From: Pseudocercospora fijiensis CIRAD86
Taxonomy: Eukaryota > Ascomycota > Dothideomycetes > Mycosphaerellales > Mycosphaerellaceae
DNA length: 64,000 bases
Direction: 5' to 3'
Assembly (NCBI RefSeq): GCF_000340215.1
Contig: NW_006921537.1
Span: forward strand, 4,631,051 to 4,695,050
Positions 1 to 64,000 of this stretch are shown piece after piece. The notes under the pieces were generated by a model, which worked only from the letters and a program-made list of their open reading frames with translations, made no database searches and was not told the DNA's origin. Numbering within the stretch: position 1 is the stretch's first letter; every line of letters begins with the position of its first letter. The translations under genes were made by a program, and so were the position numbers.

Positions 1-3000
1 GCTATCGCCTAGCTAAGCAATTAGACCTTCGATAATTAAATAGGGCTAACCTACTAACCCTTGCTTAGTTTAATAACGCTCGGCACTTAACCTATAGAGC
101 CTACTATATTCCTATAGTTCTAAAGGACGACCTCGGCAATAAGCGCTTACTAGATTTCACTACCTACGCTATAGATATAGACAGCCTTCTATCCGATATT
201 ATTATTAGCAATCCTATCCTTAAGTACTACGCTATAGCTATAGACTTAGGCCTCTAATAGTAGCGGTTTAGAATCGCTAGGAAGGAGGATATTAAACATA
301 TCGACGTTAGCGAGTGCCCTAACGATATTAGGGTCTTATTTATTAGTAACCTAACCTTAGCTAACCCGACTGCTAACCTACTTAGTAGTAATAACGATAA
401 ACCTATGCCCCCTAATAGCATGGACCCTAATTAGCTTGCTCGTATACTATAGCCTATTTAAGAAACTTATATTAATATATTTAAATACTGCCTAGTATCG
501 ACACTACCTGTATTTAAAGAGACGGACTGTAAGATCGATATTGTATAGGGTAAGGAGGTTCCTTTTAGGCCCCTCTACAACCTTAGTAAACGAGAGCTTG
601 CTGTATTACGTAAGTACCTGGATAAGAACCTAGCTAATAGTCGAATTTAGTATAGCAATAGCCCTGCTAGTATACCTATCCTATTCGTACTAAAGAAGGA
701 TAGTAGCCTACGCCTATATATCGATTATCGTAGGCTTGATACTATTGCTATTAGGGACCGCTATCTACTTCCGCTTATTAACGAGACCCTCGATCGCCTT
801 TCTAGCGCTTACTTCTATACTATATTAGACATTAAGGACGCCTATTACCGCATTCGTATTCGTAAGGGCGATAAATAGAAGACAGCCTTCCGTACTCGCT
901 ATAGCTATTTCGAGTATTTAGTTATACTATTTAGGCTAGCTAATGCCCCTACAACATTCTAGTCCTGTATTAGTCGGGCCTTATTAGGCCTACTAGACTA
1001 CCTCTATATAGTTTACCTAGATAACATCCTAGTTTATACCTATTTACCTAATATTATAGAGTACTAGGCTATAGTACGTAAGGTACTCGACCGCCTACGG
1101 GCCTATAGACTATATTGCAAGCCCTCTAAATGCACCTTCGCCACTAAAGAGGTGCCCTTCCTTAGCTTCCTCGTATCGACTAAGGGTATTAAGGCTAACC
1201 CTAACCGTATTTAGACTATTACTAGATAGCCTATTCCTACGTTAATTAAGGAGCTATAGTCGTTCCTTAGCTTCGCTAATTTCTACCGCCGCTTTATTAA
1301 AGGCTATTCGCGGCACGTAATGCCTCTAACTAAGCTTACTAAAACTAAGGCTAACCTAACTAGAGAGTTTAAATAGACTAACAAGGCTTGAGCCGCTTTT
1401 AACGGTTTAAAGTAACGCTTTACTAAAGTCCCCTTATTATACTATTTCGTACTAAGTAGGCAGATCCGTATTAAGACTAACGCTTTGTAGTTCGCTATAT
1501 TATCTATTATGTTATAATAGGCTAATAACAATTACTAGCACCTAATTGCCTTCTTTTTACGAAAGATAATCGATATAGAACGTCGATACGAGACCTACGA
1601 GCAAGACCTCTTAGCAATCGTAGAGGCCTTTAAGTACTAGCGCTATTATCTCGATAGTGCTTAGCACCCTATTTAGGTCTATATAGACTATAACAACCTG
1701 CGTAGGATTACTAAGGTTATACGGGTTATAGGTCGATAGGCTAGATAGGCCGTCTACCTCCCTAGGTTCGATTTTAATATATTATACCGGCTAGGCGTAA
1801 GTAACCCTACTAATAGCCTATCGAGGCGACCTAATTACGATAGCGAGACCTAATCTATTAATTCTTTGTTTCTAACCCTATAGTATAAGATTGCTATAGC
1901 CCGTATTGTTAATAAGCAAGCGTAGGATAAGCGGCTTACCGGACTCCGCGACGGCTTAAAGTATATTAATACTCTTTCTATATTAATAGTACGTATTAAG
2001 GCAAGGGCTAACGACACTAATAGGAAGAGCTATAATAACTCCCTAGTCGACATCGCTATATATAGTAATAGCGATAAAAGTACTACTATAGTTAATCTAG
2101 CTACTAGTACTATTAGATATATATAATATATACCTCGTTTAATAGCGAGGGTACTATTAAATAACCTTGCAAATAGGGATAGTTAATCGTTTATAGATAA
2201 GCTATTACGTACTTAGTAGAGGGACGCCTTTGCTACTAAACGTATTAATAGGCTTATAAGTAGACGAAAGACTCGATCTAGTAAGAGTAACAATTAGTCG
2301 ATCGACGATAAGGGTTACTTAAAGTTTAAAGGCAGATACTATGTCTCCGCTAAACAATTAACTAGATAAGAGCTTTTAAAGAGGTACTATAATAGTAAGC
2401 TCGCTAGTTACTATAGTATAGAGAGGTCGTACGAGCTACTATCGCGTATATACTACTAGCTAAATAGTAAGCGGCATATAAAGGAATATATACAGACCTA
2501 TATAGTATACTAGCGAGTTAAGGTACCTAAGCACTTACTATTCGGGCAGTTGTCTTTACTTCCTGTTCTAAAGAAACTATTTGTAGAGCTTATAATAGAC
2601 TTTATTATAGGCCTTCCGCCTGCTAAGCGTAGGGGTAGCAAGGACGTCTTTAATGCTATTCTTATTATAGTAGATCGGTTTACTAAAGGTGCTCGTTATA
2701 TCCCTACTCGGAAGGATTAGACTACTATTAATATAGCTAAAGCCCTATAGAACAACATCTTCTATAGCTATTAGGGAACCCCTAAAGGGATAGTCTCTAA
2801 CTAAGGCTCGATATTTACAACTTATTATTAGAGTAAGATATGCCTATAGCTAAGACTTAAGCATCGGCTATCTATAGCCTTCTATCTATAAACAGATAGC
2901 TAAACGGAGAGGCAAAATACTACCCTATAGCAGTACCTACGTACTAGTTACATTAATAAGAACCCCGAGGATTAGGTTAACCTCCTATAACTAGCTAAAT

Positions 3001-3720
3001 TCGTATATAATAATAGTATCTACTTATTAACTAAGGTATTACTATATATAGCTATAATAGGCTAGAACGCTGCTATGCTATAAGACCCCCTATCGCTCGA
3101 GGCCGAGCGTAAGGAAAGGGAAGCGGGTTAACCTAAGATACTAGCGGCTATTAAGAGGGTTTAAAAGATACGAGAGATTTACGCTAAGATAGCTAGCAAA
3201 CTAGCAAAGGCCTAGGCCTATTAGAAGGTCTACTATAATAAACACTATACACTAATAACCTTTAAGCAAGGCGATATAGTTATACTAAGCACTAAGAACC
3301 TCCGTATCCGCAAATACCTATTACCTAATAGTAAAACAAGGCCTAAGCTCGCGCTAAGATATATTAGCCTATTCCGTATTCGAGAAGTTAAGAGCTCCTC
3401 CGTATAGGCCTATTAGTTATAGCTTCCCCCTTATTATACTATCTATAATACCTTCTATATATCCCTCCTTAAACTATACTATTAGCGCGAAGGCGATAAA
3501 GCGCCTACCGAGTTAGAAGAAGTCTTAGCCGATAGTAAAGAGCTATAGTCTATAGAATGTATCCTAAAGTACCGAACTAGGCGGGGCAAGAAGGAGTACC
3601 TATTAAGATAGTAAGGCTATTTACCTAAATAGGACTCGTAGGAAGCTAAAGCCTCTTTTAAAGACATAGCTAAGTTATTAGATAAGTATTAGACTAGTGT
3701 AAAGAACAAGAAGAAGGCTA
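1..3720 (+). pseudogene. gypsy pol polyprotein remnant (protease-RT-RNase H-integrase-chromodomain)
   Basis: Would make the protease, reverse transcriptase, RNase H and integrase for LTR-retrotransposon replication. The RT frame at about 540-1100 shows KKDSSLRLYIDYRRL, LPLINETLDRL and the catalytic box as YLDNIL (family YLDDIL, second Asp changed to Asn near 1015-1030, as TpG-to-TpA RIP would do). RNase H-like sequence lies at about 1430-1830. The integrase zinc-binding and core regions lie at about 2330-2990, with LIIDFIIGLP and VDRFTKGARYIP readable. A chromodomain-like stretch follows at about 3340-3500. In-frame TAG codons stand where Gln or Trp is expected. Identification is by motif reading and is secure at superfamily level. 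Confidence 0.9.
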
Positions 3721-3729
3721 AGGGCCTAT

Positions 3730-4612
3730 AATGTCGCTAGAACCGCTAGAGAGACCTAGGAACAATGCTACCCCCGGGGTGCTATTAGCTAACTAATTAG
3801 AGGCTAGCAAACTAGGACAATAAGACTATACTACTATAGTAGACGCGTACCGAGCATTAATAAACGCGCTATAACGCGTTAACTAATCGCCTGCTCTTTT
3901 AAGGATTTTACCTCTTCGCTAACGCAATAAGGCCCTTCTTTTAGTATTTAGGTCCCCTTTTATTCCTTTATTCTATCGAGGCCTTAAGGCCTAGGCGATC
4001 GACGAGGGCGACGCGCGTACGCGTAAATAGTAATAATAATAATAACGACGGCGTCGCGCTTATATAAAAGGACGGCGCGGCTATATTAGTAATAGTATTA
4101 TAGAGTGTATTATTAGTCGAAGAAGGAAATCGGAAGCAAGGTAAAGTTAGCGCTAAGACGGCTAGCGCCGCTATTATCGATATTACCTACTATTATCGCT
4201 ACGCCTATAAGAATAACCTTACCTATACTATAGCCTAAGGCTAAGATACTAGGTTAAAAAGGGCTAAGCCGTTCGAAGGGCTTAGGGACTAAAAAGGTTA
4301 AACGATTAATAGACTAACTAAGGGCAAAAATATAGAGCTAAGCTAGCTAAGGTCGATCTTACGGATAATAGATTACTCCTCGATCTTTCCGACTCTTTAA
4401 GCGAAGCGAACCTTAACTATTATACTTATAATAGCCTTTATCTATAGAAACTAGACGAACTACGTTATTAAAAATAAGATTAATAATTGAAGGCTACTAA
4501 ACCTAACTAATTAGGGCTAGCGAAACTACGATAGTAAATAATAGCCCTTGTAATAACAAGAACAACCCTCGGAGCGGATATTACTAGGTCTTTTAGAGGA
4601 GACAGAAAGAAC
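3730..4612 (+). other. gypsy copy 1 3' noncoding region
   Basis: No coding frame. The part after about 4445 matches, in reverse complement, 45950-46134 next to hAT-B, which identifies it as the gypsy region between pol and the 3' LTR. A TATA-like stretch (ttatataaaagg) lies near 4060. Homology to copy 3 ends at about 4612. Confidence 0.6.
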
Positions 4613-4616
4613 TCGG

Positions 4617-4640
4617 TAACCCTAACCCTAACCCTAACCC
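4617..4640 (+). repeat. interstitial telomeric repeat, four perfect TAACCC units
   Basis: Exactly four tandem TAACCC units, the common fungal telomere repeat (TTAGGG on the other strand), lie at the breakpoint between gypsy copy 1 and the LINE. The repeat has no CpA or TpG, so RIP cannot alter it, which explains its perfect state in mutated DNA. Orientation is that of a left chromosome end, with the LINE on the chromosome-internal side. Confidence 0.9.
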
Positions 4641-4699
4641 TTTCTTTATACTTTTCTAGACTAATAAGGTTATAGACTGCCTTATCGAGTATAGTAACG

Positions 4700-6080
4700 A
4701 GTATACTAGTAATAAGCCGTAGTTTAAGAAGAATAATAAGATTATTATTTTTAGCTATAATTAGAAGCTAGTAGACAAGCTAGTAATATAGATCTTTATT
4801 AGATTAATTCTCTATATATCCCTAATCTAGATATCTAATAAGGCCGATTACTAGCGCGAAGATAGATACTAGCTAAGGTATAGTATTACTAACTATATAA
4901 AGGAGTAAAACTAGGATTATTAATAGTAGCGAACAATTAGAGACGAAGGGAAGATAGTTAAGAAGGAAGGGAGGACGAATAGAAAGCACTATATACTAGG
5001 GTAGAGGAGGTGCTAAAGGCGGAAGATAGAAGAACCCCTAAGAGGGCATATAGGATAATAATCTTAGAACTCCTTAGAGGACTAAAAGCAATCCACAACT
5101 AGGTAAGCTACGTAATTACAAAGGTAGCTAATATAGTCGTAGCAAAGATTACGAAGAAACAATAGGAGACAAGCCTAAACTACCGCACCTAGGTAGCAGT
5201 AGCTAGTTAGGAGGCGCTAAAACCCCCGAGGACAGTAGTTAGAGTCTACATTACGGACCTATAGGAGCAAAAGGAAATCTAAGGACTTATAGGGAAAGAG
5301 ATTGTAGAAAGAATTGCAGTTAAAGAGGTAATTAGGGCTAGGAACGAAGGTAAAGGGGTAATTAAGCTGTTTATAGCATAAGAGCAGGACAAAAAGAAGC
5401 TAGAAACATAAAAAGAATAGATAACTAAGATAGGGAAAACAGTAAAGGTCTCCTAACAGCAATTTATAATTATAGCCTATAGTATAATAAGAAGCTTTAA
5501 GGAAGAACAGGATATTAAGAGCCTATAGAGACAAAACTAAGCTATATACCTAGGCCTAAAGATTACAAAAGTGGTATAGATTAAAAGGAAAATCGAAGAG
5601 ACTAAGAAGCAGTCTTCCCTAATTATCTAGGTAGGGAGTGCAGAGCAAGCTAATATAGTGCTAGACTAGGGGTTGTTCTAGGACTTTAAAAGATTAGAAA
5701 CAGAGATATATAGAAGCAACTATAGGATAATGCAGTGCTTCAAATGTTAATACTATAGACACTTAGCAGCTAAGTATATAAAGATAACCAACACCTACTC
5801 CTATTATATAGGGGATTACTAGGTTAAAGAATACAAAGCATATAAGGGAGAAGCAAGATATATATACTATACTAAAAGACACCCCTCTTAGGCGAAGGAA
5901 TGCCTAGTAAGAATATAGGCAGCTAGGAAGGCAAAGGAAGCTAGAATCAATATACTAAAAAGATATATAACAAGCTAGGGCAACTAGGTATAGAAGCAAC
6001 CTAGCTAAGTGCTACAAAAGAGGTCTAGGTAAGATAATAGGTTCACATTTAGGGCCTTACTAGCATAAAAGAGTCACTAG
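4700..6080 (+). pseudogene. LINE ORF1 remnant, gag-like with CCHC knuckles
   Basis: Nucleic-acid-binding protein of the LINE particle. The frame is rich in charged helical sequence (KEIVERIAVKEVIRARNEGKG at about 5295-5355) and then shows knuckles at 5736-5903: CFKC followed by Y, H and Y/C positions, ending AKECLVRI. Several expected Cys read as Tyr (TGT/TGC to TAT/TAC), which is the TpG-to-TpA change of RIP. Start and end are approximate because the frame is closed many times. Confidence 0.75.
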
Positions 6081-6239
6081 CAACTAGGAAGACTAAGATA
6101 CCTTAATATTATAGGAAAGGAAGTAGGGCAGACAAAGCTTAGTTAAATGTTAGTCTAAAGTAAGGGAAGAATAAAGGAAAACTTATAGGGAAATAATATA
6201 GATAAAACCTAATAAACATTGTAACATTACTAAACATTA

Positions 6240-9200
6240 TATAGTACAATGTCAACAAGAGTAAAGACAAGGTATAGAGGAGCTTCCTTTAAGTACTAAA
6301 CCTAAAAGAACATTATATTATTGCAATCTAAGAGCCCTAGCTTAACCTATATATAAAGAGACTAGCAACAGTCAAAGACCTAAGATACTACCTAATTATC
6401 TATAACTAGGGAGCCCTAAGGATATACATCTATATTAGCAAGGAGATAGATATAGAAACCTAGCAGGCTATACTATAGGAGGATAGGGACCTAATATTAG
6501 TTCAAGTAGAGACATCCTAAGGTATACTCTAAGTCTACTATATATACAACCTACTACTAAACTTAAGAAGTAGTACCTAACTAAAAACCCTAGAAAGACT
6601 ACCTAGAGTTATCTAGGGGAACACCTACTAAATCCTACTTAGGGATTTCAACCTCTACTACCCCTTCTAGGGCTTAGACTTTACCCTAGCTTACTACTTC
6701 CTAGCAGGAAGACTAATTGATATATTAGAGAGGGAAGGAATAGAAATTGTTACCCTAAAGGGACTAATTACTTAGGAGGCAAGAGGAAGCAGCAGTATAC
6801 TAGACCTATACTTTGCATTACATTAGATTAAGAATAGGATTACAAGATATAGGGTCAACTAGGAACTAGAAGAATTATTAGACTACTTCCCGGTATAGAT
6901 TGAGCTAAATATCTAAGCTAATTAGGAAAGGGAACTAGAGGAGAAGCTTAACTAGAAAGGTGCCTAATAGGGTAGGATTAGGGAGGAACTAGAAAGGGAC
7001 CTAAAACTAGAGGAACTCTTAATAAAGCACCTACTAAGGCTAGAGGATATTGATAAGGCAGTAGAAGAACTAATAGGAATCCTAAAACAGGTAGCTAGAA
7101 AGCATACCCTAGTAAAGAAACATTTACTATACTAGCAACTATACTAGACTAGTAAGTATATAAGGAAGGTTAAAGCAGTAAGGAAGGCTAGGAGGCAGTA
7201 GACATAAACCTATACCTAGGAAGCATAGGACAACTATAACAAAGCCTACTAGGAAAAGAAGATCTAGATTAAGAAAGACAAGATATAAGAATAGAGATCT
7301 ATAATAGGAATAATTACAAAGAAACTAGAGGAGATATAGAGGATAGCTAAATAGGCAAGGAGACCTAAATAGGACAAGGATATACTACTATAATTCCCGG
7401 ATATTATAGACTAATAAGGACAAATATAGACTACAATAAAAGGGAAAGTAAGAGCCCTAGGCTAACACTTCTTCTATAGAAAAGTACAAGCAGACCTATT
7501 AGATATAAAGGAGAAAGAACAAGAGACTCTACTACTAGGCATACTAAGAGACACCTAGGTTAAACCCGAAACTATTAAAAGGATCCTAAAGAAAATTCTA
7601 GGCAACAAGGCACTAGGAGAAGACAAGATCTATAATAAACTTCTAAAAGCATATAGGAAGGGGCTAGCCCTAGCACTAGCTAATATCTTTTTACAAAGCC
7701 TAGTACTAGGACACTACCTAAGACTATTTAGGAAGTCCCTAATAGTAGTGCTAAGGAAGCCCTAGAAGGAAGACTATATACAGCTTAAGGCCTATAGACT
7801 AATAGCCCTACTTAATATAATAAGCAAGGTACTAGAAAAAATTGTCGCTAAAAGGCTAACAACCTTTGCCGAGGAAAGGAATATCCTTCCTAAAGGCTAG
7901 ATAGGAGGAAGAAAGAAGAGGTCAATACTAATAGCTATAGAACTAATTATAGAATAGATTAAGTATATCTAGTACTATAGTTAAAACTAGGTAGCAACCC
8001 TCCTCTCCCTTAACATCTTAAGAGCCTTTAATAATGTCTCCTATAAAAGGCTCCTATATATACTTAAACAGAAAGCTATACTAAACTAGATAGTCCAATT
8101 CATCTAGTCCTTCCTATAGGAAAGATTAACCTAGCTTATCCTAGGCAAATTCAAATCAGACCTAATACTAACTAAAAAGGGAATCCCCTAAGGATTAATA
8201 CTCTCCCTAATCCTCTTCCTTATCTTTATAGCAGACCTACTCCTACTCCTAGAATTAAAAAATATATTAGCATTAGGGTTTATAGATAACACAAACATCC
8301 TAGCCTAGTCTAAGACAATAGAAACCAACTATAAGATCCTAGAAGAGAAGCACTAGGAGTATAAAAAATAGGCAAGGAGGTATAGAGCAAAATTCGCCCT
8401 AGAAAAGTACTAGCTTATCCACTTTAGTAAGGCTAAATCAACCTATAACATAAAGCAATCAATTACTATCTAAGGCTTTAAAACCCAACTATTAGTAGAG
8501 CTTAGGGTACTAGGGATCTAGCTAGATCCAAAACTGAATTAGGGACTATAAGTAAAGAAGGTAAAGCAGAGGGCAGATGCTAATATACAATCTATTAATA
8601 GGCTTATAGCCTCTATATAGGGGGCTACATTCGAGAAAGCCAAAGTTATATATAAAGCAATTGTTAAGCTAGCAATGCTATATAGAGTATAGATATAGAC
8701 AGCCTAGGAGAAAACACTAAAGAGGATTAAGCAACTAGTTAGCAGGTCCCAAACCTAAAGCCTAAAGAAAATCCTAGGAGTATATAAAACTATACTAACA
8801 AGGGTAGTAGAAATAGAATTAGGGATCCTACTAGTCAAATAATACTTCAAGGGACTAAGACACTAATATATAGCAAAGACAATAGAATACCTAGCCTAAT
8901 AGACTATCCAAAAGGCACTAGACAAGATAAAAGCCTAGTGTATTAGGACTAGGAGGCGAGACAGACTATAAATAACTCCCTAGAAAGTCAAAGACCTAGA
9001 GCAATATAGAGTCTTAACAAGAGAAATGCTAGAGAAAGAGCTTTAGGGACTAAATATAAGGCTAAAGGAAGACAAGCTAAAGGGAGAGAAACAAAGCCTA
9101 GCAGAATTAATTGCTAGATACCTATAGGAGTAGGAATAGAACAAAACACAAGTTAGACTAGGAACCCTAAAGGCACTAATCAAATTTGGTTAATACAACT

Positions 9201-9640
9201 ACTAGCTCTATAAGGACCTAAACAGGGCCGAGGCAAGCCTAGCTATCTAAATCAGATCTAAACATATTAGACTTAGATCTTACCTGTTTAGAAGAAACGT
9301 CCTAGGAATTGAAAACAGAGCTTGCTAATATAGCTACCAATCTTAGAACCCTAAGTATATACTGCTAGTCTACCCTTAATAGTTAGAAGGCAGAAGTGAT
9401 TAGAGACTAAAAGCAATAGAAAGGGAATACGATAAGCTAATCTAGAGTAAGGAAGACCTAAAGAGGATAGTAAAGTAGATTATTAAATAGGGATTCGTAC
9501 AACAATTCGCACTAGTAAGGGAAACTAAGGAGTAGATAAGAAGGAGGGAAGAAGAGGGGGAAAGAAGGGCAGGGTAGTAGGCAAGGTAGTTAGAGGGTAA
9601 CAACTATAATACTAGTATACCCTAGAGGAAGGAAAACAAG
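6240..9640 (+). pseudogene. LINE ORF2 remnant (endonuclease + reverse transcriptase)
   Basis: Would nick target DNA and reverse-transcribe the LINE RNA there. At about 6243 the frame opens with VQYNVNKSKDKVQ, the usual start of Tad-type endonucleases; LLRDFNLYYP and SSSILDLYFAL follow. RT blocks at about 7600-8530: GNKALGEDKIYNKLLKA, AYRLIALLNIISKVLEKIVA, ATLLSLNILRAFNNVSYKRLL (LDISGAFDNV expected) and the active-site box as GFIDNTNILA (FVDDTNILA expected) at about 8275-8307. A Cys-rich tail appears near 9320. In-frame TAG/TAA occur throughout. Confidence 0.88.
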
Positions 9641-9768
9641 GAAACGAGGAAGATCAACACTTATAAATAGGACAGGAGGGAGGTTTTTACTAACTAGGTT
9701 GGTTTCCTACCCAAAACAATATATAGAAACAGACCTGTATAGGCCGAAAGGCACTACAATAGGCAAAT

Positions 9769-9790
9769 GAAATATCTATCTATCTATATA
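9769..9790 (+). repeat. LINE 3' tail, (ATCT)n
   Basis: Short run of tatctatctatctata following the ORF2 tail; simple-repeat tails mark the 3' end of many LINEs. Confidence 0.6.
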
Positions 9791-9805
9791 AAGGAGTAGC
9801 AATTA

Positions 9806-10905
9806 AGGTAGATTAAGACTACTTTATAGTACTAGAATAACGCGCTCTCGTTAAGTAGAAGAGGTTTATCTACCTATACCTAGATACTACCGCTTACTAA
9901 TATATTACGTAGTAAACTCTGCGAGATTGTTATACCTAGTACTAACGTATCGATTAACGAGAGTATAGTCCGGTTTATAGGCAAATCTAGGTATATAAAT
10001 ATAATAAAAGGCAAGCTAACGCCTATTAGATATTATATATTCTATCTAGATAAGAATAGGTACCTATATTTCTTCTTATTCTCGAGCCCTCGGAAGGTAT
10101 ATAAGTAGGAGGTAGAAGATACGGATTCTATCGCTTCGACGGTCGCTTAGTATCTAGTAGTAACTCTAGAGGTTCCTACGGACGCCGAGAAGAAGGAGCG
10201 ATAGAAGTAGAGCAATAAGATAAGCGTTATAAGCGCAAGAACCGTAGTCCTAGTAGTATTAGTTATAGATTAAATATAGGACTATATCTAGTATAGTAAG
10301 TAAGAAAGGAAAGTTATACTACTATAGTTAATATTAGCCGCGTAAACCGTACTACTAAGAGACTCGAAAGCCTAATTATATTGCCTATCCGTAGGCTCGC
10401 TTAGCTCAAAGCTAAGCTTACTTAGATAGGCTATTCTTCGACTAATTCTATAACTTTCTTTCCTATAGTACTTCTTCTATATTTATATAGATAATCTATT
10501 TAATAACGTACTATTATTTATAGTCTTAAGGCACGTAGGTATCGCAGCGACTAGTACTATATAATCTAGCTTACTTTCTTAGCTATAGTAAGGTAAAACC
10601 TTTAAGAAACTAGAGATACTAAAATAAGATAGTACGAGGAAGAATTCGACCTTCCTAATCCTTAATCGGAAGAGTACGTAGTTTCTCTACGATATACTAA
10701 TTTATAAGGCATTCTATAGTATAGCGGAGGTTATTTAGTAGAATAGGAATCTTATTTAGTTTCTTATAACTAGTTATCGTCTATTCGAGCGATTATAATA
10801 GCTTTAAGAATACCCTCGAGCTAGACTTAACGTATATATTAATAAATATATATAAATATACTAGAACGAGTTTTACTATTAGAGGAAGGGTATTTATAGA
10901 TATAG
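9806..10905 (+). pseudogene. piggyBac-family transposase fragment (DDE_Tnp_1_7), RIP-degraded
   Basis: Cut-and-paste transposase core. The + frame from about 9810 reads NNALSLSR, then STNVSINESIVRFIGKSRY near 9940-9995 (family SVDESMVRFTGRS, with a catalytic Asp), IIKGKLTPIRYYIF, YLYFFLFSSP, and later FYIYIDNLFNNVLLF near 10480-10510, matching the piggyBac block with a catalytic Asp and DNLF. Near 10740 QQNRNLIQFL fits the later WxDN-type block. The N-terminal part is not seen upstream; the LINE lies there. The right side joins truncated gypsy copy 2 near 10910. No TTAA-flanked ends were found. Confidence 0.75.
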
Positions 10906-10914
10906 AGGCTCTCA

Positions 10915-13744
10915 GTATTTAGTATAACCGTATCGCCTTGTTTAAAGGTTATTAGCGTATAATACTTATTATAGTAGGTCTTTTAATAGGCCTATACTTT
11001 CTTTAACTTATAAGCTATCTTAGTATAGATTTCTCGCATCTTCTGTATACGTTCTATAGCCGCTAGTGTTTCTAATTAACTAGCTTCCCTTCCTTAGCGG
11101 CCAGTGCTCGGCCTCGAGCGGTAGTTATTATAGCATAGCTAGGTTGTAGCCTATAGTAGCGTAGTAGGGTAATACCTTAGTTAATAAATAAACAGAGTTG
11201 TTATATATAAACTCGGCTAGCTATAGGAGGTCTACCTATTTATTAGGGTCTTCGTTAATATAGCTACGTAAGTACTACTATAGGGTAGCATTCTATCTTT
11301 TAGTTTAACTATCGGTCTAAAGATAGAAGGCTATCGATAGCCGATGCTTTAGTCTTAGGTATAGGCATACCTCGCTCTAGTAGTGCAATATAAAGATCGA
11401 GCTACGGTCTAATACTAGCCCTTTAGGTATACCCTAATAGGTATAGAAGATATTGTTCTGTAGCGCTTCTACTAGGTTAACTAATAACTAATCCTTTCTA
11501 GTAGGAATAAGGCCCTCTAGTAAATAGTATATATGTTTATATATTACTAGTGTAATGTTCCTTTATATTCCGCTTACTATTTAGCTAGTAGTATATACGC
11601 AATAGTAGCTCGTACGACCTCCCTATACTATAGCAACTAGCAAGCTTACTATTATAGTATTACTTAAGAATTTCCTATCTAACTAATTGCCTAGCGGCTA
11701 TATATAAGCGGCCCTTATAGCGTAGGTATCTAGTACTATCGACTAACTAGTTATTACTCTTACTAGATCGAGTCTCGCGTCTACTTATAAGCCGAGTAAG
11801 GCGGGTAATAGTAAAGGCGTCCCTCTACTAAGTACGTAGTAGCTTACTTATAAAGGCTTAACCGCTACCTTATATAAGGTCGCTTAATAGTACCCTCGCT
11901 ATCTTACGTAGTACGTACTATATATATCTAGTAGTACTATTAGCCGGATGAACTGTATTAGTGCTGTCGCCGCTATTACTATAAATAGCGACGCTAATTA
12001 TAGAATCCCTATAGTCTATACTTTACCGTGTTTGTTCTTTACGCGCACAATTAATATAGTAGAAATACCCTTATATTATATACGGATAATACGATCGCGG
12101 TATCCGGAGGTCCGCTTATCCTACTATAACTATATAGTAATATCTATAGTAATCTTATAATATAGGGTAGGAAACAATACATTAATAGACTAGATTTCGC
12201 TATCGTAATTAGGTCGTCTCGATAGACTATTAGTAGGGCTGCTTACGCCTAGCCGATATAGAATATCGAAATCGTACCTAGCGAGGTAGACGGCCTATCT
12301 AGTCTATAACCCCTATAACCCTAGTAACCCTAGTAATTCTACGAAGATTGTTATAGTCCGTATAGACCTAAATAGTATAATATATACCGTTAAGATAGTG
12401 CTGCTAATACTTAAAGGCCTCTACGATTGCTAATAGCTCTTACTTATACGTCTCGTACTAGCGTTCTATATTAATTATCTTCCTTAAGAAGAAGGCAATC
12501 GGGTACTAGTAGCTATTATTACTACTGTCCTATTGTAATAGGATAGCGGATATAGCATGCTATAAAGCGTTAGTCTTAATTTTTAGCGGCTTAATTAGGT
12601 TATAATAGTATAGTAGAAGGGTAGTAGTAAACCGCTCCTTTAAGCTATTAAAAGCGGCTTGCCGCTTATACTCTATTACTCTATCTAAGCTCCCTTAAAG
12701 GATTGTTCTTAGTTTTAGTAAGCTTAGTAAGCGGTAATATATAGCGTAAATAGCCCTTAATAAATCGTCGGTAGAAGTTAGTAAAACTAAGGAACAATTA
12801 GAGTTCCTTAACCGTTATTAGTATAGGCTATTTAGTAATAGTCTTTATATAATTAGGATTAGCCTTAACGCCTTTAATAGAAACTAAGAAGCCTAAGAAG
12901 GGTACCTCCTTAGTAGCGAAGGTATATTTAGAAGGTTTGCAATATAGGCTATAGGCTCGTAGGCAGTTAAGGACCTTTCTAATAGTAGCCTAATAGTTAG
13001 CGATATTAGGTAAATAAGTGTATATTAATATATTATTAAGATAGACGATATATAGGTAGTCTAGTAGGCTAGATAAAGCCCTATTAATATAGGACTAGAA
13101 TGTTGTAGTAGTATTAGCTAGCCTAAAAGGCATTACTAAGTATTTAAAACAGCTATAATAGGTACGGAATATAGTCTTCTATTCGCTACCCTTACGGATA
13201 CGGATACGATAGTATACATTCTTTAAAGCTAACGTAGTATAGAAGTAGGTACCTAATAGGCGGTCTAATGTCTTATTAAGGAGCGGAAGTAGGTAGCGGT
13301 CTTTAATAGTAATAGCATTTAGTGTACGATAATTAATATATAGGCGTAGGCTACTTTCCTTCTTAAGAACAAATAGGATTAGTATACTAGTAGGACTATC
13401 GCTATATCTTATCTGCCTATTAGTAAGGTTTTTATCTAGATATTTACGAAGGATAGCTAGCTCTCTTTTACTAAGGTTATAGTAAGCTAAAAGGAACCTC
13501 CTTACCCTCTATTACTTTAATCTTATAATCTATCTCTTTTAGTAGCGGAATTATAGCGGCTAGATAGTGCTTAAATATATTAATATAGGTTTTTTGGATT
13601 AATAGAGGAATGCGCTCGAGTTAGTTAGGTTCTATACTATTAGGTAGCTCTTCCTTTTTAAGAAGGTTAGTAGTTAGGTTAGTAGCTATAAGATTGCTAA
13701 TAAATAGGACCCTAGTACTACTAGGGCATTTACTAGGATTCATT
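10915..13744 (-). pseudogene. gypsy copy 2 pol remnant (RT, RNase H, integrase)
   Basis: Reading the minus strand, RT lies at about 13500-12640, RNase H at about 12600-12250 and integrase at about 12150-11000. The end at about 10970-10920 matches copy 1 at about 3215-3300 (the post-integrase stretch ITFKQGDIVILST in copy 1). Catalytic functions as in copy 1. Stop codons of the TAG/TAA type are frequent. The chromodomain end is missing because the copy is truncated. Confidence 0.85.
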
Positions 13745-13760
13745 AGACCCCGTAGCAGTT
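13745..13760 (+). repeat. left terminal inverted repeat of hAT-A
   Basis: agaccccgtagcagtt; pairs with the reverse complement of 23549-23564 (agaccctgtagtagtt). Differences between the four ends of the two copies are C/T or G/A only. Confidence 0.85.
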
Positions 13761-13959
13761 TGGCTTCCGAACTACTAAACGTATATAGTTTAGTTTCTTA
13801 GCGCCGAACTAGCTCCCTAGTTCCGGTTTAGTTTTTTCGAACTATATAGATTCCTAGTTTGAACTAGAGACTATATTAGTTTTACTATAAGGATACTCTT
13901 ATTCGACTGCCGGCTACGATTGCCGGCTATAATAGGAACTATATTATATTTACTACGCT

Positions 13960-14175
13960 CTTTTACCGTTACTAGGGCGTAGTTGCCGTTACTAGGGCGT
14001 AGTTTTACTATAAGGACACTCTTATTCGACTGCCGGCTACGATTGCCGGCTATAATAGTTACTAGGTTATATTTACTACACTCTATTACCGTTGCTAGGG
14101 CGTAGTTACCGTTACTAGGGCTTAGTTGCCGTTACTAGGGCGTAGTTGCTATTACCGGGGCGTAGTTACCGTAGT
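13960..14175 (+). repeat. subterminal tandem repeats of hAT-A (about 19-20 bp unit)
   Basis: Repeats of ccgttactagggcgtagtt, in two groups separated by a stretch with tgccggctacgattgccgg that itself occurs twice (about 13910 and 14030). The same array is at about 55740-56040 in hAT-B. Subterminal repeats in hAT elements are usually transposase-binding sites; that role here is inference. Confidence 0.75.
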
Positions 14176-14314
14176 TGCGAAAGCTTACCTATATAACGTT
14201 ACGTAGGCGGCAACATTTAGGGCTTCGCGATATTCTTATATCTTTTAAATTCTTCCTCTATACCTATACTAACAATAACTACTATACGCTACGCCCCTAC
14301 CCCTTTTCCTTATA

Positions 14315-15820
14315 ATAGTAAAAGAGAAGCGCGCCGCGCGCTAAATAGAAGATAGAACTAAAGACCGCGAGTTTGTTTTGCCTTAGTATCTAACTAAAAA
14401 GCGTAAGACTAAAGAGGAGTACTCTACGAAGAAGAATTCCGTACGAGACCGCGAGAGAAAGGAGAAGATAGATAAGGATAAAAGAGCTAAGGATAAGAGA
14501 AGAACGGCGCGGAATAAGGTATTCTATCGATAGCTAGCGCCTATAGAAAAAAGTAAAGGTTAGAATAAGAAGACAACCTAAAAGAAGGCTAAGAGGAGGA
14601 AAGAATTACGGCTAGTTTTCGAGCGTAAAGTTCTAGTAGCGTAAGTTAATCTAGCTAGCGGCCGTAGCTAGTAGCTATAGCCGGCAGCCGTAGCCGGTAG
14701 CTATAGCCGGTATATTTTTCTTTAAAACGTTAACTAATAGTATTTAGACCTATAGCCGCTACCTCTATCGATACGACCGATAGTAATAGAGATATTTAGA
14801 TAGCCGAGAATAATAATACTAGAGTTTAGGATACCGCGATAGAGCTTAATACTACGAATAAAGGAACTAAAAAAAGCGAGGAGATACTATACGTCGATCT
14901 AGTAATAGGTATAGTCTTAGGGCCTAACGCTATAGACGATAAGCGCTAGGAGTAGATCGAGTATAGTTAAAGAGACGAGATACTAGTAAAGGGCTAAGGT
15001 ATAAGTCCTATTAATCTAGAAAATTATAGTTAAAGCTACTACGAAAAGCTAGTAAGGATTAGAATCGAGACTAGTCGTCTTTATATCCTCGATATAGAGT
15101 AGAAGTTTCTTTATTAGTATTAGAGCGAAGCCTTTACGTCTATAAAGGCAAAGTAGCTTGCGATTAATACGATCGAGGCTAGGTATCTAGAGACGGTAGA
15201 AGTATTACTAAAGGAGGAAGGGATATAGGTAATTATTCTATACTCGGTATATATAGCTGGCGTTCGTAGCCGGTAGATACTAATAGTTAAATAGAAAGCG
15301 TTTCTCGAGGGTAGAGTACTACTACTATATAAAATCTTTACTAAGGTAGAGAGGGCTTATATCCGGAATCTAAGCTACTAGTAGGATAGGTTAGCGTTAG
15401 AATTCTCTCAATCTCTATATAAGCCTTAAAAGGATTACCTATTTTAGCGATATAGCTTTATCTCGACTACTCCGTAGGTACCTAACGAAGCTCGAGCGCT
15501 CTTTAAGATCTTTACTAAGAAGCGGAAGGAGTTCGAAGATTAGGATTAGTTAATAGAGCTATTAGTTAGTCTTAGGTTTCGTAGTTAGACTCGGCCTAAG
15601 CATTTACTTATCGAGTATCTTATACCGAAAAAGGATAGATTAAGACTAAAAACGAGCTTAGATTCGTTAGGTATAGTAGCTTAGTTCCGTTAGTAGGAGA
15701 GAGCCGCCGTAAAGAAGGCAAAATTTAGGTAGTTAGGGTAGCTAGGAAAGAGATTCTAGTAGTTAGGCTAGCTAGAGTAGCTAGGAAAAAAAATCTAGTA
15801 GTTAGGTAGCTAGGAAACAA
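14315..15820 (+). pseudogene. hAT-A ORF-A: unrecognised basic/charged protein, three exons
   Basis: I do not recognise this protein. The first exon starts at a probable ATG changed to ATA at 14315 and is very rich in Lys/Arg (REFVLPQYLTKKRKTKEEYS, with TAG at the Q). Intron 1 is 14641-14747 (GTAAGT donor, taactaa branch, TAG end; exon phase 2 joins correctly) and intron 2 is 15229-15294 (GTAATT, tactaat, TAG). Exon 3 includes ARALFKIFTKKRKEFED and a repeated QLGQLGKR-type tail near 15725-15810. Stops are all TAG/TAA. It precedes the transposase on the same strand by about 140 bp. It could be an accessory transposition protein; that is inference. Confidence 0.65.
14641..14747 (+). other. intron 1 of ORF-A carrying GCCGGC palindrome array
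   Basis: GTAAGT donor, taactaa branch site and tatttag acceptor. Removing 107 bp joins gc|a and keeps the frame. The interior contains repeated tagccggc/tagccggt units at about 14660-14712. Confidence 0.75.
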
Positions 15821-16623
15821 AAAAAAAGGTAGCTAGCTATTTACTACCTAGCTATTCCTAACGATACGATACTATAAAAGAAAGGGTGTTTCCCTATAGC
15901 TACTAGTATATATCTACTACTCCTAAGTTCTTACCTTACCGTACGAAACTTTAAAACATGCCGACCGATATTAGAAATATACTAGGCGCTATACTAGGAA
16001 AGGTAATAACGAGACGATAATCGAAATAGTCTAATATACGAGCGAGATTGCGACAACGTCGAGAGGAGGTCGTATACTTACCTTCGAGCCTATCGAGTCC
16101 TAGACGACGATTAGGGCTAGATTTATCCTCTCCGAATCCTAGTAGTAGGAATTTATTATAGGGTACTACTACCTAGTCCTTACCTTTACGGAGTCTAAGT
16201 AGAAGGTTGTTCGGAGATATAAGAATATCGAGTTTTAACCCGGAAATCTTCGAAAAGGCTAGCTAGGTATATCTTTAGAAACCCGAGTATATAGAGTAGT
16301 TTAATTAATAGGTCTATAAGATATAGTTCCCTTTATACTTACGTTTAAAGGAGTATAAACTCCGGAAGTACTCGATACGATAAGGTAGTAAAGAGCGAAC
16401 GGATATATTCTAGAAGTTCTTTATAGAGGGGGTATTATACCGTTATACGACTTCTCGACTTAAAGGTTAACTAGTAATTATCTATAACTTCTACGGTTTA
16501 ATCTTAAAATACCCGAAACTAGGGGATAGGAACTTATCGCCTACGAACTATCTCTATTCTAAACAGTATCGGGAATCTTAAAGAGAGAGGAGAGTTAATA
16601 TAGATATAGCGTTCTAGAAAGAG

Positions 16624-16702
16624 GTACGTCTTCTAAAATACCGGCTATAGCTACCGGCTATAGCTACCGGCTACAGATTCTAGCTACTTTAATTAACCGT
16701 AG
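16624..16702 (+). other. transposase intron with GCCGGC palindrome array
   Basis: GTACGT donor to TAG acceptor, 79 bp, not a multiple of three; its removal is needed to join two hAT-like frames in phase 0. Contains three accggctatag-type units at 16640-16672. Confidence 0.75.
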
Positions 16703-17657
16703 AGATCTAGCTAATTATTATAGGCTACGCTTAAGGAAGCTCTAGGATTAAAGGCTACCGATTTCTCCCCCGAAGACTTGAAGTAACTAGTAAACGAAAT
16801 GCTAGCTATAAACGGTCTTCCGGAAGACTTCTACGAAAGGGAGTCTCTATAGAAGATATATCTATATCTTATAAACTACCCTCCCCTATTTCTCGGCGTA
16901 ATAACCTAGCGTATTATATTCGAAAAGAATAAAGAGGCTACGTTAGACGATATTCGGGAGATCCTCCGTAATACTCGCCGAGTAGCTATTACTATCGATA
17001 GCTAGTTAAGCCGGACTATAAGAGCCTCCTTCCTCTCGATTATACTATACTTTATTAATTCGGATTAGAAACTCTAGGAACTTATAATCGGATTCCTTAA
17101 AATTCTAGGTTCCTATACTAGTAAGGATATAGCGAAGCTTATCTATACGGTAATAGATAGGGTTAGCGTAATAATGAAACTAATCTCGATTACTACGGAT
17201 AACGCTAGTAATAATCGAACATTATATAAGGCGTTATATATACAATTTACTCGTATATATCTTTAAAATTACTAATTATATCGATAGGGTCGAGTACGTA
17301 AAGGAGATTATAAGGTCTATAATCTAGCTTAATCTTCCGAATATTGAGCTCGCTACGATTCCGGATACGTACGATAATACGTACGATAATAACGATAAAG
17401 AGGAGCCTAGTAATAGCCCTAGCCCTATTAAATCGGAGCCGACGTCGATACTAGTTATATCCTTATAGAAGTTTCCCTACCTCGCTTATATAGTTTAAAT
17501 CGCGATCCGAGCCTTCTTTAAGACGCTTAAAATTGCACTATTAAACGACGACTAATAGAAGATCCTAAATAAGGATAAAGCAAAGTCGAAAGTCGAGAAA
17601 CTCGTTATAGTAATAAGACGGGATAAGGTAGAGAGCCTCGCTCTCGTTTTATATTAG

Positions 17658-17726
17658 GTATAACTTTTGTCTATAGCCGGTACCCGTAGCCGGTAACCTA
17701 GTATAGTTCTAACTCTTTTTCTCTAG
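17658..17726 (+). other. second transposase intron with GCCGG repeat
   Basis: GTATAA donor, ttctaac branch site, ctctag acceptor, 69 bp with an in-frame TAA. Contains tagccggtacccgtagccgg near 17673-17693. Confidence 0.7.
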
Positions 17727-19252
17727 CTTCGTCGTCTAGTAATATATACGAACTCGAGCTTATAGAGATATAACCGATTCGAGGCTATTTAAAAGAACCT
17801 AATCGAGCGCCTTAAAACTAATACCTAGAATATCGTATAGAATAAGCGATAGCAAAAGCGGCCTCCTTAGCGCCTACTCCGTTTTACCTAAGACGTTAAG
17901 ACCTAGTTCGATTCGACTTTCTATATAGTTATAAGGGGATATACTTTACGTATCGCTCTCGAGATCTATTAGAGTTCCGAGAGTATTAAGTAGCTTAGGC
18001 TTAGTCCCGCCGAATAGCGCTAAGTAGAGTATCTCGTCGATATTAGTAAGCATTACGCGAAGGTTACTACTACGATTAGAAGAACCCGAGGACCGACAAT
18101 CTACCTTATCTTTACGTACTATAACTAGCTCTTTAACGAGCTCGACGAAACTATAGCTAAGCTAGCTAAGAAGAGCGTTCCCTAGAAAGTAGCTATAACG
18201 AAAGCTGTAGATACCTCCTATACTAAGTTATATAAATATTATAGTGCTACCTTTCAGTCGTTCGGGGATATCTATAGCGTTACGTACTTACTTAACCTAG
18301 TAGAAAAGGATATATACTAGTAGAAGCTAGAATAGAAAGGGGACGAGGAATAGCCTAAGTATTACTAGACTATTCTAGAAAAGATATTCTACGAGCGTCG
18401 GAAAGAAACTAGTCTAAATATAGCTCCTATAAAGAAAAAGAAGGTTTAGATAGCTCTAATATTATACCTGTTTCGTAGGTAGGAAATAGAGGCAGAAGAG
18501 GAAGCAACTACTAAAGTAAATAAAGAAGAGTTCGATCTCTATCGGCGCGTAGGTAAGTACTAATTTAGCGAAACCCGTAGGCTCGGAAAGAGGGCTAATA
18601 ATCTCTAGATCTTACCGGTCTTCTAGACGAATTCGGAGACGATATTCTCGCTATATAGTAGCGGTTAGAGCCTAAGTTTCTAACGATAGCGTCGGTTGCT
18701 CGGGACGTCCTCGCTATACCGAGCGTAGGTATAGGCTATAAGAGGTCTTTTAGTATCGCTCGTTACTAGGGCCGCTTTAATCGAATATACTCGCCTACTA
18801 CCTTCGAATCTATTATAGTATTCCGATACTATCTCCTTTACTAGAATCGCTAAGGTAGGTTACTAAAGATTATACTAAAGGACTTAATCGAGGAATTAGA
18901 AAACCTTAAGATCGAAGAAACCTAGGAGCGCGAAGAGAATACGAAATTTAGTCTAAGCGAAACCCTAATTAGCGATAACGAAGAGAAGGAGGGCGGAGGT
19001 AGAAAGCGATACCGGATTAAGAAGCGGAAACGTATATAGGCTTAGAGTAGCTTTAAGGAGACGAAGCGTTTATATAGAAGGTAACGTAGCCGGCGTATAT
19101 AGCCGGTATATATCTTTAATATATTCCGAATTCCTAGAACCTAAATAGACTAGTTGCTATAGCAACCTACCCCGCTTATATACGGACTATTTCTAATTCT
19201 CTATTCGCTCTTCCTCTCCTTCTTCCCTTTCCCTATATTCTTAAAGATAAAT

Positions 19253-20096
19253 ATACCTTAAGGATTCGGCTCTTCGGGCCTTCCTAAGCTAGCTACCTCC
19301 CCTTCCTTAAGCGACTATCCTTTATACGAATCTAACGATAACCTACTAAGGCGGTTTAATAAAAGACTATTTATTCTAGAAGGTAAGAAGTATTAATATC
19401 TCCTTACGGTTATATACTTATTAATTTTCTAGGTTCTACCGATATACCCTTATCGCCTAAACGCGTAGATAAATATCTTTAGAGACTAAAGGGTAAGGGT
19501 AAAGTAAGCTAAGTATAGGGAGACCGTAGCGAGAACGAGATATCGGAAGAGTAAGACTCTCTATAGTATATACGAAGGAAGGGGATTCCTCGGAAAACAG
19601 TACTAAAAAATAAGAAGGCTTTAGGTAGATAAGAGAAGGCTAAAAAGAATAGGCGGACGAAGGCTATCGCGAAGAAAAGTTATCTTTCTATTAAAAAAAG
19701 GAAATAAGGTAGGACTCGACGATAACGAAGCGGCGCTTTAAACTAGGTACTATTACCCTTCGCTAGATCCGGCTTTTCTAAAACAAAAGAGGGACCGAGC
19801 TTTTAATTACTAAGACTCCCTTCTAGCGACTCGTCCGAGAAATTATATTAGACTTTCGGTCTAGTATACGATTTACGGCTAAAGCAATTAGTACTCTTTA
19901 GAAAGCTACGGAGGTATTTCTCGTAACCGAGCTTAAGCTTTTAAACCTCCTTGCTATCTATACGAAGCGGGTTACTCTTTAAAATAAAGATATATAGCTT
20001 CTAGCTAAAATTCGGCGTCGGTTTATAGCGGATTAGTTAGAAATTGTATTTAGTCGTTAGATTAACCTAGGAGGAGGCCTATTTTCGTATCCTTTT
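19253..20096 (+). pseudogene. histone H3-like gene 1 (long N-terminal tail) carried by hAT-A
   Basis: A histone H3-family protein. The histone fold reads at about 19738-20031: KRRFKLGTITLR, GTELLITKTPF, RLVREIIL, then FTAKAISTL, KATEVFLVTEL, LLAIYTKRVTL and KDIQLLAKIRRR, matching H3 blocks STELLIRKLPFQRLVREI, EAYLV and AIHAKRVTIMPKDIQL. The tail of roughly 150 residues is Lys-rich (RRKGIPRKTVLKNKKALG). Start is ATG changed to ATA at 19253 (ATG kept in copy B). Intron 19383-19432. Copy A has lost one base in an A run near 19690-19702, putting tail and fold in different frames; copy B is in frame. The long divergent tail resembles CENP-A-type H3 in layout only. The end is uncertain. Confidence 0.85.
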
Positions 20097-20430
20097 ACCG
20101 GCTATAGGTACCGGCTATATTTCTAATTTTATCTCCGCGCCGTCTCTAAATCTAAGGTACGAAGTAGAAACCTAGCGCTCTATATTTACCCGGCTGTTAT
20201 AGAGACGAGCTATATTTAGATTAGTTTCTTCGTATATCGTAACCTAGCGGGTAGTAAGCGAAAGGGCGATAGAACGTTTATAATACGTCTCTATTTAGAC
20301 CTAAAATATAAAGGTCCTAAGGAGCCCTAGTATCCTAACTATAAGGAGATTCTTTAGTATTAGTACTTTAATCCTCTATACTACGAGGTAGATAGTAAGC
20401 CTACGAGAGAGAAACTTTAACGAGAAATTC
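20097..20430 (+). pseudogene. unassigned coding-like segment after H3-like gene 1
   Basis: Begins with a GCCGGC repeat (20098-20125). One frame then runs to about 20430 with only TAG/TAA breaks and reads SYIQISFFVYRNLAGSKRKG and YLDLKYKGPKEPQYPNYKEI. It is conserved in hAT-B (about 49510-49850). It may be a last exon of the H3-like gene or a separate small gene; I do not recognise it. Confidence 0.45.
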
Positions 20431-21150
20431 TCTATAATACGTAGCGCTATTATATAGCTATAGATACGTACTAAGTCTAGTAACTCGAAGAAGAATTAAG
20501 ATAGCGTATTAGCGACCGAGGAGGAGATCGATAGTATACTAGTAGAGTCGAGGTCTTATAAGCGAAGTATAAGATAATATAGGCTCCTAGTTATTTAGAG
20601 TAACGTACTATATAAATAACTAGGCGTACTACTCTTATTTACTTACGACCTATATCCTAGGATACTCTTCTCGTACTTTTTATACTCTTTTCTAATACCT
20701 TACCTATAATCGCTCCGCGATAACCGAGTAAATATAAGCTATAGGATTTCCGCTCGGTACCTTAGCCTTCGAGATACGGCGGAGTTAATTCTCTATATTA
20801 CGTAGCGCTATTATATAGCGATAGATACGTACTAAGTCCGGCAACTCGAAGAAGAATTAAGATAGCGACCGAGTAGGAGATTAATAGTATATTAGTAGAG
20901 TCGAGGTCTTATAAGCGAAGTACGAGATAATATAGGCTCTTAGTCGTATAGAGTAACGTACTATAGAAATAACTAGGCGTACTACTCTTATTTACTCACG
21001 ACGTATATCCTAGGATACTCTTCTCGTACTTTTTATACTCTTTTCTAATACCTTACCTATAATCGCTCCGCGATAACCGAGTAAATATAAGCTATAGGGT
21101 TTCCGCTCGGTACCTTAGCCTCCGAGATAGGGCGGAGTTGAATTTAGAGC
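20431..21150 (+). repeat. about 361 bp tandem duplication inside hAT-A
   Basis: Unit 1 from about 20431 and unit 2 from about 20792 share gtagcgctattatatag, agatacgtactaagt and gaagaagaattaagatagcg, through to the end near 21150. hAT-B has the same duplication at about 48790-49520, so it predates the separation of the two copies. No coding frame seen. Confidence 0.85.
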
Positions 21151-21936
21151 GATAGCCGGCACTCGTAGCCGGTATATAGAGACGGTAGTAGGCCTTTTCC
21201 TACTAAATAACTAGCTTGTTTAGTATAGCCTACCTAATATTTCTTATATTTACTAGCAATAGGCCTAGGTTACTTATAAGATTACTATAGCTAGTAAAGG
21301 CATTACTGAAGAATATCTATACTATAGTAGGATACTATTATTACGCCGGCTATTTATTAAAAGAAGGCTTTCGCCTAGTACTATACTAGCTATATATACC
21401 GGCTATATTTCAAAGTTTGCCGTACCTGCCTTTTTTAGCCGTATCTACCTTCTTTCCTTACTCTAACGTTACTATAATATAGGCTTACGCGACGCTTACT
21501 CTATTATCTAGCGATACCGCGATACTACCTCTCTTACTATATTTAACCTTCGTATCGATACCTATACCTCTACGCTCTATATCTACTACCTCTATAATAC
21601 CCTCGCTCCGCGCGCGCCTTTGTATACCTTTATAACGCACTTTTTTCCTTAATTCGACGACTTTTATAATACCGAGTCTACTTAACTAAGTTACGACGCC
21701 TCGTAAGAAGGGACCTACTACTTCTACGGGTCGTAATAAGACCGGAAATAGTAGAACGAGTATATTATATTAACGTAAGAAGGCTACTACTACTATCGCT
21801 AGCTCCGATACTAGAAAGGGCGTCGCGAGTAAGGCTCCGCGTAAGACAATAGCGGGTAAGGCTCTACGTAAGACGACAACTAGCGCTTCTACTACTAGTA
21901 GCAATAATCGTACGAAGCGTCGATAGCGTCTAGGAA

Positions 21937-22027
21937 GTAAGTCCTATTTATAGCCGGTAGCGTAGCCGGTAGCGTAGCCGGTAGCGTAGCCGGCATTCTT
22001 ACTATCTTTTTACTAATCCTTCTTTAG
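21937..22027 (+). other. intron 1 of H3-like gene 2 with GCCGGT repeat array
   Basis: GTAAGT donor, ttactaat branch site, tctttag acceptor. Joining A|CC gives Thr in GTVVLRKIRKYQKS, exactly the H3 sequence context. The intron contains four tagccggtagcg units at 21951-22000. Confidence 0.85.
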
Positions 22028-22210
22028 CCGTAGTCCTCCGTAAGATTCGGAAGTATTAGAAGAGTTCTAATCTCCTAATCTATAAAGCTCCTTTCTAACG
22101 ACTTATTCGCGAAATTGCCTAGGATTATAGAACGGACCTTCGCTTCTAAGCCTCCGCGATAGGCGCCCTTTAAGAGCCTATAGAAGCCTACCTAGTTCGT
22201 ATCTTCGAAT

Positions 22211-22258
22211 ATATATTTCTCTTCTACCTCTTTTCGGACTATACTAATACTATTTTAG
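22211..22258 (+). other. intron 2 of H3-like gene 2
   Basis: 48 bp with tactaatac branch site and tattttag end. The donor reads ATATAT here and ATATGT in hAT-B, consistent with an original GTATGT after T whose TpG sites were hit by RIP. Joining T|CG yields FESVNL, matching H3 FEDTNL. No GCCGGC motif. Confidence 0.75.
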
Positions 22259-22734
22259 CGGTTAACCTTATAGCTATCTACGCGAAGCGTATAACGATTA
22301 TAGACAAGGATTTTAAAGCACTCGATTAGATTCTAAAAGGCTAGAATATCTATATTCGAGATAGTACTAGGTAGGATAGATATTCTAGTAGGAAGGATAT
22401 TCGTAGTATCGTCTATAAGCTTTTCTATATACGAAATAAGCCGCTGTTATACGGCGCTATATACCGCGCTCTAAATACTCTCTAAGTATATATATATAGT
22501 ATAGTATACTTTATTAGCCGTACGGAATAGAAGTCTTCGAAAATCCCGTTAGTACTAAGGAGTAAAAAGGCCGGCTACGCTGCCGGCTACGCTACTAGGT
22601 TTTTTAAAGAACTAAAAGAAGATATACATTCCGGTTAATTTATATTAGTTTGGATTTTTATAAAAAGAAAACAGGGAAAAATAAGGATAGTTAAAGAGTC
22701 TAATGCTTATAGTTATAGGCATTATCCCTGTTTT

Positions 22735-23181
22735 CTAGACTATATTATATACCTGCCTTCGTAACTCTACCTAATACTCCCTCTAAATATCCTTATACTC
22801 TACCTACTAGAAATTTAACTAGGTACCTAGACCTATAGCTACCTCTATATCTTTTACTATCTTCTATAGGTTAAAGGACTCCTCTATAGCAGCCTCTACC
22901 TCCTTATATAATACGAAGTTACTACCTACCCTATCCTTAATATCTCCTAAATAACTAAGAGTTCTAAGGAACGAACTAGTATTCGGCCTTAGTATAGCGA
23001 GTAGCTAGTAGAACGTTCTATAAAGCTGCCTTATAGCTCTTTTATATACTATACCGATACCGAGGGAGGAGCTATCCTAGTACTTAATATTAGAGAATAG
23101 TTTATTTAGAAATTAGTCGAACTTCTTAAGGAGGGCTTCTAGGGAAATCGATAAGTTCTACCTAGATCTAGATAATAACAT
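22735..23181 (-). pseudogene. hAT-A antisense ORF, unrecognised, about 148 aa
   Basis: I do not recognise this protein. On the minus strand an intact ATG at 23181 opens a frame that runs to TAG at 22735 with only TAG breaks inside; in hAT-B (46721-47170) the same frame is kept and the ATG reads ATA. Readable segments in copy B include SSFLGIGIVYKRAIRQLYRT, LRPNASSFLRTLSYLGDIKG and KEVEATIEEAFNL, suggesting a mostly helical protein. It is transcribed toward the transposase side. It could be host-derived cargo or an element protein. Confidence 0.55.
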
Positions 23182-23548
23182 TCTACCGAGCAGTTAGGGA
23201 ATTAAATAGCGAGCGAAAGGATGAAATTTATACCTAATAAGTGCAGTTTCTAAACTAAACTATAATAGCTTATATATATATATGCTTTTGATTAGTTAGT
23301 GCCCTTAGCTAATTGTCTATAGATTTAGGGTTATATAAGTACCTTCCTATAACTGAAAAATGCCGGCTACGCTACCGGCTATACTCTCGTATCTTATAAA
23401 GGGCTTGCTTCGAGTTACGTAGACATTCTTACACTTCTTAGAAACCGATAAATTCTATAGTTCGAACTAGCTAATCCTATAGTTGCTTAGCAAACTAACC
23501 TAAACCAAACTAGATCTTCGGCTTAGTAAACCAAACTAAACTAACCCG

Positions 23549-23564
23549 AACTACTACAGGGTCT
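23549..23564 (-). repeat. right terminal inverted repeat of hAT-A
   Basis: Ends ctactacagggtct on the + strand; reverse complement matches 13745-13760. Confidence 0.85.
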
Positions 23565-24680
23565 AGGATTAATATAGTTAATGTCCTCCTTTCTAGCTAT
23601 TCTAAAACGCTATTATTAGCTACCGAGGTATATTTTTATAGCATAATAGCTTAGTACAGGATTACTAAGTAGAATAGTAGCTCCGTAGTAGAGGTTGTCT
23701 ATATTAATAGTATAGGTACTAAAATCTAGAATCCTCTTATTACCGATATTATCCTTTAGAACTATATTAATATAGTATACTCTATAGGTCTAGTATCTAG
23801 TCTAATCAAACTAAGTAAGGATTAGTATATTAGCTATTTAGGTCGTACTTCTATAATCTATACTAAATTATCTTTAGATAGTAGGTCGTCCTTAATAGCC
23901 CTTAGTTAGTTTTAAAAGGCTTAAGCAGTCTTATCGGATTTCTGTTTAGCGTAGAGAAATTGTTCCTAAGTACGCTATTGTCTTAAATAGGGGTTGCTAA
24001 GCGTATTTAGTATAGTGTCCTTATAGGTTTGCTAGTCGATTTTAGATAGGTCTTTAAGCCTTAAGGGAATTAAAGTAGTTATCCTAGGTTCTCTTAGGGT
24101 CGCTATCGATATATTATATAGCGTAGACGACTAAGGCGTATTTAGTTAATAGCGCTATTAGTATATTGCGCTAGTTAAGCTTACAGTTACGGATATAGTC
24201 GTTGTACTGCTTCCTATTAGAGCTATTAAATATAGTATAGTCCTTAAGTTTAGTATCCTTTCTTAGTACTAGTTCTTCTACTATAGGCGTCCTAAGTTTA
24301 GCCGTAAGGCGTTAGATAGCCGCGAAGTTCTTACAGACTTTCTTCTCTCGCTAGAGGGCTTAGAGTTTGTTACGTAGACAGGTCCTTAGGGGCCCGAGGT
24401 TAGGTAGTCTAAATAGTAGATAGCTACCCCGTTAGCCTATAACGAAGCCTTTATTTATAATATTGTTATAGCTATCTATCTTAGTCTATAATTAATTAAC
24501 TTAGTTAAATAGGCTATATAGAAGGCCTAGGTTAGTAATTAGTACGGTCGAATTGGTAGTTTCTTAGTGTATAGGTCTTAACCGTCTTACCTTAGTAGGA
24601 GGCTAGTTTTAGAGCGGATTTTAAGCCGTATTCTTAAATTAATTAACTATCTAGCTATAGCCCTAAAAGGGTAGATTAAA
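23565..24680 (-). pseudogene. gypsy copy 2 gag and protease remnant
   Basis: Minus-strand continuation of copy 2 upstream of the hAT-A insertion; it lines up with copy 3 at about 58740-60830. No full frame survives. It lies directly downstream (minus strand) of the LTR at 24686-24846. Confidence 0.65.
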
Positions 24681-24685
24681 TACTG

Positions 24686-24846
24686 TATAATACGGGTTAG
24701 GTAAGCAGGTAGATAGTATAGTTAAAAGTATATAGTACTCGATAAGGTATATAAAGGAGGGAGAGGAAGGTTAGGAAGTTAGACTAATACTAATCGCTAA
24801 GCCCTACTTAAGGTGCTAAGACCCTAGCTTTACTTAACCGGTTACA
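24686..24846 (-). repeat. 5' LTR of gypsy copy 2
   Basis: About 161 bp, starting tataatacgg (TG to TA by RIP) and ending accggttaca on the + strand. Its middle (taagccctacttaagg, then gctaagaccctagctttac) matches the LTRs of copy 3 at 45439-45627 and 60835-61023. The sequence just inside it (gtagattaaatac) matches the primer-binding-site position of copy 3. Confidence 0.65.
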
Positions 24847-24869
24847 TGCCTTTTTATATGCCCTCTTAT

Positions 24870-25990
24870 AGTATAGGACGCTAATGCGGGCCGCTAGCGG
24901 CCTGTTAATTGCTAAACTAATTCTAGCTAGTGTTTAGTTAGGTACCTCTTATTTTAAATAACGGCTTTATAGCGCTTACGTATAGAATCTGTTATATTTT
25001 CAAGTACGTAATCCGGTAGCTCCCGCTATAATTGCTCTATCTCCCGATCTAGCTACGCGACCGTTTCTATATAATATATACGCCGAAGTTTATTTTTAAT
25101 CTACGCCTAAATATACTCGATTAGGTTTAAACCTAGCGAATTAGAAGGCAGCGCTAGGAACCTAGTGCCGGCCCGCTATAACACCTTCTAAAACGGTCTC
25201 TTCTTTGCCGAGATTACTATACCTACCTAATAAGTAGTCTTATAGCTACTACTATACTCGTCTATAACTAGAATTATAGGGTCCCTATAATTACTCTGTA
25301 TTCGCGTAACGTTACGTAGCCTAACTGCTCCTATACTAATTCTAAAGGCAACTTAGTCTATTACTAAGATATAACGTATTCTAACGTTACTCTACTATAG
25401 GAGATTAGTTAACTATTAAATCTAGTTAGCTTAACTATAAGGTGAAGTTTTAGTCTTTGTTATCCCCTAATAGCGGCTAAGACCCTACGCCCTAAGCGAG
25501 CGGCTAATAACCGCTTTTAGTACGTAGATACTAAGTTTAGCTATAATCTAAATAAACGGCTTATCCCGATTAGTCGGATTGTCTAAATAGATATCGGCTA
25601 ATCTCTCTATATCTATAGAGTCTAGCATTCTAAGTAGCTAATCCCGGGCCTTCCTTAGCGGTTTGGCCCTAGCTTTTAAAATGCGCCTAATAGTTATACG
25701 TAGTATAGGGGTTAAGGCTATAATTGCCTTTTTAGTCTAGCCGAGGTCGCTAAGGCTGTGTGTATTCCTGCGCGAGGCCTCCTGCTGGTACTTGTAGGGT
25801 AGGTATTTGGGTATCGGTAGTATAGAGGTATTATATTCTTACGATATAGTTAGCTCGCTTAAAAAAACTAGTAAGGTTTGTTTAAAGTAAGGTTCTTAAA
25901 CGGTTTAGGTACCTGCGTTTTATACCTATAGAGCCGCTTCTAGCACATTCCATCTATCACGTTAGCTAATCCCCTACGTTATCTGCCGGT
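24870..25990 (-). pseudogene. Tc1/mariner-type transposase (DDE_3), RIP-degraded
   Basis: Transposase for TA-target cut-and-paste transposition. On the minus strand the frame reads LTPILRITIRRILKARAKPL (about 25710-25650, the helix-turn-helix side), LADIYLDNPTNRDKPFI, then VIDEYSSSYKTT near 25260 (family MDGASCHT block with Asp) and LPSNSLGLNLIEYI near 25150-25110 (family SPDLNPIE), followed by KNKLRRI. Breaks are TAG. It lies directly upstream of the LTR of gypsy copy 2. A short patch at about 25752-25810 keeps many TG dinucleotides. Terminal repeats were not resolved. Confidence 0.8.
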
Positions 25991-26059
25991 ATACGGACGT
26001 TATACGGACGTAGCTACTTTGAAAAACAGTACTACACTACGTACTAGATTTATACGCCT

Positions 26060-26600
26060 TCTTTACTAGACTCTAACCTTAACCGTAAGCCGCTTCTACG
26101 CTAGGCTCTACAACAATTTTACTTAAGCCTTTAGTAGGCTCTTCTACGCTAGGCTCTATAATACCTTTACTAAAGCCTTTAGTAGGCTCTATAACGCCGA
26201 CTTGAACTTAATAACATTATTCTTTAGCTTACTTACTTCCTTCTATAGGCTATTAAACTTAGCTATCCTAATAATTATTATAATCTCCTCGTCGCTCTAA
26301 GAGCCTTCTTTATTCTTTACCTTACCTCTAGTACGCGCTAACTCCGCCTATTACTAGTTTACTAGGTCTAGGTCTATTCTTAAGTCTTTTACTATTAACT
26401 CGTACTTTAAGAGACGCTTAATAAGTGCCTTCTAGCGCTTACTCTTAGCAAATAGGCGCAGATTTAATAGACTCGCTAGCGGTACTAGGTTATAGACCTC
26501 TTCTACTATTAATTCTATATTATTAGACTATAGTCTACGGCGCTATCTTAACTCTTACTCTAAGCGGAAGCGGACCGGATCCCTATTATATATATTAGTC
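26060..26600 (-). pseudogene. unrecognised charged, probably coiled-coil frame
   Basis: I do not recognise it. The minus-strand frame shows NNIELIVEEVYNLVPLASLL, KALIKRLLKYELIVKDLRI, LARTRGKVKNKEGS and FNSLQKEVSKLKN (Q read from TAG), with a heptad-like pattern, and a repeated SLLKALVKVL/SLAQKSLLKA tail at about 26070-26190. It lies behind the Tc1/mariner gene on the same strand and could be a second ORF of that or another element. Confidence 0.45.
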
Positions 26601-28421
26601 TATATTTATCTATAGAAGTAGTATATAAACCTCTCTACTTAGTATACCTAGCGGTATTATATCCCTCTACTTACTAAGGTTTAATAGCTATAGAGCCTTT
26701 AGCTATAAAGGACGACTCGTAAAGGTATCGGCTTCCTAACCTTTAGCTCTACTACGGCTAAATCTGAGACCTAATCGAATAGCCTTATAGTTCGAGGGGC
26801 GATCTAGATTTATACAGGGCTATACTAAATCTAGTACTAGATATAGAACCGGACAAGGGGACTAATAGAGGCGCGACTATTCGAGAATCTAGTCTAGCTA
26901 TATAGGAATCTATATATCCGATCGCGGAGGAGGCCTAAGGTAAATTTATTAGATAATGCCTCTACTACTAGACCTTACTATCGTCGCTATTTTAACCTTA
27001 CTATCGCTATTAGCTACTAAGAAGCGATAGGATAGGCTAAGCCTAGAAGGCCTATTCTACTACTACTAGTACTACGATAACCTTTATATAAGGGTTATAT
27101 ATATAAAATAGTCTATAGGAGGTATAATTACGTTAAAGATAATATAGACTGCTGCGTAGGCTACTATAAGTATAGGTAGTATAATAGGGACTCTATATCT
27201 ATTTATTTACCTATATAGTAGAGGCCTCTATCCCCTTTAAGGACTCTACTAGTACCTATAACGCTAGTAGGTATACTAGATTATACTAAGATTGTATAGT
27301 AGGAGCTGTACGTTAGTATAAGGGTCGTAGAACCTTGTTTGCTAGATAGGTAGTATACCTAGAATAGCTAGGATTAGCTATAGGGCCTAATTCTATATAT
27401 ATTCTTTACTTAATTCCTCTATCCTACGTTATAGTTCTATATAGTAGCTAGTAAGGGCTTTAGAGGTCTCTATGCGATATTATACTATATGGATTGCTAA
27501 TAATATAGTCTTGCCGAGACCGGAGGACGTGTTTAGCGGAGATAACTACGGCCTTCGTTTCGGGGATCCTTAAAGCAGAACTAACGGAATTATAATCCTT
27601 CCCTTCTTACGCCTAAGTCGCAAGTAGGGACCTTTAGAAGCTACTAATTTGCAAGGGTCTCTCGAGGTCGGCGAACAAGGTAGATACGAGGGTTACTACC
27701 GCATCCTTCGAAGGCTAGTTTTCTATCCCTACGAGTTATTAACTCGTAGGCCTAGACCGTGCTTTTAAACGGAGTCGTTTAAAAGCATATAATACGCTAT
27801 ATTTATAACTCGCATAGGTAGTAATCCTGCCTTAACCGGAAGTAGAAGGAGGTAGAAGGGGGCTTAAACCCTATCCGGCTTAGCTTATTAAATTAGCTTC
27901 TTAGTACTACCGAATAAGCTATACACTATAACCGGCGACGGTAAGGTAGAAAGTAGCTATTAGGTCTTCGAGATAGCAGTGCGAGAGGGCACTAGCTTAT
28001 ATATATAAATGTCTAGGTATATAGCCGTTAGTATAATTAGTAATAGGGGCTAGCAAATAGAACCTAAATTCGAGGATTAATTAAGGATTAATTGTAGTAT
28101 ATCGTCTATAGGATAAGAGGCGTCTACGGAAGCAGTATAAGTCTTAGTTTATTAGTATAACTACTATTGTTCTCGATTATAGCTGCTATAGACACCCCCT
28201 CTTATCTCTCTCGTATTATCGACCTTAGCTCTAGCTCTTTAATACTAGTATTTGCTATACTAGTCCATCTACCGTAGGCACCGCCTATACCTATCCGCGT
28301 AGCTCTTTAAGGTAACCCTCTTTATATAGATGTCTCCTTATTCTTGCTAGCGCTACGGTATTTAATCGGAAGTCTATTACCTACAATCTAGTTAGCTAAG
28401 CGGCTACTATATAGCCGCTCT
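26601..28421. other. RIP-degraded DNA without a recognisable gene
   Basis: AT-rich and TA-rich; frames on both strands are short. A + frame near 27540-27760 (SGDNYGLRFGDP then LRLSRKQGPLEATNLQGS, Q read from TAG) is the longest coding-like piece, but I cannot name it. The part after about 28190 is probably the left flank of the Harbinger-like element. Confidence 0.5.
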
Positions 28422-29780
28422 ATGTCCGTAGCGAGCTTGTTAACTAATTCAAACTATAGCGACAGCGATAGCAGTATTGCTACTAATTAGACACTAAATT
28501 CAACTCTACCTAGGCTAGTCGTTATTAGAGGTATAGATACCTCCTTAACGGCTTACCTTTAGCGGCAATCGGAGCGACAACAATAGGTTATAGTCTAACA
28601 ACCTATACTAGATTTGAGCGACTCTTAGTCTTCTACTAAAGGTATAGAAGAAAGTATAGAATACGACTACAATCGAGTTAATAGCGATAGTAAGATTTCC
28701 GACGACTTCGCCTTGCTAATTATTAAGCACTTCGAGGCTAACTCTAGCTATTATATAGAAGGACGAATAAGAGATATAATAAAGCGCTATTAGAAGTAGT
28801 ATAACGATAATCGACCTACTAGATAACGTACTATCCGAGGTATAGACGGCCTTATTCGCAGGTAGATTATAAAGCGTATTCTCGAGTATAGAGTCCTTCT
28901 TACTACCTCTAGTATTGTTGTTAACGACTCCGAGTTTAAACAGATACTTAATCGCTTTAAGGATACTATATTATATAATAATAAGAAGCTCTGTAATAAG
29001 CTACTTACTACTAAGGAGTTGCGTGCTTACGAGACTCCGGCTTAGTAGGTCTAAGACAATATACTCCGTATTATGTCGTAGCGGCTTTAGGATCTAGTAG
29101 CTATTACAAGTCTATCGTTACCGCGCCTAGTTGTTATAGCCCTATTACCTTCGACTCTATTACTAAATCCGGCTCTTTCTAATGCTGCTAATATACCTCC
29201 TACTGCAATACTACATTCGACGCGCCGTCGGCTATATATTAATAGTAAGAAGTAGCTAAATAAGGAGAGGTCGTTAAGTCGAGTATTAGAGCTATTTCGC
29301 GAGGCGATTACTATACTAGCAAACTAGCTAAGAACTGCCTATTCTAAGCTAACAAACAACTACTATTTAATCCGCCGAATAGACGATATCGATAACCGCT
29401 CTAAGAAGCATATAAAGCTAATATACGCGTCTACGGTACGTTAATTTAACGAGCTAAGAGCGCTTCTTATCGGCCGTATTAGATACGTACCTCCCGTTCC
29501 TTCGCAGTTATCGCAAGTTACCGACTTTAGCTTAGATTTAGACGATAACCTCGTTACTAACGTTCTTACGCCGATAGGAGACAGTAACGACGGCTACGAT
29601 AGCGATAGAACTGTCTCGTAGATATTAGAAGCGTTAGACATTAGAAATTAATAGCCGCTAGTACGTAGATATTCGCGTAACCGAGGTATTAGACTTAATA
29701 GGGGAGTATTAAATCGGGTATATTATATACAGCCCTCGGAGTAATCTTTAGTTCTATAATTAGTAAGGAACTTAGTTAGG
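28422..29780 (+). pseudogene. probable companion ORF of the Harbinger-like element, about 450 aa
   Basis: An intact ATG at 28422 opens MSVASLLTNSNYSDSDSS, and the frame continues past 29700 interrupted almost only by TAG/TAA. Readable parts include FALLIIKHFEANSSYYIEGR, TIRGIDGLIRR and QRLQDLVAITSLSLPRLVV (Q from TAG). It lies tail to tail with the Harbinger-type transposase, whose C-terminus ends at about 30049. PIF/Harbinger elements usually carry a second, DNA-binding protein gene; this position fits, but I see no clear Myb/SANT motif, so the role is inferred. Confidence 0.5.
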
Positions 29781-30136
29781 AGGCGAATTCTTTAGTATAA
29801 TTAGTACTGCTTTCGATACGATTAGTTATAGTGCTAGTTACTAGGCTTGAATTTCGACTGTTTCTAGAAATTTATACACTCCCCGCTATTCTCTATCGTT
29901 GTCTACTACTAAGATATCGAGAAGCAATTTATATAGCTCTACCTATACTAAAACGGCTATCCGAAGCTCTTCCGTATCTACTCCGAAGATTAACGAAAGA
30001 ACTAAGAAGAGTTAGATATAATCCGATTACTAATCTATAACTACCCTTTACTATTCTTTATTACTATCGTTAATAACTATATCCCTTATATCTTCTACGT
30101 TACTTCCGATATCTAATCTATTACCGGAAGGGTTTA

Positions 30137-30309
30137 TATTAAGGAACGATTGATAAGTGAATAAATACTATCGCTATCTATAGGCGACGAAGTATAGAAG
30201 GTAAAAGTTCTAGTAAACGCTCGAAAGGAAGAGGTTCGAAAAGCTAGTGCCTAAGGCATTAATGCCAAGACCTAGCTATATAGGACTAGCTTCTAGCCGG
30301 TCCGTAACA
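30137..30309 (-). repeat. 3' LTR of gypsy family B
   Basis: 173 bp, from tattaaggaacg to ggtccgtaaca on the + strand. Compared with the other LTR I count five differences by eye, all TG/TA or CA/TA. Confidence 0.95.
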
Positions 30310-30325
30310 CTAGCCCCCTCTAAAG
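30310..30325 (-). other. polypurine tract of gypsy family B
   Basis: Minus-strand ttagagggggctag directly before the 3' LTR; the usual position of the plus-strand primer. Confidence 0.7.
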
Positions 30326-30499
30326 GCGCTGTCTACGTAGTAGTAGTAACGGTATTAACTCGCAAGGCTGCGTTAATAGGGTAGGTAGGTAGGTTGTTCG
30401 TCGCTATAGTACTAGGGCGTAGTTTGTTAGGGTATCGGGCGTAGAAGTTAGCGACGGCCTCTGTCGCATTTGCGACATTGTCTACAGTCGTCTAAGAGG

Positions 30500-33400
30500 C
30501 TTTACTCTTATCGTAGCTAGTCTATAACACCTTATATTTGAATATACCGCCCTTCTTATTCTTTCTCTTACTAAACTATCGAGAGTCTATAATTCCTTCT
30601 ACTTTATATTCTATCTCGCTATTAACCTCTATAGGCGGTAGCGTTACATTATAGTCTTAGCCTAGTAGTGCTAGTTTGTTAGAAAGTGGTATAAGTAGCG
30701 AAGCGTAAAAGACGTTATATATATCTATAGACGTAGGCAGGGCGAGTTAGTAGCTATATAGTAATACAACCTTCGTAACCTTATAAGGACCGGCTTTCTT
30801 CTACTCTAGTTTAGGGTTGCGAGCGGTCTTAATTCCTTTAAGCGAAAGGAACACCTTATTACCTTCCTAATAGGCAGGATATAGACGTCGTACTTTGTTA
30901 GCCGACCTTTCTATCTCCGCTTAGGCCTAGCGTAGGTAACGAGAAGCGTGTTATTTAATGTCGTAAGCGTGCTTCGCGAAGGCGACGGCATTAGTGTCTA
31001 GGTCGTCTTCCTAACCCTTAGGGTTAGGCAGTTCCAAGCCTATACGTAGGTAGAAGCTATAATATACGTAGAACGGTAACATTCCGATACTGTTAGAACG
31101 CTGATTGTTAGTAGCGAACTCCGCTATAGGTAACTAGCGTGTCTAGTCGTCTCCTGCGTAGTTAATATAGGACTATAGATAAGCTTTAGTTGTTAAGTTA
31201 AATCGTTCCGTCTGCCTATCCGTCTCTAAGTGCCTAGCCGTTAAGAGGCGTAGGTCTACGCTAGTTAGCTTATATAGTAACCTCTAGAATAACGATATAA
31301 ACTATAGACCTCGGTCGGAAGTAACGGTTTGCGGGTAGCTATAATGTTTCTAGACTCTATTAACAAACACTCGCGCGATATCGCTTGCGGTCGTACTACC
31401 CTCCCTTATCGGTATTAAGTGTCGCATCTTAGTAAGACGATCTACTATAACAAGGACGCAGTTATAGTCGTCGGACAGCGGTAGACCTGTAACTAGGTCT
31501 ATAGTAATGTATTGCTATCTGTGCGCTAGTACTAGGAGAGGGCGTAACAAACCCTATTTGCTTTGTCTTAACGTAGCGACTCGTTTGTAGGTAAGGCAAT
31601 TGCCGACAAAGGTAGCTACGTCTTTTCGCATTTCCGGCTAATAATAGTGTCGTAATAGTAGCTCAAAGGTATGCTTACGCCCTAGATAGCCCGCTATAGG
31701 ATGCGTATAGCAGGAGTCGATAATGCGGCCTCGCAATCTATTTAGGTCCGGTACGTAAAGGTTGTCTCGATAGTATAGTGCTCTAGCAATTAGCTCGCAC
31801 TTAGAGGGTAACATTTAGTATAGGGAGCTATCTGATTTCTTTAGAGCCGTGCGTTTACGTAGGCACTCGCGTATACGCTATACTTGCTTATTATTAGTAC
31901 TTACTTCTAGGATTGCTTCGAAGATAGCTTAGCTATTAAAAGTTAGAGCGTTTAATCGTAGTATAGGGTCGAAGTTCTCGGGCTTAAGCACTACTTAGTT
32001 CTACGCCTAGAGACGTGCGTCGTTAGGACGTTAAGGAAAGTCCGCTAAACGGCGAGTAAGTGTGTCTAGTTTAACGCCTAGCTTGCTAGTACGGTATATA
32101 ATCTGAAAGCGGAAGCGGCTAAGGAACTTACTCTAGCGGGCTTAGCGGCGACTAAGTTGTTTTATAGTTATATAGTACTTAAGATTCTTATAGTCTATTA
32201 GTACCCGGATAGGTTCTAGGTGCCCTTCTAGTTCCGAACGCTACTGTTCGAATGCTTACACTATCGCTAACAGTTCCTTGTCGTAGATCTTATAGTTATA
32301 CTCCGCCGGCGTTATCTTGCTAGAGAAATAGGCAACCGGTTTCTATATACCGTCTTCCGTACGCGTTGAACTAGTATACTATTAAGACAGCACTCCGGCC
32401 GTTACGTAATCGGATGCATCCGTTTCTACTATAATAGGCAAGTTAGGATCGTAATAGGCTAGTATAGGTTCTTCGGCGAACGCGGCTTTTAAAGCGTTAA
32501 AGGCTCGTTAGTAGCTATCGGTCTATACGAAACGGTTCTTAAGCGGATCCTTCCTAGTCAATTCTATAAGTAGCTTTGCTAGATACGAGAACTTGTTAAT
32601 AAACCGGCGATAGAAGTTAGCAAAGCCGAGGAAGCCCTAGACATCCTTAACGTTACGTAGCGTAGGCTACTCCTATATAGCTGCTACCTTCTCTTTGTCT
32701 ATTTTAATGCCCTCCGTAGTAACGATAAGTCCGAGGTATTTAACCTCTTTAACTTTAAATTCGCTCTTGCTAATGTTACACTAAAGACCCGCTCTGCTAA
32801 GAGCTTCTAGAACGCGGTCTACGTGCACTCGATGTTTATCTAATAAGTTAGAGTAGATTAACATATCGTCTAAATAGGCCGTATAGAAGACATCTAGGAA
32901 GGGTGCGAGGGTTTCGTTAATATACTATTAAAACGAGGACGGTGCATTTGCAAGACCGAAGGGTATAACTAGGTACTCGTAGAGACCGTAGCGTATCTTA
33001 AAGGCTGTCTTCTATTCGTAGCCCTCGGCTACGCGTAGTCGATTGAACGTAGAGATAATATTAAGCTTCGTATAGTACTTAGCTTTGCTAAGTCGAGAGA
33101 GCGTTTCTTAAATAAGTGGGATAGGGTACCTATTCTTTACCGTAATCTCGTTTAGTCTGCGATAATCTACGTAGAACCGCAAACCTCCGCCTAGCTTCTT
33201 AACGAATAGCACTAGCGAGGACGCTAGTAAGCTAGAAGACCTAATAAAGCCCTTCTCTAGGTTATCGTATAGATAGTCTCGTAAGACTTCTAGTTCTTTA
33301 TAGGACATCGAATATAGGGGACTATAGCGAGGTTCCTTGCCTTCTACTAGCTCGATCTTATAGTCGTACGTACGATATAGTAGTAGAGTCGCGGCTTCTT

Positions 33401-34400
33401 GTTTCGAGAACGTAGATATATAACGATATAAGTACGAGGGGAGCTTCGTAGCTAGGTCGATGTCTTTCTTTATAGCGATAGCTTATTTAATATCTCGTAG
33501 AGAAGCGGCGAATATACGACAACCGCGCGTAGCCGTAAGACGGTCGAATAGTGCAGCACTAATAGCGAATATGCCTATTGCTTGCGCTCTCTTTATTACG
33601 GCAACGGCGAGAGGTCTTCGTAGATTCCTCGGAGGTAGCGACGGCTTTACTATAAAGTCGTCGCCCGTAGACGTAGTTACTAAAGGGACAGAATAATCGT
33701 CGCAGACTATATAGTACAGACTAGACGATAGAGACAATACTAGCGATAGCGAACGATTAGGTCGTACGGGTTTGTTACGAGTATTACGGTATTCTCGGTA
33801 ATCTATTATTTCTAGTTCTAGTAATAAGAGGAAAGGAGAGGGCGACGGCGGTAACTATAGTTAAGAGGTTGCTATTAGGTTATCTAGCAATTTGCTAATA
33901 GCACGGATCTACCGGTAGTGTTTATTGCAATAGGCCTTGTAGTAGTTAGAGTTAAAGAGGACAATATTATTATTAAACCTAATACGAGGTGCGTGCTGCT
34001 TAAGCTATAGTTTGCCTAAGATTATAGGGTAGTAACTAAGCTTAGTTAAGTAGAATGAGATATACTTACGGTGTCCTTAGATATCTATCTAGGCACGAGC
34101 AATCTAAGTAACTAGTTTAACCGCGCTACTATCGAATGCCTCGAGGTCTCGCGGTAGAATATCGTAGATCGGAAGTTAATGTTCTTACGCATAGTTAGTG
34201 TTTATAAAAGCGTAGCTAGTACAGCCTATATCGAGCATAGATTCAGATTTCTACTCTAGCGAGTTGTAGGATATAGTATATAGTAATACTAAGTAGTCCT
34301 TATCCGGCAATAGTAGTTCCCTACCTATTGCTGCGGTACTAAGACGAAGTATAGATCGATCTATATTCTTCTTACTATGCTTCTTCTTCGAAGTATCGTA
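30500..34400 (-). pseudogene. pol remnant of gypsy family B (protease, RT, RNase H, integrase)
   Basis: Replication polyprotein. An open stretch at 33308-33108 reads [20 protein letters not shown] and [20 protein letters not shown] (RT). The RT active site YLDDM is intact at 32862-32876. RNase H follows at about 32520-32160. The integrase at about 31600-31000 keeps its acid residues: ISIDLVTGLPLSDDYN (Asp), VTSDRGLQF (Asp) and TDRQTERFN (Glu). A chromodomain-like end lies near 30800-30600. Frames are closed by TAG/TAA at several Gln/Trp positions. Confidence 0.88.
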
Positions 34401-34599
34401 GGTATCGTAAATATACTATAGCGGTAGGTATCTATGCTAATGCTATGCTAAACGCTTAAGGTCTGAATCTGAAACTAAATCTAGAGGCAAGACTAGTAGT
34501 ACTATCGGTGCTAAATAAACTATTGTTTATTAACTGTCGGAAGGTCTCTAAGCGCGACTATGCTCGGAGACTAGGCGTTTTCCTAGTTAATAGGCACGC

Positions 34600-36388
34600 C
34601 TCCGTAGGTAGATAAAACATCGGAGATGTTGTTACTGCCGTTAGCAAGAGCCGCAATGCGCGCTATACGAGCGTTATAGGTATCGCGCTCCGGCGCGTTC
34701 GGACACGAGCTCTTCTAGTAGCCTAACTGTCCGTAGTACCTATATAGGCTAAGACGGCGTCTCTTATCGCGCTGCTCTTATATAAGCGGCGCACGCCTAC
34801 CGTTAGTTACCGATAGGTCTATAGCGTTACTACCGTTCGATATCGTAAGGGGAGTTGTCGAAGCTAGCGGTAGTAGAGCAGCGGCTAGGGTAGATTGGCG
34901 GCGCTATAGGTTGCTATTACTAGCTAGATTCGTATTCGTAGTAGTCTAAGGAGCCGAGTTAGCGCGGCCGGTAGGGTTTAAGCTAGACGAGGGCTACTTA
35001 TTCGAGAACATGCTACGCTATATACTAGAGGCCTTAACTTCGCCTTTACGCTGCCGGATAGAGTAATCTAAGGGCTCGAGACGGTCGCAGATCTAAGTAA
35101 AGGTAAGTAAGTTGTAATCCTATATCCGTAATACTTTATTAGTCAATTCCTCGCTAAGGCCTTCTCGGAAGGCTTCCTTAAGAGCTAGACCGGAGTACCC
35201 GACGATAGCATTTAACGTATTAAACTCGGCCTTATAATAAGAGAACTCCTTGCCCCCTTACTTTAGGGCCTTAAGCTTCGCGAGTGCTATGCCCTCCTTA
35301 TTACTATCTCCGAAGGTATCGATTAGGACCTTCTTAAATTCAGTTACTATACTTAATGTAAAAGTAATCCGTAGCTAGGGACCCGTACGATTAATATTAA
35401 TATAGGGGACTAGAATAATACGAGCCTTTAGACTAAGTCGGCTATATATATAGGAAAGCTAGCTATATAGTGTCGGGTACCGATCGGTATTAGTAGTAAG
35501 CTTAAGGAACATCGCGATTAACTATAACTTAAGCGTAGCTTTATTGTCGCTATTATATAGCTCCGGGTCCGGTATCTTCTCGGACTTGTCGACTTTAGAC
35601 TAGCTACTAGGACCTAGTCGGCTCTAAGCTTGTTGTAGTGCTTAGTTTAAACGGGTTATCTCTGCCTGCAACTATAGTACCTAGTATAAAGGCACCGCCT
35701 GCTTGTTAGCCGACCCGGTTCCCGTAGCTAGTAGGCCTATAAGGCGGTCTACCTCGTTCTAAGCATTAATGTATTGCCTCTACACATAGTCTATTCGGTC
35801 GTTTATAGCCTTAATCGCATCTTCGCATTGCGTTTATCTCTTATTAACCTCGGCTATAGCAGCGGTCTTAGCGGCTTTAGCAATATCGCGAGCCTACTAG
35901 GCTCTCTATACGTTATTGTCTAATTCGAGGAGTTGTGTTTCGTACGTTTAGAGGTATCGGTAGATATAACGGAACACCGTCTTAGTAGAGGCAGTAGTAA
36001 AGAAGCTAGCGAGCTCTTTAGCGGTCGGTAGGATAGGATATATCTAAACCTAGCTAGCACGCCGCTATTCTAGCGTAGGCGGTAGTATACTTAGATCGCT
36101 AATTATATAGTATATAGGTTAGCGACTGCCCGTATTATCGAACCGCGAACTACGCGGAGATTCTAGCGCTTCTTCTATACTAATATCGCGTTACGACGCG
36201 CTAGCCGTATAGAGAGTAGATTAGTAGACTTCTTAATAGGCTCGAGCCCTTACTAGATAGAGCTTAGTATATAGATCCTGCGTGCTACGGCTTATATAGT
36301 AATTGTAGGTCGGCGTAACGACCTAAGTTGCTAAGGGTACCTCTAGCTCGTAGGCCGAAGGGCTTCTATAGAATAGGATGCTTCGTAC
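34600..36388 (-). pseudogene. gag remnant of gypsy family B
   Basis: Structural protein of the retrotransposon particle. Near its end (about 34745-34690) the minus strand reads RYYGQLGYQKSSCPNAPERD, a CCHC knuckle with one Cys read as Tyr (TGC/TGT to TAC/TAT). It is followed by YNARIARIAALANGSNNISD. The rest is read as Gln/Ala-rich helical sequence with TAG/TAA breaks. The start is not placed. Confidence 0.65.
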
Positions 36389-36561
36389 TATTAAGGAACG
36401 ATTAATAAGTAAATAAATACTATCGCTATCTATAGGCGACGAAGTATAGAAGGTAAAAGTTCTAGCAAACGCTCGAAAGGAAGAGGTTCGAAAAGCTAGT
36501 GCCTAAGGCATTAATGCCAAGACCTGGCTATGTAGGACTAGCTTCTAGCCGGTCCGTAACA
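36389..36561 (-). repeat. 5' LTR of gypsy family B
   Basis: 173 bp, same ends as 30137-30309. Followed on the right by the GTTTA duplication. Confidence 0.95.
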
Positions 36562-37640
36562 GTTTATACGTATTAGGTCTAGCACTACCGTATCTACCGG
36601 CGGCATAGGTAGCAGCTTAGTACCTAAATAATCCCTAATATCCGGGTACCTAAGACCGTAGTACGCGGCGACCTTGTTTCTACGATAATAGGATAGGTAG
36701 TTAGTAAGCAATATAGCGACTAGATAATAGGATCCTATCGGTATTAAACTAGTACGTAACCCCTTCTTATATTCAAAGAATAGCTAGTTGTTAGTTATCT
36801 TACCGAACCCCTATTCGACTAACTAGCGTAGTACTAACTATTCCTTCGAGACCTACGCTATTATAGCGTTACGATAATTACCTCTCTTCGATTTCTACGA
36901 CCCGATAATACTATCTACCTATCCGTACGCCGAGTTACCGAAGATAAAGAACTTGTTATCTATATTATCGTTATTATTAAACAGGTTATGCTATACCTAG
37001 TTAATCCCCGACTCGCGTACTATTCGGCTATCCCTATAAGAGCTAGGATAAGGACTATCGATAAGCAGTATTCTATCCGGCAGCTATATACCTTAGAATT
37101 TAATACTATAGAAGTGCTTATAGCTATTATAGAATACCCTCTAGTTACGACTAGGTCTCGTAATCTTTCTTACGGTGCCGTTAATATATCTAAAGATACT
37201 AGATAGTCCGACGGATAGATATAGCGACTCTACTAGGCTCCGGAGATATTGCTTAGTAAGCCGCCTCTTATTAAAGAATAAGAACGACTTCTACCTTATT
37301 ACTAGGCTATATATAGCCGCATTAAATACATAACTTAATATAGTAGCTAAATAGCTAAACTTCTCGTCTAGGTCCTTCTAGAAGCCTAGACTAGATAGCC
37401 GCTTATAGACTATATAGAGCACCGTTATAGGTAGCAATTTAAGGCTAACTAGCAATACGATTAAACTAATATTAAGTAGGTCTACTAGCTCTATTAACTC
37501 GGGCCTTATAAAGCGGAAGTTACCCTTAATATTAGCCTCCGGATAACTAAGAAGATCGAAGCGTTGTTTCTTATAGACTCTCGCTAGTTTAAATAGTCGG
37601 TTACGCCTTAACTAGCGGTACTACTATTTACGTATAGATT

Positions 37641-38160
37641 TACCCTCCCTCTACGCCTACTAGTCCTTATTACTACTATCTTCCTCGAGGTATTTACTTA
37701 TAATAGCAACGACCGTTACTATAGCTATAGTAACTATAATAGCTCTAGTTTCTATAGTTGTTTAGTATATGCCTATAGGTCTATAAGAGCTAAGGTCTAT
37801 ATCCCTAGAAGGTCTAGAATAGGGGCTCCTTACTATACTAAACCGCTTTCGATTATATACAAATTGGCCTCTTCTAAAGGTCCGTAAAAAGCGCTATATT
37901 AATCCTTTACTTAACGGTTAGGAGCTAGCGCTTATTTGGAAGCCGGTAGCCAAATTAACTATTTCTAAAGGTCCCTAGTATGTCTAGAACAGGGGTTGTC
38001 TCTCTGTATATATAGCGTTAACGCATATCGGAGTGAAAGAGCGCTTATATATTCTAGGGTGTCGCGACCCTTGCTTAGCGGCACCGCTTGCTATACAAAG
38101 TATAGTGTAACTAGGTGTTAGAAGCTATTAGTGCGATTGTTAGGAACTTCAGTTCTTTAG
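37641..38160. other. right flank of the Harbinger-like element
   Basis: No gene seen. Near 37805-37830 and 37975-38010 there are two similar stretches (gtctagaataggggctcc, gtctagaacaggggttgtc) that may belong to the terminal or subterminal repeat, but I could not pair them convincingly with the left side near 28190. Confidence 0.4.
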
Positions 38161-38309
38161 CTAGTTTAGTAACGATTAGGGTTAAGAAGGAGGGTGTTTT
38201 AGAAGCCGTATAGAAGGCTAGTTTAAAGCCGTATAGACAGCTAGTTTAGTAACGATTAGGGTTAAGAACGAGGGTGTTTAAAGCCGTATAGAAGGCTAGT
38301 TTAAAGACT
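38161..38309 (+). repeat. tandem duplication, about 80 bp unit
   Basis: Unit 38161-38240 (ctagtttagtaacgattagg, then gttaagaaggaggg) repeats from 38241 with small changes. Confidence 0.85.
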
Positions 38310-38389
38310 GTAGACAACTATAAACAACTAAGTAAGCGCTATACTATCTACTACTATGTTTAACCGCTATTAGCGTTAATTACTATACG

Positions 38390-39530
38390 ATAGCGAGCCG
38401 GTATACTGTTAATCCATTGTTATACCAATTCTATAGGTACGTTGTAGTATTCTTCGACAATTGCTAGCTAAAGGTTACGGCTAGTAGGTCTGTTTCTGCG
38501 GCGTTCAATTGCCTGCTTAATTACTCGCTATAGGTTCTCGATAGGGTTCAAATCTAGTAATAAAGGTAGCTAGTTGTCTATAAGAATAATGCGGCGAGCT
38601 CGTAACTAATTAAGTGTGTATTTAGCTCTATATACAGGCGCCGAGTCTTGTTAGAAGAGTGCTATTCTTAAGTGCAAGGTAGGCTCGTAACCGAGAGGGT
38701 ATTCTTAGTTAGTAATAAGGCTATTTATACGACTAATCTCTTCTTAAACTAGTAGCAAGACCTTCTTATAGTATAACTCTTTATTAATATTGCCCTATAT
38801 CTTATCCTATAGCAGGAGTAGTCCTTTGCCGCTAATACTACTAATATAGGCCTATATGATCTAGTATAGAAGGCGTTAGAAGCGAGGCCTCGAATAGTAG
38901 TCTTAGTTACGCTTACTAACTAGTCGAGTAACAAAGAGCCTCTCGTATAATCTATTGCGTATAGTATACTCGTCGCTCTATAGAACGTTTGCCTAGTCTT
39001 CTTTAGTAAAGTGTTAATAGAATTAAGCCTATTCGAGGCGTAGGCGTCGAATACGGTCGTTATAGAAGGGCCGAGGGCGTATAACGTAGCGGCGATAACT
39101 ATACCTTCTATAGATACGAGAGACAGTTATAGGACTGCAATTTAAACCGAGTAAGTCTCTAACTTCCGTCTAAGTTATATAACGAGTTATAGCGTTCTAA
39201 GTAATATAGTCGACGATAAGGCGCTCTTAGGTATCTATATAGAGCCTGCGGCTACGTCGTCGAGTTAGTACGTAGGTAAGGGCAATCTCTCGAGGAATAG
39301 GGCGCGAATAGTCGAATTCGTCGATTCGGTAGGCTCGGTAGCGCCTAGGAGTAAAAGGCTTATAAACGATATAATAGATAGTCGACAATGCCTTACGAGA
39401 CTACTCTAAGATATAAATAAGCGGCTATTTAGCTATTCGGTGCAGTTGTTTAATAGTAGTACGTAGTTTATATAGAAGTACGGCTCGGCGGTAGACTCGC
39501 TATTCGGTAGTTTGTTAGGTCGCGATTTCG
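38390..39530 (-). pseudogene. second Tc1/mariner-type transposase (DDE_3), RIP-degraded
   Basis: Transposase of the IS630/Tc1/mariner class. The minus strand near 38660-38380 reads DSAPVYRAKYTLN (family DGASVHRAK, Asp kept) and LLLDLNPIENL with RVIKQAIERRRN, the DLNPIENLW block with its catalytic Asp, then IVEEYYNVPIELV. The N-terminal part toward 39530 contains helix-turn-helix-like sequence but is poorly readable. It is a different family from the copy at 24.9-26.0 kb. Breaks are mostly TAG/TAA. Confidence 0.75.
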
Positions 39531-39559
39531 TACGTTAGTAATAGCCCTAGCAGTCTAAA

Positions 39560-40680
39560 AAGAAGGGATTTAATGCTTAGTAGAGTTAACTAGCTAGATA
39601 GACGATTTGCAAGTAGTATAGTAGGCAGTATCGGGTGCGATAAATTAGTATATTATATTAATAGAAATAGCTAATCGCTTTAGAAGGAGATATTAGAAGT
39701 GTTAGAAGAAGCTAGTACCCTACCTTCGGAGCTTTAATTCCGATCTAATAGGAATCGCCGGGTCCGCGGGCTAATCCGTACCGAGGCTAAGTTATTATCT
39801 AAAGATTAAGACTCTTATTTAGTTAAATCGATAACCTTAACCTATAGACGACGTATTTAGCTTAGAAGTTGCTATTTAAGCTCGCGCTACTCTCGAAGTT
39901 GTATCTCCGACTTATTATACTCCGGCGGACGGTCGTAAACAGATAGTAGAATAGATAGTATACGGTCGCGCTATTAGATATAGAATTAATAGTATAGAGG
40001 GTTATTAAACTATAGAACCTAAGGGCGACGAGATTGCAATAACTACGATAGAGCCGGCCTTAGTAGACTTCTAGACCGATAAGGCAATAGAGCTAGATTA
40101 AATGCCGGTATTAAACTAAGTAAATAGATAGAGGGCATAACTAATAGTATTAGACTTCTATAGCTACTAATAACGTTAGAAAGTAGGCGTAACTATGCTT
40201 TGTCTTTCTTACCTTATTCGAGGGCTTTAATAAGAGCTAGACGGCGCTAGTCTAGTAGACGGTATACCTCTAGAAGATTAGTATATCGTTAATCGCGAAG
40301 AGCTAGCGTACTACGAGTGCGAATAGCGCTAGAACAACCCCTTCTATAGCTATACTACGTATACTACTCGTTAGTATAAGTATACGGTATTATAAAGAAA
40401 CGAGAAAGAAGCTAACTATTTAATAGAGGACTCTATATACGTAGATACTACCGAAAGTACCTATTTATCGCCGACTACTTCTTTATACCTTCTTTATAAT
40501 TATACTCTCGAATACTATTAATCTAGTATAGACCTACTCCTAATTATATAACGACCTTTAGCTTACTTCTAAATTACTCCTTCTTCCTTTCTTTAATATT
40601 GTAAAAAGCTTATAAAATAATATATTATTAAATCTACTAAAAGATAGTCTATATATACCCTAGATAGTGCCTATACGTAA
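39560..40680 (+). pseudogene. unrecognised coding-like frame
   Basis: I do not recognise it. The + frame shows VSPTYYTPADGRK, ATLEVV, EPKGDEIAITTIEPALVDF, VGVTMLCLSYLIRG and VNREELAYYECE, with TAG/TAA as the main breaks, which suggests a real protein before RIP. It lies next to the second Tc1/mariner gene, on the opposite strand, and ends close to the unmutated island. Confidence 0.4.
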
Positions 40681-41428
40681 CTTCTAAGCCCTCTAGTCGG
40701 AGGAATTGATAGCTAAGCCTTCCTATAGGTGCTATGCTTAGCCGCGGCGCCAACACCTCGATTTAGTATAGGACACTGCAATTAGCGGTGCCGGAAGTAC
40801 TAATATTATGCACCTTCCAGGGCTCCGGACGCTAACTTTCACTCCGATGTGCGTTGACGCTGTATGCTGGCTGACATTGCTGAGTCGGGACAAGCGTGAC
40901 TGTCAAGCCTCAGATGCGTTGCGTCAGGCCAGGCCGCTCGTCCTTTTTTAGCACTGGGGAGGTGCTTGGGGGCCCGGGCCCGGGCCCGCACATCGCTACC
41001 GAGCTCGTGCAGCAAGCCCTCTTGAAGATGCGCTGCCACGACGCAGGCGTGATGACAGAGCGCACAGCAGTACTTTGCAGGCCGATGGATGCTTCATCAT
41101 GCGGCAGCAGGCAACAGTTAGTCAGCATCCGCGAAGGAGGACGGGAAACTCAGGCCAAGCCGGCGAAGGTCAGCGTACGGACGGGTAGGGTTACTAGGGT
41201 AGCATCGATGCGTGCAGAATCAATAGTAGATCCAACGCCCAAAACAGCGCGGGGCCGTCCTCCCGCTGCTCAAGCCCAGAGTAGCCATCGGACTTTTGTT
41301 CTCTGGCCCTGCAGTCCCGAAGCCACCCAGTGCGGCTCCCTCCTCGGCTGGAACCAAGAGCCCCACTGCCTTCCCTGCAGTGCTTAGCGCGCGCGCATTT
41401 TGGTCGACCTCATCGTGCGAGCGCGCGC

Positions 41429-41444
41429 GAGAGAGAGGGAGAGA

Positions 41445-41483
<39 letters not shown>
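41429..41483 (+). repeat. (GA)n microsatellite
   Basis: About 55 bp of gagagaggga and gagaga repeats, roughly 390-440 bp before the likely start codon of the lipocalin-like gene. Confidence 0.95.
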
Positions 41484-41484
<1 letters not shown>

Positions 41485-41751
41485 ACGAGCTGAGCTGAGC
41501 TGAGAGCCTGAGACCTTCGCGAACCTTGACCTTACTGTACACCGCCCGCCGCTCTGCGGGAGAGCGTACAGCGAAGGGCGTAGACTGTAGACCGGGAGCG
41601 TAGACTGCAGCCTGCGCACGGCGACCATTTGCACTGTTCTGGCTGCCGTCATTGATATGGCCGCCTGGTGCTCCGACTCGTCACTCGCTCGCTCAGACAT
41701 GACCCTCTCGCACATACCAACGTCCAGCAACTCACGTGGCTGCCGGTCACC

Positions 41752-41788
41752 GTCGTCGTCCACGTCCGCGTCCACGTCCGCGTCCACC
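41752..41788 (+). repeat. short tandem repeat, 12 bp unit (cacgtccgcgtc)
   Basis: Two and a part copies of cacgtccgcgtc preceded by cgtcgtcgt, upstream of the likely start. Confidence 0.8.
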
Positions 41789-41868
41789 ACTCGTCTTCGT
41801 ATGTCACTGCCACACCACACCTCGTCGCTCTGCCACGAGAGCTGCCTCCCGCAATGTTGGTAGCAACC

Positions 41869-42861
41869 ATGCACAGCCAAACAACCCAATACCTCCAGGT
41901 CCCTCGAGTATTGCCGACAAGGAAAAGCCGTTCACGATCGAGATCACGCGCGAGGGACGTGCCCAAGGAGGTCTTCAGTTCAACACAGGTCATCGTCTCG
42001 CCAGAAAAGCTCACCTTTCGAGCTGCATCGCCTGAAAAGCCGTCCTTCAGCCCAGAGCCATACCGAAAACCAGCATTCACTGTATTCAACAGGATGCCCA
42101 GTCCCGTACCCTCGCCATACAGCTATGGCGAGGGAAAGCGAGTATCTTCGGCTCCGCTGCCCACACTGGAGCTACAAGACATGCCCATGAAGGACACAGA
42201 AGGCACGAATTATGATGATCTCAATGAGGGCCTATACACCATGGAACAATGCGTAACACCGCCACCAGAAATACCCTTGAGGCAGAAGCTCATCGGCGCG
42301 TGGAAACTGGAATCATATGTTGCCTATCCAACACCACAATCGCCAGTGCAAAGACCGACCTATCCCATGACGAAGAACGTCACTGGATTCATCATGTACA
42401 CCCCAGATGGATACATGTCAGCTCAAATGTTAATACCGGGACAGCAGAGTTTCAAGCGCGGAGAAGGGGAAGAGCCGCAATGGGCAGAGGCAGGAAAGCG
42501 ATGTTTCGCGTACTGTGGCCCATACTACATTTCCAACGAAGGCCAAGGCCGGGAGGAGATTCTTCGGCATACCTTCCAATGCTGCAGCTTACCAGGCTGG
42601 ATCGGCGACATCCAGATTAGGACTCATCGATTCGAGGAAGATGGTCAAGTGCTTGTGCTTGGCAGCGAAGAGCCAACAGAAGTGAAGGTGAGTGTCGTTA
42701 TATTGCTTCATAACTGTTCCGAGGACGGAGCATTTACTGACACGCAACAGGGCGACAAGCGCATACCAGTCCTCAAATGGAGACGGGCCAAGGACAACTC
42801 CAATGGCACGCCACCACCACCGACACCACAGATAAAAGTCAGCGGACCTGGCGAGCCTTGA
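41869..42861 (+). CDS. lipocalin-like domain protein (PF13924 type), two exons
   Basis: Intact host gene, about 309 aa. The N-terminal 138 residues are low complexity with an SRSRSRSRAR run and Pro/Ser-rich sequence. The lipocalin-like domain starts near residue 139: LIGAWKLESYVAYPTP, GFIMYTPDGYMSAQML, RCFAYCGPYYISNEGQG, GWIGDIQIRTHRF, ending VLKWRRAK. These are the blocks of small fungal and bacterial lipocalin-like proteins, some of which sit in secondary-metabolite clusters; substrate unknown. An intron at 42688-42750 (GTGAGT, tactgac, caacag, 63 bp) is inferred because the open frame through it interrupts the domain between EPTEVK and GDKRIPVLKW. I chose the ATG at 41869 for its ACCATG context; 41854 and 41668 are alternatives. 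Codon use is normal. Confidence 0.82.
   Translation: MHSQTTQYLQVPRVLPTRKSRSRSRSRARDVPKEVFSSTQVIVSPEKLTFRAASPEKPSFSPEPYRKPAFTVFNRMPSPVPSPYSYGEGKRVSSAPLPTLELQDMPMKDTEGTNYDDLNEGLYTMEQCVTPPPEIPLRQKLIGAWKLESYVAYPTPQSPVQRPTYPMTKNVTGFIMYTPDGYMSAQMLIPGQQSFKRGEGEEPQWAEAGKRCFAYCGPYYISNEGQGREEILRHTFQCCSLPGWIGDIQIRTHRFEEDGQVLVLGSEEPTEVKVSVVILLHNCSEDGAFTDTQQGDKRIPVLKWRRAKDNSNGTPPPPTPQIKVSGPGEP
42688..42750 (+). other. intron in the lipocalin-like gene
   Basis: GTGAGT donor, tactgac branch site, caacag acceptor; length divisible by three. Confidence 0.75.
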
Positions 42862-43251
42862 GGCCAGTAGCCGCAACCACCAGGATACGAACATTGCATT
42901 TCACAGTAGACGACTCGCATCATCCTACCACATCACTAGTATTACGAGTTCCACACTCGCTACATCGACAACGAATAGAACCGGCCGTGAAGGATCGGGA
43001 ACAGTCACGAATTTCCCTTCTGTTCAGTAGCAACTGCATCGCATAGCGAGCGACCTGGCGTTTCATGAGGCATTTGTGCTTTCGAGATATACCTTTTTGT
43101 TAAAGCGCAAGCCCGGAACTGTACACTTCTTAACAACCACTTTACGAACTCGAGAATTATTGTATTGGCAGAAACAAGGCGCATTTGCAGCGTCTGGCAC
43201 GCTGGCGCCGAACGACAATCCAGATAGCAATCTAGGACAATCACCCATTGT
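42862..43251. other. convergent intergenic region
   Basis: 390 bp between the 3' ends of the lipocalin-like gene (+) and DPH7 (-). Not RIP-mutated. No gene recognised; presumably both 3' untranslated regions and polyadenylation sites. Confidence 0.6.
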
Positions 43252-44055
43252 CTAACCACTTGGCACTATCTTACCCATATCGATTTTCCACAAGCATAGC
43301 AATCTGTCATAGAAGCTCGTACTCACAATGCTTCTGTTTGATACAGTACCTCCTCCGTCTCGTTCGGGCTGCACGTCACTCCCGTAATTCATACTCTTGT
43401 GCTCCTCGAACCTCGCCAGAACTTCGAAATTCCATTCCTCACTCCTGCTCCGTGCCATCCTTACAATGCGAGCACCAGCATGCATGCAACTGACAAGTAG
43501 TACGAGGCTGAGATAATGTCAGATTGCGTCATCACAGGGTGGTATGAGCTGTATGCGGAGCGCATAGAATGATTGTTCTGGAAAAGTGAAAGGATTATGG
43601 TACGGACCTTGTGCATGGCTGCCGCAGGGCTGAGTCCGAGGCTTCCTGCATATTTTTATTAGGCACACTAACGGCGGCCTCTCGTGCGAGCACTTTCAAT
43701 CGCCAGACACCGCCTCCTAGGTAGAGCGAGGCCAGCGTCTGCCGTCTGCCTACTGAGGGCAATGATAGCAACCGAATATGATCATCGTAGCTGCCGGTCA
43801 CCACAAGGGTATCGGAAAGTGGCAGGATGGCGGTGACTCCGGCTTCATGGAGCTTACGATCTTTCCACAGAGCCTCGATTTGCATGCTGTTTTCATGCTC
43901 GTCTTGGATTTGTGAGCACTGCAGAACGATGTCATCGCCGCCGGAAATAGCGTTTCCCGTCTGAGGTGTGAAGGCCATAGTCCAGGCTTCCAACTCATGC
44001 TGCTGAATATCGTGCATTGTGATCACAGCATCTTGGCTCCACAATTGGCCTTCCG

Positions 44056-44088
<33 letters not shown>

Positions 44089-44688
44089 ATTCACAGAGCA
44101 GCACGTTTCCGTTGGACAGCGTTGACCCGAGGACGTGAGGCCGGAACGGATGCCACGTGAGTGATAGCACCAATATCGTGGAGTCACAAATGCGCCTGAC
44201 ACATGATAGCACGAGCTCCCGGCGTGCTGCATCTAACCGGTAAAAAGCAAGTAACCCTGTTGATGTCGCAACCGCTAGTATGTCGCCCACTATTTCGGGA
44301 TGGGGAGTCCACTGTATGTCGAGAATAGCAAAGTCCGTGATGATGGTGGATACTTTCGTACTTTCACATGAATCTCGCATCAGTCAAACAAAGTCGCCGG
44401 GAGAGGAATGATATGGTCACCTCTTACCTACATGTTATCTTGCTCTAGCTGGAAGAGGATCAGGCTTCCTGTGCGCTTTTGCGCGGACTCACCAGCAGAT
44501 GGCGGTGTGTTCTTGGGATCTTCGGACGGAGGTTCTGCGTTGTTGGCCTCACGTACATCACCTTGCTGCTCCTTTCCATGCAAGTAGTACGTGCCAACCA
44601 CGAAAAAGTTCGATTGATTCGGACAAAAGGCTATGCAGCTGGGCGGCAGATCGAGGGTCAGGGAACACACGGCATCTACTTGCGCCAT
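43252..44688 (-). CDS. DPH7: diphthine methyltransferase homologue, WD40 protein DPH7/RRT2, three exons
   Basis: Intact host gene, 421 aa as modelled. DPH7 removes the methyl ester from methylated diphthine on elongation factor 2 before the last amidation step of diphthamide synthesis, in the cytoplasm. Exons 44688-44432, 44360-43608 and 43507-43252; introns are about 71 and 100 bp. Evidence: CSLTLDLPPSCIAFCP at the N-terminus, FAILDIQWTPHPE, SLTWHPFRPHVLGS, ISGGDDIVLQCS, VVTGSYDDHIRLLSLP with LGGGVWRLKVL, and CMHAGARIV, FEEHKSMNYGSD, IVSTSFYDRLLCLWK at the C-terminus, all typical of DPH7. A nine-serine run lies in exon 2. I chose ATG 44688 (ACGATGG); 44721 is an in-frame alternative. The second intron donor (GTCCGT) is not the best consensus. 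Confidence 0.92.
44058..44089 (-). repeat. AGC triplet repeat coding poly-Ser in DPH7
   Basis: Run of gctgctgct on the + strand, read as nine serines on the minus strand; a likely length-variable site between strains. Confidence 0.9.
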
Positions 44689-44882
44689 CGTGCATAGCCG
44701 CAAGCAAGAGAGGATATTCAATTATGCGTGGAGGGTCATGGTTCGGAGGCAGAATTGGGGTTGACTGTCTCGAGACTAGACGGAAATGGTAAATGGTACC
44801 AGAAGCGCACAGCCAAGCATATAGCATATTGATTATTGAACTGGTTAGCGTACGGAATACGGGAGCTCTATCTCTCGTCTTG
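44689..44882. other. DPH7 upstream region and RIP boundary
   Basis: Normal sequence with TG and CA up to about 44850, then RIP-type TA-rich sequence. Probably the DPH7 promoter, less than 200 bp from the next transposon. Confidence 0.6.
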
Positions 44883-45085
44883 TATCGGCTAGCAACCGGC
44901 CCTATACCCTTATAGGGTAGCTAGTCGCTAGGCCGAAAGAAGAGACCTCCTTTAGTAGAGAAATAGAACTATTAACCTCGTATAGTATACTATTCCTATT
45001 ATACTCTAATAGTGCCTCTTTAATAGAGCTCTAATTAGTAATTACTATAGCCTAAACTATAAGTCTACTATCCTATTCTACTAGG
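44883..45085 (+). repeat. left copy of about 200 bp direct repeat (probable LTR of element X)
   Basis: From tatcggctagcaaccggccc to ctactatcctattctacta; matches 63066-63267 in the same orientation with mostly C/T and G/A differences. The pair brackets gypsy copy 3 and an unidentified frame. A TG...CA reading at the start (TA by RIP) fits an LTR, but no target duplication was found. Confidence 0.7.
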
Positions 45086-45438
45086 TATATATAAGAAAAT
45101 AGGTCTATAGGAACGTATAGAATGCTCTCTACTAATCGTAGTAGTAGATAGTAGAACTAAACCGTACCTTTCTAAGAATAGGGTAGAGTATTTACTATTA
45201 ACTAAGCTCGCCCGGCTAGTATATCTACCGAGCTAGCTACCGAGTATATCCGTATAAGCGACCGAGCTTCTCCGCGTATACGCTAAGTAGGCTTTGCGCT
45301 AGCGGATTAGTATCGTAGTATACGTAATAATATTATATAACTATTATATAGGATTACTAAGGTAAGATAAGAGACTTTACTTACTTAGGTTCTTATAATT
45401 ATCTCCTTTCCCTAGTATAGCTATTCTAGCTATAGGGC
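45086..45438. other. RIP-degraded segment of element X
   Basis: No gene seen. Ends with agggc (45434-45438), the left target duplication of gypsy copy 3. Confidence 0.5.
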
Positions 45439-45627
45439 TATAAGAAGGGTTATATTAGTAGGTAGATAGGGTAGTAGTAGGTTAGTATAGTATTCGATAG
45501 AGATCTAGGAGGAGAAGGAGGAAGGCAGGCTAGTTAGCCTAACGCTAAGCGCTAAGCCCTACCTAAGGTACTAAGACCCTAGCTTTACTCGAGCTAGTTA
45601 TATACTAATTACGTATAACCTCTAATA
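45439..45627 (-). repeat. 3' LTR of gypsy copy 3
   Basis: 189 bp from tataagaagggttatatt to cgtataacctctaata; same ends as 60835-61023. TG and CA ends read TA and TA by RIP. Confidence 0.9.
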
Positions 45628-46134
45628 TACGCTTCCTTTCTAAAGGCCGCGCCCTCGTAGCCTGTCTATATTCTAATCTTAACCTCTATTACCGCTAACT
45701 TAGTATATTAACTAAGCTGTTTAGCTACGCTAAATTAAACGCTTAACTACCTAATTGTGTAACTATATTAAACCTTGCCTCCTAGTATAATACAAGGTTT
45801 AACTCTAACTACGCTATCTTTATATATAATAAAGTAATATATATCTATAAGAATTAAGGGCTATCGACTAATTATAATACGAGCGCGTCTTTCCTACTAT
45901 AATAGGTAGGTATACGAGGTATTACAGCACTGCCTCCGTTCTAAGTAATATCGTTTCGAGTTCTTTACGTCTACTCTAAAAGACCTAGAAATGTCTACTC
46001 CCGAGGGTTTATTCTTATTATTACGAGAGCTATTATTTACTATCGTAGTTTCGCTAGCCCTAATTAGTTAGGTTTAGCAGCCTTTAATTGTTAATTAATC
46101 TTATCTTTTTAAAAAAACGCAGTTCGTCTAGTTT
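45628..46134 (-). other. gypsy copy 3 3' noncoding region
   Basis: A purine-rich tract (agaaaggaagcg on the minus strand) next to the LTR is a probable polypurine tract. 45950-46134 matches copy 1 at about 4445-4612 in reverse complement. No gene. Confidence 0.65.
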
Positions 46135-46261
46135 AGACCCCGCAGTGGTTCGGTTTGGTTTAGTTTAGTTTACTAAGCCGAAGATCTGGTTTAGTTTGGG
46201 TTGGTTTGCTAAGTAACTACAAGAGTAGCTAGTTCGAACTATAGAATTTATCGGTTTCTAA

Positions 46262-46669
46262 GAAGTGTAAGAATGTCTACGTAACTCGAAGCAAGCCCTT
46301 TATAAGATACGAGAGTGTAGCCGGCAGCGTAGCCGGCGTTTTTCAGTTGTAGGAAGGTACTTATATAACCCTAAATCTATAGGCAATCAGCTAAAGGCAC
46401 TAACCAATTAAAAGCATATACACAGACAAGCTATTATAGTTCAGTTTAGAAACTGCACTTATTAGAAGTGTAAGAATGTCTACGTAACTCGAAGCAAGCC
46501 CTTTATAAGATACGAGAGTATAGCCGGCAGCGTAGCCGGCATTTTTTAGTTGTAGGAAGGTACTTATATAACCCTAAATCTATAGATAATTAGCTAAGGG
46601 TACTAACTAATTAAAAGTATACATATATATAAGCCATTATAGTTCAGTTTAGAAACTGCACTTATTAGG
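46262..46669 (+). repeat. 204 bp tandem duplication specific to hAT-B
   Basis: Units start at 46262 and 46466 with gaagtgtaagaatgtctacg and run through tagccggcagcgtagccggc to aaactgcacttatta. hAT-A has a single unit (about 23250-23460). Confidence 0.9.
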
Positions 46670-46720
46670 TATAAATTTTATCCTTTCGCTCGCTATTTAA
46701 TTCCCTAACTGCTCGGTAGA

Positions 46721-47170
46721 ATATTATTATCTAGATCTAGGTAGAACTTATCGATTTCCCTAGAAGTCCTCCTCCTTAAGAAGTTCTAACACTTTCCTAC
46801 CGAACTATTCGACAATATTAAGTACTAGGATAGCTCCTTCCTCGGTATCGGTATAGTATATAAAAGAGCTATAAGGCAGCTCTATAGAACGTTCTACTAG
46901 TTACTCGCTATACTAAGGCCGAATGCTAGTTCGTTCCTTAGAACTCTTAGTTATTTAGGAGATATAAAGGGTAGGGTAGGTAGTAACTTCGTATTATATA
47001 AGGAGGTAGAGGCTACTATAGAAGAGGCCTTTAACCTATAGAAGACAGCAAAAGATATAGAGGCAGCTATAGGTCTAGGTACCTAGTTGAATTTCTAGTA
47101 GGTAGAGTATAAGGATATTTAGAGGGAGTATTAGGTAGAGTTGCGAAGGCAGGTATATAATATGCTCTAG
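46721..47170 (+). pseudogene. hAT-B antisense ORF, unrecognised, about 149 aa
   Basis: Counterpart of 22735-23181 in hAT-A. The frame opens at an ATA (ATG in copy A) and ends at TAG 47168-47170; internal breaks are TAG. Readable: SLEVLLLKKF, SSFLGIGIVYKRAIRQLYRT, GDIKGRVGSNFVLYKEVEAT, DIEAAIGLGT. Not recognised. Conservation of frame in two separately mutated copies supports a real protein in the parent element. Confidence 0.55.
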
Positions 47171-47431
47171 AAAATAGGGATAGTGCCTATAACTATAACT
47201 ATTAGGCTCTTCAACCTTCCTTATTTTTCCCTATTTTCTTTTTATAAAAATCCAAACTAATACAAATTAACCGGAATGTCTATCTTCTTTTAGTTCTTTA
47301 AAAAGCCTAGTAGCGTAGCTAGCAGCGTAGCCGGTAGCGTAGCCGGCCTTTTTACTCCTTAGTACTAACGGGATTTTAGGAGACTTCTATTCCGTACGGC
47401 TAATAAAGCATACTATACTATATATATATAC

Positions 47432-48257
47432 TTAGAGAGTATTTAGAGCGCGGTATACAGCGCCGTATAATAGCGGCTTATTTCGTATATAGAAAAGCTT
47501 GTAGATAACACTACGAATATCCTTCCTACTAGAATATCTATCCTACCTAGCACCGTCTCGAATATAGATATTCTAGCCTTTTAGAATCTAATCGAGTGCT
47601 TTGAAATCCTTGTCTATAATCGTTATACGCTTCGTATAGATAGCTATAAGGTTGACCGCTAAAATAGTATTAGTATAGTCCGAAAAGAGGTAGAAGAGAA
47701 ACATATATTCGAAGATACGAACTAGGTAGGCTTCTATAGCCTCTTAAAGGGCGCCTATCGCGGAGGCTTAGAAGCGAAGGTCCGTTCTATAATCCTAGGC
47801 AATTTCGCGAATAAGTCGTTAGAAAGGAGCTTTACGGATTAGGAGCTTAGAACTCTTCTAATACTACCGAATCTTACGGAGGGCTACGGCTAAAGAAGGA
47901 TTAGTAAAAAGATAGTAAGAATGCCGGCTACGCTGCCGGCTACGCTACCGGCTACGCTGCTAGCTACGCTGCCGGCTATAAATAGGACTTACTTCCTAGG
48001 CGCTATCGACGCTTCGTACGATTGCTACTAGTAGTAGAAGCGCTAGTTATCGTCTTACGTAGAGCCTTGCCCGCCGTTATCTTACGCGGAGCCTTACTCG
48101 CGACGCCCTTTCTAGTACCGGAGCTAGCGGTAGTAGTAGCAGCCCTCTTACGTTAATATACTATACTCGTTCTACTATTTCCGGTCTTATTACGACCCGT
48201 AGAAGCACTAGGTCCCTTCTTGCGAGGCGTCGTAACTTAGTTAAGTAGACTCGCTAT
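47432..48257 (-). pseudogene. histone H3-like gene 2, copy B
   Basis: Counterpart of 21669-22485. Start reads ATA (ATG GCG expected) at 48257. The tail has TTPRKKGP and KAPRK-type sequence, then an intron with GCCGGC units (about 47925-47985), then the H3 fold including RLIREIA and, after a 48 bp intron, SVNLIAI and AKR. The second intron donor reads ATATGT here, one RIP step from GTATGT, whereas copy A shows ATATAT. C-terminal extension as in copy A. Stops are TAG/TAA. Confidence 0.85.
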
Positions 48258-48789
48258 TATAAAAGTCGTCGAATTAAGGAAAAAAGTGCGTTACGAAGGT
48301 ATACGAAGGCGCGCGCGGAGCGAGGGTATTACGGAGGTAGTAGATATAGAGCGTAGAGGTATAGGTATCGATACGAAGGTTGAATATAGCGGTAGTATCG
48401 CGGTATCGCTAGGCAATAGAGTAAGCTTCGCGCAAGCCTATATTATAGTAACGTTAGAGTAAGGAAAGAAGGTAGGTACGGCTAAAAAAGGCAGGTACGG
48501 CTAAAAAAGGCAGGTACGGCAGACTTTAAAATATAGCCGGCATATATAGCCGGCATAGTAATAGGCGAAAGCCTCCTTTTAATAAATAGCCGGCGTAATA
48601 ATAGTATCCTACTATAGTATAGATATTCTTTAGTAATGCCTTTACTAGCTATAGTAATCTTATAAGTAACCTAGGCCTATTGCTAGCAAATATAAGAAAT
48701 ATTAGGTAGGCTATACTAAACAAGCTAGTTATTTAGTAGGAAAAGGCCTACTACCGTCTCTATATGCCGGCTACGAGTGCCGGCTATCG

Positions 48790-49520
48790 CTCTAAATTCA
48801 ACTCCGCCCTATCTCGGAGACTAAGGTACCGAGCGGAAACCCTATAGCTTATATTTACTCGGTTATCGCGGAGCGCTTATAGGTAAGGTATTAGAAAAGA
48901 GTATAAAAAGTACGAGAAGAGTATCCTAGGATATAGGTCGTAAGTAAATAAGAGTAGCACGCCTAGTTATTTATATAGTACGTTACTCTATACGACTAAG
49001 AGCCTATATTATCTTATGCTTCGCTTATAAGACCTCGACTCTACTAGTATACTGTCGATCTCCTCCTCGGTCGCTAATACGCTATCTTAATTCTTCTTCG
49101 AGTTGCCGGACTTAGTACGTATCTGTAGCTATGCAATAGCGCTACGTATTATAGAGAATCAACTCCGCCGTATCTCGAAGGCTAAGGTACCGAGCGGAAA
49201 TCCTATAGCTTATATTTACTCGGTTGTCGCGGAGCGATTACAGGTAAGGTACTAGAAAAGAGTATAAAAAGTACGAGAAGAGCATCCTAGGATATAGGTC
49301 GTAAGTAAATAAGAGTAGTACGCCTAGTTATTTATATAGTACGTTACTCTATACGACTAAGAGCCTATATTATCTTATGCTTCGCTTATAAGACCTCGAC
49401 TCTACTCGTATACTATCGATCTCTTTCTCGGTCGCTAATACGCTATCTCAATTCTTCTTCGAGTTACCGGACTTAGTACGTATCTATAGCTATATAATAG
49501 CGCTACGTATTATAGAGAAT
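48790..49520 (-). repeat. about 361 bp tandem duplication in hAT-B
   Basis: Counterpart of 20431-21150: two units sharing cgagttgccggacttagtacg / cgctacgtattatagagaa-type ends. No gene. Confidence 0.8.
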
Positions 49521-49869
49521 TTCTCGTTAAAGTTTCTCTCTCGTAGGCTTGCTATCTACCTCGTAGTATAGAGGATTAAAGTACTAATACTAAAGAATCT
49601 CCTTATAGTTAGGATACTAGGGCTCCTTAGGACCTTTGTATTTTAGGTCTAAATAGAGACGTATTATAAACATTCTATCGCCCTTTCGCTTACTACCCGC
49701 TAGGTCGCGATATACGAAGAAACTAATCTAAATATAGCTCGTCTCTATAATAGCCGGGTAAATATAGAGCGCTAGGTTTCTACTTCGTACCTTAGATTTA
49801 GGGACGGCGCGGAGATAAAATCAGAAATATAGCCGGTACCTATAGCCGGCAAAAGGATACGAAAATAGG

Positions 49870-50695
49870 CCTCCTCCTAGGTTAATCTAACGACTAAATA
49901 CAATTTCCAACTAATCCGCTATAAACCGACGCCGAATTTTAGCTAGAAGCTATATATCTTTATTTTAAAGAGTAACCCGCTTCGTATAGATAGTAAGGAG
50001 GTTTAAAAGCTTAAGCTCGGTTACGAGAAATGCCTCCGTAGCTTCCTAAAGAGTACTAATCGCCTTAGCCGTAAATCGTATACTAGACCGAAAATCTAAT
50101 GTAATTTCTCGGACGAGTCGCTAGAAAGGAGTCTTAAGGATTAAAAGCTCGGTCCCTCTTTTGTTTTAGAAAAGCCGGATCTAGCGAAGGGCAATAGTAC
50201 CTAGTTTAAAGCGCCGCTTCTTTATTGTCGAGTCCTGCCTTATTCCCTTTCTTTTAATAGAAAGATAACTTTTCTTCGCGATAGTCTTCGTCCGCCTACT
50301 CTTTTTAGCCTTCTCCTATCTACCTATAGCCTTCTTATTTTTCGGTACTGTTTTCCGAGGAAACCCCTTCCTTCGTATATACTACGGAGAGCCTTGCTCT
50401 TCTAATATCTCGTTCTCGCTACGGTCTCCCTATACTTAGCTTGCTTTACCCTTGCCCTTTAGCCTCTAAAGATATTTATCTACGCGTTTAGGCGACGAGG
50501 GTATATCGGTAGGACCTAGAAAATTAATAAGTATATAATCGTAAGGAGACATTAATGCTTCTTGCCTTTCAGAACAAATAGTCTTTTATTAAACCGCCTT
50601 AGTAGGTTATCGTTAGATTCGAATAAAGGATAGTAGCTTAAGGAAGGGGAAGTAGCCGGCTTAGGAAGGCCCGAAGAGCCGAATCCTTAAGGCAT
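49870..50695 (-). pseudogene. histone H3-like gene 1, copy B (start codon and frame kept)
   Basis: Counterpart of 19253-20096. ATG is intact at 50695. Tail and histone fold are in one frame here: KKSYLSIKRKGIRQDSTI continues into KKRRFKLGTIALR, then NKRGTELLI and the rest of the fold. It is broken by TAG/TAA at Gln/Trp positions. The intron donor reads GCAAGA (GTAAGA in copy A), so the parent may have used a GC donor that CpA-to-TpA mutation turned into GT in copy A. Fold blocks as in copy A. The 3' end is uncertain, near a GCCGGC repeat at about 49840-49858. Confidence 0.83.
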
Positions 50696-50864
50696 ATTTA
50701 TCTTTAAGAATATAGGGAAAGGGAAGAAGGAGAGAAAGAGCGAATAGAGAATTAGAAATAGTCCGTAGATAAGCGGGGTCGGTTACTATAGCAACTAGTC
50801 TGTTTAGGTCCTAGGAATTCGAAACACATTTCGGATATATACCGGCTATATACGCCGGCTATAT

Positions 50865-53800
50865 TACCTTATACGTAAACGCTTCGTCTCCTTAAAGCTA
50901 CTCTAAGCCTATATACGTTTCCGCTTCTCGACCCGGTATCGCCTTCTACCTCCCCCCTCCTCCTCTTCGTTATCGCTAATTAGGGTTTCGCTTAGACTAA
51001 ATTTCGTATTCTCTTCGCGCTCCTAGGTTTCTTCGATCTTAAGGTTTTCTAATTCCTCGATTAACTCCTTTAGTATAATCTTTAGTAACCTACCTTAGCG
51101 ATTCTAGTAGAGGAGATAGTATCGGAATACTATAATAGATTCGAAGGTAGTAGGCGAGTATATTCGATTAAAGCGGCCCTAGTAACGAGCGATACTAAAA
51201 GACCTCTTATAGCCTATACCTACGCTCGGGATAGCGAGGACGTCCCGAGCGACCGACGCTATCGTTAAAAACTTAGGCTCTAACCGCTGCTATATAGCGA
51301 GAATATCGTCTCCGAATTCGTCTAGAAGACCGGTAAGATCTAGAGATTATTAGCCCTCTTTCCGAGCCTACGGGTTTACACTTACTCGCGCGCCGATAGA
51401 GATCGAACTTTTCTTTATTTACTTTAGTAGTTGCTTCCTCTTCTGCCTCTACTTCCTACCTACGAAATAGGTATAATATCGGAGCCTTCTAAACCTTCTT
51501 TTTCTTTATAGGAGCTGTATTTAGACTAGTTTCTTTCCGACGCTTGTAGAACATCTTTTCTAGAATAGTCTAGTAATGCTTCGGCTATACCTCGTCCGCC
51601 TTCTATTCCGGCCTCTACTAGTATATATCCTTTTCTACCGGGTTAAGTAAGTACGTAACGCTATAGATATTCCCGAACGACTTAAAGGTAGTACTATAAT
51701 ATTTATACAACTTAGTATAGGAGCTGTCTATAGCTTTCGTTATAGCTACTTTCTAGGGAACGCTCTTCTTAGCTAGCTTAGCTACGGTTTCCTCGAGCTC
51801 GTTAAAGAGCTAGTTATAGTACGTAAAGACAAGGTAGATCGTCGGTCCTTAGGTTCTTCTAATCGTAGTAGTAACCTTCGCGTAATGCTTACTAATATCG
51901 ACGAGATACTCTACTTAGCGCTATTCGGCGGCGGTAAGGCCGAGCTACTTAATACCTTCGGAACTCTAATAGATCTCGAGAGCGGTACGTAAAGTATATC
52001 CCCTTATAACTATATAGAAAGTCGAATCGAACTAGGTCTTAACGTCTTAGGTAAAACGGAGTAGGCGCTAAGGAGGCCGCTTTTACTATCGCTTATTCTA
52101 TACGATATTCTAGGTATCGGTTTTAGGGCGCTCGATTAGGTTCTTTTAAATAGCCTCGAATCGGTTATATCTCTATAAGCTCGAGTTCGTATATATTGCT
52201 AGACGACGAAGCTAGAGAAAAAGAGTTAGAACTATACTAGGTTGCCGGCTATAGATGCCGGCTACGGACAAAAGTTATACCTTATATAAAACGAGAGCGA
52301 GGCTCTCTACCTTATCCTATCTTATTACTATAACGAGTTTCTCGACTTTCGACTTTGCCTTATCCTTATCTAGGATCTTCTATTAGTCGTCGTTTAATAA
52401 TGCAATTTTAAGCGTCTTAAAGAGGGCTTAGATCGCGATTTAAACTATATAAGCGAGGTAGGGAAACTTCTATAGGGATATAACTAGCAACGACGTCGGC
52501 TCCGATTTAATAGGGCTAGGGCTATTACTAGGCTCCTCTTTGTCGTTATCGTCGTACGTATTATCGTACGTATCCGGAATCGTAGCGAGCTTAATATTCG
52601 GAAGATTAAGCTAGATTGTAGACCTTATAATCTCCTCTACGTACTCGACCCTATCGATATAATTAGTAATTTTAAAGACATATACGAGTAAATTGTATAT
52701 ATAACGCCTTATATAATGTTCGATTATTACTAGCGTTATCCGTAGTAATCGAGATTAGTTTCGTTATTACGCTAACCCTATCTATTACCGTATAGACAAG
52801 CTTCGCTATATCCTTACTAGTATAGGAACCTAGAATTTTAGGGAATCCGATTATAAGTTCCTAGAGTTTCTAATCCGAATTAATAAAGTATAGTATAATC
52901 GAGAGGAAGGAGGCTCTTATAGTCTAGCTTAACTAGCTATCGATAGTAATAGCTACTCGGCGAGTATTACGGAGGATCTCCTAAATATCGTCTAACGTAG
53001 CCTCTTTATTCTTTTCGAATATAATACGCTAGGTTATCGCGCCGAGAAATAGGGGAGGGTAGTTTGTAAGATATAGGTATATCTTCTATATAGACTCCCT
53101 TTCGTAGAAGTCTTCCGGAAGACTATTTATAGCTAGCATTTCGTTTGCTAGTTACTTAAAGTCTTCGGGGGAGAAATCGGTAGCCTTTAATCCTAGAGCT
53201 TCCTTAAGCGTAGCCTATAATAATTAGCTAGATCTCTACGGTTAATTAAAGTAGCCGGAATCTATAGCCGGTAGCTATAGCCGGTAGCTATAGCCGGCAT
53301 TTTAGAAGACGTACCTCTTTCTAGAACGCTATATCTATATTAACTCTCCTCTCTCTTTAAGATTCCCGACACCGTTTAAAATAGAGATAGTTCGTAGGCG
53401 ATAAGTTCCTATCCCCTAGTTTCGGGTATTTTAAGATTAAACCGTAGAAGTTATAGACAATTACTAGTTAACCTTTAAGTCGAGAAGTCGTATAACGGTA
53501 TAATGCCCCCTCTATAAAGAACTTCTAGAATATATCCGTTCGCTCCTTACTCCCCTATCGTATCGAGTACTTCCGGAGTTTATACTCCTTCGAACGTAAG
53601 TATAAAGGGAACTATATCTTATAGACCTATTAATTAAACTGCTCTATATACTCGGGTTTCTAAAGATACGCCTAGCTAGCCTTTTCGAAGATTTCCGGGT
53701 TAATACTCGATATTCTTATATCTCCGAACAACCTTCTACTTAGACTCCGTAAAGGTAAGGACTAGGTAGTAGTACCCTATAATAAATTCCTACTACTAGG

Positions 53801-53980
53801 ATTCGGAGAGGATAAATCTAGCCCTAATCGTCGTCTAGGACTCGATAGGCTCGAAGGTAAGTATACGACCTCCTCTTAACGTTATCGCAATCTCGCTCGT
53901 ATACTAGACTATTTCGACTATCGTCTCGTTGTTACCCTTCCTAGTATAGCGCCTAGTATATATACAATATCGGTCGGTAT
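50865..53980 (-). pseudogene. hAT transposase, copy B
   Basis: Counterpart of 15958-19085. Start reads ATA at 53980. The same hAT blocks and the same introns with GCCGGC arrays (about 53255-53300 and 52235-52265) are present. TAG/TAA breaks; inactive. Confidence 0.85.
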
Positions 53981-54109
53981 GTTTTAAGGTTTCGTACGGT
54001 AAGGTAAGGACTTAGGAGTAGTAGATATATACTAGTAGCTATAGGGAAATACCCTTTCTTTTATAGTATCGTATCGTTAGGAATAGCTAGGTAGTAAATA
54101 GCTAGCTAC

Positions 54110-55611
54110 CTTTTTTTTCGTTTCCTAGCTACCTAACTACTAGATTTTTTTTTCTAGCTACCCTAGCTAGCCTAACTACTAGAATTTCTTTCCTAGCTAC
54201 CCTAACTACCTAAATTTTGCCTTCTATACGGCGGCTCTCTCCTACTAATAGAACCGAGCTACTATACCTAACGAATCTAAGCTCGTTTTTAGTCTTAATC
54301 TATCCTCTTTCGGTATAAGACACTCGATAAGCAAATGCTTAGGCCGAGTCTAACTACGAAACCTAAGACTAACTAATAGCTCTATTAACTAATCCTAATC
54401 CTCGAACTCCTTCCGCTTCTTAGTAAAGACCTTAAAGAGCGCTCGAGCTTCGTCGGGTACCTACGGAGTAGTCGAGATAAAGCCGTATCGCTAAAATAGA
54501 TAATCCTTCGGAGGCTTATATAGAGATTTAGAGAATTCTAACGCTAACCTATCCTACTAGGCGCTTAGATTCTAGATATAAGCCCTCTCTGCCTTAGTAA
54601 AGATTTTATATAGTAGTAGCACTCTGCCCTCGAGAAACGCTTTCTATTTAACTGTTAGTATCTGCCGGCTACGAACGCCGGCTATATATACCGAGTATAG
54701 AATAATTACCTATACCCCTTCCTCCTTTAGTAATACTTCTACCGTCCCTAGATACCTAGCCGCGATCGCATTAATCGTAAGCTACTTTGCCTTTATAGAC
54801 GTAAAGGCTTCGCTCTAATACTAATAAAGAAACTTCTACTCTATATCGAGGATATAAAGACGACTAGTCTCGATTCTAATCCTTACTAGCTTTTCGTAGT
54901 AGCTTTAACTATAATTTTCTAGATTAATAGGACTTATACCTTAGCCCTTTACTAGTATCTCGTCTCTTTAACTATACTTAATCTACTCCTAGCGCTTATC
55001 GTCTATAGCGTTAGGCCCTAAGACTGCGCCTATTACTAGATCGACGTAGGGTATCTCCTCGCTTTTTTTAGTTCCTTTATTCTTAGTATTAAGCTCTGTC
55101 GCGGTATCCTAAACTCTAGTATTGTTATTCTCGGCTATCTAAATATCTCCGTTACTATCGGTCGTATCGATAGAGGTAGAGGCTATAGGTCTAAATGCTA
55201 TTAGTTAACGTCTTAAAGAAAAATATACCGGCTATAGCTGCCGGCTACGGCTGCCGGCTACGGCCGCTAGCTAGATTGACTTACGCTACTAGAACTTTAC
55301 GCTCGAAAACTAGCCGCAATTCTTTCCTCCTCTTAGCCTTCTCTTAGCTTGTCTTCTTATTCTAACCTTTACTTTTTTTCTATAGGCGCTAGCTATCGAT
55401 AGAATGCCTTATTCCGCGCCTTTCTTCTCTTATCTTTAGCTCTTTTATCCTTATCTATCTTCTCTTTTCTCTCGCGGTCTCGTACGGAATTCTTCTTTAT
55501 AGAGTACTCCTCTTTAGTCTTACGCTTTTTAGTTAGACGCTTAGGCAAAATAAACTCGCGGTCTTTAGTTCTATCTTCTATTTAGCGCACGGCGCGCTTC
55601 TCTCTTACTAT
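54110..55611 (-). pseudogene. hAT-B ORF-A, unrecognised basic protein
   Basis: Counterpart of 14315-15820, start reads ATA at 55611. Introns with GCCGGC units at about 55215-55270 and 54660-54685 lie at the same places as in copy A. Same Lys/Arg-rich first exon and QLG-repeat tail. Function unknown. Confidence 0.6.
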
Positions 55612-55739
55612 TATAAGGAAAAGGGGCGGGGGCGTAGCGTATAGTAGTTATTATCGGTATAGGTATAGAGGAAGAATTTAAAAGGTATAAGAATATCGCG
55701 AAGCCCTAATTGTTACCGCCTACGTAACGTTATATAGGT

Positions 55740-56040
55740 AAGCTTTCGCAACTACGGCAACTACGCCCCGGCAACGGCAACTACGGCCTAGCAATAGCAA
55801 CTACGCCCTAGTAACGGCAACTACGCCCTAGCAACGGCAATAGAGCGTAGTAAATATAACCTAGTAACTATTATAGCCGGCAATCGTAGCCGGCAGTCGA
55901 ATAAGAGTGTCCTTGTAGTAAAACTACGCCCTAGTAATAGCAACTACGCCCTAGTAACGGCAACTACGCCCTAGTAACGGCAAAAGAGCGTAGTAAATGT
56001 AATATAGTTACTATTATAGCCGGCAATCGTAGCCGGCAGT
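55740..56040 (-). repeat. subterminal tandem repeats of hAT-B
   Basis: Units of aactacgccctagtaacggc, counterpart of 13960-14175; more units than in hAT-A. Confidence 0.8.
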
Positions 56041-56201
56041 CGAATAAGAGTGTCCTTATAGTAAAACTAATATAGTCTCTAGTTTAAACTAGGAATCTAT
56101 ATAGTTCGAAAAAACCAAACCGGAACTAGGGAGCTAGTTCGCCGCTAAGAAACCAAACTATATACGTTTAGTAGTTCGGAAACCGAACTACTACGGGGTC
56201 T

Positions 56202-59100
56202 ATATCTTACTCTAATAATAAGATATAAATGTCGGAGCCCCGGTTAGAGACTATCCCCTTAGGGGTTCCCTAATAGCTATAGAAGATGTTGTTCTATAGT
56301 AACTTAGCTAGGTTAATAGCAGACTAGTCCTTCCGAGCTAGAATGTAACGAGCACCTTTAGTAAACCGGATCTACTATCATAAGGATAGTATCGAAGATG
56401 TACTTACTGCCCCTACGCTTAGTAGGCGGAAGGCCTATAATAAAGTCTACTATTAGCTCTATAAATAGCTTCTTTAGAATAGGAAGTAAAGACAACTCGC
56501 CGAATAGCAGGTGCCTTAGTGCTTTAACTCGTTAATATACGATATACGTGTTTACGTAGTCCTTTATATCCCGCTTACTATTTAGCTAGTAGTATATACG
56601 CGATAGTAGCTCGTGCGACCTCTCTATACTATAGTAACCGGCAAGCTTACTATTATAGTGTCGCTTAAGAAGCTCTTATCGGATTGAATGCTCGGCAGGG
56701 ATATACAATCTGCCCTTATAGCGTAAATAGCTATCGGCATTAATCGACTAATTCTTGCTAGATCTAGTTTTGCGACTATTAGTAAGCCGATCTATACGGG
56801 CCGTAGTAAAAGCGTCCCTTTACTAAGCGCGTAACAGCTCGTTTATAAAGGCTTAACTATCTCCTTATATAAGTTCGCTTAATAGCACCCTCGCTATCGT
56901 ACGTAGCACGTACTATATGTATCTAGTAGCACTAGTAGCCGGATTAACTATAGTAGTGCTTTAATCGCTGTTACTATATATAGCGATATTAACTAGGGAG
57001 TTATCGTAACCCTTCCTATTAGTGTTATTAAGCTTAATACGTACTGTTAATATAGCAAGAGTATTAATATGCTTTAAGCCGTCGCGGAGTCCGGTAAGCC
57101 GCTTATTATACGCTTGCCTTACTACGAGGTCTATAGCAATCTTATACTATAGGGTTGGAAACAATAAATTAATAGATTGCTAAGTCTCGCTGTCGTAATT
57201 AGGTCGCCTCGATAGGCTATCGGTAGGGTTACTTACGCCTAGCCGGTATAATATATTAAAATCGAACCTAGCGAGGTAGACGGCCTATCTAGCCTATCGA
57301 CCTATAACCCTAGTAACCTTAGTAATGCTACGGAGGTTGTTATAGTCTGTATAGACCTGTATTATATGTTAGGCCCTATCGAGGTAGTGCCTCTAATGCT
57401 TAAAGGCCTCGATAATAGCTAGCAACTCTTGCTCGTAGGTTTCGTAGCGACGCTTAGTATTAATTATCTTCCTTAAGAAGAAGGCAATCGGGTGCTAGTA
57501 ATTGTTATTAGCCTATTGTAATATAATGGCTAATATGGCGAACTATAAAGCGTTAGTCTTAATACGGATCTGCCTACTTAGTACGAAATAGTATAATAGG
57601 GGGACTTTAGTAAAGCGTTGCTTTAAACCGTTAAAAGCGGCTTATGCCTTATTAGTCTATTTAAACTCTCTGGATGGATTAGCCTTAGTTTTGGTAAGCT
57701 TAGTTAGGGGCATTATATACCGTAAATAGCCCTTAATAAAGCGACGATAGAAATTAGCAAAGCTAAGGAACGACTGCAGCTCCTTAATACTAGTAGGTAT
57801 TAGCTATTTAGTAATAGTTTTAATCCGATTAGGGTTAGCCTTTACACTATTAGTTAATACGAGGAAGCTAAGGAAGGGTACCTCTTTAGTAGCGAAGGTG
57901 CATTTAGAGGGTTTGTAGTATAAGCTATAGGCCCGTAGGCGGTCGAGCACCTTACGTATAGCGGCCTAATATTCCGCAATATTAGGTAAATAGGTATAAA
58001 CTAGGATATTATCTAGGTAAACTATATAGAGGTAGTCTAATAGGCCTAAAAGGGCCTAATTAATATAGGACTAGAATGTTGCAGAGGCATTAGCTAGGCC
58101 GAATAGTATAACTAAGTACTTAAAATAGCTATAGCGAGTACGGAAGGCTGTCTTCTATTTATTACCCTTACGAATACGAATGCGGTAATAGGCGTCCTTA
58201 ATGTCTAATATAGTATAGAAGTAGGCGCTAGAAAGGCGATCGAGGGTCTTATTAATAAGCGGAAGTAGACAGCGGTCTTTAATAGTAACAGTATTAAGTC
58301 TACGGTAGTTAACGTATAAACGTAGGCTACTATCCTTCTTAGGAATAAATAGGATTAGTGTACTAGTAGGGCTATTGCTATACTAAATTCGACTATTAGC
58401 TAGGTTCTTATCTAGGTACTTACGTAGCATAGCAAGCTCTCGTTTACTAAGGTTATAGAGTAGCCTAAAAGGAACTTCTTTGCCCTCTATAATGTTAATT
58501 TTATAATCCGTCTCTTTAAATATAGGCAGCGTCGATGCTAGGTAGTATTTAAATATATTAATATAGGTCTCGCGAATAGGCTATAGGATACGAGCGAGTT
58601 AATTAGGGTCTATACTATTAGGGGGCATAGGTTTATCGTTATTACCGCCGAGAAGGTTAGCTATCGGATTAGCTAAGGCAGGTGTTAGGTTACTAATAAA
58701 CAGGACCCTAATATCGTTAGGACACTCGCTAGCATTAATGTATTTAATGTCCTCTTTCCTAGCGATTCTAAATCGCTACTATTAGCTACCTAGGTCTATA
58801 GCTACGGCGTAGTGCTTAAGGACAGGGTTACTAATAACAATATTAGATAGAAGGCTATCTATATCTACTATATAGGCAGTAAAGTCTAGTAGGCGTTCAT
58901 TTCCGAGGTCGTCCTTTAGAACTATAGGAATATAGTAGGCCCTATAGGTTAAGTGCCGAGCGTTATTAAACTAAGTAAGGGTTAGTAGGTTAGCCCTATT
59001 TAATTGTCGAAGGTCTAATTGCTTAGCTAGGCGATAGCTAATAAGGGCACTAACTGAATTTCCTAGATCTAGCGTAACCTTAGTCTTATAGTTAGCTCTA
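56202..59100 (-). pseudogene. gypsy copy 3 pol remnant (protease, RT, RNase H, part of integrase)
   Basis: Minus-strand order: protease-like region at about 59100-58600, RT at about 58480-57620, RNase H at about 57600-57150, integrase from about 57100 until it is cut by hAT-B at 56202. The last gypsy bases match copy 1 near 2841 in reverse complement. Enzymes as in copy 1; all frames are closed by TAG/TAA. Confidence 0.85.
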
Positions 59101-59299
59101 TGTGTATCCTATATAAGATAGGTGCGTATAATAGCTAGTACAATATCGATAGTTTTACGCCGTATAAGGCTAATAGTTAGTGCGGCGCTTATTCTTTTTT
59201 CGACTAATAGGAAGGGCCGATAGGGGTAGTATTAGCGGCTAAAAGGTGCTTTCGGTACTTAGCGGTAGTACAGTCGATCCGGGCCTAATCCTTAGGTTT

Positions 59300-60576
59300 G
59301 TCGTATTAGCCTAGTAGATAGCTAGTACTATTATAGTTGAAGCATTTCAATCCGGTTAGGGGATTGCTATAGCCGCTATTGCTACTATTGTTAGTTAAGC
59401 GATTAGTATTGTAGGGATACGAGCCCCTTCTACGGCCCCTATTACGGCCTCCTCTATATAGTCGCCGGCTACGGCCTCTTCTACGGTTATTGTTACTGTT
59501 CCTATTGTTAGTACTATTGTTTTAGTAGGAACCTTAGTTTCCTCCGCGGGCACTACGGTTGCCGCGGTTAGTACTAGCTAGTCGGATCCTCGATTCTAGT
59601 CGTTGTTAGAGCTAAACAGCCTGTTCGGCTGTTTCTACTTCGACTATAAATTAAATACGCGTTAGATTAGCCTGTTCGAATATACGGTAGCGGTCCAATT
59701 TAAGGACTAATTCCTATCTTAGTTTTAGGCGTATTTCCGAGATCTATCTAGAATTAGTCTTAGCCGGAAGGTCGTCTTCGAGGGTCTTTAAATAGGCCTT
59801 AAATAAGCGAGCTAATTAATTAGTCTTTTGCTTAGCTCGAAGGTACTAGTCCTAAGCGTATTGTTGCCTTAGTATAGGGTTTCTAAGGGTGTCTAGTATA
59901 ATAGTTTTATAGGTCTGCTACTAAATAGCGGTCTAGTTATTAAGGGAATCAAAATGATTATCCTAGGTACGTTTTAGGTCTCTATTAATATATTGCATAG
60001 TATAGACGACTAGCGAGTAATCGTCCCGGCCGGAAGAGCCCTTAGTACGTTTCGCTAGTTAAGCTTACAGTCGCGAATATAGTCGTTGTATTGCTTCCGG
60101 CTAGAGCTATTAAATACGGTACAGTCCTTAAGTTTAGTATCCTTCTTCTAAACTAGGACGGATAGTAAGGAAGGCCCTACTATCGGCTTAGTGTTAGTTA
60201 CTAGGGCTTCCTATAGGCGGCGAATTTCGAGGAGGTTGTCCTTTAGCTATTATTCTTAACGTAAAGTAGCGAGCCTATTTTAGGTAGCTTCTTAAAGTCT
60301 CGCTACTAGCTAGGGGCTAAAGGCTAGTTAGCTATATCGACGGTTAACAATATTGCTAAGAATGTCGTTAACGGGCAACGAGGGGTTATCCCCTTCGATT
60401 ATAGGTTCTTTAGTAGGCCCTCTAATAGGCTCTTTAGTAGGAGGCACTTTAGTAGGTACTTTAGTAGGCACTTTAGTAGGTACTATACTACTAGCGTTGT
60501 CGTTGCTAGCGCTGCTAGCGGCGCCGCGATTGTTGTTACTTCGTAATAAGCCGGCTATTGTAATAAGGGGTAGCAC
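59300..60576 (-). pseudogene. gypsy copy 3 gag remnant with zinc knuckle
   Basis: The ATG at 60576 is intact and followed by an 82-codon open stretch with PTKVPTKVPTKVP repeats. The frame toward 59300 ends in a knuckle reading CFNYNSTSYLLG then YDKPKD at about 59345-59290 (CFNC...H...C expected, Tyr for Cys and His by RIP). Upstream is the primer-binding site and the LTR. Confidence 0.75.
60413..60490 (-). repeat. 12 bp tandem repeat in gag (PTKV units)
   Basis: Repeats of actttagtaggt/cactttagtagg, coding PTKV on the minus strand. Confidence 0.85.
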
Positions 60577-60817
60577 TAATAGTGTATTGTAGCCCCTTAT
60601 AGTACGGATATAGCGGAATTAGTAGGTATCCGCTTAGTGCGATTAACTTAGTATAATAGGCCGTATAGAAGGCCTTGCTTAATAATTAGTACGGTTGTTT
60701 TTAGTGGAATAGTACGTGTAGGTCCCGTTCTTCGGGCGCAATATAGTTAAATCGGTAGTTTTCGTAGCTATACCGCTAAAAGCTTAAAATAAGGACTATC
60801 TAGCTACTACCCTTAAA

Positions 60818-60834
60818 GGGTAGATCGAATACTA
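60818..60834 (-). other. primer-binding site of gypsy copy 3
   Basis: Minus strand tagtattcgatctaccc directly inside the 5' LTR; TGG to TAG by RIP would give the usual TGG start of a tRNA-complementary site. Which tRNA was not determined. Confidence 0.55.
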
Positions 60835-61023
60835 TATAAGAAGGGTTATATTAGCAGGTAGATAGGGTAGTAGTAGGTATAGGTAGTATTCGATAGAGAT
60901 CTAGGAAGAGAAGGAGGAAGGCAGGCTAGTTAGCCTAACGCTAAGCGCTAAGCCCTGCCTAAGGCACTAAGACCCTAGCTTTACTCGAGCTAGTTATATA
61001 CTAATTACGTATAACCTCTAATA
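60835..61023 (-). repeat. 5' LTR of gypsy copy 3
   Basis: 189 bp, near-identical to 45439-45627, followed by the AGGGC duplication. Confidence 0.9.
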
Positions 61024-61239
61024 AGGGCAATATAGTAAGTTATACTATTCTTATACTCTACGCTTTATATACGTATCTCGTACGTACCTACCGCTATACT
61101 ATAGTTACTGTATACGTTATATTTATTTCGTAGTTACTATTTATTTTATAGATTTAAAGCGCGGCTACTTCTAGTACTAGCTAGAGGTTACCTAAACTTC
61201 TAAGAACGCGGTAGCTAGTAGCTACTAACTAAGAATATT

Positions 61240-62990
61240 TATAGTTCCTATAAGGGTAATACGATCGCGTACCCTATTACTAATATCGATATAGTTCCTA
61301 AGTTAGACTTTAGCGAAGCCTCTATTACGTTATCTATTTACTAGTAGTACGACAACCTTAGTAAGCTAGATAAAGAGCAATTTAGTATATATACTAACTA
61401 TATTAGGAAGGCCTCTAAGGTTTATAGACTCTATACTAGCGCTAAGACGAGTATCCTTATTAGCCGCCTTTTAAAGATTAGGTAAGAAGTCGCTAGTTAG
61501 GATACTTTTACTATCCCTAAGGCTAGTCCGGCCTATACTAGCTAGTTTCTTAGGCGTCCTACTACTATTCCTACCTCTCTAGGACTCTATACCTTTAACG
61601 TTACTAGTACTATTACTCGCGATCTTGCGCCTACTAACTATTAGAGCAAGTTAGTTACTAGTATTCGGATTCCTAGCTAAGGTATCTCCTTCGATCGCTT
61701 TTACTAGACTAGTAATACTACGTTCTTTCGAGTCTTCGGCTAGCTATAAGATCCTCGTAAGCTCTATCTTCTTCTCCCTATTAACCTAATATAGGAGGAG
61801 TTTCGGATATACTTCTAGTATATACGTAAGTTACCTAAGAATAAGTAGGAGAGTTATAACGTTATCTAGCTTTATAGTATTAGTAACTAGATTATTCGTT
61901 AGTACCTAAACTTATAGCTCCTAGCTGTTACTCTTTAACCTAACTACGCCTACGAGCTTATTTCTATTCCTAAGCCTACTAAGTACTATAAAGTAGGCGA
62001 AGAAGGTTACGAGAACTGCCCTCTTAGGGAGTCTACTCGTATTAGCTAAGACGTAGTAAAGCTTATAGCTAGCGTTAGTACTAATCGCCTATATATTATA
62101 GTTAGCCTTATATCTAAAGATAAGACTAGCTACTCTACTATTATCAAAGGTATATATAAGCTAGAGGTCTTTGCGAACTAGGCTTAGAGGCTTAGGGACC
62201 GTAGCCTAGTTCTACTAGATAAGATTAGTACGCTTACTAATAAGTCTCTTACCGCCTACGATTTTAAGTATATATTTAATAGTTAGGCTAATAGCGAGTA
62301 CTAAGTAGGAAGTAGAGTAGATCCTTAATCCTCTTAAGGAGTACGAAATCTCTATTTAAATACATTATCTCCTATATAGCGATCTAAAGGCTAAGAACGA
62401 CCGTATATTAGTTAACCTAAGCTATTCTTACGTTATTAACGGTACTAAGGTTAAGGGCTATAATAACTTAATAGTCTCTTAGGTTACTACTATATACCGC
62501 GACCTTACTACTATTCTAAGCTTAGGTTCTTTCGTTCTATACGCTTTACCTACCGCTATTCTAGTTAGGGGCCTTAGCTATATCTCTAACGCCCTAGTCG
62601 GTCCTATTCCTTAGTTAAGCTATACTATTTAGAACGAGGTTAAGTAGATCCTCTAGTTTACTAAGAGGGAGCTTAAGGATTGCCTAAATACTTAGGAAGA
62701 GTCTACTAGGAAGACTATAGCTAACCTACTCGTCGCTTAAGCCTCCTATAAGGCGTAGTACTATAGTATTAATAGCTTTAGCGTAAGCGGAGAAAGCCTT
62801 TAGAATTAGCTATCGGATAAGACGATCTCTAATAAGGACTATAGTATACTTAAGTAGTAGTAAGTTAGTATAATAGATTCGTTACTACTAATTATCGATA
62901 GTTTTTATATATTAATAGTATATAGGATAATACTACCCTAGAGGCATTATTATAGACTTTTAGAAAATAGCCTTAGCTAAGAGCGCTAAG
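61240..62990 (+). pseudogene. unidentified long coding-like frame in element X
   Basis: I do not recognise it. From about 61250 one + frame runs about 350 codons with TAG/TAA as the only breaks (LDFSEASITLSIY, YTNYIRKASKVYRLYTSAKT, NAGKLVTSIRIP-like text, KPTKYYKVGEEGYENCPLRE). After about 62300 another frame continues (LNPLKEYEISI, LSYSYVINGTKVKGYNNLIV, TKRELKDCLNT) to about 62980. Two exons or a frameshift are both possible. It lies directly before the right direct repeat, between that and gypsy copy 3. The N-terminal part could be gag-like, but no zinc knuckle, protease or RT is visible. Confidence 0.5.
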
Positions 62991-63065
62991 GTAACATATA
63001 ACTATTTATTTATATTAGGCGTTTAATATAAAGCGTATCTAGCTAGATATAAAGAAAGGAAGGGA

Positions 63066-63267
63066 TATTAGCTAGCAACCGGCCCTCTACCTTTATAGAA
63101 TAGCTAGTTACTAGGCCTATAAAAGAGGCCTCCTTTAGTAGAGAGATAGAGTTATTAACCTTATATAATATACTATTCCTACTATACTCTAATAGTAGCT
63201 CTACTATAGGGCTCTAATTACTATAGCCTAAACTATAGGTCTACTATCCTATTCTACTAAGGATAGC
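63066..63267 (+). repeat. right copy of about 200 bp direct repeat (probable LTR of element X)
   Basis: tattagctagcaaccggccc onward, matching 44883-45085. The similarity by eye ends near ctactatcctattctacta; a TATA-like stretch near 63382 (actatataaaac) may mean that the LTR continues to about 63480. Confidence 0.7.
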
Positions 63268-63770
63268 TACCTATATTACGATAGGTTATACTTATAAAGG
63301 GCTACGCCCTAGGTAGAAAGCGCTAGCCTTAGGCATTCGGCCTACGCGACTCTAACCTACTACTTAGCGCTTAGCGCACTATATAAAACTATTCGGATTT
63401 ACGTAGATAGACTTAGCTCTTTATTAAACCTATTAAGTCTTATATCTAGTATCTACGTACGCGTTACTTACTCGTAATAATACTACCTTCGGAGGCCTAT
63501 ACTATTATAGCTAGTAGTAGTAGTATTAGTTTCCGTCTTTTACTAGGATATTTTAAGAGAATTTTAGAATTATATATTAAAAATTCTAAGATAAAATTCT
63601 ATAGTGTAAGGATTTTAGATATTAGAGTTTAAAAAGATATATTATTATAATAGCTAAGTTTAATATAAATTAAAGAAATTGTACTTAAAGAATATTATAG
63701 TATAAAAGAATCTTTTGCTAAGACTTTTAGTATAAAGCCCTAAAAATCTATAGAAGTAGCCTATTTGCTA
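63268..63770. other. RIP-degraded DNA without recognisable gene
   Basis: TA-rich, very AT-rich from about 63540. Nothing identified. Confidence 0.5.
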
Positions 63771-64000
63771 GGGCAGATACACTTCAAACGTTAATTACGC
63801 TATACTGTATACTAGGCTGCATACACACACACAGACACACAAACACCCATAATAATAAGTTGATGGCCCTATCTCCGTCTGGTCCCGAGACAGAGCAAGG
63901 ACTTTAGAATGTTGGCATCACTTGCTTGTAATGCGGTCATTCAATGGACTGCTGGACGATGTTGCTGGTCCTGCACATAATCCATTACGACACATTCTCA
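63771..64000. other. return to unmutated DNA
   Basis: From about 63771 CA and TG are again frequent. No gene can be called in 230 bp. Confidence 0.75.
63822..63847 (+). repeat. (CA)n microsatellite
   Basis: acacacacacagacacacaaacac; an unmutated CA run that also marks the end of the RIP block. Confidence 0.9.

Follow-up and report, generated by a model that had tools for sequence, protein, structure and literature searches.

Why would a DNA transposon carry genes for histone H3, and did these genes ever work on its behalf? The question is raised by a stretch of 64,000 nucleotides of the Pseudocercospora fijiensis CIRAD86 genome (the window), in which there are two copies of a hAT transposon of about 10 kb, each bounded by 20-bp terminal inverted repeats (TIRs) and carrying two H3-like genes as well as a decayed hAT transposase. 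The two copies, and the ends of the first with its target-site duplications (TSDs), are:

13744..23565, plus strand: hAT element copy 1, nested in another repeat (from TIRs, flanks and repeat comparison)
46134..56202, minus strand: hAT element copy 2, 94% identical to copy 1
13744..13763, plus strand: 5' TIR of copy 1 (TIR comparison and genome-wide pattern)
23546..23565, minus strand: 3' TIR of copy 1 (TIR comparison)
13736..13743, no strand: left TSD of copy 1, GGATTCAT
23566..23573, no strand: right TSD of copy 1, GGATTAAT, the same as the left at 7 of 8 positions

Ten of the 15 copies with both ends (the two in the window plus 13 loci) have a TSD of exactly matching 8 bp; in window copy 1 the match is 7/8, and in four copies, including window copy 2, a TSD is absent. 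These short TIRs and 8-bp TSDs are those of a hAT, and the dispersed copies with TSD sequences that differ from one to the next suggest that the element has transposed in the past. Genome-wide, a TIR pattern allowing up to two mismatches finds 947 ends (477 + 470), compared with 2 for the reversed control. The numbers of genomic sites are near-equal for H3 gene 1 (378), H3 gene 2 (380) and the transposase (356), and these modules always follow each other in the order transposase, gene 1, gene 2. Of L009-L031, 22 are element loci: gene 1 and both transposase probes occur in 22/22, gene 2 in 21/22. The alignment employed below has 23 rows (the two window copies and 21 loci), which fall into subfamilies A (17 rows), B (2) and C (4); it is without L001-L008 (short stretches or host H3), L025 (the host CenH3) and L021, whose gene 2 and 3' end lie outside its stretch. 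A six-frame Pfam search of copy L014 at E <= 0.1 found no further cargo, its sole matches being Histone and a CENP-T histone fold below threshold.

The transposase of copy 1 is in four pieces:

16742..17266, plus strand: RNase H-like part with the TTDNASNN block (frames; joined read-through of L014 against hAT-type proteins)
17229..17690, plus strand: middle piece, in a different frame (frames, joined read-through)
17886..18590, plus strand: piece with the DVKT-FDST block (frames, joined read-through)
18602..18922, plus strand: C-terminal dimerisation region (PF05699, sub-threshold; joined read-through)

When the transposase of L014 is joined and read through, its best match among hAT-type proteins has E = 3.5e-20, and the protein so matched is annotated with PF02892, PF14372 (which we take to be the hAT-associated domain) and PF05699. 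The signals of the individual pieces in Pfam are all sub-threshold: PF05699 is found in five of five C-terminal pieces at E 0.004-0.006 (scores near 17 bits, where the cut-off is 21.4), while the RNase H pieces yield a hAT model in 0/5 and PF21787 (transposase-like RNase H) in 2/5, with E 0.05 and 0.09, the other matches being unrelated. Profile scans of the genome with PF04937 and PF05699 give matches elsewhere, the window being absent from them. By the joined read-through, this transposase combines an RNase H-like core with the C-terminal dimerisation domain expected of a hAT.

With respect to the cargo, the H3-like genes are laid out as follows:

19576..20036, plus strand: H3-like gene 1 of copy 1, basic tail and histone fold (Pfam Histone)
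49914..50372, minus strand: H3-like gene 1 of copy 2 (Pfam Histone, E = 7.3e-24)
21690..21936, plus strand: gene 2 exon 1, encoding the basic tail; start codon not located
21937..22027, plus strand: gene 2 intron i, GTAAGT ... TACTAATCCTTCTTTAG, containing a GTAGCCGG-type minisatellite
22028..22210, plus strand: gene 2 exon 2, alpha-N to alpha-2
22211..22258, plus strand: gene 2 intron ii, 48 nt, with ATATAT at the donor in copy 1 and ending TACTAATACTATTTTAG
22259..22341, plus strand: gene 2 exon 3, loop 2 to alpha-3
47576..48236, minus strand: H3-like gene 2 of copy 2, three exons and two introns

An earlier note on this DNA had located both genes correctly but drawn them too wide: 19253-20096 becomes 19576-20036 for gene 1, and 21669-22485 becomes 21690-22341 for gene 2. 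It had also named profile searches as a check on its H3 calls, and gene 1 of window copy 1, read through its stops, gives a significant match to Pfam Histone (E = 2.5e-22); together with the numbers of genomic sites for the two genes, this value disposes of a chance or misread H3. An L014 frame with two histone stretches reaches E = 6.8e-42. The spliced read-through of gene 2 has, among 3836 candidates in a protein search, 3707 matches with E <= 0.001. Both genes encode an H3 histone fold (by Pfam for gene 1, by the protein search for gene 2), as do the host H3 (L001) and CenH3. Gene 1 is about 50% identical to known H3s over the aligned part and gene 2 about 64% identical to canonical H3s over 71% of the query, each with a different tail. 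The main claim of the earlier note, a hAT carrying two different H3-like genes, is upheld by the TIRs and TSDs, the transposase read-through, the H3 matches and the two lineages described below.

None of these genes is alive. Gene 1 of copy 1 has RIP-type stops and a frameshift in the tail, and in subfamily A transitions account for 690 of the 728 two-state polymorphic columns, and 511 of them lie at CpA/TpG. Every one of the 23 aligned copies has stops within the fold of gene 1 and within exons 2-3 of gene 2; consequently, neither H3 gene functions today in the CIRAD86 genome. Despite the stops, the frame is retained in the gene 1 fold (22/23 copies), in exon 2 (23/23) and in exon 3 (21/23) of gene 2.

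Such an H3-carrying hAT family is already known, and the earlier note erred in stating that no hAT with histone cargo had been described. Dhillon et al. (2019, PMC6710886) reported one in P. fijiensis itself, with 784 H3-like copies: a RIP-inactivated element of about 9.5 kb with a 20-bp TIR, an 8-bp TSD and one or two H3-like sequences, in a genome whose original H3 is intact, with three exons, on scaffold 6. Compared by published description, the element here almost certainly belongs to that family, sharing its size, TIR and TSD lengths, hundreds of RIP copies and the intact three-exon H3 on scaffold/contig 6. The dimerisation domain, which could not be identified by Dhillon et al., has here a weak, sub-threshold match in five of five copies tested. 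In Pyrenophora tritici-repentis, Manning et al. (2013, PMC3538342) describe a hAT with TIRs, a transposase and an unusual H3-like gene; it is 5.6 kb long with a single H3L, its copies are nearly identical and there are ESTs. We liken it to the present element by that description rather than by sequence, and PMC6710886 judges it an independent event; PMC4994206, in its accessible part, merely cites the 2013 paper. Our literature search found no further histone-carrying transposon beyond these two papers, although absence in print is not thereby proven.

Where the present analysis differs from the published reading is in the introns of gene 2, the two H3 lineages and a third-position bias in the folds, which may be a sign of past selection. 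PMC6710886 derives both H3s from the host gene by retrocopying and gives the second a 16-aa insertion; in ten de-RIPped copies it finds exon-exon junctions and none of the host introns. On that account a processed host H3 transcript was captured once and, present twice in the hAT, multiplied with it as inert cargo that never served the element and was pseudogenised by RIP. The death of all copies agrees with this, as does the lack here too of an intron at exactly the host positions; in gene 1 none is seen at all. Gene 2, however, speaks against it. The earlier note had described H3 blocks joined in phase across introns, and gene 2 bears this out: its donor, branch-point-like and acceptor sequences are common to the three subfamilies, and the product spliced accordingly is the one that matches H3s. 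The length differences of intron i, taken in 21 of the 23 copies (the pattern is unmatched in L012 and L027), are not multiples of three. The donor of intron ii is GT in 6/23 copies (GTATGT in some) and AT, a RIP-type change, in the rest; a length of 26 in L028 reflects the pattern catching an earlier TTTTAG, and its aligned length equals that of the other copies. The 48 nt of the published 16-aa insertion look like a spliceosomal intron, and since a second intron also splits gene 2, it is not the intronless copy that processing would have left, judging by these two intron-like stretches with conserved signals. Host H3 and CenH3 have open frames and intron positions (read by eye) that differ from those of gene 2. 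The gene 2 introns diverge less than its exons, for which we offer no explanation.

Phylogeny also argues against simple capture of the host gene. In a tree of 30 rows, for which 20 of 240 listed proteins were chosen and of which 14 of 27 inner branches are weak, genes 1 and 2 form separate H3-like lineages, neither beside host H3. Gene 1 falls together with P0128, at moderate support (86/81) and on branches lengthened by RIP; P0128 is an intact, unnamed 164-aa protein from a 1,189-base contig, 48% identical over 99% of gene 1. It has the C-terminal and loop features peculiar to gene 1, and the two share NLLAI, AK(L/I)RRRF and two extra residues before alpha-1, none of which is a feature of host H3; unlike gene 1, P0128 is intact and has a longer loop 1. 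The tails depart from the canonical type (ARTKQTARKS and AARKS sites): AR(K/R)S is found in neither tail, in three frames, in any of the 23 copies, while AKKS is present in the gene 1 tail of 22/23. Finally, the H3/CENP-A tree that the earlier note had proposed places neither gene among the CenH3 rows, and the longer loop 1 of host CenH3 is seen in neither on alignment; by sequence, neither would be a CENP-A.

As a test for past selection, we compared transversions by codon position between subfamilies. From A to C, those at the third position are 11/21 in gene 1 and 15/27 in the gene 2 fold, together 26/48; they are 31/67 in three of the four transposase pieces and 89/287 in three spacers. 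(Left out of these totals are the middle transposase piece at 17229-17690, the tail of gene 2 and the 300 bases that precede that gene.) The H3 excess over the spacers has a Fisher p of 0.0019, or 0.0029 when the conserved 300 bases 5' of gene 2 are added to the spacer (96/299); it persists at five majority thresholds, and for the single genes p is 0.056 (gene 1) and 0.014 (gene 2 fold). In B versus C the H3 figure is 19/40 (p = 0.044); in A versus B it is 8/24, without excess, and there one spacer leans to the third position by chance (10/18, p = 0.04). In the gene 2 tail, 22 of the 25 A-C transversions fall at positions 1 and 2, and once this tail is counted the H3 total is 29/73, which is not significant (p = 0.15) and as such favors inert cargo. 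The H3 transversion rate (48/677) is lower than that of the two spacers adjoining the genes (204/1214, p = 9e-10) and equal to that of the 5' spacer (83/1211, p = 0.85), so rate alone is no sign of constraint. The excess seen in gene 1 and in the fold of gene 2 hints that the H3 genes were functional before RIP, and it weighs against a cargo that never served the element; the odds of such working genes, and of the silencing-resistance idea below, are lowered, though, since the 5' spacer is conserved like the H3 genes and the gene 2 tail cancels the excess.

Considering all of this, we lean towards the view that both H3 variants worked as genes of the element until RIP killed the copies: selection would have kept them, together with the transposase, throughout the divergence of subfamilies A, B and C, and their most likely use would have been in the element's own chromatin. 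The published alternative of an inert retrocopy we consider rather unlikely. It is improbable that the H3s were carried simply for dosage, as free H3 during replication or bursts: the recognisable folds and the near-equal numbers of H3 and transposase modules would suit such a supply, but a dosage gene should be host-like, which neither the identities nor the tails are, and six frames of L014 (Pfam, E <= 0.1) contain no H4 partner. That one H3 is a diverged centromeric variant targeting insertion or transmission is very improbable, for although some named centromeric H3s are among the 120 matches listed for gene 1, host CenH3's loop and company are missing from both genes and the TSDs differ among copies.

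If the variants were indeed working genes, tails without ARKS, the H3K9/K27 heterochromatin methylation sites, might have made the element's copies, or the whole nucleus during bursts, less easily silenced. An element-supplied H3 that marks or protects its own chromatin would be compatible with the modest transversion evidence and the missing ARKS. The fullest form of this idea, a hAT lineage whose functional H3 pair, with selected folds, no ARKS and a fast-evolving gene 2 tail, built silencing-resistant chromatin on the element or on its host, is a speculation that we think unlikely. Were it true, histone variants would have served a transposon as counter-defence, in fungi whose repeats are subject to silencing and RIP. 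If the H3s were long-kept, working genes, a mobile element would have brought its own nucleosome subunits, where the published view has a captured and killed housekeeping gene. Moreover, the question left open in the 2013 paper, whether captured genes are selected for and why, would then become testable.

Two copies of the element lie in the window, in a genome of 73.9 Mb and 30 contigs:

13744-23565, + strand: hAT element copy 1, nested in another repeat
46134-56202, - strand: hAT element copy 2, 94% identical to copy 1

Terminal inverted repeats (TIRs) of 20 bp, with 947 such ends genome-wide against 2 for the reversed control, and 8-bp target-site duplications (TSDs) identify it by its ends as a hAT. 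Among the 15 copies with both ends, the duplications are identical in 10, match at 7 of 8 positions in one and are absent from four. According to repeat comparison within the window, the repeat hosting copy 1 has relatives at 1-3337 and 56202-59038; it also carries a reverse-transcriptase-like ORF (13179-13508, - strand), Ty3/gypsy-like by eye only.

The earlier note had proposed that this hAT carries two different H3-like genes, and both parts of the proposal hold. Gene 1 is a core histone by Pfam (E = 2.5e-22 in copy 1 and 7.3e-24 in copy 2), while gene 2, spliced and with its stops read through, has ~64% identity to canonical H3s in a protein search. The transposase is fragmented and weak in Pfam (PF05699, E 0.004-0.006, below the cut-off, in 5 of 5 copies); its joined read-through, scored against 8000 candidates, matched 7 proteins at E <= 0.001, and the strongest match (3.5e-20) combines zinc-finger, RNase H and dimerisation domains. 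All 22 element loci among L009-L031, loci elsewhere in the genome, contain gene 1 and both transposase probes, and 21 of them gene 2, with constant order and strand. Short conserved patterns, allowing up to 3 mismatches, located the transposase at 356 sites genome-wide, gene 1 at 378 and gene 2 at 380 (reversed controls 0, 0 and 1).

We aligned 23 copies, falling into subfamilies A (17), B (2) and C (4). In all 23, stops break both the gene 1 fold and exons 2-3 of gene 2; despite these, reading-frame length is intact in 22/23 (gene 1 fold), 23/23 (exon 2) and 21/23 (exon 3). The decay bears the mark of RIP: 690 of the 728 two-state polymorphic columns in subfamily A are transitions, 511 of these 690 in CpA/TpG context. 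Three subfamily C copies (L026, L029 and L030) show ~50% identity to subfamily A before about 16500 and are unalignable there, being either chimeric or endowed with a different 5' region; the fourth, L024, aligns in this part. A 383-bp element with the hAT's TIRs and an 8-bp TSD, GATCGAGG, is inserted in gene 2 of L026 (1718-2100); together with at least 3 inward-facing end pairs 368-373 bp apart in the genome, it points to a MITE-like family riding on the hAT. Between the two H3 genes, both window copies have a ~365-bp tandem duplication (20426-21144), and of the remaining 15 rows of subfamily A, 12 are missing a stretch of about this size there. A minisatellite of GTAGCCGG type turns up repeatedly along the element (21957-22003, 14641-14716, 16635-16697, 17662-17695 and others).

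The kind of element is already published. PMC3538342 (2013) describes a hAT carrying H3L in Pyrenophora tritici-repentis, and PMC6710886 reports for Pseudocercospora fijiensis 784 H3-like sequences (758 gene 1 and gene 2 sites here) in 471 elements, 9.5-9.9 kb at full length, with 20-bp TIRs, 8-bp TSDs and RIP. The novelty claimed in the earlier note therefore falls, and our element very probably belongs to the latter family. The original H3 described there has three exons and lies on scaffold 6; here contig 6 holds an intact H3, likewise with three exons as judged by eye. The genome studied here is presumably also that of P. fijiensis.

In a tree of 30 rows, with weak inner branches (14/27) and branch lengths inflated by RIP, gene 1 (97/97) and gene 2 (100/99) form separate lineages, each apart from host H3 and from CenH3. 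P0128, an intact unnamed protein, groups with gene 1 (86/81) and is the only one of 247 proteins compared to fit all five signature patterns of gene 1.

Gene 2 is interrupted by two intron-like stretches. The first, at the tail-fold border, has the signals GTAAGT and TACTAATCCTTCTTTAG and is non-coding, since some of the steps between its lengths (79, 91, 102, 103, 105 and 116 in the 21 measured copies) are not multiples of three; it lies one codon from host H3 intron 2 (by eye), and most of its length variation stems from the minisatellite. The second, within the fold, starts with GTATGT or the RIP-type derivatives ATATGT, GTATAT and ATATAT, and ends in TACTAAYRCTATTTTAG or a near variant. 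It is 48 nt long in 22/23 copies by script, the remaining copy aligning over equal length. Its excision restores exact H3 length (E-S-V-N-L-I-A-I-Y-A-K-R against E-D-T-N-L-C-A-I-H-A-K-R); counting against an intron, a GT donor is left in only 6/23 copies. The 16-aa insertion distinguishing two H3 copies in PMC6710886 equals 48 nt, matching this putative intron. The host H3 gene has no counterpart of it; the host CenH3 gene (L025) has an intron within its fold, by eye. Transversions between A and C number 1/90 and 1/50 in the gene 2 introns, below the exons (22028-22341; 27/251).

As RIP makes transitions, transversions are the cleaner clock. For A against C, third codon positions hold 11/21 transversions in gene 1, 15/27 in the gene 2 fold, 31/67 in three transposase pieces and 89/287 in three spacers (gene 1 plus gene 2 fold against spacers, p = 0.0019), and the excess persists over majority thresholds of 0.5-1.0. 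B against C gives 19/40 (p = 0.044), A against B no excess (8/24). The gene 2 tail behaves oppositely, with 22/25 A-C transversions falling at the first two codon positions (uncorrected p = 0.015), and its inclusion brings the H3 total to 29/73 (p = 0.15). By rate, transversions in the H3 genes are fewer than in the two neighbouring spacers and as frequent as in the 5' spacer. These codon-position counts are a lead towards past selection on the H3 genes, not a proof. Just upstream of gene 2 exon 1, 300 bases (~21391-21689) are unusually conserved between A and C (12 transversions/271 sites, 7/12 at third positions), and are perhaps a further exon or a promoter.

The H3s were probably once working genes of the element. 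In H3, ARKS is the site of K9 and K27 methylation, and this motif is found in 0/23 copies for the tail of either gene; the gene 1 tail has AKKS in 22/23. Because neither tail has ARKS, nucleosomes built with these H3s could, speculatively, escape such methylation. The putative introns, the two lineages and the selection lead depart from the retrocopy-passenger origin given in PMC6710886 and argue for its revision; the same details turn the function of the element's H3s into a testable question.
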